64,000 nt of DNA from Flavobacterium davisii. GTDB lineage: Bacteria; Bacteroidota; Bacteroidia; Flavobacteriales; Flavobacteriaceae. Positions 1 to 64,000 of the stretch are shown in pieces. A model generated the notes under the pieces. It did no database searches. It was not told the origin of the DNA and saw only the letters and a program-made list of their open reading frames with translations. The translations under genes were made by a program, and so were the position numbers. How positions within the stretch are numbered: the first letter of the stretch is position 1; every line of letters begins with the position of its first letter. The stretch is from NCBI RefSeq assembly GCF_019565505.1, contig NZ_CP067378.1, positions 1,054,001 to 1,118,000 on the forward strand. Reading direction: 5' to 3'.

Positions 1-124
1 TTCTTATCTTATCTATTATTTTTTTAATAAAAACAAAAACTTATCTTGTTCCACTATTATTTTTTGAGATAGTGAAACATTAGCTGAATTTGATAATAAT
101 TTTTCGATCTTAAACAACAAAAAA

Positions 125-1498
125 ATGAAAAAAATATTCATAACATTAATTGTCTTAGTACTAGTCGTTTTTATTTTTAATCGTTTTTATAAAACGGATT
201 GCTCTATCCCATCAAAAAATTATTATGTATCGCCAAATGGTAATGATGCGAATCCTCGAACGATGAGTTCGCCTTGGAAAACAATTCAACATAGTTTAAA
301 TAACATGTCTGCTAATAGTACATTGTATGTTGACAGTGGTATTTATAATGAAAAAATTCAAATTCCAATTAATCATATTACGATTAAAAACCAAAAGTCT
401 AAGATTCCTATAATTGATGCAACGGGGATTACTAAGCAAAATTCTATAATTGCTATTTTAAATAAGAATTCTATTACGATAGATGGTTTGGAGTTAAGAA
501 ATAATATTCAAAATGATGCACAAGGTATTTTAATAGAGGGTTTATGTAATGCTATAACTATTAAAAATTGTATAATTCACGATATTCATTTTTCTTCCAA
601 TCCAAAGACTCCAGTAAACGCGTCAACCAATGCACAAGGAATTATTGTTTACGGTACCAACCCTACTAGGGCAATACGTGATTTGGTAATAGAAAATAAT
701 AAGTTGTTTAATTGTAGACTTGGATATAGCGAAGGGATTGCTATTAATGGTAATGTTAAAAATTTCAAAGTCATAGATAATAACATTCATGATTTAACGA
801 ATATTGGTATTGACTTAATCGGATATGAAGGCACATGTCCTTTACCTAAAAACGATCAAGCAAGAAATGGTTTAATCAAAAATAACATTATTTATAATTG
901 TATTTCGCCTTCTGCTACGTCTGGTGGAATTTATATAGATGGAGGTAAAAACATTATCATTGAAAACAATGAATCTCATCATAATGGATATGGTATTGAA
1001 ATTGGTTGTGAGCATATTGGCAAAACGACTGACTCTGTTATAATTCGTAATAACATATTCTACAATAACCAAATTTATGCCATTGCATTAGGAGGTTTTG
1101 ATTACCCAAATGGGTCTGGTAAGGTTACTAATTCTACTATTACAAATAATACTTGTTTTTCAAACGGTTTGGCTAGCTCTGATAATGGAGAGTTGTATTT
1201 ATCTTATAGTGAAAACTCTACTATAGAAAATAATATTTTTTATACTAATTCAAATAATAATTTAGTTTATGCTGAATCAAATCAACCTGATTTAAATTTT
1301 AATTATAATATTTTTTATTGTCCTGATGGGATTAATCATTTGTATGCTAATTGGAACGGATCAAGTTATACGGGATATTTAACATTTGTAACAGGAACGT
1401 CATCTAATTTAAATTCTAGATTTACTAATCCTAATTTTACTAAAACAGACATTTCTCCTCCATGTTTTAATTTATTATCAAGTTCTCTAAACAATTAA
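125..1498 (+). CDS. secreted right-handed beta-helix repeat protein
   Basis: The 457-residue product starts with a hydrophobic N-terminal segment (residues 3-20) that is a signal peptide or membrane anchor. Next comes a DUF1565-like entry motif (YYVSPNGNDANP, then SPWKTIQ), and then a long series of Asn- and Ile-rich short repeats such as ITIKNCIIHDI and VIIRNNIFYNN. These are the rungs of a pectate-lyase/NosD type parallel beta-helix. Such proteins bind or cleave polysaccharides at the cell surface, but no catalytic residue set can be assigned here. The ATG at 125 follows an A-rich stretch with no Shine-Dalgarno sequence, as is usual in Bacteroidetes. No type IX C-terminal sorting domain is evident. 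The substrate is unknown. Confidence 0.75.
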   Translation: MKKIFITLIVLVLVVFIFNRFYKTDCSIPSKNYYVSPNGNDANPRTMSSPWKTIQHSLNNMSANSTLYVDSGIYNEKIQIPINHITIKNQKSKIPIIDATGITKQNSIIAILNKNSITIDGLELRNNIQNDAQGILIEGLCNAITIKNCIIHDIHFSSNPKTPVNASTNAQGIIVYGTNPTRAIRDLVIENNKLFNCRLGYSEGIAINGNVKNFKVIDNNIHDLTNIGIDLIGYEGTCPLPKNDQARNGLIKNNIIYNCISPSATSGGIYIDGGKNIIIENNESHHNGYGIEIGCEHIGKTTDSVIIRNNIFYNNQIYAIALGGFDYPNGSGKVTNSTITNNTCFSNGLASSDNGELYLSYSENSTIENNIFYTNSNNNLVYAESNQPDLNFNYNIFYCPDGINHLYANWNGSSYTGYLTFVTGTSSNLNSRFTNPNFTKTDISPPCFNLLSSSLNN

Positions 1499-1915
1499 TA
1501 AGGATTGTTTTTATCACTATAATAAATGAATGGATAAACTATATACTAATCTTCCATTTTGTATTCGAAATTTGTTCAATATAAAAAACCAAATTCCGCA
1601 TTAGACCCGAGCGTAGCGAATAGACGAAGTAAATCTATTTCACTTTATTTTTCTTCAAATTCAAGCAAGTGCTCGAATTTTATGCCTCGAAATAGTTGAG
1701 TATTTCATCTTCTAAAATTCTCCGTGAACACTTGAATTTATTGAAAAATTTTGTTTCACAACGAAATCTAATGCGGAATTTGGGTTTCAAAAATTGCTTT
1801 TTATTAGATATTAAATTGTATAAACTATCACGTGGCAAAAATTTGTGAACAGTAATAAAAGATTAACATTTATTTATAAAAAATCATCTTATATTTAGAC
1901 GATTATTTTTTTATT
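1499..1915. other. intergenic region holding a MITE-like element
   Basis: This 417-base gap has no convincing reading frame. Most of it is the 195-bp inverted-repeat element listed separately (1589-1783). The last 110 bases are very AT-rich and presumably carry the promoter of the downstream acyltransferase gene. I could not place that promoter with confidence. Confidence 0.6.
1589..1783. repeat. MITE-like element with 17-bp terminal inverted repeats
   Basis: The ends are a perfect 17-bp inverted repeat: CCAAATTCCGCATTAGA at 1589-1605 and its reverse complement at 1767-1783. The 195-bp interior has no ORF. A diverged copy with the same internal order of blocks lies at 16374-16567. Small size, lack of coding capacity and terminal inverted repeats fit a non-autonomous mobile element or a long REP-type repeat. 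No target-site duplication was established. Confidence 0.6.
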
Positions 1916-3060
1916 TTGGAATCAATTACCTTTACTATACACCAAACCATTTTGGATCTTCCTAACACATGGGATATCATTGCTAAAGAGAATGCTTTTT
2001 TACAAACACCTTATCTATCTGTTTTAGAGGAATCTTCTCCTATTAATATGCAGTGTTTTTACATTGCTATTTATAAAAACAAGGAGCATATTGGTGTTAT
2101 TTTAGCTCAATACATCCAATCACAGCAATTATCTTCTTTTGGTGATCGGGATAAATGCCTTAGAGTTTATACTCGAAATTTTTTACTGCGTCATTTTGCT
2201 TCTAATGTATTATTTATTGGTAATAATATGATTACTGGACAAAATGGGTATGCGTTTAGCAAGGAAATGGATTTTTTTTCATTAGTAAAATTCTTCAAGA
2301 ATGTGCTGAGAATTTAATAACTCATTTAAAAGAGCAGGGAATTACGATACATATTGTTACTTTTAAGGATTATTATGAAGATTTTAGCCATGAGTTAAAA
2401 AATCATTTTTCCAACAATATGTTTGAATTTAATATTCAACCGAATATGATTTTTGAATTAAATCCAGAATGGAAAACGAAAGAGGATTATATGGCTGCTC
2501 TTTCTAAGAAATACCGAGACCAATACAAACGATCTCATAAAAAATTTAACGGTATTATTACTCAAGAATTAGCTTTAGATGAGATTAAAAAACATGAAGA
2601 ACGTATATACGATCTCTATCTTCATGTAGCAAAGAATGCTCCTTTTAATACTTTTTTCTTATCTAAACATCATTTTTATACTTTTAAGAAACAATGTGGT
2701 GATCGTTTTAAACTGATAGGCTATTTTTTAAATGCTAATTTAATTGGTTTTCACACATTGCTTTTAAATGGCGATTTACTGGAAACTTATTTTTTAGGAT
2801 ATGATGAATATGTCCAAAAAGAAAATATGTTGTATTTAAATATGCTGTACAACATGACGGAATTTGGCATTGAAAATAGGTTTACAAAAATTATCTTTGG
2901 TAGAACCGCTTTGGAGATCAAAAGTTCTATAGGCGCAAAACCTGTTATAATGTCTGGTTTTATTTATCATAGAAATAAAATCATCAATCGTTTTATTCCT
3001 AAAATTTTTACTCGTTTAGAGCCTGAAATCTCATGGCAGCCGCGTCATCCTTTTAAATAA
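1916..3060 (+). CDS. GNAT/FemAB-like acyltransferase, frameshifted in a poly-T run
   Basis: The gene reads as two frames, 1916-2317 and 2419-3060. The second frame stays open upstream back to a run of eight T (2272-2279). With nine T the two join into one 381-residue protein. The C-terminal half has the features of BioF2/FemAB-like GNAT proteins: a basic YRDQYKRSHKKF segment, FKLIGYFLNANLIGFHTLLLNG as a core beta-hairpin, and a late FGRTALEIKSSIGAKP motif. Such proteins transfer acyl or aminoacyl groups, often in cell-envelope or lipid modification; the substrate cannot be told. The start used is TTG at 1916, since no ATG precedes it in frame, so the true N-terminus is uncertain. The break is probably a sequencing error, although a slippage-prone tract could also give phase variation. 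Confidence 0.6.
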
Positions 3061-3072
3061 TTTTGGTTACAA

Positions 3073-3110
3073 GTAAGCAATATTCTGAGTTATAAAAGAA
3101 TATTGCTTAC
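3073..3110. terminator. hairpin between convergent genes
   Basis: A perfect 14-bp stem (3073-3086 with 3097-3110) has a 10-nt loop. It lies between the convergent ends of the acyltransferase and ABC-F genes, so it can serve both strands. It lacks a strong T-tract. Confidence 0.55.
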
Positions 3111-3123
3111 GAAGTACTAAAAA

Positions 3124-5033
3124 CTAAGATTCTAATTCTATTTGTACATTTTCCCAATCTTCCATTAGTTTTTCTAGTTCTTTTTTCTTGTTTTCATAAA
3201 CGGTAAAAAGGACGTATCTTGTGATAATTTCTCATAGTTTTCAGCTAATGCAAGATCATCTTTTTGAATTTTTCTTTCTAATTCTTGAATTTGACTTTCT
3301 ATCTTTGATAATTTATTTTGTAATGCTTTTTTAGCTTTTTGTTCTTCATAACTCAAATTTTTAGTTGGAAGATTAAGATTTGATTCAGGTTTAACTTCAT
3401 CTCTTTTCTCTACTTCGCGAAAATTATCTACATTGCGTTGTTCTAAGAAAAAATTAATATCGCCTAAATATTCTTTAATTTTTTGATCTTTGAATTCATA
3501 TACTGTATTGGCCATTCCTTGCAAAAAGTCACGATCATGAGAAACTAATAATAAAGTCCCTTCAAACTTTTGAAGCGCGGCTTTTAATACGTTTTTAGAC
3601 TTAATATCTAAATGATTGGTAGGTTCATCCATTACTAACACATTAAAGGGCTGTAACAACAATTTACATAGTGCTAAACGATTTCTTTCTCCTCCTGAAA
3701 GTACCTTTACTTTTTTTTCCACGTCATCTCCGCGAAATAAAAAAGCACCTAGCATATCACGTACTTTAGAACGATTAGAATCTGTAGCCGCATCTATCAT
3801 GGTATCTAAAAGTGTTTTTTCACCATCTAAATACTCCGCTTGGTTTTGAGCAAAATATCCTAATTGTACATTATGACCTAATTTAATCATTCCTTCAAAA
3901 GGAAACTCCTTAACAATTGCTTTTATAAAAGTAGATTTCCCTTGTCCATTTTGTCCTACAAAGGCAATTTTACTTCCTCTTTCTATGTTTAAAGAAATAT
4001 CTTTTAGAATTGTTTTTTCGCCATAGGATTTTGTAACCTTTTCGGCTTCTACTACCACACGACCCGGCACTACTGAAACAGGAAATGAAATACTCATAAC
4101 GGAGTTATCGTCTTCATCTACTTCAATAACCTCCATTTTATCTAATTTTTTAATAAGTGATTGCGCCATGGAGGCTTTAGTTGCTTTAGCTCGAAATTTT
4201 TCGATTAATTTTTCTGTTTCTTCTACTTTTTTGAGTTGGTTTTTTTGTGTTTGCAGTTGTTTTTCACGAATTTCTTCTCTTAGTTCTAAATATTGTGTAT
4301 AGGGTTTATTGTAGTCATATATTTTTCCTAATGAAATTTCAATTGTTCTATTGGTAACATTATCTAAAAACATTTTATCATGCGATACGATAACGACTAC
4401 TCCTGGAAAAGTTTTTAGGAAATTTTCTAACCAAATGATACTTTCTATATCTAAATGGTTGGTAGGCTCATCTAGTAATAAGATATCATTGGTTTGTAAT
4501 AATAATTTAGCTAATTCGATACGCATGCGCCAACCTCCAGAAAAGGTATCTGTTTGACTGTTAAAATCTTCTCTTTTAAAACCAAGTCCTAACAGGACTC
4601 TTTCTGCCTGCCCCACATAACTATATCCGCCTAGTATTTCATAACGATGTTGTAGATCACTTAATTTTTCAATTAATTCTGCATAAGATTCTGTTTCATA
4701 ATCGGTACGGGTAGTTAATTCTTGATTAATTCTGTCTATTTCAAATTCTACTCGTTTAATATCTTCAAAAGCCATATAGGCTTCTTCTAATACTGTTCTT
4801 CCTTTCACAAAATCAATATCTTGACGTAAAAAGCCAATTTGCACATCTTTCTCAGTTGCAATATCTCCAGAATCAGGTTTAAAATCTCCTGAAAGAATTT
4901 TTAACAGAGTAGACTTTCCTGCTCCATTTTTTCCTACTAATCCAACGCGATCACCTGCGCCTAATCGAAAGGTTACTTCTTCGAATAGAAAGGTTCCTCC
5001 GAAAGAAATTGATAAATTGTGAATATTTAGCAT
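3124..5033 (-). CDS. ABC-F family ATPase (translation-factor type)
   Basis: This is a soluble protein with two ABC domains and no membrane segment. The first domain has Walker A GLVGKNGAGKST, signature FSGGWRMRI and Walker B LLLDEPTNHLD. The second has GQNGQGKST, LSGGERNRL and LVMDEPTNHLD. A charged linker rich in Lys/Glu joins them, and the C-terminus is a coiled coil. This is the layout of ABC-F proteins (EttA/Uup/YdiF), which act on the ribosome. As sequenced, the frame stops at 3174. An A5 run at 3205-3209 is one base short. Restoring it extends the coiled coil by about 24 residues to a stop at 3124, giving 636 residues as in relatives. The exact subfamily is not assigned. Confidence 0.88.
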
Positions 5034-5074
5034 AAAATGTTAATTAAAATATATATTCAAAAGCGTAAAAAAAC

Positions 5075-5082
5075 TACCTTTG
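5075..5082 (+). promoter_or_regulatory. Bacteroidetes -7 promoter element (TAnnTTTG)
   Basis: TACCTTTG matches the Bacteroidetes primary sigma factor -7 consensus exactly. It ends 17 bases before the inferred ATG of the DUF983 gene, leaving room for a short leader. Confidence 0.6.
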
Positions 5083-5099
5083 ATAAAAAATTTTTGCAA

Positions 5100-5491
5100 A
5101 TGTTAAAAAAGGATTGAAAATCAATAGCATTTTAACAGGAAGTTGTCCTAAATGTCAACAAGAAAGCATGTATAAGTCAAGCAACCTGTTTAACCCGAAG
5201 TATACAATCAAAATGAATGAACATTGCTCTCACTGTGGATTACAGTATTCAATGGAACCTTCATTTTTTTATGGTTCCATGTATGTCAGTTACGCCTTAG
5301 GTGTTGCATTTGGTGTAGCTGCATTTATCATTTGTTATGTATTCTTAAAAACTAGCTTAAAAACAGCCTTTATTGGTATAAGTTTAACACTTATTCTTTT
5401 TATGCCTGTTATTATGAGACTTTCTAGAAATATCTGGATTAGCTTTTTTGTTTCTTATGATAAAAATTGGCAATTAGATTCCAAAAAGTAA
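5100..5491 (+). CDS. DUF983 zinc-ribbon membrane protein
   Basis: This small protein (130 residues when repaired) has a zinc ribbon with two Cys pairs (CPKC near residue 15 and CSHCG near residue 40), then two hydrophobic helices (about residues 58-80 and 87-105). This is the DUF983 layout; the function is unknown. The frame visible from 5114 starts at TTG. The ATG at 5100 is out of frame by one base because the A6 run 5105-5110 is one A short. With seven A the N-terminus becomes MLKKGLKIN, the usual start of this family, and it then lies just below the promoter at 5075. It stands alone, divergent from the ABC-F gene. Confidence 0.8.
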
Positions 5492-5499
5492 TCATTTAT

Positions 5500-5580
5500 G
5501 AAGCTGTCCTAAGAGATCTAAACTTAGGATTGAAGTACAAACTAAATACTAAGTTGTTATTTTTAGGACAGCTTCTTTTT
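5500..5580. terminator. long bidirectional terminator hairpin
   Basis: A 12-bp perfect inverted repeat (5500-5511 with 5564-5575) encloses a second smaller stem (5521-5527 with 5549-5555) and is followed by a T-run on the plus strand. It sits between the convergent DUF983 gene and the last gene of the Pel-like operon. Confidence 0.7.
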
Positions 5581-8500
5581 TAAAATATATACTTATATCC
5601 CAACCCAAAGGTATTAAAATTATATTGAGACTTAAAATTAATATCTGCGGATACTTTTAGATAACTCTTTTTAGCATTTTGTAATGGGAATTCATTCTGA
5701 AATTTATGAAACTACTTTCAAAAGAATCAAAATAATAGGCTCCTGAAGTATGTAATTTAAATTTACTATAATCATCTCCAAAATTAGCTTCTATACCTGC
5801 TCCTCCGAAATATCTATTTTTAATTAGATAAACGGGGCTAACTTTTACTCTTTCACTGATATTAGAAAACTGACAAAAGGCTTCCAAATAGGGAATTACT
5901 TTAAAGTTTTTTTCTCTGTTTGATGCTGTTTTTATTTTCGAACTTAATGTAATATTAACATTTGAAAGTTTAGGGTAATAATCTGTTATAACATAAGAAT
6001 CTACTTCTAAAAATTTAAAATACTTATTATAAGCTCCATTCCATTGTAGTTGATATACATTTTCTTTATAGGCTTCCAAAAAGTTGGCGGGAATATATTC
6101 TAAATTGGTACTTAGATTGTATTTATTAGTTACCATATTAATACCCCCTTTTGCGTTATAATAAAATTTTCCACTCCAATCTTTTTCAAGACCTAATCCA
6201 TAAGTATAAAAAAACTTATTAATCTGATCTGATTGTTTCTTTTTGAACTCATAAGCAAATTCTAATATGGTAGACACATTATTAGATGTTTGATCTACAC
6301 TATATAATTCTTTATGTTTAACAAAAAAGTCATGAGAATTTCGTTTTTTATCATAGTGGCTGTATTTTAGATAATTCTGAAAATTGGTTTTCTTACCTAC
6401 AAAATAGCTCAAAGTTGAATGCGCATCCAGATAATCACCATACAAATCTTTTAGTTTCATTTGAATTTTTTCTTTATTTATAGGTGTGAAAATGGTAGGA
6501 TATTTACGTATTAATTCTTCCTGTGTTTCTATATCAAAGTAAATTATTTGTTCATTTAAATGTTCTTTTATTTCTTCAAATATTTTTTGATCTTTTATTT
6601 GTAGTAATACGCCACAGGCATCATCATATTTTCCTAAAACTTCATAAATCTGAAACATTTTTTGTTTCATCGATTCATCGTTTGGATTTTGGCTTATATA
6701 TTTACGATAGTACTGTTCAAGTTCTACATATTGTCTTAATTCAAACATCCATGACAAACGAGTATCTGCACTTATTAACGATGTAAACTCAGACCAATTG
6801 ATGGCATTTTGATAATCTTCATTTTCGTTAACATAACTCCAACTGATATCTGAAACTAAGTTTTCATTAAAATAAGAGGTAGCAGGGTCTAATGTATTTA
6901 AATATTGAAAAGCTTCCTCTTTTGCATATACGAGGGCGTGATAAACGTATGCTTCTTGATTTTCGCAATTAGGTTCTAATTGAAATATTTTAAACAATAC
7001 TTTTTTTATCTCATCATAATCTTCTGAAGGGGTAATAATCGACAAATATTCTTTTAGTACTGCTAATTTTTCATTATTCCATTGGTATTGATTACATATC
7101 CATTTTGTATGTAGTTCTTCAGATGAATATCCTAATATGTTGGATAATTCAAATGAATAATTAATATTATGTTTAGAAGGATATTTGTCGCAATGTTTTT
7201 CTAGTAATACCCAAACTTCATCACCTTTACCATCCCAAGACATATACGTCGCATATTTATTCCATACGGCATAATTAATTTTAGGTTGACTCAGCATTAA
7301 GGCTAATAATTTTCGTTTTTCTTCTTCGAGTTTTTTAAAATAATCTTCTGCACCTAATTTACCTGATAAAAAAAGTCCTCTATTTTTTTCAAATAGGTTG
7401 TATTCTTCTAGTACTTTATTATAAATTTGTTCCTCATCCATTATTTTTTTCTCTAAGGTAAATGATAATTTATTACCTGAATTAAGGGATACTAATTTAC
7501 CTCCCATAAAATCTGTGATGGTATAATTTTTGGACTGACTGGCTAATTCTTCTTTATTCTTTTGACTTAATTCATCAAAATATACGCCCCAAGTATTTCC
7601 TTTTTCTGTAAACAAATCCGTTTCTTCTCGAACTGTGTATTTTTCACCTATTATTAAGTGTTGGTATTTAGATTCTCTCCATTTCATTACAATAGGAGCT
7701 GCATCTTTTACTGTATAAAACTCACTTTGTGGTTTTATTTCTTTAAATTCTGTTAAGAAATCATCAAAACAACTATATAATGTTTTTTTTCCTTTCTTCC
7801 AATTTAATCCGAGATCATTCCTTAGTTCATAGTTATATTTTTTCTTTTTCTTTTCTTTTGTATTACCTATTTGAAAAACATCATCTGGATGGACAAAATG
7901 AGTCCAAATTCCTGTATATAAATAAGTTGAGAAAATATTATAATATTTTTCATCATTAAAATAAAATCCACTGGACACCCTTGGGTAATCAAATAAATCT
8001 TTGTGATATGGTTCAAAATCAAACTCTCTATCTCCTCCCTCTTTTTTATCTCCTAAATACAAACTCGAAAAATATTTTAGAGAAGGCATTCCTCTTTTTA
8101 ATTCGGCTATACCATAAGAATCTATATAATTGGAAGGGGGTACATAAGTTACCGGAAAATCTCCAAAATCATTAACTAGCCATTTTTTCTTAGTTGCTTT
8201 TAATGAAAAGAATATATCTTCAGGGTCTTTCCATTCTTCTTTTAATAGTGAAAAGTGATTGTAACCATGAAATCCTAACTCATGATTATCATTTAGTAGA
8301 TCATGTGTTAAATAATTGGAGGTTCCTTTTTTAGTATTTCCTTTTTCTTTCATCTTGGCAAAATCCCATTGTTTAAAAGAAAAGGGGGCATGTCTTATAT
8401 CGTCATAATCAAAAGCAAGTAGTGCGGTATATTTAATATTAAATTTTTGGGCTATTTTTTTCATATCAGGCCACCATCTTTTATATACGAATTCATTCAT

Positions 8501-9391
8501 TGTCATATTGTATTCAGACTTGATTGGCTCCTGTTTGGAATCGTATAATGGGGAAGGAAAGTCATCTAAAAAGATGGTACTAGTATTAGCTAAAGGATAG
8601 GGTATGCCTGACAATCCTCGTAAAAGAAAAGCAAATAGTAATCCTCTATCTCTTTTTTCAAATGTTTTAGATGAGTTACAACAAATTACCTTACCCATAC
8701 CTATATTATTTTCTATTAATATAGGCATCGTCATTTGGTTATCTGACCATATCCCTATATTTAGATCTTTTCTAAAATTAGATTTAGCAAAAGCAAAATG
8801 TTTGGTATCACTATATAAGTTTATTTGTCTCTTACCACCTAAAGGAATGGTGTTCAAACAGATACCTTTTGAAACGATATCATAACTCAAATCTGAATCA
8901 TAACGCATTCCCCAAAAGAATATAAAACGTTGGTCATCTCCTATATTAGGAAAAATTAAAGTTCCTCCCGTACTGACAAACTTCAATAAAACAGGTATCG
9001 TTTGATTATTTAATCTTTTTGTATCATTAATAATAAGTACTCTGGCAGAGTTTTCAATTTTTAGTTGTTCATTAAATCTATCTACTATTTTAAAATTAAA
9101 AGGTATTTTGGTATAATCACATAACTTTCTAAAATGCTCATAATAGGTCATGGCCAAATCGTCCTTAGAATCTAATATATATTCTACGATAGGTTTTTTG
9201 CTCAGATTTGACAATTCATACGGCGATAACAAATCTTGCTGTTGCTTATCTCTTAGATAATCATTTTTTAATCTATAAAGGGAATCAAGACTATTACAAC
9301 TAAAGAATAATGAAGAGAATAAGCAAAACACCAAAATTTTAAAAAACCATATTGGAAATTTGACTTGAAAACGGTTTGTTAATAATTTCAT
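5580..9391 (-). CDS. DUF2194 deacetylase-TPR-beta-barrel fusion of a Pel-like cluster
   Basis: The product is about 1270 residues and begins with a lipoprotein-type signal (hydrophobic stretch, then LFFSC). Residues about 50-260 look like the Rossmann-like part of DUF2194. Residues about 270-520 resemble a NodB-like deacetylase, with the metal-ligand candidates FLDDFP and GFHGYNH (Asp-Asp and HxxxH). Residues about 650-1000 are helical, TPR-like. The last 220 residues alternate as beta-strands and end in aromatic Phe, as outer-membrane barrels do. The frame as sequenced stops at 5657. One A missing from a four-base run at 5677-5680 hides the final strand, which ends at 5580. In Pseudomonas, deacetylation (PelA) and TPR-porin export (PelB) are separate proteins; here they appear joined. 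It overlaps the upstream gene by 53 bases. Its role in secreting and deacetylating an exopolysaccharide is inferred. Confidence 0.72.
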
Positions 9392-11280
9392 ATACCTCTA
9401 ATTGATTACTATCAAATATTTTTTTAATTTTTCTCTCTCTCAATTTTAAACGTCTGAATCTGTCTAGTATTTGAACATTTAATTCTTTATATTCGGGATT
9501 ATTGTACTTAAAAACAAAGATACTTGAGGGTAAGATAAATTCTGGATGTTTAAAAAGGAATTTATTTCTTTTTATATTTTTCGCATAAATATAATCAACT
9601 TTCATATAATGCGCGGCAAGAAAATCTTTATAAGGTATAAAATAACGTCTTCCGCTACTTAAATTAAAATATTCATCTTTATTTACTACTGCATAAGTCC
9701 TGTCTAAATAATTTCTTAGAATCATTTCATTAACGCTTAATATATTTTGGTGTAATTTGTTGGTCTCATTCATTGGCAAAAACAACACACTCTTTTGCAA
9801 ATAAGCCAGAATAAAAACAGAAAAAAGAATAACAGATCCTCCTTGGTATATAGGATATCTATTTTTTGAAAAAATTTTAATAAAGTCTAATACAATTGCA
9901 ATATTTATTCCCATCAATATTGGAATAAAAACAGATAAAACTTTAAGTAATAAATCATTATCTATCCATTTGTTATCTATTTGTGTTAATAAATAAATAG
10001 CGGTTACAAACAAAAAGACGAGTACTTTTTTTCGCCATCCTTTTTTAAGAAAATAGCAGACAATAGGTTAAGAATAAAACCAACTACAAATATAATTTGA
10101 TAATAAAATATTAATCTATCTATTTCTATTTTTATAAAAGGATTTGAAAAAGATAATTCTACATCAATTAAGGTTCTTCTTAAAATATTAGAGAAGCTTT
10201 CATGGTGCGTAATTAAAAACGTTTTATAAATAAAAATAATAATAACGAGTGAAAGAATATACATCTGAAGCACTACTAAGGATCTATTTTTTTTGAAATA
10301 AACGATTACCAGAAAAAGTACTAAAAAAGGTAATAATAAAAGGAAGGCGTATAAATCTAATAAGCCTATCGCTATAAAGGCTAATAAGAATTTAAAATAT
10401 TGTTCTGCTTTTGTATAAGGTAATGTCTTTAGTTTAGTCATATAAATAACTAATGGCAATATCAATGTAAAAGAAAGCAAAGGGAACAACTCTGATAAAA
10501 ATTTGTAATATCAGAGGGTAAGAATGTAAATCCTAAGATGTAATAAATTGTTACGAATATTGGTATAATAATCATAGATTTTGTTATTTTCTGGATGAAC
10601 CAAAAAACAACAATAGTCATTGACAATAGTTGAAAAATAGAATATACATAAATGCTTATTTCTATGGAGGAATTCGTTATATGAGAAAGAAAGCTAACAA
10701 AGGCATAAACTCCTTCTGGGTTTATTTCTTCTGTAAACCACTTATTCATATCTTTTGCTTTTACTTTTTCAAGTGTATCAAACCAATTACTCGAAAAAAG
10801 ATAATGATCAAACTTTATAAAATAAAAAGATATAATGCAAATAGAAAATAATAGAAAAAGTAAAGAAGAGATAATATAAACATTTCTTCTTTCTAATTTT
10901 AAATGGGCATTTGATAGAACAACCTTCCAATTAAATTCTTTATTTTCTACTTTTTTTAATACTAAAAGTAAACGTCTTTTAAACTTATTAACGATTATAG
11001 TAGGAAGTATTACTGGATTTCCTATACGCAAATAATCAAATAATCCAACAACCAAAAGTAAGCCTGTTACAACTAGACCATCGTATATTCCTAAATTAAT
11101 TGTTATAAATAGGATGACTATGAGTAAACTGAAATACTCAAAATATTTTCTAATGATGCAGTCTAATAAATAATTAAAATCACGGCGTAACAATACGTAT
11201 TTACGTGTTGCAAATAAAATAATTAAAACAATGATTAAAATTTTTAGTATTCCTACCCCTATGGCTGTGTAAACGTTCAT
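9339..11280 (-). CDS. large polytopic membrane protein of the Pel-like operon
   Basis: Three overlapping frames (11280-10462, 10489-10004, 10013-9339) join into one protein of about 647 residues if one base is restored at the A5 run 10497-10501 and one at a T-run near 10026-10046. It has about a dozen hydrophobic segments, a large loop after the fifth (DHYLFSSNWFDTLEKVKAKD), and a soluble C-terminal domain of about 150 residues. The architecture recalls GT-C type glycosyltransferases or polymerases, but no motif proves it. Position, directly after PelG and the hydrolase and overlapping the deacetylase gene, ties it to polysaccharide assembly. It may replace PelD/PelE, though no GAF, GGDEF or c-di-GMP binding motif is visible. 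I do not recognise a named family. Confidence 0.6.
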
Positions 11281-11281
11281 A

Positions 11282-12064
11282 CTAATCTTTTATTTTTTGC
11301 AAGGATATTTCTGATATACTATAAGTTATATTTTCCGTTTTAATTCTTTTTCTTATTTGTTTAATTTGGGTTTCATCAACTGCATATTCCAATAATAAAG
11401 GTTTTATTTTATATTTATTCATTGCTTTTTTTAGGTTTCCTAAACGTTCTGAAAAACTTTCATTATTTCTTATTAAATATCTTTTTTCTTTAAAATCATA
11501 ATCTGTATATATTGATTCTATTAAGACATAATCTACTTGACCATGCAATAATTTCACTAAATCTAATCCCGCATTTTGCACTAAGACTTTATTAGGATAT
11601 TCTTTTTTAATGGCTCTTACAAATGCAACTAAATCATCTTGAAGATTATACTGTACTCCATGTTCTGTAAAGTTATCTATGTTATCTAAAAAAAGCCCGT
11701 CATATCCCATGTAAAAAATATTTTGTATACGGCTTTTAAGAACTTTTTGAATTTTTGATGATCCAATATCTAGATAATAGCTATTCCAATCTGTGTTTTT
11801 TTCGCTTACAACGCTTCTTAGTAACTTATAATCCCTAGCATCTTCATTAATTTCTCCAAGACTTATATAAGCAACTACTTTTTTATTATTTCTTTTTAAA
11901 TAAGAAACTTCATTGTATGTAAAATGAGCGGACTCTACGATTAATAAATCATAACCTGAAACTTTTGTTACATCAAATTTCCCATAACAGACCAAAAACT
12001 TAATCTTCGAATGAGAATTCAAAGAAAAACAAAGAAACAACATGATAAGCTTAAAATGACGCAT
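11282..12064 (-). CDS. endo-alpha-1,4-polygalactosaminidase-like hydrolase, possible separate gene
   Basis: This is the C-terminal 260 codons of the PelG frame. It would start at an in-frame ATG (12064) with its own signal peptide (MRHFKLIMLFLCFSLNSHS). The body matches the TM1410/GH114 type TIM barrel: YDLLIVESAHF, VVAYISLGEINEDA, GYDGLFLDNIDNF (candidate catalytic Asp in strand 4) and VDYVLIESIYTDY. GH114/GH166 enzymes cleave alpha-1,4-linked galactosamine polymers. In Pseudomonas the equivalent hydrolase is the N-terminal domain of PelA; here it travels with PelG. It probably acts in the periplasm to trim or release the polymer. Whether it is fused or free depends on one base. Confidence 0.65.
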   Translation of the reverse strand: MRHFKLIMLFLCFSLNSHSKIKFLVCYGKFDVTKVSGYDLLIVESAHFTYNEVSYLKRNNKKVVAYISLGEINEDARDYKLLRSVVSEKNTDWNSYYLDIGSSKIQKVLKSRIQNIFYMGYDGLFLDNIDNFTEHGVQYNLQDDLVAFVRAIKKEYPNKVLVQNAGLDLVKLLHGQVDYVLIESIYTDYDFKEKRYLIRNNESFSERLGNLKKAMNKYKIKPLLLEYAVDETQIKQIRKRIKTENITYSISEISLQKIKD

Positions 12065-13642
12065 AATAATAATAATCCATTTTTTAAAAAATTTATATAA
12101 ATGATATGATGTAAATAACATAAAGAATACATTTCCTACTAAAAATCCTACAACACTAAGATCGTAAGAAAAAAATCTACTAAAAAACAGTCCGAAAACT
12201 AAATTAATTACAAAGGAATACAAAATACTTTTAAGAGGAATTTGTGGTTGTCCTAATGTAAAAAAATGCAAAACATTTAGGACGGAACATGAAAAGAAAA
12301 AATACCCCAAAGAACCTATAATGCAAACCTGTCTATTAATACTATTCAATTTTATTTCAAAAAAAGCATCATATCCATGAGGAGAATATAATATAAATAA
12401 TTCTATTATAAAAGCAACACCGCTTGTAATGAGTAATAATAAAAAATTCCCTAAATAATTATCTATAAATCCTTTCCCATAATTTTGTATGCTACTGAGG
12501 GTAACTTCTGACTGTAATCTATCTAATAATTTTGCAAACCGAACGATTCCAAATTCAAACACACCTGCTACTAAAAGGTAAGTAAGTAAGGCTATATCCA
12601 TTCCTATTTCATAATCTTTTTCAAAAAATATGAAATACAAGAATCGTTCTTTTTCGTGTACTGACCAAGCTATAATCCTATCTAAAAAAACATATAAAAA
12701 GAACAACATCCCGTAAAAAAAATACACATAGTTATTATATACAACAAATTCTCTTTTTACATCTTTTACTGTATAACTTGGGTCATACGCGTTATGTTTC
12801 TTGAAAAATCGCACCAAATATAACCATAAAATCAAAACTACAAAGCCTAATCCTATCCAATGGGTAAAATAAATGTACAATGGAGTAAAAACTTTTAATC
12901 CTAATGAAAAAGCGGAACCTACTATTATGACAACTGGAATTATGATTCTTTCTTTAAAAACGTATAAGGGTGCTATCATGAGTAACATAGAACCTATGAA
13001 GAGGGAATATATCCCACTTAAAATAGCCATTTGAAACGCGAAAAATTCTAACAAAAATGATAACAAAACAAATACAGCATTTACAAAAAATAAAAGTTTA
13101 AGACCAAATTTAATTAGATAAACAGTCGTTTGAAAAACCATTTTATTGTTTTTATGATTCCAATAAAAAGATATTTGTTTACTAATAACTGTCACAACTC
13201 CTCCTGTAAGGACTAAACTGGTTATAACTCCAATAACGACAGAAGTAGACTGTAAGATATTAAAATCTGAATATACCCATAAAGAATAACCAAAAACGAC
13301 TACGCAAAAAACCTGAAAAAATATAGGGAAGACATAAAATATTCCTATCAAATAATCTTTAAAAAAATCTTTAATATCTTCTTTTGTCAATTTTATTGAC
13401 ATGATATTACTTTTTTCAAGAGGTATTTTATTGCTATATCTTTCTAAAATCTTTTTATATACTATTTGTGAAAGATTGGATATAGAGGAAAAACCATAAT
13501 CATTCTGCACATCTATTTCTCGTATTCCAAAAGATTCAATTATTGCTTGTGTAACATTTACACTCATAGGCTTACCTACTCGTTTTTGAACTAAAAAAAC
13601 GAGTTGTTCTACTTTATCATTTTTAACCTCTTCTTCCATCAT
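11282..13642 (-). CDS. pelG: PelG-like polysaccharide flippase, read through into a GH114-type hydrolase
   Basis: As sequenced this is one 786-residue frame. Residues 1-90 are soluble. Residues about 90-520 hold a dozen hydrophobic helices in the pattern of PelG (MOP/flippase superfamily), which moves Pel across the inner membrane. From residue 527 the sequence MRHFKLIMLFLCFSL looks like a fresh signal peptide and begins a soluble glycoside-hydrolase domain, listed separately. If the A6 run just before it had seven A, PelG would end in about ten extra residues (MDYYYYYASF) and overlap the hydrolase start. The fusion may therefore be an artefact of a one-base error. The start ATG overlaps the pelF stop by four bases, which suggests translational coupling. 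Confidence 0.75.
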   Translation of the reverse strand: MMEEEVKNDKVEQLVFLVQKRVGKPMSVNVTQAIIESFGIREIDVQNDYGFSSISNLSQIVYKKILERYSNKIPLEKSNIMSIKLTKEDIKDFFKDYLIGIFYVFPIFFQVFCVVVFGYSLWVYSDFNILQSTSVVIGVITSLVLTGGVVTVISKQISFYWNHKNNKMVFQTTVYLIKFGLKLLFFVNAVFVLLSFLLEFFAFQMAILSGIYSLFIGSMLLMIAPLYVFKERIIIPVVIIVGSAFSLGLKVFTPLYIYFTHWIGLGFVVLILWLYLVRFFKKHNAYDPSYTVKDVKREFVVYNNYVYFFYGMLFFLYVFLDRIIAWSVHEKERFLYFIFFEKDYEIGMDIALLTYLLVAGVFEFGIVRFAKLLDRLQSEVTLSSIQNYGKGFIDNYLGNFLLLLITSGVAFIIELFILYSPHGYDAFFEIKLNSINRQVCIIGSLGYFFFSCSVLNVLHFFTLGQPQIPLKSILYSFVINLVFGLFFSRFFSYDLSVVGFLVGNVFFMLFTSYHLYKFFKKWIIIIMRHFKLIMLFLCFSLNSHSKIKFLVCYGKFDVTKVSGYDLLIVESAHFTYNEVSYLKRNNKKVVAYISLGEINEDARDYKLLRSVVSEKNTDWNSYYLDIGSSKIQKVLKSRIQNIFYMGYDGLFLDNIDNFTEHGVQYNLQDDLVAFVRAIKKEYPNKVLVQNAGLDLVKLLHGQVDYVLIESIYTDYDFKEKRYLIRNNESFSERLGNLKKAMNKYKIKPLLLEYAVDETQIKQIRKRIKTENITYSISEISLQKIKD

Positions 13643-15121
13643 CTTCTCATTTGTAATAGTTCTTCGTATATTTCTTCGTATTGATCAATAAACTTATCAA
13701 TTGTAAATAATTCTTCTACTCTTTTTCTACAAGCAATCTTCATTTTTTCTCTTAAAACATGATCTTGTAAAAGTTTTAAAACAGCTTTTCCTATATCATC
13801 TGGATCTTTGGGTTTACATAATATTCCACAATCTTCATTTAAAGCTTCTGCTACTCCTCCTACATCAGTAGATACGACAGGTATACCACAGCTCATTGAT
13901 TCAATAATTGTATAGGGAAATCCTTCAGAAATAGAAGTTAAAATAGAAATATCTCCTTCACAAAATACGACTTCAGGTTTAGGATTAGGTCCTAAAAAGA
14001 AAAAATTCTTTTGAAGCCCTAATTCATCTATCAACTTCAAACATTTTGAAGTATATTCGGGAACAGCATCATTTTCTCCATGTATTCTATACTGCACATT
14101 AGGTAATACATCGGCCACTACTCTACAAGATCTAATCATTGTTAAAATATCTTTTAACTCAAAAATTCGAGCCATTGCAACTACAGTTGGAATACCTTCA
14201 AATTCTTTAGGTTTTTCAAGAGGTTTAAAACGTAAATGATCAATACCATTATAAACTACCCTTAATTTACTTTGTTCTGCTCCATACATTAATTCCCATT
14301 TAAAATTAAATTTATTAACAGACATAATTATATCGGACTGATGGTATGAGGCTCTGGCAGAACATTCGGACAAACGAATTAAAAAATCTTTTAGAAAGTA
14401 GGAGCTATTAGATTGACTAATAGCTAAAATTCTTTCGCGTATATAAACACCATGCTCGGTTAATAGGATAGGAGTACCGTACAGATATTTTTGTATTATA
14501 GCTGGTAAAACAATAAAACTAGAAATTGTTAAGTGTATAATTTCAGTTTTAGGAAAATCAATAGAAATAGGTAATAAAAAATGATAAATCCAACGCATTG
14601 CATAGGTTAAATCTAAAAGAGAAATATCCTTTATACCATAATGTTCCGTATATAACATTAGCTCTTCTTTAAAGACATTCCAAATTTTTTCATTTTTAAA
14701 TACAAGCTTGTAATCATTCTCTTGAAAAAAATACCACATTCCAACAAAAACTTCTATCAATTCATCTGCATCAATATGTTCGGAATAAATACAACCTAAA
14801 AGGCGTTTAAAAATGGGTATAAATTTTTTTTCAAGATCATCTAAAAAAGAAATTCTTTTTTAAAATAAAGTCATAATATGTATCATCAAATCGAATAACT
14901 TCTTTAGGCTCTAATGCGTACCAAATAGGTACCTGAACGACTTCTAAGATAGAGTCATTTAATGAATATTTAGGCTTCGTTTCATAGAAAGCATTTACTG
15001 AATAAATCTTAAAATTAAATTTATTGATTTTATTACATAGTATATGCGCCCAAGTTGACACTCCTCCTCCATGAAAAGGATAAGTTCCCTCTAAAGCCAT
15101 AAGGATACTTGATTTGGACAT
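13639..15121 (-). CDS. pelF: PelF-like GT4 glycosyltransferase
   Basis: This is a cytosolic GT-B glycosyltransferase that would polymerise the Pel-like chain from UDP-sugars. The N-terminus has the PelF hallmark LMALEGTYPFHGGGVSTWAH. The C-terminal half has the GT4 motifs VVYNGID, VVAMARIFELKD, TSISEGFPYTIIESMSCG and PVVSTDVGG. It reads as two frames (15121-14837 and from about 14841 down to 13639). The assembly has one base too many, in the A6 run 14843-14848 or the T6 run 14856-14861; removing it gives 493 residues, close to known PelF. It starts 25 bases below the FAD oxidoreductase gene and overlaps pelG by four bases. Confidence 0.82.
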
Positions 15122-15145
15122 AAAAAAGTTTAGTTTGTTTTCAGG

Positions 15146-16201
15146 CTATGAAAATAATTTTTTTTTACGAAATCTTTCTGTAGAAATATTTCTATCTAAT
15201 TCTATTCCTTTTTCTATAAAATTGAATAAATTATGTGCTAACCAAGGACCTAACATAACTCCTCTAGTACCTAACCCATTTAAAATATGTAATCTTTTAT
15301 GATCTGGATGAGTGCCTACCAAAGGCCTTCTATCTTTTACTGTTGGTCTAATTCCTGCAAAATGTTTAACAATTTCAAAATCACAATCAATCAATTCTTT
15401 CAAATCATTAACTAATTCTATTTTACCTTCTTCTGTGGGAATATCTGTTTTATCGTTCCAATTATATGTAGCTCCTACTTTAAATAAATCATTACCTATT
15501 GGTAAGATGAATATACTTGATTTTAAAATTACATCTAGCTTTAAATCGGGTGCTTTAATTATTAACAACTCTCCCTTTGTCCCATCTAGAGGAAGGTGAT
15601 TAAAATAGGGATTATTTACAAGACCATATCCTTCTGCAAAAACAATATTCTTATATTTTTTTTCTTTATATTCTATAAATTCTTTAGAGAATTCTATAGA
15701 ATTATAATCAAACCGTTCGTTAATAAAACTATTTTCAGTTTTTAAATAAGCAATATAGGCATCTATTAATATAGAAATTTCAACATATCCTGTACATACA
15801 ACTTCTCCAAAACCAAAATTAGAAACGATTGACTCGTATTTTTTATGAATAATTTTTGAAGAAAGAAAGGGGGTTAAATTTGGTTTATCGCAAGCTTGAA
15901 ACCAGTTATTTTGTTCTTCAATTGAAGCAAATTTTCTAAAAACAGGAATAGGAAATACAAAATTTGATTTTAATTTATTTTGAAGTGTATTTAAAAAAGG
16001 TAAACTAAAATCTATTTGTTCTTTTGCTTTCCAAACTTCACTAAATCTTTTTAGGATAACAGGATTATAAAGTCCTCCTGCAATCCTAGAAGAATTGGTA
16101 GAATAATCTTCTAAAATCATTACTGATTTCCCTTCACTTTTTGCTATTTCCGCAAAACTAATACCAGCTATACCTGAACCAATAATTAAATAATCAATCA
16201 T
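15146..16201 (-). CDS. FAD-dependent oxidoreductase (DAO family)
   Basis: The 351-residue protein begins with a dinucleotide-binding motif (YLIIGSGIAGISFAE). It carries DAO-family landmarks: RIAGGLYNPV, GTKGELLIIKAP, KVGATYNWND and the C-terminal FAD segment RPTVKDRRPLVGTHP ... NGLGTRGVMLGPWLA. DAO enzymes oxidise amines or amino acids. The substrate is unknown; no partner gene indicates one. It lies between gldN and pelF on the same strand, with 500 bases of intergenic DNA separating it from gldN. A TATCTTTG element lies five bases before the ATG, so the mRNA could be almost leaderless. The Lys-rich C-terminus follows an A9 run, so the last few residues are uncertain. Confidence 0.8.
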   Translation of the reverse strand: MIDYLIIGSGIAGISFAEIAKSEGKSVMILEDYSTNSSRIAGGLYNPVILKRFSEVWKAKEQIDFSLPFLNTLQNKLKSNFVFPIPVFRKFASIEEQNNWFQACDKPNLTPFLSSKIIHKKYESIVSNFGFGEVVCTGYVEISILIDAYIAYLKTENSFINERFDYNSIEFSKEFIEYKEKKYKNIVFAEGYGLVNNPYFNHLPLDGTKGELLIIKAPDLKLDVILKSSIFILPIGNDLFKVGATYNWNDKTDIPTEEGKIELVNDLKELIDCDFEIVKHFAGIRPTVKDRRPLVGTHPDHKRLHILNGLGTRGVMLGPWLAHNLFNFIEKGIELDRNISTERFRKKKLFS

Positions 16202-16205
16202 AACA

Positions 16206-16213
16206 CAAAGATA
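16206..16213 (-). promoter_or_regulatory. candidate -7 element for the FAD oxidoreductase gene
   Basis: On the minus strand this reads TATCTTTG, an exact TAnnTTTG match. It ends only four bases before the ATG, which implies a near-leaderless transcript. No clear -33 TTG was found at the usual distance. Confidence 0.4.
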
Positions 16214-16373
16214 GAAAAACTCTTACTCTAAGAATACGTTTTCTTTATTTATATATTCTATAGTGATATAACAAATTATTTATAGTGTAACAAATTGTAT
16301 ATAAATTAAATTTAATACCCTAATTATTATTTTAATTCGATTTTCAACACATCATTCTATTGTTGTTTAACTT

Positions 16374-16567
16374 AAATTCTGTATTAGACTTAAACGAAGT
16401 GAATTGATAAAACCAAACTATTTACTTTATTTTTCTTCCAATTCAAGCATGTAATCCCGTTTCAATCTCAAAATAGTTTCTTATTTCTTCTTCTAAAATT
16501 TTTCCGTGAGCACTTAATTTTATTAAAATTTACGTTTCACAACAAAGTCTAATGCTAATCAAGGTTT
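16374..16567. repeat. diverged copy of the MITE-like element
   Basis: This has the same length class and block order as 1589-1783: AAATTCTGTATTAGA at the left end, shared internal blocks such as CTTTATTTTTCTTC, and TCTAATGC near the right end. The terminal repeats have decayed, so this looks like an older copy. Confidence 0.5.
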
Positions 16568-16641
16568 AATATATCCTAAACTTCATGTAATAAAATAAAT
16601 TTAGAAAATTCACATTTACTATCAAGATTTGTCAAAATAAA

Positions 16642-16680
16642 TAAGAAAGACTCCTACTATAAAAGCAGGAGTCTTTCTTA
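16642..16680 (-). terminator. terminator of the gldKLMN operon
   Basis: A stem of about 14 bp with a short loop lies just beyond the gldN stop. On the minus strand it is followed by a T-rich stretch, as expected for a rho-independent terminator. Confidence 0.7.
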
Positions 16681-16700
16681 TGTAATTGGAGAGATTTATA

Positions 16701-17696
16701 TTAATAAGTCCACATATCTTGTTCAAAATCACGGATCTTATCTCTTACTCTTTGTGCTTCTATTAGTTGCATTAAAGAGTTATCTTTCATGTATTTAGAT
16801 ATATCACGGTCATTATAAATATTTTCTTCTTTATAAATAACTGAGTTAAATCTTCTAGAATTTAATATACGATCAAAAGATATAGGCATAGAAGTATTTT
16901 TTTCATTAAAAGCTTTAGCTTCATGCAGTATTTCTCTTGCATTTGGATAAAAAATCCAAAATAAATCGATATAATCCTTTTCTTCTTCTGATTTACCCAT
17001 GGTATAAACATCTGGTATAACTGGACAAATTCCTAAGATTCGGTAACGCAGATCCGATTGTCTTTTATCAAAATACCATAATCCTACTATTTTATAATCA
17101 GAAACATCAATAGAAGCTAGATCTGTTTTATTGATATACTCAGGAGAAATGAATTTTGAAGCAGGAATCACTTTCGTTTCAACACCTACTTTTTTACGTT
17201 TCTTCCCTGTACCTTCATACACTGGAACTTCTACTGTTCTACTTCTATAAGCATTGATATCTGAGTTCATCTCTTCACGACCTGCATCAGTAGTGTCAAT
17301 TTTAGTAAGTGAAGCCGCAATATCCTTTAATGTCTTCTTCTCTCTAAAATAGCTATCACCATACACTTCGGTAATTTTACCTGATTTTATTCCTTTTACT
17401 AAAACATCATAAAGTGATCGACGATCAGAACCTATACTTATTGTATCAATCGGATAATACAAAGAAAAGTTAATACGCTCATCTAAGTCAATTATTTCCC
17501 ATACTTTTTTGGACATCAAGATATCTCTGTCGTCTACATAACCATAGTCTAAAGGTTTGTCATTATCCTTAGTTTGTTGAGCTGCAGATTTCAAACCAAT
17601 TTCTTGAGGTTTTTTTGCATTCAACAAATTTGATTGAGCGAAAGTTGATATACTTCCACTAACAAAAAGTGTTAATACTAAATTTCTCCAATTCAT
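16701..17696 (-). CDS. gldN: gliding motility protein GldN
   Basis: The 331-residue protein has an N-terminal signal peptide (LVLTLFVSGSISTFAQ). It carries the GldN core: DDRDILMSKKVWEIIDL, then ERINFSLYYPID, and YKIVGLWYFDKRQSDLRYRI followed by GICPV. GldN is a periplasmic component of the type IX secretion/gliding motor complex and forms a ring with the lipoprotein GldK near the outer membrane. It is the last gene of gldK-gldL-gldM-gldN, 48 bases after the repaired gldM stop, and is followed by a terminator. Length and motifs are normal. Confidence 0.93.
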   Translation of the reverse strand: MNWRNLVLTLFVSGSISTFAQSNLLNAKKPQEIGLKSAAQQTKDNDKPLDYGYVDDRDILMSKKVWEIIDLDERINFSLYYPIDTISIGSDRRSLYDVLVKGIKSGKITEVYGDSYFREKKTLKDIAASLTKIDTTDAGREEMNSDINAYRSRTVEVPVYEGTGKKRKKVGVETKVIPASKFISPEYINKTDLASIDVSDYKIVGLWYFDKRQSDLRYRILGICPVIPDVYTMGKSEEEKDYIDLFWIFYPNAREILHEAKAFNEKNTSMPISFDRILNSRRFNSVIYKEENIYNDRDISKYMKDNSLMQLIEAQRVRDKIRDFEQDMWTY

Positions 17697-17744
17697 ACTT
17701 TTATATTTGAGGCGTTTAAAAATTAAACGAAATTTATGGAATTA

Positions 17745-19272
17745 TTATTGTACTTCATAAGTACAAGATGATACACGTTTAGCAACTTGTTCTATTCCTG
17801 AAAAAGATGCTTTTATTTCAGAAATCACAACTACATCACCTCTTTGTGCTTTTTGAATAGCACCTTTGCTCTAGCATCCATTTTGTTACCTGTAACTACT
17901 ATTGTTGGTTGACCGGGAACTTTAACATTAAATTGTGTAACGCGTACATCTACTGGAAAATCAAAATCTTCCATTTCTGCAGTTACAGTACACACTTCTA
18001 GGTTAGATTTAGAACCTTTTGCTGAAATTTCCCCACGAACCTTTCCTGTAGGGGCTGGTAATCCTTTTATACGGAATTCTTTCTTATCGGAAACAACTTT
18101 ACCATCTGGTAATTTAGCGTTTACATTAATCATTAATGATGTACCGGGACCTGGTTTTAAAATATATTTACCATTTCCTGTTTTGGTCATACACGGAGCC
18201 GATGCGTTTACATTGTTGTCAGCTACACCTGCAAAAGAAATTGAAATTGGATTGGGTACACCACGATATACCACATTCATCTTATCTGCAGAAATAGTAG
18301 CTGAATTTGGACGAGGTACTACTACATAAGTTCCAGCAAATTTCAACGGAATTGTCTTACCATCTTCTAAGAATGTAAATTGTCCATTGATATTTTGCTC
18401 TCCTACTCCACCTGCAGTGGTTGAAATAACAGCTTGTCCATTTTCTAAACGCCCGGTCCTTGAAAAGAGGTTGGCTTTGTATTTTCATCATAACGACCTA
18501 ATACAACCTTTCCTTTTACTTGCTCTCCTTGGAAATACGCGTTCTTTTCTAATACTACAATTGCTTGGTAGTTGCTATAAGAAGCCGCTTGTACAGCAGC
18601 TTTACCTAAAGCCGCACTAATTACATCTGATTCCGCTTTTTTAGCATCGTTTTGCCAAGCTGACAACTTAGCTAAAGATGCGATTGATGGAAAGCCTTTA
18701 AAATGATAATTTAAAAACTTATCTTTTGACCCGTCTGTTTTTACTACATCCTTAGTATCAAATTTACTTAAAACTTCGTTTAATATATGTGCATATTTTT
18801 TCTCAGAACCTAATGCACTTTTTAAATCTGATCTATATGTTTCAATAGCATCAATAACTGATTTACCTTTAGCGGTGTAGTTTTCTCCTTGAAACCATGA
18901 TTCATCTAGTTTATCACCTTTATCCATAGACTCATAAGGTAATTTACCATTTTCTAGTTCAACATCTTTTGTAAGATCTGCCTTTATACCATCTATGAAT
19001 GAATAAAACTTATTTGAAGCAGCTTCTACTTTATGTGCTGTTGCTGCTGCCATTGCAAATTCTCCTTTAGCTTCAGCTGCTTTTTGATCTAAAGAAGCTA
19101 ACATTTGCTGATTAGTAGATTTTGCTGATTGATTAGACCCTTCAAACCTTTCGTTCATTAAACCAAATGCTGAAAGAACCTCTTTTGACATATTCATTGC
19201 CAACATAGCGACGAAAACCAAATACATAAGGTTCACCATCTTCTGTCTAGGACTTAAATTACCTCCTGCCAT
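17745..19272 (-). CDS. gldM: gliding motility protein GldM, two frameshifts
   Basis: GldM forms the periplasmic shaft of the proton-powered motor with GldL in the type IX secretion system. The N-terminus has the single inner-membrane helix (MVNLMYLVFVAMLAMNMS). The periplasmic domains follow, including YFQGEQVKGKVVLGRYDEN and YVVVPRPNSATISADKMNVVYRG. As sequenced, the frame breaks twice: at CCC 18452-18454 (one base short) and at TTT 17865-17867 (one base short). Restoring both gives 509 residues, ending in SSCTYEVQ, which is full family length. Since gliding needs GldM, errors in the sequence are more likely than real mutations, unless the strain is non-motile. Confidence 0.9.
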
Positions 19273-19322
19273 TCTTTTAAAATTTTTTAGTTATTAAATA
19301 ATTATATAAAAAGACAAGAAGA

Positions 19323-19958
19323 TTATCCTCTATTACTCATAGCAGACAACATACCACCATATACGCTGTTTAGTGTAGCGATATTTGTTGTCATAGATTG
19401 CATTTGTTCTTTTAATTTGGCTGCGTTTTCTGCAATTTCTTGATTTGCTTCTGCATTACGTGAAGCACTTTCTAATTGAGATTTGTACAAGTTATTTAAA
19501 GATGCCATATTATTGGCTGCTGCTAACATTTCGTCTGCATATTTCTTTTGTCCTGCAATAGCATCTACAGTCGGTGCCATATTTTTAGCTGCTCCTTCAA
19601 AATTTTTGATACTATTTCCTAAACTAGCCATTAATTCACCATCAATTTTGGCTTCCTTCAACATAGCGTCTAATTTTTGAGACAGTACTCCTTGTGCTTC
19701 AACTGGCTCTTCTTTTCTTGCTTTTTTAGCAGTTGGCTGCCCTCCTGCTAATTCAGGATAAACTAAAGTCCAATCCAACTCTTGAGCAGGTGTTTCAAAT
19801 GCAGATAAACCGAAAATTAAAGCTTCTGTTCCTAAACCAGCAATAAGCATAGCACTTGCTCCTGGCCAGTGCATTAATTTAAATAAAGCTCCAACGATTA
19901 CTACTGCCGCACCAAACCCGTATGCGAAGTTCATTACTTTAGGTGATAAAATTGCCAT
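19323..19958 (-). CDS. gldL: gliding motility protein GldL
   Basis: The 211-residue inner-membrane motor protein has two transmembrane helices near the N-terminus (about residues 8-26 and 35-52, FAYGFGAAVVIVGALFKLMH and ASAMLIAGLGTEALIFGLSA). The Glu of GTEALIF, in the second helix, matches the residue thought to carry protons. A long cytosolic coiled-coil tail follows. With GldM it forms the rotary motor that powers gliding and type IX secretion. It sits 50 bases before gldM and 76 bases after gldK. Confidence 0.93.
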   Translation of the reverse strand: MAILSPKVMNFAYGFGAAVVIVGALFKLMHWPGASAMLIAGLGTEALIFGLSAFETPAQELDWTLVYPELAGGQPTAKKARKEEPVEAQGVLSQKLDAMLKEAKIDGELMASLGNSIKNFEGAAKNMAPTVDAIAGQKKYADEMLAAANNMASLNNLYKSQLESASRNAEANQEIAENAAKLKEQMQSMTTNIATLNSVYGGMLSAMSNRG

Positions 19959-20034
19959 AATAATAAATTTTAGTTAAGTTAATAATTTATGTTTGGTATA
20001 TAAAAAAATAGAATTTAAAAATCTTTAATTTTGA

Positions 20035-21411
20035 TTATTTTCCTGTTGATTCTGTTCCCATATAATCTTGGATAGTACGGAAACCTATATAACTTCTAGC
20101 TGAATCTGCGTATTCAAAATCACGAGTACTAACTTGTAAAAAGTATGCTACATCTTTCCAAGAACCTCCACGTGTTACTTTACGCATATTTTTTTGTTCA
20201 GAAACATTTGGATTCATTGTTGATAAGAATTCATAGGCTGTAGGATCGTAAGATGAATCTGTCCACTCTGCTACGTTACCTGCCATATTATACAATCCAT
20301 AATCATTAGGTTCATAAGCATCTACCTCAACGGTATATAGTGCCTGATCAGCTGCATAGTCTCCTCTAGAAGGTTTAAAATTAGCTAAATAACAACCTCT
20401 ATCATTTTTAGCATAAGGACCTCCCCAAGGGTAAGTACCTGATTCTAGACCTCCACGTGCTGCATATTCCCACTCTGCTTCTGTTGGCAAACGATAAGAA
20501 CTTACATTGTCCTTATGCGATCTTTTTCTTGCCCCATTATGATATAAAGTTCTCCATGCACAAAATGCCTTTGCTTGTTTCCATGAAACACCTACTACTG
20601 GATAATCACCATAAGCTTGATGCCAAAAATAATCATTATGCATAGGTTCATTATAAGAGTAAGCAAAATCTTTAATCCATACTGTTGTATCTGGATAAAT
20701 AGTTACTTCTTCTTGCTTAATAAACTCTTTACGCTTACCCACTTTCGCTTTGGCAGCTGCTTGGATATCCATCCAAGTGTATTTAAATTTTAAATTTTCA
20801 GAACGCAATGTTCTTAAACCATTGTAAGCTTCTGCTGCAGGAATGTACATAGAATCCATTACTTCTGTATAATACGCATCAGGATACTCGCTTGTTTTCC
20901 ACTTGATTGGAATTTTTTTATTTAATTTTCTTCCTGAATATGGATCATCTCCTGTACCAATACTATTGTAATTATCATACATATACTTGTCGTAAACTGA
21001 CATTTTAGTTGTATCAGCATCTAGGAACGCATAATCTGCTATGCTACCACCTTTTGATGATTTCTTTCCATCATTTTTTTGACCTAACTCATCAGCCGCT
21101 ATTGCCAACTTAGTTCTAACAATAGAATCTCTCACCCAATGCACGAATTGGCGATACTCACTATTTGATATCTCCGTTTCATCCATATAAAATGAACGTA
21201 CCGTTACTGTTTTTGTTGGCGCGTCTTGAATGTTAGCTAAATCATCATCTGATTTACCCATGATAAAAGAACCCCCCGGAACCAATGTCATCCCATAAGG
21301 TTTTTCAGGATGCCAAGCTTTCCCCTTGACACCAACAAGCTGGCCATTGTCTTTTGAACCGCAGCTGTATAAAAACATAACAAGTACTGCTGATAAAATG
21401 AACTTCTTCAT
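20035..21411 (-). CDS. gldK: gliding motility lipoprotein GldK
   Basis: This is an outer-membrane lipoprotein of the GldK/PorK family with an FGE-sulfatase (SUMF1) fold. It has a lipoprotein signal MKKFILSAVLVMFLYSCG. The SUMF1 landmarks are GMTLVPGGSFIMGKSDDD, DETEISNSEYRQFV, RLPTEAEWEYAARGG, NVAEWTDSSYD and RGGSWKD. I chose the ATG at 21411 rather than 21438 because the signal peptide begins there. GldK forms the ring with GldN that connects the motor to the outer membrane. It is the first gene of the gldKLMN operon. Confidence 0.93.
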   Translation of the reverse strand: MKKFILSAVLVMFLYSCGSKDNGQLVGVKGKAWHPEKPYGMTLVPGGSFIMGKSDDDLANIQDAPTKTVTVRSFYMDETEISNSEYRQFVHWVRDSIVRTKLAIAADELGQKNDGKKSSKGGSIADYAFLDADTTKMSVYDKYMYDNYNSIGTGDDPYSGRKLNKKIPIKWKTSEYPDAYYTEVMDSMYIPAAEAYNGLRTLRSENLKFKYTWMDIQAAAKAKVGKRKEFIKQEEVTIYPDTTVWIKDFAYSYNEPMHNDYFWHQAYGDYPVVGVSWKQAKAFCAWRTLYHNGARKRSHKDNVSSYRLPTEAEWEYAARGGLESGTYPWGGPYAKNDRGCYLANFKPSRGDYAADQALYTVEVDAYEPNDYGLYNMAGNVAEWTDSSYDPTAYEFLSTMNPNVSEQKNMRKVTRGGSWKDVAYFLQVSTRDFEYADSARSYIGFRTIQDYMGTESTGK

Positions 21412-21516
21412 ATAAATTTGGGTTATGTATGTATTCACTTCTACTTTAAGAATGTAAACCTATTTATTTATTTCCTAATTACCAAAAAAACGTTAAAAAA
21501 CTTACAAAAAAAAATT

Positions 21517-22662
21517 CTACAATAAATTTTTACGTTGTGCTTTCCACCATCTTTCTGGAACGACTCCTTCACAAGCATCTAAATAATCATCATAGGTACA
21601 AGGTAGTAACGTATTTTTTTTAAGTTTATTGTAAGAATTTGACAAAAAAGGTATTTCTATCCACCAACGACCTGTTTTATCACTCTTATAAAAAACAAGT
21701 TCTTCTTCTAAAGGCACTATGTATTTGATAAAATTACTTTTTGTTCCAAAAGGATATTCATTAGAACGGTAATGATAGCCTTCTATAAAGTACCATATCA
21801 CTTGCGCTATCAAAACGGATTCAGAATTTGTATATCCATGATTAAAGACGCCAAAAGAGCTTACCTTATCACTAATTCCTGCATATCTTGAAAAAGCACA
21901 AATTTCTTTTCCTGAAAAGCCATTAGGCATAAAATCTTTAAAATTTCCTGAATTGGAAGACATAACAGAGTTCATATCTATGGAAACTAAATCGGCATCT
22001 CTCAAAACAGGCTCTGTAATGGTGGGATCATGCGCTACTTCTCCTAACCTGTAAGCATCAAAATATAATTTTTGTATTAAATCGATTTCTTCTTGTGAGT
22101 TAAAATATGTTTGATACCCAATATTACTATAATTAAATAAATTATTAGGTTCATCAACTATCATTTTAGTTAAATAAGAACCCGCTAGGAATCCGTTATC
22201 TCTAGCAAAATCAAATTGACTATCAATTGTAACAACATTAACCATTTGTTCTAAACGATCATAACCACGATACATAGCATACGTTAAGTCTTGTGATCCT
22301 CCTATAACTATTGGAATAATATTATTCTTTACTAGTTGTTCTACTACTTCTCTCAGAACAAAATAAGTATCCTCTAGTGTTTCCCCTCCTACGATATCGC
22401 CTAAATCAACGATATTAGCATTCCAATTACCGGGATATAACGCATACAAAGATTTTCTTATTGAGGACAAATCAAGATTTCTGTTTTCCTTTTCATTCCC
22501 TCTTTCTTCTAATACTCCAACAATAGCTATTGACACTTCTCTTAGGTCTGGAAATTCTTCAGCTGTATTAAACTGTATTTTCCTGCCTAAAGTAGCTTCA
22601 GAAAAGCCGTAAAGATCAATTAACAAATCTACATCTAAAGGTTTTAAAAAATCAAACACCAT
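21517..22662 (-). CDS. arginase/formimidoylglutamase-fold protein with altered metal ligands
   Basis: The 381-residue protein of the ureohydrolase (arginase) fold is usually named formimidoylglutamase in Flavobacterium. The three metal-binding motifs are recognisable but changed. GGxHS is GGSQDLT (VIGGSQDLTYAMYRG), DAHxD is DSQFD (VVTIDSQFDF), and SxDxDxxDP is SIDMNSVMSSN. Key His and Asp ligands are therefore Gln or Asn, so hydrolase activity is doubtful. Its ATG overlaps the repaired topA stop by one base, so the two are co-transcribed. Its conserved position beside gldK is notable, but its role is unknown. Confidence 0.75.
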   Translation of the reverse strand: MVFDFLKPLDVDLLIDLYGFSEATLGRKIQFNTAEEFPDLREVSIAIVGVLEERGNEKENRNLDLSSIRKSLYALYPGNWNANIVDLGDIVGGETLEDTYFVLREVVEQLVKNNIIPIVIGGSQDLTYAMYRGYDRLEQMVNVVTIDSQFDFARDNGFLAGSYLTKMIVDEPNNLFNYSNIGYQTYFNSQEEIDLIQKLYFDAYRLGEVAHDPTITEPVLRDADLVSIDMNSVMSSNSGNFKDFMPNGFSGKEICAFSRYAGISDKVSSFGVFNHGYTNSESVLIAQVIWYFIEGYHYRSNEYPFGTKSNFIKYIVPLEEELVFYKSDKTGRWWIEIPFLSNSYNKLKKNTLLPCTYDDYLDACEGVVPERWWKAQRKNLL

Positions 22663-25164
22663 TATTTACTTTTTTTGACAGTTGTTTTTTTAGGTGTTGC
22701 TTTTTTAGCGGGTGTCTTTTTACAGGTGCTTTTTCTTGAATCATTTCCTGTACTTTTTCTAATGTTAATTGTGAAGCATCAATATCTTTACTTAACTCAA
22801 TTTTAATCTTCCCTTTCAGAATAACAGAACGTCCCCATCTGGCTTTTTCAACTCGAATTCCTTCGGACTCCCAATTGTGGATTAATTTTTCACTTTCTTT
22901 TTTAATTTATCTTCTATTAATTCTATGATATCAGAATTAGATAATTGATCAAAATTATATTTTTTATTAACATTAATAAATATGCCATTCCATTTAATAA
23001 ATGGTCCAAAACGTCCTACTCCTTTTTGGACATCCATTCCTTGGTATTGTCCTATAGGTGCATCTGCTTTGTTTTTTTCATCTATTAATTGTTTGGCTCT
23101 TTCTAAGGTCACATCCAAAGGATCTTCTCCTTTTGGTAATGATATAAAAGTTTTTCCAAATCTTACATAAGGCCCAAACCTTCCATTATTCACTTCCACT
23201 TCTTCTTCATTATACTCTCCTAACATCTTTGGCAGTAAAAAAAGATTTAATGCTTCTTCTAAAGTAACAGTTCCTATGTTTTGTTCTGCTCGTAAACTAG
23301 CAAATTGTTTTTCTTCATCATCTGCGTTTCCTATTTGCACCATGGGACCAAATTTCCCTAAACGAACTGAAACTTGTTTACCTGTTTTAGGATCTATTCC
23401 TAGGATTCTTTCTCCGCTTTCGCGTTCAGCATTTTTTTCTACATTTTGAACATTCGGATGAAAATGTTTATAAAAATCATCCATCATATTTTCCCATTCT
23501 TTATTCCCTACTGCTATTTCATCAAAATCTTGTTCTACTTTTGCTGTAAAATTGTAATCTAGAATGGTTTCAAAATTTTTTACTAAAAAATCATTTACGA
23601 TTGTTCCAATATCCGTTGGTACTAATTTTCCTTTATCAGAACCCACATTTTCAATTAAGATTTCTGATTTTACTTCATTATTTCTTAAAATGAGTTGACT
23701 ATATTTTCTTTCAGCTCCTTCAAAATTACCTTTTTCAACATAATTCCTATTTATAATTGTTGAAATAGTCGGCGCATACGTAGAGGGACGTCCGATCCCC
23801 AGTTCTTCTAATTTTTTCACTAAGGAAGCTTCTGTATAACGAGCAGCTGGTCTTGAAAAACGTTCTGTAGCTGTTATATAATTATTTTTTAAATTTTCAT
23901 TTATTTTAAGAGCTGGCAACATCCCTTCTTCCTTTTCATCTTCGTCATCATTTCCTTCTAAGTATACTTTTAGAAACCCTTCAAACTTAATAACTTCTCC
24001 TGTTGCTCCAAAAATTTCTTTATGATTACTAGCTTCAATTTTCACATTAGTACGTTCTAATTGCGCATCGCTCATTTGAGAGGCAATAGTACGTTTCCAT
24101 ATTAAATCGTACAAACGAGATTGGTCTCTATCTAACTGTACTGTATGGCGTGACATATCAGTAGGTCGAATTGCTTCGTGGGCTTCTTGCGCTCCTTTGG
24201 ATTTAGTTGCATAATGACGTGGCTGACTAAATTCTTTTCCGTAGTAATTAGAAATTTCTGCTTGTGCGGCACCCATTGCTTCTTGAGAAAGATTTACACT
24301 ATCGGTTCTCATATAAGTAATCAACCCCGCTTCATACAAACGTTGTGCTACCTGCATCGTTATACCTACTGGCATATATAATTTACGGGCTGCTTCTTGT
24401 TGCAAAGTAGATGTTGTAAAAGGAGCGGCTGGTGATTTTTTTGTTGGTTTAGTTTCTAAATCAGCAACTTTGTAATGCGAACCAATATTTTGTTGTAAAA
24501 ATTTTTGCGCTTCATCTTTAGAACTAAAATTCTTAGACACTTTTGCTTTAAAAGTTTTTCCAGCTTCATTAACGAACTCTGCTGTAATACTATAAGAAGC
24601 CTCTGTCTTAAAATTTTGTATTTCTCGTTCCCGTTCTACTATCAAACGCACAGAAACCGACTGTACACGACCAGCAGAAAGTCCACTTTTTACTTTTTTC
24701 CAAAGCACCGGAGATAATTCATATCCTACTAAACGATCTAACACACGACGAGCTTGCTGTGCATTTACTAGATTATAATTAATCCCACGCGGATTTTCAA
24801 TTGCTTTCTGAATTGCTGTTTTAGTAATTTCATGAAAAACAATTCGTTTAGTCTTTGTTTTATCTAATTTTAATTCTTCCGCCAAGTGCCACGCTATAGC
24901 CTCTCCCTCGCGGTCTTCATCGGATGCTAACCAGACCATTTCAGCGGTTTTAGACAAATCTTTTAGTTTTTTTACTAAAGTTTTTTTATCAGAAGAAACT
25001 TCATATTTAGGCTTGAACCTATTCTCTACATCTACTCCCATTTCTTTAGATGGTAAATCAGCAATATGTCCAAAACTTGATTCTACCTGAAAATCTTTTC
25101 CTAAAAACTTCTCTATAGTTTTCGCCTTTGCGGGCGACTCTACGATTACTAAATTCTTTGCCAT
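22662..25164 (-). CDS. topA: DNA topoisomerase I
   Basis: This is a type IA topoisomerase that relaxes negative supercoils. The TOPRIM domain starts at VIVESPAKAKTIEKFLG, with the acidic motif WLASDEDREGEA. The active-site Tyr lies in GLITYMRTDSVNLS, and GRPSTYAPTISTI is a family signature. The C-terminal part carries repeated FGPYVRFGK-type modules instead of zinc fingers. The open frame stops at 22882, but two A-runs are one base short (T6 at 22908-22913 and T5 at 22717-22721, plus strand). Restoring both adds a further module (VEKARWGRSVILKGK) and a Lys/Ala/Pro-rich tail, giving 834 residues, the usual length in this family. Confidence 0.92.
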
Positions 25165-25185
25165 TTGTAACGTTTATTTCTTCGG

Positions 25186-25193
25186 CAAAAGTA
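25186..25193 (-). promoter_or_regulatory. topA promoter -7 element
   Basis: TACTTTTG on the minus strand fits TAnnTTTG, with a TTG 18 bases upstream. The element is 21 bases before the topA ATG. Confidence 0.6.
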
Positions 25194-25377
25194 GAAGTTT
25201 TTTTTGAAATCCAATTTTTATGTAATTATATATTGTACAAACATTTTTTACAACATCTATAAGGCAACTAATTATCAGAGCCATCCGAATCTGTAAAAAA
25301 TACATTTTATCAAAAATTATCGAAGAAACTTTTAGTTAAACAAATATGACATCTTGTCAGAATACAAAATTTAGTAT

Positions 25378-25385
25378 TATCTTTG
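25378..25385 (+). promoter_or_regulatory. miaB promoter -7 element
   Basis: TATCTTTG is an exact TAnnTTTG match, with a TTG at 25354-25356 (21 bases upstream). The miaB ATG is 28 bases downstream. Confidence 0.6.
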
Positions 25386-25413
25386 CTGACTCAAAAATAC
25401 GAATGGCATTTTT

Positions 25414-26862
25414 ATGGAAAAGGTAATTGACGAAAACAAACAAGGAACAAGCCTGATTTTAGAACAAAATCAGAAAAACAAAAAAAAGATGTTCATAGAA
25501 AGTTATGGATGTCAAATGAACTTTTCAGATAGTGAAATTGTAGCCTCCATTCTAACAGAACAAGGTTATAACACTACACAAAATCTAGAAGAAGCTGATT
25601 TAGTATTAGTAAATACTTGCTCTATACGAGACAAGGCAGAACAAACCGTTCGTAAACGTTTGGAACAATATAATGCTATAAAAAAAATCAATCCTACTAT
25701 GAAAGTAGGTGTTTTGGGTTGTATGGCGGAACGTTTAAAGGAAAAATTCTTAGAAGAAGAAAAAATCGTAGATCTTGTTGTAGGACCTGATGCTTATAAA
25801 GACATTCCTAACTTATTAAGTGAAGTAGAAGAAGGTCGCGATGCAATTAATGTTATATTATCAAAAGAAGAAACTTACGGCGATATTCAACCTGTTCGTT
25901 TAAACAGTAATGGAGTAAACGCTTTTGTATCTATTACAAGAGGATGTGATAATATGTGTACTTTTTGTGTGGTTCCTTTTACTCGTGGTCGTGAGCGCAG
26001 TCGTGAACCACAAAGTATTATTGAAGAAATTCAAGATTTATGGAATAAAGGATACAAAGAAGTTACTTTATTAGGCCAGAATGTTGATAGTTATTTATGG
26101 TACGGAGGCGGATTGAAAAAAGACTTCGTTAAAGCCAGCGAAATACAAAAAGCAACAGCAGTTGACTTTGCACAGTTATTAGATATGTGTGCAACGCAAT
26201 ATCCAAAAATGCGTTTCCGTTTCTCGACTTCAAACCCGCAAGACATGCATATTGAAGTGATTGAAACCATGGCAAAACACCATAACATTTGTAAATACAT
26301 TCACTTACCAGTTCAATCGGGCAGCACACGTATATTACAAGAAATGAATCGACAACATACACGTGAAGAATATTTAACTTTAGTTGATAAAATTTACGAA
26401 ATCATTCCAGAAATTTCATTATCGCAGGATATGATTTCAGGTTTCCCTACTGAAACGGAGGAAGACCACCAAGACACATTAAGTTTGATGGAGCATTGTA
26501 AATATGACTTCGGATTCATGTTTGCTTATTCTGAAAGACACGGAACTTTAGCGGCTCGTAAAATGGAGGATGATGTTCCTGAAGAGGTTAAAAAACGTCG
26601 TTTGAATGAAATCATCGATTTACAACAAAAATTAGGGCTACAACGCACACAACGATTCATTGGACAAACGGTAGAAGTTTTAGTTGAAAAAGACTCTAAG
26701 CGCTCTAACCAACATTGGAGCGGAAGAAACTCACAAAACACCGTGGTTGTATTTCCTAAAGAAATTTACAAACCCGGTGATTTCGTTTTAGTAAAAGTAA
26801 CCGATTGTACCGCAGCTACACTTATAGGTGAAGCCGTGGGATATTCAGAAATTATGCAGTAG
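25414..26862 (+). CDS. miaB: tRNA-2-methylthio-N6-dimethylallyladenosine synthase MiaB
   Basis: This radical-SAM methylthiotransferase converts i6A37 to ms2i6A37 in tRNAs reading UNN codons. The N-terminal MTTase domain has cluster cysteines in IESYGCQMNFSDSE, VLVNTCSIRD and VGVLGCMAERL. The radical-SAM motif CxxxCxxC is in TRGCDNMCTFCVVPF, and the C-terminal TRAM domain covers the last 65 residues (QTVEVLVEKDSKRS). At 482 residues it is full length. It opens the plus-strand block. In related genomes it is followed directly by the sigma-54 activator; here a GxxExxY gene lies between them. Confidence 0.95.
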   Translation: MEKVIDENKQGTSLILEQNQKNKKKMFIESYGCQMNFSDSEIVASILTEQGYNTTQNLEEADLVLVNTCSIRDKAEQTVRKRLEQYNAIKKINPTMKVGVLGCMAERLKEKFLEEEKIVDLVVGPDAYKDIPNLLSEVEEGRDAINVILSKEETYGDIQPVRLNSNGVNAFVSITRGCDNMCTFCVVPFTRGRERSREPQSIIEEIQDLWNKGYKEVTLLGQNVDSYLWYGGGLKKDFVKASEIQKATAVDFAQLLDMCATQYPKMRFRFSTSNPQDMHIEVIETMAKHHNICKYIHLPVQSGSTRILQEMNRQHTREEYLTLVDKIYEIIPEISLSQDMISGFPTETEEDHQDTLSLMEHCKYDFGFMFAYSERHGTLAARKMEDDVPEEVKKRRLNEIIDLQQKLGLQRTQRFIGQTVEVLVEKDSKRSNQHWSGRNSQNTVVVFPKEIYKPGDFVLVKVTDCTAATLIGEAVGYSEIMQ

Positions 26863-27301
26863 CTAATAGCTAAAAGCCACAAATTTCACAAATTCACACA
26901 AATTATGGAGTTCTACAAGCAAGAAGAAAACTACAAGATAATTGGCATTTGCATGGAAGTTCATAGAATTTTAGGACCGAGCCTTTTAGAAATTGTATAT
27001 AAAGATGCTTTAGAAATTGAATTTAGAGAAAATAATATTCCCTTTGAAAGAGAAAAAGAATTCACAATTGATTACAAAGGAATCATTTTGCCTCATAAAT
27101 TTTATGCAGATTTCATAGTTTTTGATGAAATAATTTTAGAAATTAAATCCGCAAAAGAAATTAATAACGAACATATTGCACAGACTCTCAATTATATGAA
27201 ACTTGCCGAAACACAACTTGGTATTATCGCAAATTTTCAAAACAAATCACTTGTTCACAAGAGATTAATACTTTAAAATTTGTGTGAATTTGTGGCTATT
27301 A
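26863..27301. mobile_element. GxxExxY gene cassette bounded by imperfect inverted repeats
   Basis: The left arm 26863-26904 and the right arm 27277-27301 are inverted copies of a unit built around CCACAAATTCACACAAATT preceded by TAATAG. The left arm carries two small extra segments. The arms touch the gene start and stop. The cassette lies in the otherwise tight spacing between miaB and the sigma-54 activator, which suggests insertion. No transposase is present. Confidence 0.45.
26905..27276 (+). CDS. GxxExxY family protein (PD-(D/E)XK nuclease-like)
   Basis: The 123-residue protein has the family signature GPSLLEIVY (GxxExxY). The nuclease-like core is YADFIVFDEIILEIKSAKEI, where D...ExK is the PD-(D/E)XK pattern, and the C-terminal helix is AQTLNYMKLAETQLGIIANF. 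These orphan genes are scattered in Bacteroidetes and other phyla, including in 23S rRNA intervening sequences. The function is not established; DNA or RNA cleavage is only inferred from the fold. It is flanked directly by inverted repeats and interrupts a conserved gene pair. Confidence 0.85.
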   Translation: MEFYKQEENYKIIGICMEVHRILGPSLLEIVYKDALEIEFRENNIPFEREKEFTIDYKGIILPHKFYADFIVFDEIILEIKSAKEINNEHIAQTLNYMKLAETQLGIIANFQNKSLVHKRLIL

Positions 27302-27305
27302 AATT

Positions 27306-28565
27306 ATGGAAAACGTTCAAAATATAAAACAACGATTCGAAATCATCGGTAACGACCCGAAACTTAACCGTGCACTTGAAAAAGCCATTCAAGTGGCACC
27401 CACGGATATTTCGGTATTGGTTACAGGGGAAAGCGGTGTGGGTAAAGAAAGTATTCCTAAAATCATACATGCTCTATCTCACCGAAAACATGGAAAATAT
27501 ATTGCTGTAAACTGCGGTGCTATTCCCGAAGGCACCATAGATTCTGAATTATTTGGCCATGAAAAAGGAGCATTTACCGGTGCTACCAATACACGTGAAG
27601 GCTATTTTGAGGTAGCTGATGGCGGAACTATTTTCCTCGATGAAGTAGGAGAACTTCCTCTTACAACTCAGGTTCGATTGTTACGTGTTTTAGAAAATGG
27701 CGAATTTATTAAAGTAGGATCCTCTCAAGTTCAAAAAACCAATGTAAGAATTGTAGCGGCCACCAATGTTAATATGCAAGAAGCTATTTCTAAAAGTAAA
27801 TTCAGAGAAGATCTCTATTATAGATTAAGCACCGTTGAAATAAGCTTACCTGCTTTACGCGAACGAAAAGAAGATATTCATTTATTGTTTAGGAAATTTG
27901 CTTCTGATTTTGCTCAAAAATACAAAATGCCTCCTATCAAGTTAGAGGAGAATGCTGTACAATATTTACTAAAATACAGATGGGGCGGTAATATTCGTCA
28001 ATTACGAAACGTGGCAGAACAAATATCCGTTCTAGAAGCCAATCGAGATATTTCAGCTAGCACCCTAATATCTTACATTCCTAGTGAAGGAAATAACTTA
28101 CCTCAAGTTGTAGGTCAAAAATCTGACAGTGATTTTTCATCTGAAAGAGAAATTTTGTACAAAATTCTTTTTGACATGAAAGCGGACTTAAATGATCTTA
28201 AAAAATTAACTTTAGAACTGATGCAAAATGGAAGTTCGAAAGTACAAGAAGCCAATAAAAATCTGATTCAACGTATATATGGTCAAAAAGAAGAAACCAA
28301 TTCATACTTTGAAGAAGAAACAAGACTTCAAAAGATTCCTAACACACCGCATATACAAGAAGAATTTGACGATGACGACGATTCTAACTATATTTTTGCA
28401 GACACTATTGAAGAGGAAGAAGACTCATTACGCTTAGATCAAAAAGAAATAGAATTAATTAAAAAAGCACTAGAACGAAATAAAGGAAAAAGAAAAGCAG
28501 CAGCTGACGAATTGGGTATATCAGAAAGAACACTGTATCGAAAAATCAAACAATTTGATTTATAA
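27306..28565 (+). CDS. sigma-54-dependent transcriptional activator, Fis-type HTH
   Basis: This is an AAA+ enhancer-binding protein of 419 residues that would use ATP to open sigma-54 promoters. Walker A is GESGVGKES. The sigma-54 contact loop GAFTGA is intact (HEKGAFTGATNTREG), and Walker B is GGTIFLDEVGELP. The C-terminus is a Fis-like helix-turn-helix (KRKAAADELGISERTLYRKI). There is no N-terminal receiver or sensor domain, only about 15 residues before the AAA+ core, so control must come from elsewhere. A 95-residue acidic linker (DDDDDSNY) precedes the HTH. A canonical -24/-12 site lies 2.4 kb downstream in front of groES. Confidence 0.92.
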   Translation: MENVQNIKQRFEIIGNDPKLNRALEKAIQVAPTDISVLVTGESGVGKESIPKIIHALSHRKHGKYIAVNCGAIPEGTIDSELFGHEKGAFTGATNTREGYFEVADGGTIFLDEVGELPLTTQVRLLRVLENGEFIKVGSSQVQKTNVRIVAATNVNMQEAISKSKFREDLYYRLSTVEISLPALRERKEDIHLLFRKFASDFAQKYKMPPIKLEENAVQYLLKYRWGGNIRQLRNVAEQISVLEANRDISASTLISYIPSEGNNLPQVVGQKSDSDFSSEREILYKILFDMKADLNDLKKLTLELMQNGSSKVQEANKNLIQRIYGQKEETNSYFEEETRLQKIPNTPHIQEEFDDDDDSNYIFADTIEEEEDSLRLDQKEIELIKKALERNKGKRKAAADELGISERTLYRKIKQFDL

Positions 28566-28804
28566 ATTTCGAATTTTAGCTAAATCGTTAAAACAAAAAC
28601 TCTATTTTTGAAAATAGATATTCATTATCAAAATGGTAAAATGGCTATAAACGGACTCTTTGTGTAATATAAATCTATTCATTTAACATCTAAACAAATT
28701 AACATTAAGTCTAATAAATATGAATGATTAATCAACATATATAAACCAAGTCAAACAAGCAAAGCAAACCATCTGTTAATGTTATAAGAATCAATTCTAA
28801 ATAT

Positions 28805-29308
28805 ATGAAACCATTTAAACATATACTTTCACTTTTTTCCTTACTAATACTCTCTTCTTGTGGCCTCTATAATTTTACAGGCACAGGTAAAATAGATGCT
28901 AAAACGTTTCAAGTAAACACTTTTCAAAATGTTTCAGAACTTATTGAACCGGGAATAGAAAGAAAATTTACTCTACGACTACAGGATTTAATTCAAAACC
29001 AAACCAATTTAAATCTAACCAATACAAATGGTGACTTAATATATGAAGGAGAAATAGTTGATTATCGTATTAGCCCAATGACCGCTACCGCTAATCTAAC
29101 AGCGGCACAAAATAGACTTTTGATTACTATTAATCTCCGCTTTTCAAACAAAAACAAATCAGAAGAAAATTTTGAAAAACGATTTTCTTTTTTTTATGAT
29201 TATCCGGCAGCAGAACAATTAACAGGAGGCAAATTACAAACAGCCTTAGACGAAATATTTGAAAGAATCACACAAGATATGTTTAACGAAACCTTAGCTA
29301 AATGGTAG
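28805..29308 (+). CDS. lptE: LptE-like LPS-assembly lipoprotein
   Basis: The 167-residue protein has a lipoprotein signal (LSLFSLLILSSCG). The LptE fold is indicated by SSCGLYNFTGTGKI, ELIEPGIERKFTLRLQDLI (helix) and EGEIVDYRISPMTA (strand). LptE is the outer-membrane lipoprotein plug of the LptD translocon that places LPS in the outer leaflet. In Bacteroidetes it is regularly encoded between the sigma-54 activator and secG, as here. The 239 bases upstream contain an AT-rich leader and a TATTTTTG motif (28603-28610) that is distant from the ATG. Only three bases separate it from the next gene. Confidence 0.85.
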   Translation: MKPFKHILSLFSLLILSSCGLYNFTGTGKIDAKTFQVNTFQNVSELIEPGIERKFTLRLQDLIQNQTNLNLTNTNGDLIYEGEIVDYRISPMTATANLTAAQNRLLITINLRFSNKNKSEENFEKRFSFFYDYPAAEQLTGGKLQTALDEIFERITQDMFNETLAKW

Positions 29309-29311
29309 TTT

Positions 29312-30547
29312 ATGAACACAATAGAACTTACCTCTTTATTAAACAATCCTAACACAATCACTCATACACAATGTAGTGAGTTAGAATCTGTACTTAAAGA
29401 ATACCCCTATTTTCAAAGTGCAAGAAGCTTATATTTAAAAGGGTTACACATCCAAAATAATTTTAAATACAATACGGCTTTAAAACTTACAGCTGCTCAT
29501 ACTACTGACAGAACCGTACTATTTGATTTTATAACTAATAAAAATTTTGCACAAGAACTACATCTTACAGAAAATGCCTTATCATACGAGGAAGAAACTA
29601 CAATACCTGAAAAGATAGCAAAACCAGCTCTTGAAACAGAGGAGCCCTCTATAAAAGAAGACATTCAATTAGCGCCTGATTTTTCAACAGCAGATGATTA
29701 TACAAATCTAGAACTTGAAACACAAAATACTGTTTCCGATGAAGAGAAATTAGAACAATCTGTATTAAATTCAATTATGATTGCTAATGAAATAATAGAG
29801 GAAACAAACGATAACAAGACTACAGAAGAATCTATTTCATTAGAAAACCCATTGGAAAAATCTATTTTATCTTCTATCTCAGAATCCAATCAGCACAATG
29901 AAACTAAATTGGAGTTGGATCAATACAATTCTAACAAGATTGAAACGCCTTCTTCTATTACTCCTTCCATTAGAGAAAGAGTATCTTGGTTAGAGGATAC
30001 TATAGATTCAGATCAAAAACAAGAAATAATAGAAGAAAACAATCTAATTGAACCTATTATCATATTAGATGATAATAAGACGCTTTCATTTCAAGAATGG
30101 CTGCTTTTATCTAAAACCAACCCAATTGAAAGACCTGAAAACATTCCCTTTATAGAAAATCAAGAATTGGTTTCAAAAGAAAAAGATCAAGATAATCAAA
30201 TTATAATATCTAACAACTCTTTCGTAACAAATGACAATTCTAATGCAACAGAAAAAAAAGAGGACAATTCTAATTCTAAAATGGATTTAATTGATAAATT
30301 CATTCATAATAACCCTAAAATCTCACCTCCAAAAGACAATATTGCTGTTCCAAGTTATATAGCTAAAAAAAGCGATAGTCCTTATTTAATGACTGAAACT
30401 TTAGCAAAAATCTATTTAGAACAAAAAAAATACACAAAAGCTATACAAGCTTATGAAATTTTAATTTTGAAATATCCAGAAAAAAGTAGTTTATTTGCAG
30501 ACAGAATTTTAGATATAAAAGATTTACAACAAAATAACAATAGATAA
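29312..30547 (+). CDS. conserved Bacteroidetes protein with TPR-like C-terminus
   Basis: The 411-residue protein has an N-terminal helical domain (YPYFQSARSLYLKGLH). A long Glu/Asn/Ser-rich, probably disordered middle covers about residues 95-330. The C-terminal TPR-like helical pair is LMTETLAKIYLEQKKYTKAI, then QAYEILILKYPEKSSLFADR. It has no signal peptide. It is co-transcribed with lptE and secG, and the same order is common in the family. Its function is unknown; a role in envelope biogenesis is only suggested by the neighbours. Confidence 0.8.
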   Translation: MNTIELTSLLNNPNTITHTQCSELESVLKEYPYFQSARSLYLKGLHIQNNFKYNTALKLTAAHTTDRTVLFDFITNKNFAQELHLTENALSYEEETTIPEKIAKPALETEEPSIKEDIQLAPDFSTADDYTNLELETQNTVSDEEKLEQSVLNSIMIANEIIEETNDNKTTEESISLENPLEKSILSSISESNQHNETKLELDQYNSNKIETPSSITPSIRERVSWLEDTIDSDQKQEIIEENNLIEPIIILDDNKTLSFQEWLLLSKTNPIERPENIPFIENQELVSKEKDQDNQIIISNNSFVTNDNSNATEKKEDNSNSKMDLIDKFIHNNPKISPPKDNIAVPSYIAKKSDSPYLMTETLAKIYLEQKKYTKAIQAYEILILKYPEKSSLFADRILDIKDLQQNNNR

Positions 30548-30550
30548 ACA

Positions 30551-30913
30551 ATGAGTACATTTACAATTTTCTTAGTATTAATCACTATAGTTTGTTTTTT
30601 ATTAGTGGTGGTAATTATGGTACAAAATCCTAAGGGAGGAGGATTATCTTCAACTTTTGGAAGTTCGCAAATGATGGGTGGTGTTCAAAAAACAACAGAT
30701 TTTTTAGACAAATCAACTTGGTATTTAGCTGGAGCCTTATTAGTACTTATCTTATTATCTAACTTAAGTTTTAATGGTACTAATAGTGACACTGGTTCTA
30801 AGCTAATTGATGAATCAGCTACTCCAGTTGCAATCCCAGCAGCATCAAGTACTGATAGTAAAGCTGCAACTCCAGCTACTCCTACTAAACCTGCTACAGA
30901 AGAAAAAAAATAA
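30551..30913 (+). CDS. secG: protein translocase subunit SecG
   Basis: The 120-residue protein has two membrane helices (residues 3-22 and about 53-72). The conserved cytosolic loop between them is MVQNPKGGGLSSTFGSSQMM. SecG assists SecYEG-dependent export. The C-terminal tail is Ala/Thr/Pro/Lys-rich, which is common in Bacteroidetes SecG. It ends the lptE-TPR-secG operon and is followed by a strong terminator. Confidence 0.93.
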   Translation: MSTFTIFLVLITIVCFLLVVVIMVQNPKGGGLSSTFGSSQMMGGVQKTTDFLDKSTWYLAGALLVLILLSNLSFNGTNSDTGSKLIDESATPVAIPAASSTDSKAATPATPTKPATEEKK

Positions 30914-30929
30914 TTTTCAATACTTTTTT

Positions 30930-30960
30930 AAAATGCCAGCCTGTCAGCGCTGGCATTTTT
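30930..30960 (+). terminator. terminator after secG
   Basis: An 11-bp stem (AAAATGCCAGC with GCTGGCATTTT) ends in a T-run 17 bases after the secG stop. Confidence 0.8.
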
Positions 30961-30990
30961 ATTTTAACCAATTTTGACAGCTTTTACAGC

Positions 30991-31007
30991 TTGGCATAAT
31001 TTCTGCA
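30991..31007 (+). promoter_or_regulatory. sigma-54 type -24/-12 promoter upstream of groES
   Basis: TTGGCATAATTTCTGCA has GG at 30993-30994 and GC at 31005-31006, separated by exactly ten bases, as sigma-54 requires. It matches the TTGGCAN(7)TGCA form. The groES ATG is 47 bases downstream, leaving a leader of about 35 nt. A sigma-54 activator is encoded 2.4 kb upstream. No clear TAnnTTTG element was found in this gap. Confidence 0.6.
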
Positions 31008-31053
31008 AAAATAGCTCCAGAATTTAATAACAATTAAAAACCCAAAAATAATT

Positions 31054-31329
31054 ATGGCATTAAACATTAAACCACTTTCAGACCGCGTTATTGTGGAGCC
31101 AGCTGCCGCAGAAACACAAACAGCTTCTGGCATCATCATCCCTGATACAGCTAAAGAAAAACCTCAAAAAGGAATTGTGGTAGCTGTAGGAAACGGAAAA
31201 AAAGACCAACCTATGACGGTACAAGTTGGCGATACGGTTCTTTACGGCAAATATGCTGGAACTGATCTAAAATTTGAAAGCAAAGATTATTTAATCATGC
31301 GCGAGGAAGATATACTTGCAATTATCTAA
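31054..31329 (+). CDS. groES: co-chaperonin GroES
   Basis: The 91-residue Cpn10 starts [19 protein letters not shown]. It has the mobile loop [18 protein letters not shown] and ends [13 protein letters not shown]. It caps the GroEL cylinder during protein folding. It is followed by groEL, but the pair is separated by about 540 bases that hold a four-helix-bundle gene remnant and tandem repeats. Confidence 0.97.
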
Positions 31330-31356
31330 CAGCTTTAAGCCTTAAGCCTTAAGCAA

Positions 31357-31716
31357 ATGAGAGATTTCAAAAAATACGATGTTTGGTAACTGAGTCATAG
31401 TTTTACTCTAAAAATTTATAAGGTAACTTCGACTTTTCCAAAAGAAGAATTATACGGCTTGTCAAGTCAAATAAGAAGATCTAGTTCTTCAATACCAACC
31501 AATATTGCAGAAGGTAGTGGAAGAAACTCAGATAAGGAATTCAATCAATTCCTTAATATTGCTTTAGGTTCTGCTTGCGAAACAGAATATCAGCTTATAC
31601 TATCGAAAGATTTGGGTTATATCTCATTAGATAACTTTAATGAATTGGACAAACAAATCAATCATATTAAAAGTAAAATTTACAATTTAAAAAGAGCTTT
31701 AAGTGATACACTTTAG
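31357..31716 (+). pseudogene. four-helix-bundle (23S rRNA IVS-type) protein gene with a premature stop
   Basis: From ATG 31357 the frame reads MRDFKKYDVW, then a TAA (31387-31389), and continues in the same frame with LSHSFTLKIY through IPTNIAEGSGRNSDKEFNQF to the stop at 31714-31716. Relatives have WxLSH with Gln, Lys or Glu at the stop position, so one base change (for example CAA to TAA) explains it. Without the stop it would be a normal protein of about 119 residues of the four-helix-bundle family, also found in 23S rRNA intervening sequences. A shorter start at TTG 31459 cannot be excluded. The gene is inserted between groES and groEL. Confidence 0.75.
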
Positions 31717-31731
31717 GCTCTAGGCTCTAAG

Positions 31732-31867
31732 CAAATAAAATTAATCACAATCACAGTAAAATAAGCATAAAGCTTATGGCTTATAGCTTATAACTAAAAC
31801 AAATAAAATTAATCACAATCACAGTAAAATAAGCATAAAGCTTATGGCTTATAACTAAAACAAATAA
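31732..31867. repeat. tandem duplication with palindromic AAGCTTATGGCTTATA cores before groEL
   Basis: A unit starting CAAATAAAATTAATCACAA occurs at 31732-31799 (68 bp) and 31800-31860 (61 bp), and a third copy begins just before groEL. The two full copies differ by one extra GCTTATA. Each contains an imperfect palindrome around AAGCTT. AAGCC-type short repeats also occur at 31335-31353, on the other side of the inserted gene. Confidence 0.8.
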
Positions 31868-33502
<1,635 letters not shown>

Positions 33503-33521
33503 TCATTTTTATAGACAAAAC

Positions 33522-33553
33522 ACAAAGCCGCTCTTTCGAGTGGCTTTGTTTGT
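33522..33553 (+). terminator. terminator after groEL
   Basis: The stem ACAAAGCCgCTC pairs with GAGtGGCTTTGT, with a TTTC loop and a T-rich tail. It lies 20 bases after the groEL stop, between convergent genes. Confidence 0.75.
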
Positions 33554-33565
33554 TTAAAAATCATA

Positions 33566-35649
33566 TTATTTAATTCTTCTCGCGTTTTCGTCAATCTCCT
33601 TCCCTTTAAACTCTTCTTTTTAATTTTTCCAAAAGAATATTTTATTGCTATAGAAAATAAATTAGAATCTGTATAATAAACCCCTTTTGATGTAATATTA
33701 TTAATAGTTAAGTTTTCATTATAAGTAACTTTTCTAAAAATATCATTATAACTTAGGGTACAATCAAATTGCTTGAAAAAAGTTTTAGAAATAGCCAAAT
33801 CGAAAGTAACCAACCCATTTCTATCGAAAACACCTTCCTTTCTTGATGTCATTCCCCAACTTGTCAATGACATTTCAACTTCTTTTGGAAGTTTAAAAAT
33901 ATGATTCGTATAAAAATACAAATAAGGTTTAGATTCATTTACAACTGAAAGGGCATCTTCAACTTTGTTAAGAATTCCGCTTAGAATAGTGGTTGAAGAC
34001 CATTTTTTATATTCAAAAGGTAGTACAAGTTCAAGATTAAACCCTGATTCTTTTTGAAAATTTTCGGTCTGAAATCTAAGCAAATTTTGATTTTTATTAT
34101 AATCAACAGCAAAATAGACAGGATTTTTTATAAAATTATAACTCATTTTCAGAGTTTTATCTTTGAACTGATAACCAAGAGTTAACGCATCCGTAATTGT
34201 TGGATCTATATTTATATTATTATTCCAAACAAGATATGGATTTATATAAGTTGATAATTGACTTGCTAAAGAGAAATTAGGTCTTGTAATACTTTTAGCA
34301 TAATTAAAACTAACAGTGTTTGTACTATCAATAGCGAATTGAACATCAAGTTTTGGAAAAAAATTAGTGTAGTTTTTATCAATTAACAAATCTTTTTCTG
34401 ATGCATTTTTTCCTTTAGCATTAGTATTTTCCATTCTTATGCCAAAAGAATAATTGATCTTTTTATATTCCCCTGACAAATTAGAATAAAAAGCCATATT
34501 AGCTTCTTTATAATTATAGTCTGTTCCTGAAACCGAACTAGTGTTCAAATTTTCTATTCTAGATAGGGTTCTAGGATTTGCTTTCAGATATAATCCTCCT
34601 AATTCTAATTTCATTTTATTTTTAAACTCTTTTTCAAAATCAAAACGAGTAGAATATACTTCTATAGCTACATTTTGATTTCTATTTTGTGTTAACTCAA
34701 ATTGAGTTTGATTATAGTTGTTTGAAATCAAACTTTTAATTTCTTGAGCAAAATTTGAATACTGACAACCAAAAAACAATTTACCATTAATACTCTTGAT
34801 TTTATGATTGTAGTTTAAAAACCCATTTGCAAAATTTCTATCTTCATTATTAACATTTATAGTATTGATTGAATTTACATCCAAACCCTGCTGATTATAC
34901 GTATCTGTAACGATATCAAAATTATCTTTTTGGCTTCTTCTGCTCACATTCATTGAAAAGTAATCATCTTCATTAATCTTATAAAAAAAACCTCCACCAT
35001 AAATAAATTGAGGTCTATTTGTAATTGCGGTGACCCAATACTTTGATTTTATATCATAATCTGGAATAGTAAAATCATTTCCATTTTTTTCCCAAACTTT
35101 TAATTGATTGTAATTAAAATTGATTTTGCATTCAAACCTACCCTTCTTAATTCCTGAATTAATTCCGAAATAATTATTAAATCTTCTTTGAAACGAAGCA
35201 TTTTCAGTCACATTAATTTTAAAACCGTCTCTTTTACTAATTCTTCTAGCGATCAAAATTACAACCCTACCATTTGCTTCATATTTTGAAGAAGGATTTT
35301 CTATAATTTCGACTGTTTTTATATCTTCTACAGATAATGAGTTCAAATCATTTATTTCTGCCCTTTGATTATCGATATAGATAAGTGGACTTCCTTTTCC
35401 AACAACTGTAATTGACTCTTTATTTGAACTTACTTGAATTTTAGGAAGCTTTGCTAATAAATCGATAGAATTAGGCACGGCATTAAAAATAGAATTAGCA
35501 ACATCAATTTTGATATTGCCATTTTTATTTTCAATGGCTATTTTTTCTTTCACTATTTTAATTTCTTCCAATTTTTTCGTCTCTTCTTGACTAAAAAGAG
35601 GTTGAAATGATAGGAACAATGCTATAACAAAAAACAAATTCTTACTCAT
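33566..35649 (-). CDS. outer-membrane beta-barrel protein (TonB-receptor-like)
   Basis: This is an outer-membrane protein with a signal peptide (MSKNLFFVIALFLSFQPLFSQ). A plug-like domain follows (LLAKLPKIQVSSNKESITV, LIYIDNQRAEINDLNSLSVE, IEIIENPSSKYEANG), and then a barrel of about 550 residues rich in aromatic strands. This is the OMP_b-brl_3 family. The N-terminal carboxypeptidase-like domain usual in relatives is absent, so it is a short form. The start at ATG 35649 is chosen for the signal peptide. As sequenced the frame runs on into groEL antisense. One missing base in T5 33617-33621 explains this, and the repaired stop is at 33566. It is divergent from the kinase/regulator pair, a possible regulatory target. 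The ligand is unknown. Confidence 0.78.
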
Positions 35650-35746
35650 AGTTTTAAATTTGTCACAAAATTGATTCAATATTTTTCTATGAGAGTTAAT
35701 GGAGCGTTAATGCAAGGTTAAAATCGAAAAATCAGATTATTTAGTT

Positions 35747-35754
35747 TATTTTTG
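35747..35754 (+). promoter_or_regulatory. -7 element before the histidine kinase gene
   Basis: TATTTTTG fits TAnnTTTG and lies 17 bases before the ATG at 35772. Confidence 0.45.
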
Positions 35755-35771
35755 AAAATGTTTTGAGACCT

Positions 35772-37124
35772 ATGAAGCAAAAAATTAACCTTTTAATTGT
35801 TTTTTCATCCATAATATTAATTGTCTTAATTGCAATGCAATACTATTTGGTTAAAACTTCCTATGAATACAAAGTGGAACAATTTCATATGGAAGTCAAA
35901 GAAAAAATTTCTAAAATTACAAACGACTTTACTGACATAGATTCAAGTCTAGTACAAAACAGTGAGTCGCATAACTCAACTCTTTTAAAAAACTACATCA
36001 GTAACAAAAACTTCAAATATCACTTTAAAGAAAAATTCTTAGCTAATCCACAACGTAGTTTATTAACCGCTTTATTAGAGAAAAAAATTAACCTTGAATT
36101 TCCCAAAAACAAAATTCAATTTGCTGTCATTTCTAATAAATGTATTGTTCTTAAGTCTAATCAAAAAACTGACACAATATTTTCTAAAGAAGCAAGTATT
36201 CAAAACATCTCATTTGGAAATCTTACTTCACTAAAAGATGCTTTCCCTGTGCGTAACTATGTTGCAACAACTAATGGCAACTATAATCACAAGCTACTTT
36301 CTGAATACACTTTATTTGTTTCGGTAAAAAATTGGGAGTTTATAATCCTAAGAAGGATGGCTACCATCTTAGTATTTTCAATACTTTGTATCGTCATTTT
36401 AATCTCATTGTTTGTCATTACTCTAAAAGCTCTAATCAAACAAAAAAAAGTAAGTGATGTTAAAACCGACTTTATCAACAATATCACACACGAATTAAAA
36501 ACACCCTTAACTACATTATCTGTTTCCACGAAAATGTTAGAACGAAAAGAGATACAGGAAAACAAAGAAATTTTGAATTCTCTTTTGCAAACAATCAATC
36601 GTCAAAATGTTCGTTTACAAAACCTCATTGATCAAGTGTTATCCAATTCGTTAGGATATGAAGAAATTGAGCTTCAGAAAGAGAACTTAAAAATAAATTC
36701 TTTTGTACAAACTATTATTTCTGATTTCCATCTTACCTATCCGAATATCATTATTAATTCAAATATAAATACAAAAGAAACCACGCTGTTTTTAGATAAA
36801 TTCCATCTAACTACAGCCCTAAACAATGTCTTAGAAAATGCAGTAAAATATGGTTGCAAAAACATAACAATAACAACCTCTCTTAAAAATGGAATTTTCA
36901 ACATAAGTATTACAGATGACGGAATTGGAATTGCTAAGGATAAACAATTGCTATTATTTGAAAAGTTCTATAGAGTAGAACAAGGTAACCTGCATAACAC
37001 AAAAGGTCTTGGTTTAGGCTTATATTATGTAGATCAAATCATAAAGGCTCATAAAGGCACAATAAACGTTGTAAGCGAATTAGGGAGAGGAGCTTCATTT
37101 ACAATCGCTATTCCTTGTACATAA
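35772..37124 (+). CDS. sensor histidine kinase
   Basis: This is a membrane-bound kinase. An N-terminal helix (LLIVFSSIILIVLIAMQYYL) is followed by a periplasmic sensor of about 165 residues and a second helix (ILVFSILCIVILISLFVITL). HisKA has the phospho-acceptor His in INNITHELKTPLTTLS. HATPase_c has the N-box NNVLENAVKYG, G1 DDGIGIAKD and G2 GLGLGLYYVDQI. The sensor domain has no recognised fold. I use the ATG at 35772; a TTG nine bases earlier is less likely. The next gene starts one base after its stop, so the two form a cognate pair. Confidence 0.93.
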   Translation: MKQKINLLIVFSSIILIVLIAMQYYLVKTSYEYKVEQFHMEVKEKISKITNDFTDIDSSLVQNSESHNSTLLKNYISNKNFKYHFKEKFLANPQRSLLTALLEKKINLEFPKNKIQFAVISNKCIVLKSNQKTDTIFSKEASIQNISFGNLTSLKDAFPVRNYVATTNGNYNHKLLSEYTLFVSVKNWEFIILRRMATILVFSILCIVILISLFVITLKALIKQKKVSDVKTDFINNITHELKTPLTTLSVSTKMLERKEIQENKEILNSLLQTINRQNVRLQNLIDQVLSNSLGYEEIELQKENLKINSFVQTIISDFHLTYPNIIINSNINTKETTLFLDKFHLTTALNNVLENAVKYGCKNITITTSLKNGIFNISITDDGIGIAKDKQLLLFEKFYRVEQGNLHNTKGLGLGLYYVDQIIKAHKGTINVVSELGRGASFTIAIPCT

Positions 37125-37125
37125 T

Positions 37126-37812
37126 ATGAAGAGAATCCTTTTAGCCGAAGACGATTTTGATTTTGCTAATGTTCTAAAACAATATTTAGAACTCTATTCC
37201 TTTGAAGTTACTTGTGCCAATGATGGACAAGCAGCACTAGATTTACTAAAAAATGGAACCTTTGATATTTGTATCTTAGATGTAATGATGCCCAAAATGG
37301 ACGGATTCACTTTGGCCGATAAAATCATTACAATAAATCCAGAAATACCATTCGTATTTTTAACTGCAAGAAATCAAAATGAAGATAAAATCAAAGGATT
37401 AAAACTGGGAGCCGATGATTATATTGTAAAACCATTTGAAGTAGAAGAATTGGTTTTAAGACTAACAAACATTCTCAAAAGAACTAGTAAAAAAGAAACA
37501 TCTGAAGTAAAAAGAGACATACTCAAAATAGGAAATTATTCATTTTTAGTCAATCGATTTGAATTAAAACTAGATAATAAAACGCAACAACTTACTGAGA
37601 AGGAAGCTTCATTATTGCTATATCTTTTTGAAAATAGAAACCAATTACTGAAAAGAGAACAAATTTTAAATGCTGTTTGGGGAAACGATGATTTCTTTTC
37701 AGGCAGAAGTATGGATGTTTTTATTAGCCGACTTAGAAAATATTTTAAAGACGATTCATCAATAAAAATTGAAAGTATTCGGAATATCGGGTTAGAATTT
37801 AAAGTTTTGTAA
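37126..37812 (+). CDS. OmpR-family response regulator
   Basis: The receiver domain (residues 1-115) has the acidic pocket LLAEDDFDFA, the phospho-acceptor Asp in ICILDVMMPKMDG and the conserved Lys in VKPFEVEEL. The C-terminal winged helix (about residues 130-228) has LTEKEASLLLYLFENRNQLL and the recognition region FFSGRSMDVFISRLRKYF. It is 228 residues, the normal length. It pairs with the kinase directly upstream. Its targets are unknown; the divergent outer-membrane barrel gene is the nearest candidate. Confidence 0.95.
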   Translation: MKRILLAEDDFDFANVLKQYLELYSFEVTCANDGQAALDLLKNGTFDICILDVMMPKMDGFTLADKIITINPEIPFVFLTARNQNEDKIKGLKLGADDYIVKPFEVEELVLRLTNILKRTSKKETSEVKRDILKIGNYSFLVNRFELKLDNKTQQLTEKEASLLLYLFENRNQLLKREQILNAVWGNDDFFSGRSMDVFISRLRKYFKDDSSIKIESIRNIGLEFKVL

Positions 37813-37846
37813 ATAGAAAAACTACTTTAATAAAAAACACTAATTT

Positions 37847-38743
37847 ATGCATTACAAACTAATCTTACTATTAATAAGCTTTACTTTTATTTCTTGCAAA
37901 TCAGACTTTAAAAAAAAGAAGGTAGTAAAAACCAAGCATTACGAACTAACCATAGCTCCGCACTCAAAAGCAACATTGATTTTGTTCCCTTGCTTCCCTT
38001 GCGATATCGAACACACCAAAAGCGAAGCGAAATTTTTAAAAGATTTGGATAAAGAAGGCATCTCAACGCTTTTAATGGATTTCAACCAAAAACTCTATTT
38101 ATCAGAAGCTGAGAAAAAAACGTACTCGCAAATGTTAAATCAAATTTTTAACGAAAATCAATTGGATAAAAATCATATTTATATGGGTGGTTTTTCAAGT
38201 GGCGGTAATGTTTCTTTTATCCTTTCCAATTATCTTATAGCTACAAAAAATGCCTTAAAACCTCAAGGTGTTTTCGCAGTCGATTCGCCTCTTGATGTAG
38301 AACGATTGTATCAAAATGCTAAAATCGACCTTAAAAGAAATGTAAATAACGAAGCAATCGAGGAAGGTAAGTTTATAATACAACTGCTTGAAGAAGAATT
38401 AGGTAAACCAGAGCAGAATATAGCTAAATACGAGAATTCCTCACCGTACACTATATCCACGCATACGACCAACAACATTTTTCATTTAAAAGATATCAAA
38501 ATACGCTTTTACTACGAACCTGCACTAGCCTACCATAAGAAAGATTCAGGTAGAGAATATGAAGAATTAAATGCTTATCAATTAGCGGAAACACACAAAG
38601 CCTTAGAAAATTTAGGTTCAAAAAAATCAGAATGCATTAGTACTAAAAACCGAGGTTATCGTGCTGATGGCACAAGAAACCCGCATCACCGGAATTTGGT
38701 CGAAAGACAAGATTTGATAAACTGGATATTGGATAGAAAATAA
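37847..38743 (+). CDS. lipoprotein with alpha/beta-hydrolase-like fold
   Basis: The 298-residue protein has a lipoprotein signal (LILLLISFTFISCK). A hydrolase-like core follows: strand ATLILFPCFPCD, then nucleophile elbow MGGFSSGGNV (GxSxG), then VFAVDSPLD. A possible acid/His pair lies later (FYYEPALAYH, GTRNPHHRN). It may be an esterase or peptidase anchored in the envelope; the substrate is unknown. It starts 34 bases after the response regulator and could be its read-through target. Confidence 0.65.
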   Translation: MHYKLILLLISFTFISCKSDFKKKKVVKTKHYELTIAPHSKATLILFPCFPCDIEHTKSEAKFLKDLDKEGISTLLMDFNQKLYLSEAEKKTYSQMLNQIFNENQLDKNHIYMGGFSSGGNVSFILSNYLIATKNALKPQGVFAVDSPLDVERLYQNAKIDLKRNVNNEAIEEGKFIIQLLEEELGKPEQNIAKYENSSPYTISTHTTNNIFHLKDIKIRFYYEPALAYHKKDSGREYEELNAYQLAETHKALENLGSKKSECISTKNRGYRADGTRNPHHRNLVERQDLINWILDRK

Positions 38744-38766
38744 ACAACTAAACATATAACCCAAAA

Positions 38767-39255
38767 ATGAAAGACTTAAATTATTTCATTGACAAATATA
38801 AAGAGCAATTAAACAAAGGCGATATCCAAGAAGCCTATGTAGGACTTGTTAAATATATCACTGGACTTAGAAACTATTTATCAAACAACATCGGAGACAC
38901 CTATTCTTTCGGTAGTATTTTTCAAGGTTATATGGACTACACCTATTTTTATTACACAAACGACTTTTTAAAGGAACGAAAACTAAAAATGGGACTTGTA
39001 TTGAATCATCCTAAAATGCAATTTGAAATTTGGTTATTAGGACGAACGATTCCAATTCAAGAAAAACATTGGGAATATTTCAAATTAACTAAATGGAATA
39101 AAAACAGAATAACGAAACCACAGTATTCCATTCTTGAAGCGATTTTAATTGACAAACCAAACTTTAACGACCTAGAAAAACTAACTAAACAAATAGAAGA
39201 AAAATTAATCTCTATTACTGATGAAATAATTGAGGATATAAATTCAAATACATAG
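38767..39255 (+). CDS. uncharacterised protein, DUF7000-like
   Basis: The 162-residue soluble protein is rich in aromatic residues, with core segments GLVKYITGLRNYL, GSIFQGYMDYTYFYYT and NHPKMQFEIWLLGR. The last resembles small uncharacterised proteins (DUF7000-type), but I am not certain of the family. There is no signal peptide. It follows the lipoprotein gene by 23 bases, on the same strand. No function can be given. Confidence 0.6.
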   Translation: MKDLNYFIDKYKEQLNKGDIQEAYVGLVKYITGLRNYLSNNIGDTYSFGSIFQGYMDYTYFYYTNDFLKERKLKMGLVLNHPKMQFEIWLLGRTIPIQEKHWEYFKLTKWNKNRITKPQYSILEAILIDKPNFNDLEKLTKQIEEKLISITDEIIEDINSNT

Positions 39256-39377
39256 ATATAGATTCAAAAAACATTGACATTGAGATTGATAACAAACTCC
39301 AACTTCTAAACTTCTGATTTTTTATGTAGATTTGAGTTTTACAACAAGTATATAAGAAATTTCAATTTTCATACAAA

Positions 39378-39713
39378 GATTTACGATGCGTATATAGGAA
39401 ATTACGGTGCACATATAAAGATTTACGATGCGTATATAGAAAATTACGGTACGCATATAAAGATTTACGGTGCGTATATAGGAAATCACGGTACGTATAT
39501 AAAGATTTACGGTGTGCATATAAACTTTTACGGTGCCTATATAGAAAATCACGATGTGCATATAATGATTTACGATGTGTATATAGAAAATTACGGTACG
39601 TATATAAAGATTTACGATGTCCGTATAAAGATTTACGGTGCGTATATAGGAAATTACGGTACATATATAAAGATTTACGATACGTATATAGAGAATTACG
39701 GTGCGCATATGAA
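39378..39713. repeat. 21-bp minisatellite, 16 units
   Basis: Sixteen consecutive units of exactly 21 bases are present, plus a decayed unit on the left. Two types largely alternate: GATTTACGATGCGTATATAGG and AAATTACGGTACGTATATAAA, giving a 42-bp higher-order period. No unit has an indel, although units differ at several positions. Each carries TATATA in the same place. Confidence 0.92.
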
Positions 39714-39770
39714 GTTATGCGATTAGTAATACCTTTAAACTTCATAGGAGAAATTCTCATTTACTTTCAA

Positions 39771-39845
39771 CACCCCTATAGTCGCCTCAAGGGGACAATC
39801 CTAGGTGTATGCCTTAGGCAGTATTAGTAACATTTCTTAAGATAT
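39771..39845. repeat. 75-bp structured repeat, copy A
   Basis: It begins CACCCCTATAGTCGCCTCAA and contains CCTAGGTGTATGCCTTAGG, a near-palindrome. It is about 85-90% identical by eye to the copy at 39938. Confidence 0.8.
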
Positions 39846-39937
39846 AATTGTATTATTTATTTAAAAACTTAAAACAACACGAATTCCACCAATTTACACG
39901 AATTTCAATCACTTAAACAATTCATTTTTAAATTAAA

Positions 39938-40012
39938 CACCCCTATAGTCCCCTCAAGGGGACAATCCTAGGTGTATACCTTAGGCAGTACTATACGTAT
40001 TTCGTAAGATAT
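39938..40012. repeat. 75-bp structured repeat, copy B
   Basis: It begins CACCCCTATAGTCCCCTCAA. It contains a CCCCTCAAGGGG hairpin and the palindrome CCTAGGTGTATACCTTAGG. It lies in the same orientation as copy A. Confidence 0.8.
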
Positions 40013-40049
40013 TCATCTGATATAGAGCACACGGGAGAGGATTTTAAAA

Positions 40050-40079
40050 ACCTAACAGGTACTTTTAGACCTGTTAGGG
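40050..40079. repeat. 30-bp hairpin repeat, copy 1
   Basis: ACCTAACAGG and CCTGTTAGG form a long stem around TACTTTTAGA. An almost identical copy lies at 40134-40163. Such ACCTAACAGG hairpins look like dispersed intergenic repeats. Confidence 0.75.
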
Positions 40080-40133
40080 TTCGAAAGGAACGGGCATACT
40101 CACGATAAGAATACGATGGATGGTGTTTAAAAA

Positions 40134-40163
40134 ACCTAACAGGTACTTTTAGACCTGTTAGGT
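40134..40163. repeat. 30-bp hairpin repeat, copy 2
   Basis: Same stem and loop as the copy at 40050-40079, with a perfect last base pair. Confidence 0.75.
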
Positions 40164-40171
40164 AAAAAAAC

Positions 40172-40203
40172 AAAACTCTAGCATTTGATTGCTAGAGTTT
40201 TTA
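40172..40203 (-). terminator. terminator after the 40238-40972 gene
   Basis: A 12-bp stem (AAAACTCTAGCA with TGCTAGAGTTTT) and a six-base loop lie 35 bases beyond the stop of the minus-strand gene. Confidence 0.75.
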
Positions 40204-40237
40204 ATAAGTTATCGATAAATGTTTGTCTACTTAATTG

Positions 40238-40972
40238 TTAATCTTGTTCTCTAAATTGTAATTTCACAAGGGCTTTATAATAGGGTTGTGCGGCTTCACC
40301 TAGGGATTTGACATAAGCTTTTACTTCCTTTATCGTTTTTAGGGCGTTATCAGGATTGGTATATAAGATTTTGTTTCTATCCATACGTGCTGTGATTAAC
40401 GCATTGGCTGTAGTGTTTACGTTTTTACTTAAAGCATCTAATTGTTGTTGTAATGTTTTTAGGTTTTGTGTTTTCAGTTCTTCTTCGTTGGGTGCAAATT
40501 CTGGATGTATATTTAACTGCTCTATTAAAACAGAAAGGTTCGCAATACGACTGTCAAAACTTTGTTGCAGGGTTGAAATGGTTTTGGTTTCTGCGGTTTC
40601 AGGATTTACTTTTTTGGCTTTTACATCACCACGAATTTTCTTTACTAGAGTTTGGATATTTTCTTTATCGGGCTGCGAAATGGCAATAGATTTGACAAAA
40701 TTATTAATTCGAGTGGTTAATTTACTTACAGGTTCCATGGCTATTTCACGTGCTGCTACTGCGTTTTTGTAGGCTGGAATTTTGGTATTTAGTCCTAGTA
40801 TAGTCGCTTCTACCTCTTGTTTTATTTCTAAAAGCTTATCAATCCCCAATTGCGGATTAGAAGGATTATAGAGTGCACCCATTTCTTGAAGAATTTGAAT
40901 GGCAGCGCCAAAATTTGCGATGTTCTTAGCGTGTCCCGTTTCGGAAGTTGAGTTTTTGTTTGTTGTTGTCAT
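40238..40972 (-). CDS. uncharacterised helical protein
   Basis: The 244-residue soluble protein is predicted to be almost wholly helical, with coiled-coil-like stretches (GIDKLLEIKQEVEATILGLN and QNLKTLQQQLDALSKNVNTT). It lacks a signal peptide and Cys. The N-terminal ten residues are Thr/Ser/Asn-rich and look disordered. I do not recognise a named family, although similar proteins of this length occur in Flavobacteriia. It stands alone with its own terminator. Its function is unknown. Confidence 0.7.
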   Translation of the reverse strand: MTTTNKNSTSETGHAKNIANFGAAIQILQEMGALYNPSNPQLGIDKLLEIKQEVEATILGLNTKIPAYKNAVAAREIAMEPVSKLTTRINNFVKSIAISQPDKENIQTLVKKIRGDVKAKKVNPETAETKTISTLQQSFDSRIANLSVLIEQLNIHPEFAPNEEELKTQNLKTLQQQLDALSKNVNTTANALITARMDRNKILYTNPDNALKTIKEVKAYVKSLGEAAQPYYKALVKLQFREQD

Positions 40973-41362
40973 GATAATTTGTTTAAGAATTACTACATAA
41001 TTAGTGATTTTTTTTGAAAGAGGAAAAAATAGTTTTGGGTGATGGATGAGGGGTGAAAGTAAGCTAGTGTTGTGTGCGATGTATTCGTTTTAGCGAAGCA
41101 AGTAAATTAAGTTAGCACCTAGGTGTTTAACTTTAAACACTACTTTATAAATCGTTGGTAGCCCAGATATAAAACAGACCAAAGTTTGCAAAAAATCATC
41201 AATTGATTAGATACATTATCAGTTTAGATTTTCTATTTTTGGAATACGAAACAATTTTAATTAGCGAAATGCGCTTTTGTATTGTTTCGATGAAATCAAT
41301 AAACAGACTTGTGATAGGGTTCGCCTATTTATGAGTTGTGCGTCACTTTAGAACAAATCCAA
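40973..41362. other. intergenic region before the DUF4365 gene
   Basis: No gene is seen. A hairpin (CGAAACAAT 41247-41255 with ATTGTTTCG 41281-41289) and a TATTTTTG motif (41234-41241) could be regulatory. GTTGTGCG at 41335-41342 resembles the end of the attC-like spacers found downstream. The rest is unremarkable. Confidence 0.5.
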
Positions 41363-42358
41363 ATGATTAGAAAGAAACAAAGAGTTCCTCAACACATAAT
41401 GGAGGACGAATCCTATGAAATTATTAAAAGTCAAATTCCTAAACATTGGGTTGTAAGAGAATTTAACAGACCAGATTATGGTATTGATTTAGTAATTGAA
41501 CTTTTTGAAATAGTGGACAACAATATTGCTGAGACACTTGGTGAGTTCATTTATGTTCAAGTAAAATCAGTTAAAGAATTAGAATTTAAAAAAGAGACTA
41601 TTTATGAAGTTAGCAATGTTGCAAAAGGGATGTGGATAGAGAACAGAAAATCTCATACTAAACTTGATGTAGTAAAATATCCTTTTGACACAACATCTAT
41701 TTTTACCATTCAATCTCTTGGAGGTAGTGTTCCAGTGCTTTTATTTGTTGTGGATATCAAAAACAGAGAGACTTATTTTGTTTGCGTAAACGACTACATT
41801 GACAAAATCATTTTACCGCAGAATCCAAAATATACAGAACAAGGTTCGTTAACATTTAATATACCAGCTTTTAACAAACTATCGAACGTTGACATATCCA
41901 TCAACGCGCTTAAATTCTACGGAAAAAGAGTAAAACTTCTTGCTGCTTTTTCAAAATTTTCTTTTCAAAAAAATGAAATCAAACACATTTTTGGTTACAA
42001 AGATTATCCTGTTTTGACATATCGAGACGAAAAAGAAAAATGGAAACAATATGAACAGGGTGAGATAAAAACGCAACTTCTATATTTCATTTCTCAAATA
42101 GAAGACTTGGATATTTGGCGACATAATGAGTGGCAGGTATTACCACTATCTAAAATGGACTTAGAAACAGTTAAAAATCTATTAAAAGAAAATGAAGTAG
42201 ATTGGGGAACTGTAAAAGATAAGGTAATTGTTTTATGGCATCAATTAACAAACTTAGGAAATATATATGAGGATATTTGTCGAGAATGGTTCCTTCCAAA
42301 AATTATCAGCCTAATGACATCCTATCCGACAATGCCAGAGATAATAAATGAAGAATAA
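41363..42358 (+). CDS. DUF4365 domain protein (PD-(D/E)XK nuclease-like)
   Basis: The protein has 331 residues from the ATG at 41363; an upstream TTG at 41336 would add nine. The N-terminal 150 residues match DUF4365. DRPDYGID-like sequence (FNRPDYGIDLVIELFE) and LGEFIYVQVKSVKEL together give the D...E-x-K pattern of restriction-type nucleases. VPVLLFVVDIKNRETYFVCV follows. The C-terminal half is helical and unrecognised. DUF4365 proteins are common in defence islands, so an anti-phage or anti-plasmid role is a fair guess but unproven. It is separated from the NACHT gene by a hairpin-forming spacer. Confidence 0.75.
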   Translation: MIRKKQRVPQHIMEDESYEIIKSQIPKHWVVREFNRPDYGIDLVIELFEIVDNNIAETLGEFIYVQVKSVKELEFKKETIYEVSNVAKGMWIENRKSHTKLDVVKYPFDTTSIFTIQSLGGSVPVLLFVVDIKNRETYFVCVNDYIDKIILPQNPKYTEQGSLTFNIPAFNKLSNVDISINALKFYGKRVKLLAAFSKFSFQKNEIKHIFGYKDYPVLTYRDEKEKWKQYEQGEIKTQLLYFISQIEDLDIWRHNEWQVLPLSKMDLETVKNLLKENEVDWGTVKDKVIVLWHQLTNLGNIYEDICREWFLPKIISLMTSYPTMPEIINEE

Positions 42359-42360
42359 AA

Positions 42361-42502
42361 GCGAACGCACAACAAGCAGTTTGGCAATATGGCGGTTAAA
42401 GGCTTATTTAATGTTTGTTTTATACTTGTAAACTATTATCTTTAAGAAAACTAAACGCTTACTTGTTCCGCCACATCGCCAAGCTGGCAGGACGTTAGTG
42501 GC
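42361..42502. repeat. attC-like imperfect inverted repeat between cassette-like genes
   Basis: The inner parts of the two 35-base arms (42361-42395 and 42468-42502) pair at 16 of 19 positions around GTTTGGCAATATGGCGG. The outer ends carry GCACAAC and CGTTAGTGGC. It starts two bases after the DUF4365 stop. Imperfect long hairpins with GTTRG-type ends recall integron attC sites. No integrase gene is in the window, so the call is tentative. Confidence 0.5.
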
Positions 42503-42547
42503 TATTTTAACACACAATCATATAACAAACAATAATTACATTTATAT

Positions 42548-44326
42548 ATGCCAGTTTTAACATTAATTGGAACCTTTATAGGTGATAAGTTTAAACCTCT
42601 ATTTGAAAGTTTAGCTAAAGAATTTGGAGAAGAAGTAAAACAAGTAATAAATAATAATATTCTAGAGTATCAGGTTGAAGAATATAATAGAAATTATTGT
42701 ACCAAAACATTATTACACAGGGTTGAACCAAAGAAATTGACTGAGTTTTATCAACCTCTATTTATAAAATCTTGTGACAGAGAATACAAATTTAGGCGTA
42801 ATCAGGACAAAGAAAATAGAATTGCTACAGATTCAATTAAAAATTTATTTTCCAAACAACAATGTATCACTCTAATAGGAAACGCTGGAAGTGGAAAGAG
42901 CACAATAATCAAGTATTTATTTTTAAATTCAATTGACTTAGATTTTAAAATACCTATAAAAGTTGAATTAAGATATTTAAACGATTACAATGGTAATATT
43001 ATTGAGTTTATTAAAGAAAAAATTTTAAAACTAAATCGACTAGCAACAAATGACAGAATTGTAGAAAGAATGATGAATTCTGGGGATTTTGTTTTCTTTT
43101 TAGATGGTTATGATGAAATTTCTTCAACTAAAAAAGAAAAAATTACTAAAGAAATAGACGACTTAGTTAAAGTATATAATAAAAATTATTATTTATTGAC
43201 TTCAAGACCTTATACTGAAATTGAATTATTGCCATTATTCCACAACTATGAGGTTTGCGAATTGTCTGATGAGGATATTAATCAGTTCATTAAAAAACAA
43301 ATCCCAAAATCTGAAAAAGAGTTATGCGACAAGATTATTGAAGCTGTAAATAGCCAAGATAACCTATCATATAAAAGTTTTTTAAGCAATCCCCTATTGC
43401 TTTCTATGTTTATATTAACTTTTCAATCTTATTCTAGCATACCTCAAAAAAGGAGTGAATTTTATAGTCAAGTTTTTGATGCTCTTTTTTCAGTGCATGA
43501 TAGCATGTCTAAACTTGCTTTCGTAAGAGAAAAGCAAAGTGGTTTATCAAAAGAACAAATAATTGAAGTGTTAAAGTTATTTTCATTTATCTCTTATTTC
43601 GATGAAAAATTTATTTTTAGCGGTATATATCTTAACGAAAAATTTAATTTCATTAAGGAAAAAAAGAAAAATCTAAACTTTGAAAATACAAAACTTATTA
43701 ATGATCTACAAGTAGCAATAAATATCCTAAATAAAGAAGGTACTGATTATACTTTTCCTCACAGGTCGCTTCAAGAATATTTCACAGCCATTTATATTTT
43801 TTCACTAAACGATACAAATAAAAAAATTGTTTATAATAAAATAATTAATTCATTAACACATAAAAATAGATTTTTACATTCATCAAAGGATAACTTTTAT
43901 CTTCTTTTATCCGAATTAGACCAAATAAATGTTATCAAATATGCTCTAATTCCTTATTTTGAAAATTTTATAAAAACAAAGAACATCAATAAGTACAAAC
44001 ACAAAACTATTATTGACACATTTCTAAATTTAAACCAGATATTTGATTCCTTTGAGTATGTATTAAAGTGTGATGATTTTAAAAATGCGAATGAGCTTTT
44101 CAACGAAAAATTCAACATCTATGGAGAAGAAATAAATAAAGAAAATATAAAAGACGAAAAATTACTTGAGAAAAAATTTAATGAGAGACTGGAAAAGCTA
44201 GCTTATAACGATATAAAGCCATTTCTAGTTGAATATAAAACTAAACTTGAAATAATAAAAAATAATCTTGAAGAATATTTAATTAATGAAAATAATAGTG
44301 ATAATGATATAGTTTCAATAATATAA
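42548..44326 (+). CDS. NACHT-domain NTPase (bacterial NLR-like)
   Basis: The 592-residue protein has an N-terminal helical segment (about residues 1-100). A NACHT NTPase follows: Walker A IGNAGSGKSTIIKYL, Walker B FVFFLDGYDEI with the extra acidic residues typical of NACHT, sensor LTSRPYTE, and the helical-domain motif SNPLLLSMF. The late signature FPHRSLQEYFTAIYIF is also typical. The C-terminal 180 residues are helical and show no clear LRR or TPR repeat. Bacterial NACHT proteins are known anti-phage sensors. No separate effector domain is recognisable, so the short N-terminus may be the effector. It is flanked on both sides by attC-like spacers with inverted GTTAGTGGC ends. Confidence 0.88.
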   Translation: MPVLTLIGTFIGDKFKPLFESLAKEFGEEVKQVINNNILEYQVEEYNRNYCTKTLLHRVEPKKLTEFYQPLFIKSCDREYKFRRNQDKENRIATDSIKNLFSKQQCITLIGNAGSGKSTIIKYLFLNSIDLDFKIPIKVELRYLNDYNGNIIEFIKEKILKLNRLATNDRIVERMMNSGDFVFFLDGYDEISSTKKEKITKEIDDLVKVYNKNYYLLTSRPYTEIELLPLFHNYEVCELSDEDINQFIKKQIPKSEKELCDKIIEAVNSQDNLSYKSFLSNPLLLSMFILTFQSYSSIPQKRSEFYSQVFDALFSVHDSMSKLAFVREKQSGLSKEQIIEVLKLFSFISYFDEKFIFSGIYLNEKFNFIKEKKKNLNFENTKLINDLQVAINILNKEGTDYTFPHRSLQEYFTAIYIFSLNDTNKKIVYNKIINSLTHKNRFLHSSKDNFYLLLSELDQINVIKYALIPYFENFIKTKNINKYKHKTIIDTFLNLNQIFDSFEYVLKCDDFKNANELFNEKFNIYGEEINKENIKDEKLLEKKFNERLEKLAYNDIKPFLVEYKTKLEIIKNNLEEYLINENNSDNDIVSII

Positions 44327-44331
44327 AAAAA

Positions 44332-44456
44332 CAGCCACTAACAGGTGTTTGGCAAGATTGCGAATTTTGTAGTAAATTCACATTTACATTTCGCAATAAA
44401 TTTCATATTAAGCAGAAAATTATCGGCTCCGAAGTCCGCAACTACACCACAAAACG
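44332..44456. repeat. second attC-like spacer
   Basis: The left arm begins CAGCCACTAACAGG and shares TTTGGCAAGATTGCG with the spacer after the DUF4365 gene. The right arm (TCCGCAACTACACCAC, ending near 44456) is its imperfect complement. It lies between the NACHT gene stop and the next small gene. Confidence 0.4.
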
Positions 44457-44468
44457 TAAAATTCAACT

Positions 44469-44858
44469 ATGAGAAAACTTTGTTTACAATTAATCGTTTT
44501 AATTAATTTGATCGCTTGTAACAGAAGTGAAAAGACTCGAATTTTGGAAGACAAACTCGTCGTTGAATATTTAAAGAAAAATGGAGATAAATTAGTTAAA
44601 CCTCGAGAGGTCTTTCATTGGATATACTTTAAAACAGAATTAGAAGCAAAACACTTTGTCAAAGAAACAGAAAGTAAAGATTTTGTTTTTGTTTCCAAAA
44701 GAAAGGTTGCTGATAATTTTCCAATTCAAATAGAAATCAAAAGAATAGATAAAATTGATATTAAAAGTGTAAATAAGTATAGTTTGTACTTATTAAAAAT
44801 AGCTGAAAAATATAATGGAGAGTATGATGGATGGGAAACAAGTATCGAAAAAAATTAA
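44469..44858 (+). CDS. RraB-like domain lipoprotein
   Basis: The 129-residue protein has a lipoprotein-type N-terminus (LQLIVLINLIACN). The rest matches the RraB (ribonuclease E inhibitor) fold: VFHWIYFKTELEAKHFVKE, FPIQIEIKRIDKIDI and the C-terminal signature KYNGEYDGWETSI. In this setting an RNase E inhibitor role is unlikely, because a lipoprotein would lie outside the cytoplasm; such domains also occur in immunity-type small proteins. It is a third single-gene unit of the cassette-like stretch. Confidence 0.7.
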   Translation: MRKLCLQLIVLINLIACNRSEKTRILEDKLVVEYLKKNGDKLVKPREVFHWIYFKTELEAKHFVKETESKDFVFVSKRKVADNFPIQIEIKRIDKIDIKSVNKYSLYLLKIAEKYNGEYDGWETSIEKN

Positions 44859-45184
44859 ACATATTCTCACCTAAACTTTAAGTACAAAGCCCCAAAATAA
44901 AACATCACTTAAACCCTCCCCTACCACTCTACAAACTCCGATTTCGCTGATTCCTAATTAGCCTATCAAAATAAAATTTCAAATAAAAACCCCGACCTTA
45001 CGATCGGGGTTGTTTTATTAATCAAGTTTCGGCTTGCCTTTATTTAGGTCGAAAAGCGCTATCAATACGGGAAATTAAATCCTTCCCAAGCTCTAGAGTA
45101 ATCCACCACTCAACAACTGCAATCACAGTTTTTTGCTTAACACACTTTTTTAGGACAGTATCTATTTCTAAAAAAACAGCTGTT
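44859..45184. other. intergenic region between convergent genes
   Basis: The region holds the terminator at 44988-45017 and an AAAACAGCTGTTTT palindrome at its right edge (45173-45186). A minus-strand frame of about 55 codons ending at 45040 has no start codon and no recognisable homology, so I do not call it a gene. Confidence 0.55.
44988..45017 (+). terminator. terminator after the RraB-like gene
   Basis: The stem AACCCCGA with TCGGGGTT encloses an eight-base loop and is followed by GTTTTATT. Confidence 0.7.
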
Positions 45185-45996
45185 TTACAACACCTGTTTT
45201 CTTATAATTTTATTAAAAATACGATACCCCAATACCGAACGTAAGGTACTCATAGCATTGGCATCAAAGCCTACGGTATAACGTGTGAATTTTACGCGGG
45301 GTTTATTGGCTATGGAAAAAAGGTTTCTACGATGTCGTTTATTAAATTGGTGTTTTTCGATTGTTTTTTTAGCAATAAGCCCGAAATTTTATCCATCATG
45401 GCGTCATAAACTGCAACGCCTGTGTTTTCACTTTTCACCACGTTTTTTTGAAATGCTGTGGGGGCATTCCCAAATTGTACGGTGCTCACGCCTATTCCAA
45501 AATTCATCAACTCATACGACATACATTCGGAGAAACTTTCTACAGCACTTTTAGTGGAATGGTAAAAACTTCCTAATGGCAAATTAACCAATCCAGCTAT
45601 AGAAGTCACATTGATAAAATGTCCAAAGCCTTGTTGTCTGAACACGGGTATGAATGCACGGCATACTTTTACACATCCCAGCCAATTGATATCCACGATT
45701 TTGTCAATTTCTTCATCTTTAGAGAACTCAACAAAAGAACGGTAGCCAACTCCAGCATTATTCAGTATGACATCAATAACCGCATGGTTTTTTAAAATAG
45801 CTTCTTTCGCTGTAGCGATACTTTCGGATGAGGTCACATCTAAAATATAACTGCTTACATTGGGTAATTGCACTGTTTCTTTGCCCTGGTCAAAACAAGT
45901 CATAGTAGCTATAACATGCCAGCCATTTTCAGAAAAATAACGTGCCGTACTAGCGCCAATACCGCTAGAAGCACCTGTAATTAATATGGTTTTCAA
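45185..45996 (-). CDS. short-chain dehydrogenase of the polyene cluster
   Basis: This is an NAD(P)-dependent SDR. The cofactor motif is TGASSGIGASTARYF, NNAG is in VILNNAGVGYRSF, and the catalytic YxxxK is in YHSTKSAVESF with the upstream Ser in VTSIAG. It probably reduces a keto or aldehyde intermediate of the polyene pigment. As sequenced the frame stops at 45310. An A6 run (45316-45321) is one base short; restoring it extends the protein by about 42 residues to 270. It is the last gene of the operon, two bases from the ligase gene. Confidence 0.82.
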
Positions 45997-45998
45997 TT

Positions 45999-47288
45999 TT
46001 AGTTTCGTTTATCAATAAAAGTTATGGGTTTACGACTCATGGGTGGAAAAATGATTTTTTGTATTACTTCCATAGGCAATACTTCCAACTTAGGCGCTAC
46101 GCGTAGTTTGGCTCTAAAATGGTCTTTCACCTCGGTTAGAAATCTGTCGCTGGTGTCTTTTGAAGCAATTTTAATCACAATTTCATCCGTTCCTAGCTCG
46201 TTGGTAGAAATTTCAAATACGTGGGCTTGAATAGGCTCAAAACAAGTCATCAAATCATGCATTGCGGGTGGATACAAGGTAGTTCCTTTGTATTTTATCA
46301 TGTGCTCCTTTCTACCTACAACAGGTCCAACACGATAGGTTTGGCGTCCGCAAGCACACGCAGAGGTATGCAACTGTACCACATCGCCTGTTTTAAAACG
46401 CAACAACGGCATTCCTTCTACTCCCAAAGTAGTAATCACTAATTCGCCCGCTTTGCCAGAAGCTACAGGCTGATTATTGGCATCTAAAACTTCGGTAATA
46501 ATCAACTCTGGATGGTGATGTCCTCCTTGTTGTTGACTACATTCGGTAAATGCGGTGCTCATTTCGGTAGACGCATAGGTAGAATACAAGGCAATAGGCC
46601 ATTGTTCTTGTATTTTTTGAGTCAGTAAACTGGGAGAAAAGTCTTGATTACGCAAGGATTCTCCTATACAAATCACCCCTTTTATACTTGAATTTTTATA
46701 ATCAATACCGTGTTTTTCGGCATATTCAATCATTTTTAATAAGAAAGAAGGTACGGCAATTAGAAACTTAGGTTGGTATTTTAAAATAGAATCCCATTGC
46801 AATTCCGGAATACCAGCACCTACTCGGATGATACCCGCTTTCAATTTTCGCAATCCTAGAAAATAAGCTAATCCAGCCATAAAACGACGGTCCATAGTAG
46901 TCATTAATTGCACTACATCGCCTTCCTGCACACCCGCACAAGCAAAAGAAATCGCTTCGTTATAAGCCAAACGTTCCAAATCGGCATCGGTCAAACCAAA
47001 AGTCACAGGACTTCCTAAAGTCCCAGAAGTGGTCGCATAATCAATAATTTGATGTTTGGGCACACAAAAGAAATCGTCATTATTTTGTTGCAAATCGGTT
47101 TTGGAAGTAACAGGCAATTGCTGTAAATCTTCCAAAGTTTGAATGCTGTCAATATTTATGTTTTGCTCCAAAAACATACGCTGATAATACGGCGAATGGG
47201 CTTGGAGATATACCAGTAACTCACGTAATTTTTGCTCTTGAAATACTTTGATTTCATGTGCGGATGCTTTTTCTATTTCGGGTATCAT
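45999..47288 (-). CDS. phenylacetate-CoA ligase-like AMP-forming enzyme
   Basis: The 429-residue member of the PaaK-like branch of the ANL family activates an aromatic or aryl-polyene acid as an acyl-adenylate. Motifs: P-loop YATTSGTLGSPVTF, A5 YSTYASTEMS and A7 MPLLRFKTGDVV. A Cys-rich loop (SACACGRQTYRVGPVVGR) is typical of PaaK, and the C-terminal lid ends KIIFPPMSRKPITF. In flexirubin/aryl-polyene clusters such a ligase is thought to load the aromatic starter. It overlaps the C45-family gene by 35 bases. Confidence 0.85.
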   Translation of the reverse strand: MIPEIEKASAHEIKVFQEQKLRELLVYLQAHSPYYQRMFLEQNINIDSIQTLEDLQQLPVTSKTDLQQNNDDFFCVPKHQIIDYATTSGTLGSPVTFGLTDADLERLAYNEAISFACAGVQEGDVVQLMTTMDRRFMAGLAYFLGLRKLKAGIIRVGAGIPELQWDSILKYQPKFLIAVPSFLLKMIEYAEKHGIDYKNSSIKGVICIGESLRNQDFSPSLLTQKIQEQWPIALYSTYASTEMSTAFTECSQQQGGHHHPELIITEVLDANNQPVASGKAGELVITTLGVEGMPLLRFKTGDVVQLHTSACACGRQTYRVGPVVGRKEHMIKYKGTTLYPPAMHDLMTCFEPIQAHVFEISTNELGTDEIVIKIASKDTSDRFLTEVKDHFRAKLRVAPKLEVLPMEVIQKIIFPPMSRKPITFIDKRN

Positions 47289-48932
47289 GGTAATTTCTTT
47301 TTGTTTTATGCCAATATTTTTCTACTTCCTTACGATCGGGCAAGGTAGTAATTTCTAACTGCATTGCCTTTTGAAAAGCTTCTGCTGCTTCTTTGTATTT
47401 TTTTATAGTATACCAATACTTCCCTAATTTGAAATGTACACTCCATAAGTTCGGATTGGTTTGACTGTATTGCGTTATAAAATCGACCGAAAGGTTTTCT
47501 TTTTTTCTAAGGCGTTATCCATGTCGCGGTCTAATTTCCTAAAAATTTCATAATTTTTAAAGGCTTCTGATTGTATAAAATCGTCCGCTTCCATTTTTAA
47601 TGTCGTAACTTCTGAAAGTTTGGGTTCTTTTGCATCAAAAACGGTATTCAAATCATACGCTACAAAAGCCCCTAGTTGATACGGATTAGAGGAAACCCAC
47701 ATCAGGCGACTTTCTGGTTTAAAAATGACCGCATGATGTGCTAATAGCTGATTGATGGCTTTTTCATTACCGTAACCAATTTTAGCTTCTTTCAATCCTT
47801 CTTTGTTTCGAAGAATTCCAGTCATTTTTTCTGGATTCAACTTATCTTGTTGTAGCAACAACTCTTGCATACGCTCCATGCGATATTGCGAATGGCTCTC
47901 ACGAATGTGTGCCTGATTGCGTTTGTCAGAAAAATACGATTTACTCTGAAAATGATTCGTACACAACAATTGGTTGGTATTCGCTACTTCATACACGCCA
48001 AAATTCTTGGGTGATACTTCAATAATAACCCCTTTTTTATCTTTTGCACTCCCTATCATAATGGATTCCGATACAAACACAGGGCGTTTTTTAGCGATAG
48101 CTATAGCTTCCTCAATGGTAGAAGCGTATTGCAAAATTTCTCTGGTTAATAATGAAATAGGTGTTTTAGCTAGCAATGGCATTTTGGATTTACTTGCATT
48201 GATGGTAACCGTTAAACCTTCTTTATTCATTCCTGATAAAACGCCTATCATTCCAGCCCATGCCACGGAAGCATACGGAATTCCTTTATCAGGCTTAACA
48301 AAAGTGATTAATTTGTCTTGAGCAAAATCATCACCTGCATAAAAATCTAAATTTCTTCCAATCAGCAATTCGCCATCGGCACTTTTATCACCCCAAACGG
48401 CTAAAGAAGTACACCCCACTAAGGCTAAATCTTGCATAACATGCCCGATATCATGCGCACCGTGTAAATACAAACTTCTTAAAAAGGGCGGTGCAATGTA
48501 ATTGTATTTTGCGTCGGTATACAGGGACAAACCGTAGATTTCGGTTTTGAACTCCTCAGTAACATTAAGATATAACTTACGATTGTACCACTTTAATATA
48601 TTTCGTAACAACCATTGTTTGGTTTTAGAAGGAACCATTTCGGCTACTTTAGAAAAAAAGATTCGTTCTTGTTTTTTTACTAAAGGTTCTGCCAAAGCGC
48701 CGGTTAACATTCCTCTTTCTGAGGCTGAACCCGACACATGGAGTTCCCATATTTTTTTATCATTTTTAACTAAAAAGCCATTGGCATGTGTAACCAAAGT
48801 ATCTGAAATTTTAGACACTACAGGTTGTTGCATTGGAATTTCCAAAGGCAGATGATGAATCGATTTTGAAATCCCACAGGCATTCAAAATCAACATTGAT
48901 AAGACACCTATATACTTCCCTATTTTATCCAT
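47254..48932 (-). CDS. C45-family autoproteolytic acyltransferase/hydrolase with TPR tail
   Basis: This is an N-terminal-nucleophile hydrolase of the C45 family (acyl-CoA:6-aminopenicillanic acid acyltransferase type). The expected self-cleavage and nucleophile Cys lies in LALVGCTSLAVWG, followed by LIGRNLDFYAGDDF and GMIGVLSGMNKEGLTVTINA. The N-terminus has a lipoprotein signal (LSMLILNACG), placing it in the envelope. As sequenced the frame stops at 47475. A T7 run at 47500-47506 is one base short; restoring it adds a TPR-like tail (WSVHFKLGKYWYTIKKYKEA) to 47254. It probably joins the polyene acyl chain to a lipid or resorcinol partner; that role is inferred from the cluster. Confidence 0.75.
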
Positions 48933-50447
48933 TTGCTATTTCTTGATTAATTTTATTAATCAAATAAGCTCCGCCTACAATTTCGGAACAAGTAGCCACA
49001 GCACCAATGGTAACTCCTAAAACACCGTGCATATTGATGCTTTGTCCTGTTAAAAACAAGTTTTCAATTTTAGTTTTTGGAGAAATAAAGGTCAACATGG
49101 GGTTATTAGAATCTTTTACATAACCGTATAAATTACCGTTATGTCCCCCAATATAATCACGATAAGATAAAGGTGTAGAGGCATGAATGGACCTAATACA
49201 TGAACGGATATTGGGGAATTTCTTCTCTATTTCTTTTAGAAAAACTTCTATTTTCTCCTTTTTGAAAGTTTCATAAGCTTCCCCTCTAGATTCTTCTTCC
49301 GAAACGGTATTGTGTGTATCAGCCCACTGAGCCACTTCTTCAAAACGCATATAAGTAATGGCTGTTAAGCTTTCGGCCCATAGTTGGTCAGCTGATGACA
49401 CATTCATAGACAACATATAACTTTCTGGCCATGATTCTTGCGTATATTCCCCAGCTTGCCAAATACGACTTGCCTCTTTGAAATGATAATAATTATGATT
49501 GATGTAGGAAAATGTCTCAGGTTTAAACACAACATAAATACTAAAAGGCGCAATTTGTACTTCTAATTCTTGTATACGCTTAAAATAGGATTTACGAAAA
49601 TGTTGTTCGCCTATTAATTTTAAAGTCGTCTTGGGTTCAATGTTGGAGATAAAAACAGCTCCAAAATATTCTTCTCCATTTTTTGTTAAAGCAGAAGCTA
49701 ATTTTCCTTCTGAAAGGGTAAATCCATTAACTTCTCTATGTTTGAAAACATCGCCTCCATATTTACGGATAACTTTTATCAGTTGTTTGGTTATCTGACT
49801 TCCTCCGTTAATACAACGCCAAGCACTTTGCATATAGGAGTTTACGGATAAGGCATGCACATAAAAAGGCGTTTTATCTGGTACACCTGCATATAAGAAA
49901 TTGGAACCCGCTAATACTGCTTTTAGTTTCTCATCTTGCGTTAATTGATCAAAATAATTTTGCGCATTGATAGCTAAAATCTCTTGTTGGTATCCTTCGC
50001 CCATTTTCAAATTATACAATGGAAACGAGTCGCAAGTATATTGCAGTTGCTTGCAATATTTTTCTAAAGCTTCTTTTTGAGTAGGGAAAAAGGTAGTAAT
50101 TGCTTCGTAAAATTAGCGTAGCCTTGTGCATGCGGATATTCATTAGAATCGCCATCAAAAGTAATTAAATCGTACCCATCAGGGTTCATCAATTTCAGCT
50201 TGAGTTGGTCAATGATTTCAATATATTTAAAATAGCTATGCAAATTTTGACCTTCTGCCAAACCGCCTATATAATGAATCCCCGTATCGAAAATAGTTTT
50301 ATCACGCACAAAAGTTTGTAAATTCCCTCCGTATTGGTTGTTTTTTTCCAATACGCATACTTTTTTTCCTTCTTTAGCAAGAATGATGGCAGAAACCAAT
50401 CCACCTAGTCCACTTCCTACTATGACTACATCATACTTCCTTTCCAT
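48925..50447 (-). CDS. CrtI-like FAD-dependent oxidoreductase
   Basis: This phytoene-desaturase-like flavoprotein has the FAD motif VVIVGSGLGGLVSAIILAKEG and GTHYIGG-like sequence (GIHYIGGLAEGQN). The C-terminal FAD segment is NLFLTGQSINMHGVLGVTIG. It reads as two frames (50447-50064 and 50019-48925). The A5 run 50087-50091 is one base short; repair gives 507 residues. It may oxidise or isomerise the polyene or resorcinol moiety of the pigment. It is located between the giant MMPL gene and the C45-family gene, overlapping the latter by eight bases. Confidence 0.83.
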
Positions 50448-53400
50448 TTATCGTTTTAAAACTATAAGATTCGCTTTTTGATATGCACTAATAAAACCTT
50501 GATTTTCTAACACTGAAACATATTTTGAAGCTTGAAATAAAACTACTTCATCCACTTGACTAGCGAAAGCAACTATTTTATCATTTTCAAAAATTTCTGT
50601 AGCAACTAAGAGCACTTCATAAGGTTTAATTTCATCTTCATTAACCAAACATTTAATATGACGTTTGGCAGTAAGATAATGCGTTGATGCTATCGCACGT
50701 TTTTCTTCATTTGAATATAGCGCTTGAACTTTTCGCTTGGGATGTTGCAAAGTCAACACAGCATTCAATTGACCATAGTCATCTGCCAAATGCAAGATTT
50801 TAGCATCGTCTTTTATCAAGGTAAAAAACTCAAAATAATCATTTTTATACTTTTCAAAATCCGATTTTACAGCGGAATAAATCTCTTCTTCTTTATATAA
50901 GTAACCATCAACCACTTTTCTTTGAAAGAAATTCGCATCTTCCAATTCTTGACGTACTTTGAAAAATTCATTTCTAAAAAACTTATTTATCTTTTTAGTT
51001 CTTGCGGAATAATCCGCTCCAAAACTACGGTCTTCATACGAAATATAATCGCCCACTACTACCGTCAAACTCTCATTGTGAATCATAAAATCACCTTTAG
51101 GAGAGGTTTCGGCACTACCATGTATATATACGGGTAGAATATCTAATTTGAATTCTTCCGCTAAGAAAAAAGCGCCTTTATGAAAACGTTTTACCACATT
51201 GTCATCAGAACGTGTTCCTTCGGGAAAAATCATTAACGAATACCCTTCTTCCATTTTTTTACGCAAATGGTCTACGCCTCCTTCAATACCTTGCGATACG
51301 GGATAATAGCCCATGGCTCTAACGGCTCTTCCGAAAATTAGCGAATTATACACCCAATCGTTTACTAAATAAACAATTTTATGCGTTAACATTCCGAATA
51401 CTAGCGTATCTAATACAGAAACATGGTTTGCTATTACAATGGCTTGTTTGCTAAAATCTATTTTGTGTGAATTAATTACTTTTTTCTTAACAATTGGATT
51501 CATTTTTAGAACGGATCTAAAAAAACAAGCCATTCCTTTTCTAAATAAAAGTGTTTTTGCTTCTTTATTTCCGGTGTAATTCCTATTAAAAACCTACCTA
51601 TTATAGAAAATACAATCCCACCTAAAGCATAATAGGTTAATGCAATAATGGATATAATTACGGTAAAAAGTCGAACTGGAATATTGCCTTTTTGTTGACG
51701 TTTAAAAAACAACCATTTGAAAACTATAGGATAAAAAACAAAGGTAATTAGCAAAGCACTAATAACGCCTAACAAAGACACTGAAGAAATGGAAACCAAT
51801 GCGGGATGCTTCGCAAAAATTAAAGCACCAATGGCTAAAATAGTAGTTAATGCAGCCAGTATGATAGAAATACGATAAGCTGGCATTTCATCTTTTCCTG
51901 TGGTATATTCTTTTTGAAGTGCACTGGTCATGAATAGGGTAAAATCAACACCATGCCCAAAAATAAGCGTACAAACTATGGTACTAAAAATATTCAATTG
52001 AATGCCGAATAGTGCCATTAATCCCGCCGTAACTAAACCTGTTGCTGTGATAGGCAACAAACTGGCCAATACCAATTCGATACGTTTGAAAAATACAAAA
52101 AGGATTAGGATAACAGCAATGAACGAATAATTGACTAGGTTTTGAAAATCATCTCTTAGCTTACCTAAAAATGTTTCATTCAACTGCTGACGGTCAATAG
52201 CCACCACATTTGCAAAACTATCTATCGCTTTTACAAAATCAACTTTTCGATTTTCATCCAGCTTAACAATACTGGCGATTGTATACCAATTCTTCGTATT
52301 TGACACGTATTCGTCGGACAAATCGGGAATGGCTTGTTTTAAATTCTGCAACTGTAAAGGTTGTATATCTGAACGAATCAAATCATAAAAGGCTTGATGT
52401 GTTTCCGGTTTAAATCCGAAAGCTTTTCCTTGTTGAACAAGCTGGTTTTGCACATTTTGACATTTTCCTGCTGTCCAAAATGATTTCCATTGTGCTATTT
52501 TTTGATTTTGTTCCGCCTCAGAAGGTAATAAACCGGCAAGAGAACTATAATTATTGATTTTCTTAGCTTGCTTTTGTTGGATTAAAAAAGCATTTAATTT
52601 AGCATTAGCTTCAACAGCTTCTTTTTCAGAATTACCATACGCCACAACATAAATGGCTTTTGAAGTTAAACTGGTTGAAGCTTCTAACTTGGCCTCTGCT
52701 TCTTTAATATCCGATGGAATGAAATTTAAATCGCCTAAGTTGTTATTAAAAGTGACTTTATTAAATGTAAAACAACTTATAATCAAGACTACGAAAGTGC
52801 CAATAACCAAGAATTTATTACGCTCAAAAGGAATTTTAGAAAGTTTATCCAAAATACCTGCATGTGCTAAACCATCCTTTTTAGGTTTGTATAAATGAGG
52901 AATAATTATCAATGAAAACAAGGCAGAAACCATCACGCTGATGGAGGCAAATATCCCTAAATCTTTAAGTGCATCTGACTTTACAAACAACAGACAAAGA
53001 AATGCAACCGCCGTAGTCGAACTACTCATGATGAGTGGCTTGGCGGTATCTTTATACAGTTGCTTTACATCGGCATTATGTCGATAATGTGTCATGATAT
53101 GCAAAGCATAATCTATGGTTACACCTAGTAAAACGGCACCAACACTCAATGAAATAGCCGAAATAGTTTCGCGAATAAAGTACAAACTTGCCACAGCAAA
53201 TAAGACTCCAAAAACGGTAGGAATAAAAATAATGATGGGAATGGTAACTTTTCTAAAAAGAATATTAGAATGAACATTAAAGTCCCCATAGATAATAAAA
53301 CCGTCGTAATAATATCCGATTTGATTTGATTGGCATTGGCTACAGCAATAACAGGCGAACCAAAATAAGACAAGGTTGTTTTATTTTTAAAACCTGCATT

Positions 53401-54113
53401 AATAGCTGATTGAATAGCTTTAAGTTGCGCTACAAATTGGGTGTTTTTTTCGGTTTCACTACCGCCGTACTTCGGATTAATGAACAACAACAACTTAGAA
53501 CGGTCGCTCGTTAACAAATAACCGTCTTTCATGATAAACTCATCACCAATAGAGAGTTGTTGCATTTTTTTAATCCAATAAAGCTGATTCCTAATGGGTC
53601 GTTGATAATAAAATCACGTGTAATCATACCCGAAGGACTTATGAGCGATTTATAGTTTCCTTCAACTCTATTTTTGATTACTACCGTTTGGATTTTTTGT
53701 CCAATAGCTTGATAGTCTTTTTCATCTAGAAACAAGGGTAAATTTTGATACACAAAATCAAAAATCCCTTTTATATTTTCTTGGGCAACAGCTCCCTGAA
53801 CTCCTTTCACATAAGGTTGCACGGCTTGCAGGCTATCCATAAATACGCTTGCTGTTTCCGTCAAATCATCTTCTGTGCCTTTAGGGGTACGTTCAATGAT
53901 AACCGTAATTTTATCTGCAAATTTTAATTGTTTGATAATTTTTGAAGTAACATCGGCTTTATCATTCTTTGGTAAAACCCGTGTAATATCTTCTTCAAAT
54001 TTGATTTGACAGGCAAAGAATGTTAATATAACCAACAATACTATTGGCAACAAGAAAGCCAGAATCCGATTCCTCTGAACGAATTCATGAATTTTAATAA
54101 AAAAAAAATACAT
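50448..54113 (-). CDS. trifunctional MMPL transporter / lysophospholipid acyltransferase / methyltransferase-like protein
   Basis: Four frames (54113-53529, 53565-53146, 53194-51506, 51533-50448) join into one protein of about 1222 residues when single bases are restored at 53565-53571, 53255-53259 and 51571-51572. The first 860 residues are an RND/MMPL exporter with two six-helix bundles and two periplasmic loops (GAVLLGVTIDYALHIMTHY and TLIFGHGVDFTLF carry the transport Asp). A PlsC acyltransferase follows, with VIANHVSVLDTLVFG (an NHxxxxD variant) and IFPEGTRSDD. The last 160 residues resemble a decayed SAM-methyltransferase fold (AKILHLADDYGQLNAVL). This fusion is typical of flexirubin clusters and probably couples pigment lipidation with export to the outer membrane. 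Confidence 0.82.
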
Positions 54114-54117
54114 TTAT

Positions 54118-55300
54118 TTACACCCTATTATTTTCCCGATGCGAAAGTACTAAATAACTTCCAACCCCGAAAATAATTGCCATACTGATTGCAAGGATAA
54201 AACTCCCCACAAGATATTGAAAAAGATGTTCTTTAATTTGAGAAAAATCGAAAGTATCTGCTAAGGTAAAAGGTGCTTCTTTTTCTACAAATAAACTGCC
54301 CACTTTTAGTGAACCATAGACTACTAAAGGAATCATAGGCGGAATACTCACATTGGAAAACGCAAAGGCAAGTGGCTTATTCAATCGCAATAAAACGGCT
54401 GTGGTAATAACGATTGCGGTTTGGAAACCCCAAAAAGGGGCAATTCCACAAAAAACACCTAATGCAATCGATTGCGATTTGGTTAAAGCTGAATCTTGAG
54501 TAGCAAACAAATCTTCTCTTAGAAATGTTTTAAAACTTTTTTTTTTTAAAGTTTCTAATGAAATCTCGAGGTTTAATGTATAAGAAAAGTAATATTACCA
54601 GAACGGTATTTAAAATACTGATGCGGGTAAAATCTTTAAATGGTCTAAAATGTGACACCCTTTCAGCTGGGTCATAAAGCACTTGAATAGGGATATTTTT
54701 GACCGCTACGCCATTCCATGCTGTACGTACAATGATTTCGATTTCAAATTCAAATTTATTGGTAAAAAACTTTTTAGGAATCGCATGCAAAGGATATAAA
54801 CGATAGCCAGACTGGGTGTCATTTAACTTAATTCCTGTTTCAAACCAAAACCAAAAACTAGAAAAACGATTACCAAAGCTACTTTTTTTAGGCACCGAAT
54901 CATGTTCCATATTTCGGCTACCAATTAACAAAACATCTTCATCCGATTCTTCTAAAGCCTTTACAAAAACTTTCATATCTTCTGGAAAATGTTGCCCATC
55001 AGAATCAATAGTGATAGCATGGTCAAATCCTAATTCCAAAGCTTTCTTAAAACCTACTTGTAAGGCATTTCCTTTCCCTTTATTTACGGGCAAATGTACT
55101 TGTATCGTTTTATCAGCATAAGTTGCTAAAATTTCAGGCGTGGTATCTGTAGCACCATCATTAACTACAATTACTTTTGAAGTAATAGCCAAAACACCAT
55201 CCAATACACGCTTTAAAGTTTTGTGATTATTATAAGTTGGAATAACAACACAGCATTTTACATTATTAATACGTTCAGACCAAGATAAATTAGTAACCAT
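54118..55300 (-). CDS. GT2 glycosyltransferase fused to DUF2062
   Basis: The N-terminal 230 residues are a DPM1-type family-2 glycosyltransferase: VVIPTYNNHKTLKRVLDG, VVNDGATDTT, then ITIDSDGQHFPED (DxD) and QSGYRLYPL. A hydrophobic segment and a DUF2062 membrane domain follow (LGVFCGIAPFWGFQTA, SNVSIPPMIPLVVYGSL). The two parts are in different frames because an 11-base T run (54537-54547) has one base too many (or is two short). With ten the fusion is 393 residues. Similar fusions occur in flexirubin clusters. The sugar and acceptor are unknown. Confidence 0.8.
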
Positions 55301-55301
55301 T

Positions 55302-55784
55302 TTAATTTAGTTTAGATTTTTCAGTGTCTGTAAATACTTTAGATTGGGTTATATAACGCTGTATATACTCTTTTAAAGCTGTATTTTGTTTGTTAAAATT
55401 CTGTACTATTATTTTCTTATCTTCTTCAATATTCTCTTTATATTTTAAAAATTTAGGTGTATGTTCTTGAATACTGAGTCTAATTAAACGGATTTCGACA
55501 TTGTTTCCTTCTTTAGTTATTGCTTGTTCTACTGCCTTTACTCCTAACATGAATTGTTCTTTCCTTTCTTCTTTATTGGTAGCAAAACGTGATTTTAATA
55601 AAGTAGCGGCTCCTTTATAAGCGATTAAAACAGGGCTATCTCCAGTTGTTTTTTGCGTTAATTCATAAAACTTTTCAGTATTATTTTTTGATTTGGAGGC
55701 ATATTCATATTGGTTACGTAAATCTGAAAAATGCTGAAAAGAAAGCAATACGCTACATAAACAAAGTGCTAAAAAAGTTTTCAT
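55302..55784 (-). CDS. small secreted helical protein of the polyene cluster
   Basis: The protein has 160 residues from the ATG at 55784, chosen because a signal peptide (MKTFLALCLCSVLLSF) begins there. The rest is helical and charged, with YEYASKSKNNTEKFYELTQ and AYKGAATLLKSRFATNKEER, recalling single TPR-like repeats. No family is recognised. It lies between the dehydratase and glycosyltransferase genes in the same operon, so it probably has a periplasmic helper role in pigment assembly. Confidence 0.7.
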   Translation of the reverse strand: MKTFLALCLCSVLLSFQHFSDLRNQYEYASKSKNNTEKFYELTQKTTGDSPVLIAYKGAATLLKSRFATNKEERKEQFMLGVKAVEQAITKEGNNVEIRLIRLSIQEHTPKFLKYKENIEEDKKIIVQNFNKQNTALKEYIQRYITQSKVFTDTEKSKLN

Positions 55785-55860
55785 AATGTATAATTTAAAA
55801 AAACGACTTAATTTAGTTTGCAAAAATACAAACTAAAATTAAGTCGTTTGAAATTATTTT

Positions 55861-56231
55861 TTAAGCTTTACGATAGGTGTTGGTTAATTTTAAAGCAACC
55901 GTATCACCAAATTTGGTCGTATTTTTAACTTTAACATCCGATGCTATATTGCCTGACAAATCTAACTCTAGCGTTAATTCGGGATTAGTTTCAGGATTAA
56001 TGATTGCCATAAACTTAACATTACTTGACGCTGTCATTTGTAAAGATACGCCTAAAATTTCCTGAGTAATTTCCTTAATAATTTGCATCATACAAACTCC
56101 CGGGGTCACAGGATTTCTGGAAAATGCCCCTTAAAGATTTGATGAGCTGGATTTAAAATTACTTTTGCCAGATATTTATTTTCTGCTAACTGATCTAGCT
56201 CGTTAACGTTATAAAAATCGTTTAAAAGCAT
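55861..56231 (-). CDS. FabZ-like 3-hydroxyacyl-ACP dehydratase
   Basis: This is a short hot-dog-fold dehydratase. When one missing C is restored at 56117 (plus strand), the two frames join and show the FabZ signature GHFPGNPVTPGVCMMQ, with the catalytic His in GHFP. The N-terminal LNDFYNVNEL and the C-terminal strands (FGDTVALKLTNTYRK) complete a 123-residue protein. Without the repair only the part from 56109 is open. It would dehydrate each hydroxyacyl intermediate to build the conjugated polyene. Confidence 0.8.
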
Positions 56232-56234
56232 TGA

Positions 56235-56925
56235 TTATTTTATATCAAATTTATAATATGCCCCAAAAGAGAAAAGTGCATTTGAGTGATTTTCTGTTCT
56301 TGAATAACTTGAAGTTGTAGTAGAAGTTGTAGTATATGAGTAATGTGTTGTTTGAACAACAGGTACCACCCCTACTTTGAATCTAGCTTCTACACCAAAG
56401 TTTTTAGTAATATCATAACCCGCTCCCATAGAAAGGGTTAAATCTACATCATTTTCAACTTTAAAATTTTTACTAGTCATAAAGTCTAATCCCTGGTCCT
56501 ACATGTAGGTTAAATTTTCTGAAATTAAACTTATTTATAACTTGTGCTCCAAAGTAAGAAACATTCAAGTCTCCATACTCCATTGTGTTCGTTTTTGAAT
56601 TATAAACTACTTTCGCACTAGCTCCTTGAGCTGAATAATTAAGTTCTGGTTGTAATGTATAAAGTTTATTAAACTTTAACGCTACTCCAAAACCTAAATA
56701 AAAATTAGCTTTTGTTGAAAAAAGATTATCACTTTCACTTTTAATAAATCGTCCTGTATTTGCATCGTAACCATACGAATATTGATAACCTGTATCGCCA
56801 TTTGTAAAACGCGAAACATTTAATCCTCCACGAACTATAGGATTAAAAGTTACTTGGGCTTGAACTCCGCTTACCCCTGCAATAAATAAAGCTAATGCTA
56901 CAAATACTCTTTTCATATTCTTCAT
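56235..56925 (-). CDS. outer-membrane beta-barrel protein (PorT/OMP_b-brl type)
   Basis: This small eight-strand-type barrel has a signal peptide (MKRVFVALALFIAGVSGVQAQ), RGGLNVSRFTNGD, KANFYLGFGVALKFNKLYTLQPELNYS and a closing AlFSFGAYYKFDIK-like strand. It reads as two frames; a CCC run at 56491-56493 has one base too many. Removing one C gives VGPGLDFMTS and a protein of 229 residues. Its place inside the polyene operon suggests a link to pigment localisation in the outer membrane, but such barrels are also general envelope proteins. Confidence 0.72.
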
Positions 56926-57554
56926 TTTATTATTTGTTTTAAATTTATTTTTATATTAAAGTTATAATGTTCTAAAAAAATTTGATCCGAAAAATCAGCG
57001 TTTTTTGTATCAAAAATTATTGACAATCTTGCTTTTCTTTTTGTGGATTGAACTATTTTTATTAGTTGATTACTGTCCTTTTTAAAGTAAAAATAGTTAT
57101 GTATTGCATTTTGTTTTGTTTCTAACACTCGTATTTCATCTTTTTCCCTTTCTGTTTTTGCTAGATACTTTTCTTGAACTAATAATTTAAGATCGTTTGC
57201 TAATATTTTTAATATGATTTTTTTGTTTAAATCCTCTATTACATAGTTTGTTTTTACTTCTTGTTCTCCGATAGTAAAATCTAATAATTTATTTCCAAAA
57301 TCAGTAGTCATCACTACTCTGTGGGAATTTTGGTTTATTTTCTTTATTATGAATAAACCACTTAAAGTATTTCCATACGCTTCTATCTGAGCTTTGTATA
57401 TATAATCTAATTCAGGATTTGCAAAGTATGGATTTAGAATTATTTGTTCTTTATGCTCTAATACTGAATTTTCTAAAGGTTCATATATTTTACAACCTTG
57501 CAAAAATACGCCTAATATACTAGTTATCAAAAACCTCGTCGTTAAACTTTGCAT
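56922..57554 (-). CDS. lipoprotein of the polyene cluster
   Basis: The 210-residue protein has a lipoprotein signal (FLITSILGVFLQGCK). The body is beta-rich in the manner of LolB/LolA-like lipid-binding folds (YKAQIEAYGNTLSGLFIIKK, RVVMTTDFGNKLLDFTIGEQ). It follows the LolA-like gene with an overlap of 35 bases. A LolB-like receptor role for a pigment carrier is a reasonable inference from fold and position, but no defining motif is present. Confidence 0.65.
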   Translation of the reverse strand: MQSLTTRFLITSILGVFLQGCKIYEPLENSVLEHKEQIILNPYFANPELDYIYKAQIEAYGNTLSGLFIIKKINQNSHRVVMTTDFGNKLLDFTIGEQEVKTNYVIEDLNKKIILKILANDLKLLVQEKYLAKTEREKDEIRVLETKQNAIHNYFYFKKDSNQLIKIVQSTKRKARLSIIFDTKNADFSDQIFLEHYNFNIKINLKQIIK

Positions 57555-58170
57555 TTATTTGTTTACTTTTAAATACTATTTTTGTAAAGTCATCTGATGG
57601 TTCTATTAATTTTACTTGAGAAACGCTTGGATCATCTTTTGGAAACGTTAACTCAATTTGTTTGATGTATTTCTTCACTTGATTGGCTTTGGACAACAAC
57701 TTAACAATGTAATTATCGTTCGTTTTAAAATAAGTAATAGCAAATTCTTTATCATCAAACATATTCCCGCTCACGCTACCAATAATCATCTTATTGATTT
57801 TCTCAAAAAGTTTCCCATCTACAGTACTTTTCTTCCCTTGGTCGTTAATAAAAACTTTATTGTTTTTAAAAACGATACTGTATTGATACGGTTTGTTGTA
57901 TTGCCAGTTTAACAAATTAGGCAATTTGAAATACATTTTCCCTGAACTTTCAATATCTTTTGATAAGAAATCCAAGTGTTTGTATTGTACAAAGTCCGTT
58001 TTAATTGTTTTAATATTTTTATTTTCTTTTTCTACTAGGTTCTTAAATTTTGTAATTTCAGAATCTGTCATTTTTTGTTCTTGCGCCCAAAAGGAAACAA
58101 AAAACAAACAAGCCAATAGTGTGAGTGTATTTTTTTTATCATTATATTTTCTATAATTATTTTTTTTCAA
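57520..58170 (-). CDS. LolA-like periplasmic carrier protein
   Basis: The 216-residue protein has an N-terminal signal (LTLLACLFFVSFWAQ). The LolA-type beta-sheet cradle is shown by IKTIKTDFVQYKHLDFLSKD, SGKMYFKLPNLLNWQYNKPY and KLFEKINKMIIGSVSGNMFD. LolA carries hydrophobic molecules across the periplasm. A dedicated copy inside a flexirubin/aryl-polyene cluster probably moves the pigment lipid to the outer membrane. It overlaps the genes on both sides. Confidence 0.8.
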   Translation of the reverse strand: MKKNNYRKYNDKKNTLTLLACLFFVSFWAQEQKMTDSEITKFKNLVEKENKNIKTIKTDFVQYKHLDFLSKDIESSGKMYFKLPNLLNWQYNKPYQYSIVFKNNKVFINDQGKKSTVDGKLFEKINKMIIGSVSGNMFDDKEFAITYFKTNDNYIVKLLSKANQVKKYIKQIELTFPKDDPSVSQVKLIEPSDDFTKIVFKSKQINAKFNDEVFDN

Positions 58171-58903
58171 ATTCCTCTACCGTAATTGTTTTGTATTTAT
58201 TTTTTCGCAATAATAACAATAATCGTGCCAAAACATTTACCGTTTTTTGAGAAATATCGTGAAGTAATATAATTTTTCCTTTTTTTAAATTGGAAGTGAT
58301 CCTCTCAAAAATTAAATTTTCATCTGAAATAACCGTATCCAACGATCGGATATTCCATCCTATAACTTTATAGTTTTTTTCTTTTACTGCCTTAGCAATG
58401 TGTGGATTTGTTACTCCAAAAGGCGGACGAAAATAACGATTACTTTTCCCCGTTATTTTCTCAAGTAAAGCATCTGTCTGTTCAAATTCATCCAACAAAC
58501 GTTTTTTGCTAAAAAATCCCATTTGATTAGAATGTGAATAGGTATGATTGGCAATTTGATGTCCTTCATCTACAATCCTTTTAGCAATTTCTGGATAAAG
58601 AGCTATTTGTTTTCCAATGCAAAAAAAAGTCGCTTTAGCGTCATATTTCGCTAACAAGTCCAATACCAAAGGTGTAAACTCGGTTGGTCCATCGTCAAAA
58701 GTTAACGCAATTGCATTTTCATTGGTTTTAAAACTCGAAAAGGCAGGTAAAAAATAATTCATTCTAATATCAAATGCACCCCAAGCGGTAAAACCCGTAT
58801 GTATCAAAAACAGCAATACATAAGCCCACCACGGCATTTGCCAATATAAAAACAAAGGCAAAAGAAGTAGCGTAATTAAACTTATGTATTTATGTCTTAA
58901 CAT
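58157..58903 (-). CDS. polysaccharide deacetylase family protein
   Basis: The 248-residue protein has two N-terminal hydrophobic segments (YISLITLLLLPLFLYW and WWAYVLLFLIHTGFTAW). A CE4/NodB domain follows: IALTFDDGPTEFTPLVLDLL (motif 1, Asp-Asp), HQIANHTYSHSNQMG (motif 2, HxxxH), YFRPPFGVTN (motif 3) and KIILLHDI (motif 5). All metal ligands are present, so it should be active as an N- or O-deacetylase. Its substrate in pigment synthesis is unknown. It is membrane-anchored and overlaps its neighbours by 7-14 bases. Confidence 0.85.
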   Translation of the reverse strand: MLRHKYISLITLLLLPLFLYWQMPWWAYVLLFLIHTGFTAWGAFDIRMNYFLPAFSSFKTNENAIALTFDDGPTEFTPLVLDLLAKYDAKATFFCIGKQIALYPEIAKRIVDEGHQIANHTYSHSNQMGFFSKKRLLDEFEQTDALLEKITGKSNRYFRPPFGVTNPHIAKAVKEKNYKVIGWNIRSLDTVISDENLIFERITSNLKKGKIILLHDISQKTVNVLARLLLLLRKNKYKTITVEEFEKK

Positions 58904-59957
58904 TGCGACAATACAACCAAACTATGGTCTCTTCCTTGATATTGGTTATACAATAACACTTTTTTCAATGCAGTAGGCTTGATAGCATTCCATTGTAAAA
59001 TTTCAGGAACATTTTGATTTTTCACTACATGCGATGCCACCCATAATCCAAATGCTGATGCTGTGTTATATTCACCAGAAATATGTTTGTAATACAATTG
59101 TGCTGTATTAGCGAATAATGAGGTTACTTCATCATAGTACCCATCAAAATTCACATCACCATTATACCCTAAAATTATAGCATCAATTTCCGAACTATCC
59201 ATTTGTTGTTCTGCTAAAAAAGAAGTTACAAAATCTTGAACTTCCGCTTTATCCAAAACATTTTTCATACTTATAGCATCCAACTTAGCATAAGTAGTGT
59301 CTTTAGCTACATTATCTAAAGCAAAAAAAGTGGCCCCTTCACTAAAAACAACACCCGCTGTAGTAGCATTTTTCACTTGAAAAGGTTGCTCATTTTCTTT
59401 TTGATTACATCTACTAATTTGAACAATTCCAATGTATGAGCAGAAGTTTCATCAACCCCACCAATTAAAACCGATGATGCCTCACCTGTTTCCACTTGCA
59501 TTTTACCGTCCAACAAGGCAGTTTCAAAAGAAACCGCTCCATTTACATAGGTAAAATTGTAACTCTTACATTGTAATCCCAATGCAATTTGTCCGGCTAC
59601 TGTATTGTGAGTCGATTGAATAAAAGAAGTTGGTGTAAGAAATTGCTCTTGGTTATCAATAATTGCTTTCAAGAACTTTTCTGAATCTTCCACACAACCC
59701 ATTCCTGTCCCCGTAATAATAGCTTCTGGGTAAGTTAATTCCGCCTCCGCTAATGCTTTATTGGAAGCAAAAATTCCCATTTTAACCCCTTTTGCCATAC
59801 GACGAATCATGGCTGGAGGAATCATTTCTTTATACGAAGGTTGTTGGGCAAAACGCACATTTTGAGTTTCATCAATAGCTATTTCGGAAAGAAAATCACC
59901 TTCAAAAGTTTTTTGAGATGAAACCGAACCCACACCGTTTATATAACAAGCTTTCAT
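58897..59957 (-). CDS. chain-length-factor-like ketosynthase lacking the catalytic Cys
   Basis: This thiolase-fold ketosynthase homologue reads in two frames (from 59957, and 59376-58897). The T5 run 59398-59402 is one base short; repair gives 353 residues. The nucleophile elbow, normally TACSSG-like, is NFTYVNGAVSFE, with no Cys. The first His motif is NGDVNFDG instead of HGTGT, while the last (YYKHISGEYNTASAFG) keeps His. This pattern fits a chain-length-factor partner for the active synthase encoded just upstream (59966-61159). ATG 59957 is preferred to the upstream start at 59996, which overlaps the neighbour. Confidence 0.78.
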
Positions 59958-59965
59958 GTTGTTTT

Positions 59966-61159
59966 TTAGTTTTTTGAAAAAATCAAGGTTGAACAATTTC
60001 CTCCAAATCCAAATGAATTAGACAATACATAGTCTATTTCTTTATCTTGAACCTCTGTCTGTGGGATTAAATCAAACTCTTGCATTGGTGTTTTGAAATT
60101 TAAATTCGGGAACACTTTTCCGTTTTGCATAGCCAAAACACTGTAGACTGCTTCAATAGCAGCTGCTGCAGCTAAAGTATGTCCTGTAAATGCTTTAGTT
60201 GAACTAAACTCAGGAATCGCATACCCTTCGAAAGCACGGATAATCGCTCTTCCTTCCGATAAATCGTTATTTGGTGTAGCTGTTCCATGCGCATTGATAT
60301 AATCAATCGCATCAGGCGTTATATCTGCCATTTTAAAAGCTTTTTGCATCGCCAAGAAAGCGCCTTCTCCATTTTCAGAAGATGCCGTTTGATGGTAAGC
60401 ATCATTCGCATTTCCAAAACCTTTTAAATAAGCTAATACTTTTTTTCCCTCTTGAGCTACAAGCTTATCAGACTCTAACACGATAAAGGCGGCTGCTTCC
60501 CCAAGATTCAACCCTTTACGATTGTCATCAAAAGGCGTATTAAATGTGTCTGAAAGTATCATTAAGGTTTTAAAACCGTTTATTGTAAACTTAGACATCG
60601 CATCTGTACCGCCCACAATCACTCTATCCAACTGTCCAGAAGCAATCATTCTGGCGCCTAACATTATAGCATTTGCAGCAGAAGAACAGGCTGTACTCAC
60701 TGTTGACACAAACCCTTTTAATCCAATATAGTCGGCAATCTTGTGTGATGAATCACCTGCGTCATGCGCACTAATATATTTTTGAATTTCTGGATTTTCG
60801 AAATATTCATAATAATAACGTTCCGTCATATCCATTCCTCCTACACTAGTAGCCGAAATCAAACCTGTGCGATACGCGTTTATATCTTTAATTTGAGCAT
60901 CTTCTACAGCTTTTTGAGCTGCATAAGCACCTAATAAAGCGGTACGTGAAAAATTATTAGATTCAGGTAAACCTAACAAGTTAACCAATTCTTGGTTACT
61001 CAATTTAATTTCCCCTACTTTAATAACATCTTTATGAGTCGTCTCAAAATTTTCAATTTCGGAAACTCCCGTTTGTTTATTAATTAATGACTCATAATTT
61101 TCTGCTACAGTTTTACCTATCGCAGAAATAATCCCCATACCTGTTATAGCAATTTTCAT
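59966..61159 (-). CDS. beta-ketoacyl-[ACP] synthase (FabF type)
   Basis: The 397-residue condensing enzyme has an intact Cys-His-His triad: STACSSAANAIMLG, NAHGTATPNND and STKAFTGHTLAAAA. It would elongate the polyene chain on the acyl carrier protein, probably with the chain-length-factor-like protein encoded eight bases downstream. A strong hairpin (61201-61241) separates it from the acp gene. Confidence 0.92.
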   Translation of the reverse strand: MKIAITGMGIISAIGKTVAENYESLINKQTGVSEIENFETTHKDVIKVGEIKLSNQELVNLLGLPESNNFSRTALLGAYAAQKAVEDAQIKDINAYRTGLISATSVGGMDMTERYYYEYFENPEIQKYISAHDAGDSSHKIADYIGLKGFVSTVSTACSSAANAIMLGARMIASGQLDRVIVGGTDAMSKFTINGFKTLMILSDTFNTPFDDNRKGLNLGEAAAFIVLESDKLVAQEGKKVLAYLKGFGNANDAYHQTASSENGEGAFLAMQKAFKMADITPDAIDYINAHGTATPNNDLSEGRAIIRAFEGYAIPEFSSTKAFTGHTLAAAAAIEAVYSVLAMQNGKVFPNLNFKTPMQEFDLIPQTEVQDKEIDYVLSNSFGFGGNCSTLIFSKN

Positions 61160-61200
61160 CTAGATGAAAGTTTATATTAGTATTCCTTGTGGTAGCACTT

Positions 61201-61241
61201 AAAAAGGCTGTTTCAAAAACCAGTTTAAAAACAGCCTTTTT
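61201..61241 (-). terminator. internal hairpin between acp and ketosynthase genes
   Basis: A 13-bp stem (61201-61213 with 61229-61241) is rich in A on one side and T on the other, so it reads as a terminator on both strands. It lies inside the minus-strand operon, which suggests partial termination after the acp gene. Confidence 0.65.
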
Positions 61242-61270
61242 TTATTGGTTCATTTTTTTAGAATTGCCTT

Positions 61271-61528
61271 TTATTTTGTTCTATTTTTAGCAATAAAGTC
61301 AGCCATAGTTTCAACTGAAGCGAAGATCGTTTTACCTTCTTTAGGATCTGTTAATTTGATACCGTATTCTTTATCTAATAAAACAATTAATTCTAAAGCG
61401 TCGATTGAATCCAATCCTAAACCATCTCCAAAAAGAGCATCAGTATCTTGGATATCTTCTACAGTTACATCTTCCAAATTTAATACTTCAATAATCTTCG
61501 CTTTTAGTTCTTGTTTTAATGCTTCCAT
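61271..61528 (-). CDS. acyl carrier protein
   Basis: The 85-residue acidic helical protein has the phosphopantetheine attachment site GLGLDSIDALELIVLL (Ser in DSID). It carries the growing polyene chain between ketosynthases, dehydratase and reductase. It is placed between the two ketosynthase blocks, next to an internal terminator. Confidence 0.93.
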   Translation of the reverse strand: MEALKQELKAKIIEVLNLEDVTVEDIQDTDALFGDGLGLDSIDALELIVLLDKEYGIKLTDPKEGKTIFASVETMADFIAKNRTK

Positions 61529-61531
61529 AAC

Positions 61532-62146
61532 TTAATTAAAAATTTGATTTATATTCTCAATATGGTGTGCTACACCTATTTTTTGTTTATCTACTAAATA
61601 CACTACTGCTTTGTAGTTATCTTGAAACAACTCGACCCAGCCACATAAAACTTTATCTGCTTTATCCGTTTTGAGTAATTGTTCTGTATATGTGTGCATA
61701 AAAGGTGCATTATACGCATCGAACACAAAGAATGCGTTTTCTGAGTTTAATTTATGCTTAATACTTACTTCACCAATACAAATATTTGCCAAGGTATACA
61801 CAAAAACGGCAGGGCTTGGAAAATAATTTTCTTTATCCGCAATCGAATCTTGATGTTTCACATCGGTATCCAAACTTGCGGATTGGTTGGCAAATATAAC
61901 CGCTATATTATTTTCTTGCTCGTTTTTAACGGTATCTTTCAATACCATCTCAGAGGCTAAAAAAGCAAGTTTACTCAAATTATCCATTTTAAAAAATTTA
62001 GGATAACTTACTTCAAACTGTTTGTAAATACGTTTTGAAAAATCAGCAAATGATTCCTCTTCGCACGCCATTACTTTTTGACCATCCATATACAAACCTT
62101 CATTACTGAGGGTGCAAACTTTTTGTATGTTGTATTTTGCTTCCAA
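61532..62146 (-). CDS. ketosynthase N-terminal-half-like protein
   Basis: The 204-residue protein matches only the first half of a ketosynthase: LSKLAFLASEMVLKDT (helix), NIAVIFANQSASLDTDVKH (strand and loop), and NYFPSPAVFVYTLANICIGE, which aligns with the FPxxFxxTLxNxxxGxIA segment. The catalytic Cys region is missing, so it is not an active condensing enzyme by itself. Short proteins of this kind sit next to acp in aryl-polyene clusters. It may be a structural partner of the ketosynthases. It begins two bases after the next ketosynthase gene. Confidence 0.7.
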   Translation of the reverse strand: MEAKYNIQKVCTLSNEGLYMDGQKVMACEEESFADFSKRIYKQFEVSYPKFFKMDNLSKLAFLASEMVLKDTVKNEQENNIAVIFANQSASLDTDVKHQDSIADKENYFPSPAVFVYTLANICIGEVSIKHKLNSENAFFVFDAYNAPFMHTYTEQLLKTDKADKVLCGWVELFQDNYKAVVYLVDKQKIGVAHHIENINQIFN

Positions 62147-62148
62147 AA

Positions 62149-63273
62149 TTACTGTATTTTTTTAAAAACTACTGCCGTATTACATCCACCAAAACCAGAA
62201 GCTGTTTTTAATAGCGTATTAATTTCTACTTTATCGGCATGCGTAATCACTCGAATGGGTTGACTAACGCCACACGTTTCATAACCTTTAGATACTATCA
62301 ATTGGTTTTGTCTGGCACTTTCTAAAACCATCACCGTTTCTAATAAACCCGAAGCCCCTAATGTATGACCGTAATATCCTTTCATACTATTTACTGGCTT
62401 ATCCTGCAATCCCAAACGATTAAAAGCTATAGCTTCCATTTCATCATTATAAGGCGTAGCCGTTCCATGTGCTGAAATGGTATCGATATGATTTGCTTCT
62501 ACTCCTGCCTCTTTCAAAGCCGATTGAATACTTCTGTACAAACCTTCTCCTGTTCTTGAAGGACCTGAAATATGATTGGCATCATTTACAGCACCTTCAC
62601 CCAATATTTCAAAATCATTTGATTTAATTTCCTCTTCAAAAGAAGTTACATAAACAGCTGCAACGGCTTCACCTAAAGTAACCCCTGTTCGATTAGCATC
62701 ATAAGGTTTACAAGGTGCATCGCTCATAGCTTGAAAAGAATTAAATCCAGAAAGCACGAATTCTGTTACTTCATCGCCAGCAATTACATAAGCATTATCA
62801 TACAAATCACCTTGAATTAAACGTTTTGCAACCGAAACTGCTAAAATTCCAGAAACACAAGCATTTGATACCACAATAGGCTCAGTAGAAAATCCAAAGT
62901 GATGCGCTACTTTTTTTGCCAACGTTGCTAATTGTGCTTGCTCTATAGTTGCTGATTTATTTTCTAATTGAATAATATCGCCTTTGGTAGTTGAAAAAAT
63001 AAATGCCGTACGTTCATTAATTTTTGAGGTATCAATAATTGGCTCTAAAACTTGAACCAATAATTTTTCCATTTTTGACCAACCCTCGGCATTAGATAAA
63101 ATCATATCATTAGGTATAATAGAAGCATAAAAATCTTCTAACATTCCCATACGACTATGTTTTGCAATACCTGATGCACCTTCTTGAATCGCATTCCAGT
63201 TTTGACTTACTGAATTGCCAAGTGGTGTAATACAATTGGATTTTGTAATATAACAGCGTTTCATCTTATTCAA
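62149..63273 (-). CDS. beta-ketoacyl-[ACP] synthase
   Basis: The 374-residue condensing enzyme has an intact catalytic triad: VVSNACVSGILAVSV (Cys), SAHGTATPYNDEMEA (His) and MKGYYGHTLGASGLLE (His). It is a second full synthase in the cluster, distinct in sequence from that at 59966-61159; one may start and the other extend the chain. It overlaps the thioesterase gene by eight bases. Confidence 0.9.
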   Translation of the reverse strand: MNKMKRCYITKSNCITPLGNSVSQNWNAIQEGASGIAKHSRMGMLEDFYASIIPNDMILSNAEGWSKMEKLLVQVLEPIIDTSKINERTAFIFSTTKGDIIQLENKSATIEQAQLATLAKKVAHHFGFSTEPIVVSNACVSGILAVSVAKRLIQGDLYDNAYVIAGDEVTEFVLSGFNSFQAMSDAPCKPYDANRTGVTLGEAVAAVYVTSFEEEIKSNDFEILGEGAVNDANHISGPSRTGEGLYRSIQSALKEAGVEANHIDTISAHGTATPYNDEMEAIAFNRLGLQDKPVNSMKGYYGHTLGASGLLETVMVLESARQNQLIVSKGYETCGVSQPIRVITHADKVEINTLLKTASGFGGCNTAVVFKKIQ

Positions 63274-63712
63274 TTAATCCACATTTACGTTTCCATGCCT
63301 CAAAAAAAGGTGGAAGACTTAACGATAAATCCCCATTGCTATCTAAAAAAACTTGTACAGTTTCACCCGTACAGACTACTTGATTATCATTATCAAATAT
63401 TTTGTATCTAAAAATCATTTTAGCAGCGGGAGTATCTACAAAAGTAGTTTCAATTCTAGCTACATCGCCATAACGTAAAGACAATTTATGCTCACAAGAC
63501 GATTTTACTATTGGTGTTGTATACCCATTAGCTTGAACATCGAGATATGAAATCCCATGTTGACGTCCAAAGGCTTCTCTACCATCTTCAAAATAGGTAA
63601 TATAATAGCCATGCCATACGATACCCAAAGGGTCCGTTTCATTAAATCGAACACGAATATCGTGCGCTACCATTAATTCTGGTATTTCTTTACACAGCTC
63701 TTTTCTTTTTAT
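63266..63712 (-). CDS. 4-hydroxybenzoyl-CoA-thioesterase-like enzyme
   Basis: This hot-dog-fold thioesterase has the family signature VRFNETDPLGIVWHGYYITY, with the Asp of ETDPLG as catalytic candidate, then FEDGREAFGRQHGISY. The ATG at 63712 (MIKRKELC) is preferred; the earlier start at 63727 overlaps the permease gene more. It could release or transfer acyl intermediates of the pigment or edit misloaded acyl carrier protein. Confidence 0.83.
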   Translation of the reverse strand: MKRKELCKEIPELMVAHDIRVRFNETDPLGIVWHGYYITYFEDGREAFGRQHGISYLDVQANGYTTPIVKSSCEHKLSLRYGDVARIETTFVDTPAAKMIFRYKIFDNDNQVVCTGETVQVFLDSNGDLSLSLPPFFEAWKRKCGLIE

Positions 63713-64000
63713 CATAGGTAATTGCAATCGTGATAGTTAAAACAAAAAATAGCACCAATAAAATCAAGTTGGGCAAAATTGTGACAATACCCGCATTACG
63801 TAATAAAACATCGTAAAAGGCATTTAATCCCCAATTCATTGGTGAAATATGTGCTATATACTGCATGATTTTTGGCATAGCAAAAACAGGAACCCAAACA
63901 CCACCCACAGCAGCCAATATAACCACCGAAGTTGCTCCAAAAGGGGCGGATTGTTCTTGTGTTGTAGCCACTGTTCCTAGAAGAATTCCAAAACCAATAG
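63690..64000 (-). CDS. ABC-2 type transporter permease, 3' part only
   Basis: This is the C-terminal part (about 100 codons) of a membrane permease that continues beyond the right edge. The segment VVILAAVGGVWVPVFAMPKI, the short loop ISPMNWGLNAFYDVLLRN and the last helix (LPNLILLVLFFVLTITIAI) match ABC-2 permeases, where P-x-W-x-x-x-A-F is typical. It is the most upstream gene of the polyene operon in the window and overlaps the thioesterase start. Confidence 0.8.
   Translation of the reverse strand, partial: IGFGILLGTVATTQEQSAPFGATSVVILAAVGGVWVPVFAMPKIMQYIAHISPMNWGLNAFYDVLLRNAGIVTILPNLILLVLFFVLTITIAITYDKKKRAV

Follow-up and report, generated by a model that had tools for sequence, protein, structure and literature searches.

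A Pel-type exopolysaccharide operon of Bacteroidota with a predicted deacetylase-porin and a GT-C-fold membrane protein

Gene content of the locus

The window, a 64,000-nucleotide stretch of the Flavobacterium davisii genome (GCF_019565505.1, contig NZ_CP067378.1, positions 1,054,001 to 1,118,000), contains a Pel-type operon at 5580-15121, the coordinates already given by a first-pass annotation. It comprises five genes on the reverse strand: pelF, pelG, a PelA-type hydrolase gene and the genes for a polytopic membrane protein and for a protein combining a deacetylase, TPR repeats and a barrel.

The pelF gene (13639..15121) codes for a GT4 glycosyltransferase with DUF3492 and Glycos_transf_1 domains (Pfam/NCBIfam) and is divided by a frame break into two ORFs, 14837-15121 and 13639-14760. 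The larger piece scored 153.6 bits against the NCBIfam PelF model (cut-off 100), in agreement with the earlier recognition of PelF. The intact product of Flavobacterium columnare (locus L031) has 494 aa, and the glutamates of the EX7E motif were kept in 71/71 relatives. The protein is predicted from these matches to be a GT4 polymerase of the Pel type.

The pelG-like gene for the polysaccharide exporter (12051..13642) lies in ORF 11282-13642, which runs on into the hydrolase through a frame break at the 3' end of pelG. The window PelG scored 15.0 bits against PF16933 and the F. columnare PelG 21.7 bits, both under the cut-off of 29. Alignment and scanning with PF16933 took in 40 of 71 intact sequences, of which 13 matched at E<=0.01 (best 1.4e-9). 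Identity of the window PelG to its intact relatives, which are 527-538 aa long, was 34-38%, and residues 1-521 of the F. columnare PelG (530 aa) aligned to the window ORF. The protein, previously called recognizable, is thus PelG-like with a weak profile match, and its sequence appears divergent. A PF16933 search of the whole genome gave no match although the PelG-like gene is present; as this gene escapes it, the profile is too insensitive here.

The third gene (11282..12064; Pfam GH114, 2.3e-19) has its own signal-peptide-like start (MRHFKLIMLFLCFSLNSHS) and overlaps pelG by 14 nt (ATG...TAA), as in relatives, with the start codon placed at this overlap in 68/73 loci. The F. columnare hydrolase (260 aa) aligned from its own residue 1 to the single window ORF, as did PelG. 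Its closest solved relative was the PelA hydrolase 5tcb (E 4.8e-17), and the glutamate that distinguishes 5tcb from 5tsy was kept in 75/75 hydrolases, which points to a PelA-type hydrolase. The PelA hydrolase domain is described, in the available passages of the literature, as an endo-alpha-1,4-N-acetylgalactosaminidase.

The deacetylase-TPR-barrel protein

The largest gene (5580..9391) is read in ORF 5657-9391 and then continues in another frame to 5580. It codes for a lipoprotein-like protein with a predicted PelADA deacetylase domain, a TPR solenoid and an outer-membrane barrel. The window ORF is 1,244 aa long, against 1,262 aa for the F. columnare copy, which is intact; one large protein had been proposed before, and its stated length of about 1270 residues is not reached without the frame change after 5657. 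The protein matched DUF2194 at 2e-68 (Pfam) and the PelADA structure 9ZAU at E 4e-38, the latter alignment beginning at window residue 134, inside what is the N-terminal CBM114 domain of PelADA. All seven PelADA catalytic residues (D262, D263, H350, H354, R458, H488 and D491) were found in the window and in 73/73 intact copies, and the deacetylase is homologous to Gram-positive PelADA. The PelADA of Bacillus cereus removes acetyl groups from synthetic alpha-1,4-GalNAc oligomers in vitro, according to the available part of the source. The N-terminus resembles a lipoprotein signal and a lipobox-like Cys32 was present in 72/73 copies; the protein is probably lipid-anchored and would lie in the periplasm.

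In a structure search with a model of the C-terminal region, built on the F. columnare copy, only the exporters PgaA (Z 20.8), PelB (Z 20.4) and BcsC (Z 20.2) lay above Z 15, the next match being at 14.6. The superposition on PelB (9h80) covered 310 residues with an rmsd of 4.9, and about 15 barrel strands were counted by DSSP in the model versus 16 in PelB. The solenoid matched unrelated TPR proteins at Z of about 12-13, mostly with large rmsd. The model thus predicts a TPR-like solenoid followed by a PelB-like exopolysaccharide barrel, and the merger of deacetylase, TPR repeats and barrel described in the first-pass annotation was recovered with all its folds.

A relative of the fusion protein was also present at locus L030, outside the 73 counted copies. 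Its catalytic residues were partly lost, with the metal-ligand histidines replaced, and pelF and pelG were absent nearby.

The GT-C-fold membrane protein

The fourth gene (9339..11280), for a polytopic membrane protein of ~650 aa, is split by frame breaks into three ORFs (10462-11280, 10004-10489 and 9339-10013), and in F. columnare it is a single gene of 647 aa, whose structure model had a pLDDT of 85.7. Pfam and NCBIfam gave no matches or chance-level ones (Cortexin 0.028, NVEALA 0.058), and sequence and profile searches against solved structures returned none. The model matched the STT3/AglB/ArnT/AftA class with Z up to 18.9: STT3 (Z 18.9, 438 residues aligned, rmsd 9.4), ArnT (Z 17.6, rmsd 7.2), the Pmt4 core (Z 16.0, 347 aligned, rmsd 4.2) and, in Foldseek, AftA (9.1e-5). 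The structure search also returned three matches to a GPI-transamidase chain (U where named) at Z 9.9-12.6, which we take to be GT-C-like, and the first plainly different match was at Z 8.9. The protein, earlier described as polytopic and unknown, is indeed polytopic and is now predicted by its model to have a GT-C glycosyltransferase fold.

Several polar residues were kept among the relatives, namely D158 (72/76), D441 (76/76), D563 (76/76) and H546 (75/76). Asp158 (10807..10809) is present in the window just after the first GT-C core helix, predicted at 131-155 in the F. columnare model, and is a candidate for the catalytic acidic residue that GT-C enzymes carry in their first extracytoplasmic loop. 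A GT-C fold alone is no proof of catalysis, and D158 is missing in 4/76 relatives.

Distribution and conservation of the locus

Locus counts were made on the best 80 of 138 relatives. The order pelF-pelG-hydrolase-membrane protein-fusion was exact in 63/80 loci, and the other 17 were truncated by a contig end (11), had split frames (2) or carried extra copies (4). The fusion ORF was intact in 73/80; in two of the remaining seven it was in two ORFs (L033, L060) and in five it was apparently ended by the contig (L042, L050, L051, L096, L109). The layout was found repeatedly in Flavobacteriales, Roseivirga and Balneolales, and carriers include Maribacter and Tenacibaculum, which are marine genera, fish pathogens of the columnaris group, Zeaxanthinibacter and environmental strains of Flavobacterium. 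In a sample of 395 Bacteroidota genomes, the 27 with the membrane protein were also the 27 with a strong DUF2194 match, a count that excludes 19 of 46 genomes with nothing but one fragment of 17.7-30.8 bits. The curated DUF2194 cut-off was passed in 28/395 genomes, the 28th (G385) by 0.4 bits and with no cluster in that region. The frames with strong DUF2194 matches had 1,246-1,349 codons in 27/27 genomes, and it is from this length that the barrel is deduced in most of them; for the fusion protein of L173, BLAST returned no barrel match. Pairwise distances among the five proteins correlated at 0.84-0.97 (67 loci, with shared ancestry left in).

The operon had been viewed as rearranged in a Flavobacteriaceae genome; its Pel type holds, while the restriction to one genome does not, since the layout recurs across Bacteroidota carriers. 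A one-off rearrangement is ruled out by the 63/80 loci of identical layout and by the joint occurrence in 27/395 genomes. Within the F. davisii genome, neither PF11997 nor the PelG profile A4 matched anything but this locus, so that no second PelF or PelG locus, and in this respect no second pel set, was found. Beyond the locus, PF09960 matched just one fragment of 19.3 bits (C1:728335).

PelC, PelD, PelE and c-di-GMP

As stated before, no gene for PelC, PelD or PelE is recognizable among the five. PelD is lacking from the operon, where each of the five genes belongs to another family or is explained by its fold, and no unassigned gene is left that could be PelE. The PelD_GGDEF model PF16963 had no match in the genome and was silent in the controls too, so its silence proves nothing alone. 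GGDEF domains (PF00990, whose positive control matched in 8/14) were found neither in the F. davisii genome (assembly completeness 86.99%) nor in any of 40 other carriers, 40 of the 80 locus genomes having been searched. In the phylum sample GGDEF was present in 3/27 carriers, and its occurrence follows lineage. As neither the own genome nor the 40 other carriers had a GGDEF match, c-di-GMP control through PelD looks excluded here, in line with the earlier impression that the switch is absent.

Proposed pathway and alternative readings

Considering the observed gene content, order and co-occurrence, the homologies, the conserved catalytic residues and the predicted folds, we think it likely that these five genes together constitute a compact Pel-type exopolysaccharide system that works independently of c-di-GMP. 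We infer that it makes a deacetylated HexNAc polymer exported by the deacetylase-porin, and propose the polymer identity, the step order, the cellular locations and the role of the GT-C protein as follows. PelF would polymerize an N-acetylhexosamine in the cytoplasm, probably GalNAc (the donor sugar is not readable from sequence), and PelG would carry the chain across the inner membrane. In the periplasm the PelADA-like domain would partly de-N-acetylate the chain, after which the protein's own TPR solenoid and barrel would conduct it across the outer membrane, and the separate PelA-type hydrolase would trim or clear periplasmic chains. The GT-C protein most likely acts on the periplasmic face of the inner membrane, where it may use a polyprenyl-phosphate sugar to decorate the chain, or hold the inner-membrane complex together in place of PelD and PelE.

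A more specific version is put forward tentatively, as possible rather than probable: a two-stage Pel pathway of Bacteroidota. The backbone would be built in the cytoplasm by PelF, a nucleotide-sugar polymerase, and then decorated or capped in the periplasm by an obligatory GT-C enzyme that draws on a lipid-linked sugar. A single molecule, the lipid-anchored deacetylase-porin, would afterwards edit and export the chain, the whole pathway running without c-di-GMP or PelC. Two kinds of sugar donor would then make the system a hybrid of synthase-dependent and lipid-linked polysaccharide assembly.

The GT-C-fold protein could instead be a catalytically idle scaffold of the inner-membrane complex, standing in for PelD and PelE. 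It is the sole member of the five without a Pel counterpart, it accompanies the deacetylase in 27/27 genomes and its D158 is not universal (72/76); yet D441, D563 and H546 are kept in at least 75/76 relatives and, like D158, are residues an active enzyme could need, and we regard an idle role as rather doubtful. It also seems unlikely that the cluster makes a related, non-Pel HexNAc polymer, with PelF- and PelG-like proteins recruited for a different donor sugar and a branched or hetero-polymer built by the GT-C protein. The distance of PelG from the Pfam model would fit this, as would the constant company (27/27) of a GT-C-fold protein that the available descriptions of Pel operons do not mention; against it, the hydrolase is nearest the PelA hydrolase domain, the deacetylase is nearest the B. 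cereus PelADA with its activity on alpha-1,4-GalNAc oligomers, and the catalytic residues are intact.

Returning to the Pel-type system in F. davisii itself, the frame breaks have to be considered. They affect pelF (two ORFs), pelG near its 3' end, the membrane protein gene (three ORFs) and the fusion gene near the C-terminus, and the locus of F. covae (L033) is broken too, as would be expected of a decaying pseudo-operon. However, two unrelated neighboring genes of the window are likewise broken, the assembly scores 86.99% for completeness and all five genes are whole in F. columnare L031. For these reasons the breaks look like sequence error, and decay in this strain is quite improbable. A true fusion of the hydrolase to PelG, as the first-pass annotation had it in moving the GH114-type hydrolase from PelA to PelG on the single ORF 11282-13642, is hardly credible and is ruled out as a frame artefact, because the frame break near the 3' end of pelG joins the two, which are separate ORFs in all 75 loci holding both (0/75 fused; best 80 of 138 relatives), and since the hydrolase begins with a start codon and signal-like peptide of its own, placed at the 14-nt overlap that is usual in relatives.

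Comparison with known systems

Pel is a model for a biofilm matrix under c-di-GMP control. Bacteria making a Pel-like polymer with no GGDEF enzyme found, without an adjacent PelC gene and with the deacetylase inside the exporter would reveal what the machine cannot do without and how deacetylation couples to secretion. The GT-C-fold component, for which we know of no counterpart in any described Pel operon and which the available passages on Pel operons do not mention, suggests a step in the periplasm, either sugar transfer or scaffolding, that is directly testable.

The operon shares with pelABCDEFG of Pseudomonas aeruginosa PelF and PelG, a PelA-type hydrolase, a deacetylase and the TPR and polysaccharide barrel of PelB (9h80). 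In contrast to that system, the deacetylase is of the PelADA type and joined to the porin instead of the hydrolase, PelC, PelD and PelE are lacking from the operon and a GT-C-fold protein is added. According to the available parts of the sources, pelDEADAFG of Bacillus cereus ATCC 10987 (PMC7112168, PMC13254593) has PelF, PelG and PelADA (CE26/CBM114) in common with the window, and the hydrolase is on a separate gene in both. PelADA (CE26) proteins have a single inner-membrane helix as their anchor. In the window the deacetylase has an N-terminus that looks like a lipoprotein signal, and it continues into the TPR repeats and barrel; the five genes include no PelD or PelE, a GT-C-fold protein is added and no GGDEF was found in the genome. 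In Fusobacterium nucleatum TDC 100, the available part of one report lists a GH114-type hydrolase, pelF, pelG and a DUF2194 gene (CS401_RS04325-04355), all four common to the window operon, in one table of down-regulated genes (PMC9848294), and their numbering suggests a single cluster, with the order partly inferred from the tags and hypothetical proteins as neighbours.

The membrane protein shares a transmembrane core and a C-terminal soluble domain with the GT-C glycosyltransferases (STT3/AglB/PglB, ArnT, AftA and DPY19); unlike them, it is without a sequence match to any solved chain and sits in a Pel-type operon. To our knowledge, no deacetylase is joined to either PgaA or BcsC. These exporters serve other polymers, and in them an exopolysaccharide barrel comes after a TPR solenoid (4y25, 6tzk, 9b8a), the architecture predicted for the fusion protein too.

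Organization of the operon and its reading frames

The Pel-type operon runs on the minus strand from 15121 to 5580 and is transcribed in the order pelF, pelG, hydrolase, polytopic membrane protein and very large protein. Several of its frames are split in the window: pelF is divided over two ORFs and the membrane protein over three, and the large protein shifts frame near its end, with 11 of the 12 F. columnare ORFs compared having a window match. The breaks were taken as probable sequence error and not as decay. Two genes outside the operon (1916-3060 and 17831-19272, which we take to be a FemAB-like gene and gldM, respectively) are likewise each split in two in the window, and their counterparts in the F. 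columnare locus L031 are unbroken; the assembly, listed as 86.99% complete, seems rich in frame errors. Over the deacetylase region the closest named copies, among the best 80 of 138 relatives, were those of F. covae (91%) and F. columnare (88%), which places the window within or close to the columnaris group. All five genes are intact in F. columnare L031, encoding 494, 530, 260, 647 and 1,262 aa, and four of the five are broken in F. covae L033. An oxidoreductase gene adjoins the operon in the window (within 15146-21438) and also flanks the F. columnare copy; the other neighbors in this interval are presumably the gliding/type IX secretion genes gldN, gldM, gldL and gldK, and ORFs that we assume to be gldN- and gldM-like flank the F. 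columnare operon as well.

The first-pass annotation held that the GH114-type hydrolase had moved to PelG, and the window ORF at 11282-13642 does read from PelG into the hydrolase. This fusion is an artefact, because pelG and the hydrolase are different ORFs in all 75 named loci holding both, and because the hydrolase has its own start codon at a 14-nt overlap with pelG (68 of 73 loci). The window carries this 14-nt ATG...TAA element too (12064-12051), with a signal-peptide-like sequence after it, and residues 1-521 of the 530 of F. columnare PelG and 1-260 of the 260 of its hydrolase both map onto the single window ORF. The nearest solved structures to the hydrolase were hydrolase domains of PelA (5tcb, E 4.8e-17; also 5tsy and 9cgy), with GH114 enzymes well below (9ep5, 4.7e-5, and below). 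In several marine carriers (L022:13352-14347 and Maribacter-like loci) pelF is adjoined by a second protein with a partial C-terminal GH114 domain; in the window the gene upstream of pelF is the oxidoreductase instead.

The large protein is a predicted deacetylase-porin

Residues 75-524 of the large protein matched DUF2194 (Pfam, E 2e-68), and the only solved relative at E<=0.1 was 9ZAU (E 4e-38). PMC13254593 describes 9ZAU as PelADA of Bacillus cereus ATCC 10987, the founding member of CE26 with CBM114, and names the metal ligands D263, H350, H354 and H488, the base D262, and R458 and D491. The window equivalents are D277, H375, H379, H501, D276, R471 and D504, and all seven were identical in the 73 intact named copies. 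Of these copies, 72 retain Cys at position 32 within a lipobox-like context.

A model of the F. columnare copy covering residues 531-1262 was built from 73 sequences (pLDDT 85.5, pTM 0.56). It contains an alpha/beta portion, a solenoid of helices spanning model residues 123-454, and roughly 15 long strands within residues 457-731; because the pTM is low, the solenoid-barrel angle is unreliable. Comparison with the PDB placed PgaA first (4y25; Z 20.8, rmsd 2.9, 252 aligned), followed by PelB (9h80; Z 20.4, rmsd 4.9, 310 aligned) and BcsC (Z 20.2), after which the score dropped to 14.6 for OmpG.

The polytopic membrane protein has a predicted GT-C fold

Searches of Pfam, NCBIfam and solved structures with the sequence of the membrane protein gave nothing above chance. 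A good model of the F. columnare copy was obtained from 76 sequences (pLDDT 85.7, pTM 0.88), and Foldseek at E<=0.001 returned three rows: AftA (9.1e-5), DPY19 and an OST subunit. Structure comparison gave STT3 (Z 18.9), ArnT (17.6), ALG12 (16.4) and AftA (15.6), which lie above the Z of 13-14 that helical models often reach from arrangement alone. All rows down to Z 9.3 were GT-C proteins, counting three GPI-transamidase rows whose chain we assume to be GT-C-like; a different kind of protein first appeared at 8.9. The rmsd was 7-10 Å over the whole protein and 4.2-4.5 Å across ∼350 core residues (Pmt4, Pmt1-Pmt2). D158, directly after the first GT-C-core helix, is Asp in 72 of the 76 copies, and W166, D441, Y559 and D563 are invariant. 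We infer that the protein is a member of the GT-C superfamily.

Distribution and c-di-GMP-related genes

The large protein was matched in 10 of 199 Flavobacteriaceae genomes, the window's own included, and eight of the other nine have the full gene order. The ninth (L030, genome G075) has a fusion-length DUF2194 gene at 3130-7077 with neither pelF nor pelG nearby and with the metal-ligand histidines replaced. Of the 80 named loci (the best 80 of 138), 63 have the exact five-gene order; of the rest, a contig end truncates 11, two have split frames and four have extra copies. Strong DUF2194 matches (E 4e-57 or better) were found in 27 of 395 Bacteroidota genomes, each lying in a frame 1,246-1,349 codons long; these 27 genomes are also the ones with the GT-C protein. 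No stand-alone PelADA was found among these 27 matches, the barrel being mostly inferred from length. The Bacteroidota-type cluster was also seen on L032 and L051, metagenome-bin contigs labelled Limnohabitans and Bifidobacterium breve, which are probably mis-binned.

GGDEF had no match in the window's genome or in any of 40 other carriers searched; the control search was positive in 8 of 14 genomes. In the phylum sample GGDEF was found in 203 of the 395 genomes but in only three of the 27 carriers (G209, G214 and G431; Fisher p 1e-5, uncorrected for kinship, with GGDEF presence clearly lineage-bound).

In some loci an additional gene separates pelG from the hydrolase, namely in three of the four Balneolales loci (L102:5556-7112, L105:5371-6972 and L108:5365-6990; not L110) and L171:8684-10315, L172:7295-8926 and L174:8635-10278. 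The product has an HD domain where scanned (L102, L105 and L108), and the L171, L172 and L174 copies match that of L102. In L102, L105, L108, L171 and L174 its motifs, which we take to be HD-GYP-like, are changed at the end; they are canonical in L173, whose genome (G431) has a GGDEF protein. A further PelF-like protein, shorter than the first, is encoded in the loci with the extra gene, and no GGDEF was found on searching the genomes of L102, L105 and L108. L173 is divergent, with the hydrolase first, then two PelF-like genes, pelG, the GT-C protein, the canonical HD-GYP-like protein and a fusion-length DUF2194 gene.

Comparison with known systems

No description of this layout was found in titles or abstract openings of the open-licence literature on PelF/PelG with DUF2194, on Pel in Bacteroidota and flavobacteria including F. 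columnare, and on Pel with GT-C, the nearest prior report being an F. nucleatum transcriptome (PMC9848294). PMC7112194 describes Pel operons from Thermotogae among other groups, with pelB fission and pelA rearrangement, and the word Bacteroidetes is absent from its main text.

The components are consistent with a Pel-type pathway that unites deacetylation and outer-membrane export in one polypeptide and has a GT-C-fold protein as an addition. The deacetylase-porin fusion would make the contact between deacetylase and exporter permanent. The operon lacks PelC, PelD and PelE. One paper describes PelC as essential in its abstract, and BcsC and PgaA reportedly work without a PelC-like lipoprotein; by analogy with these two exporters, the deacetylase-porin may need none either.
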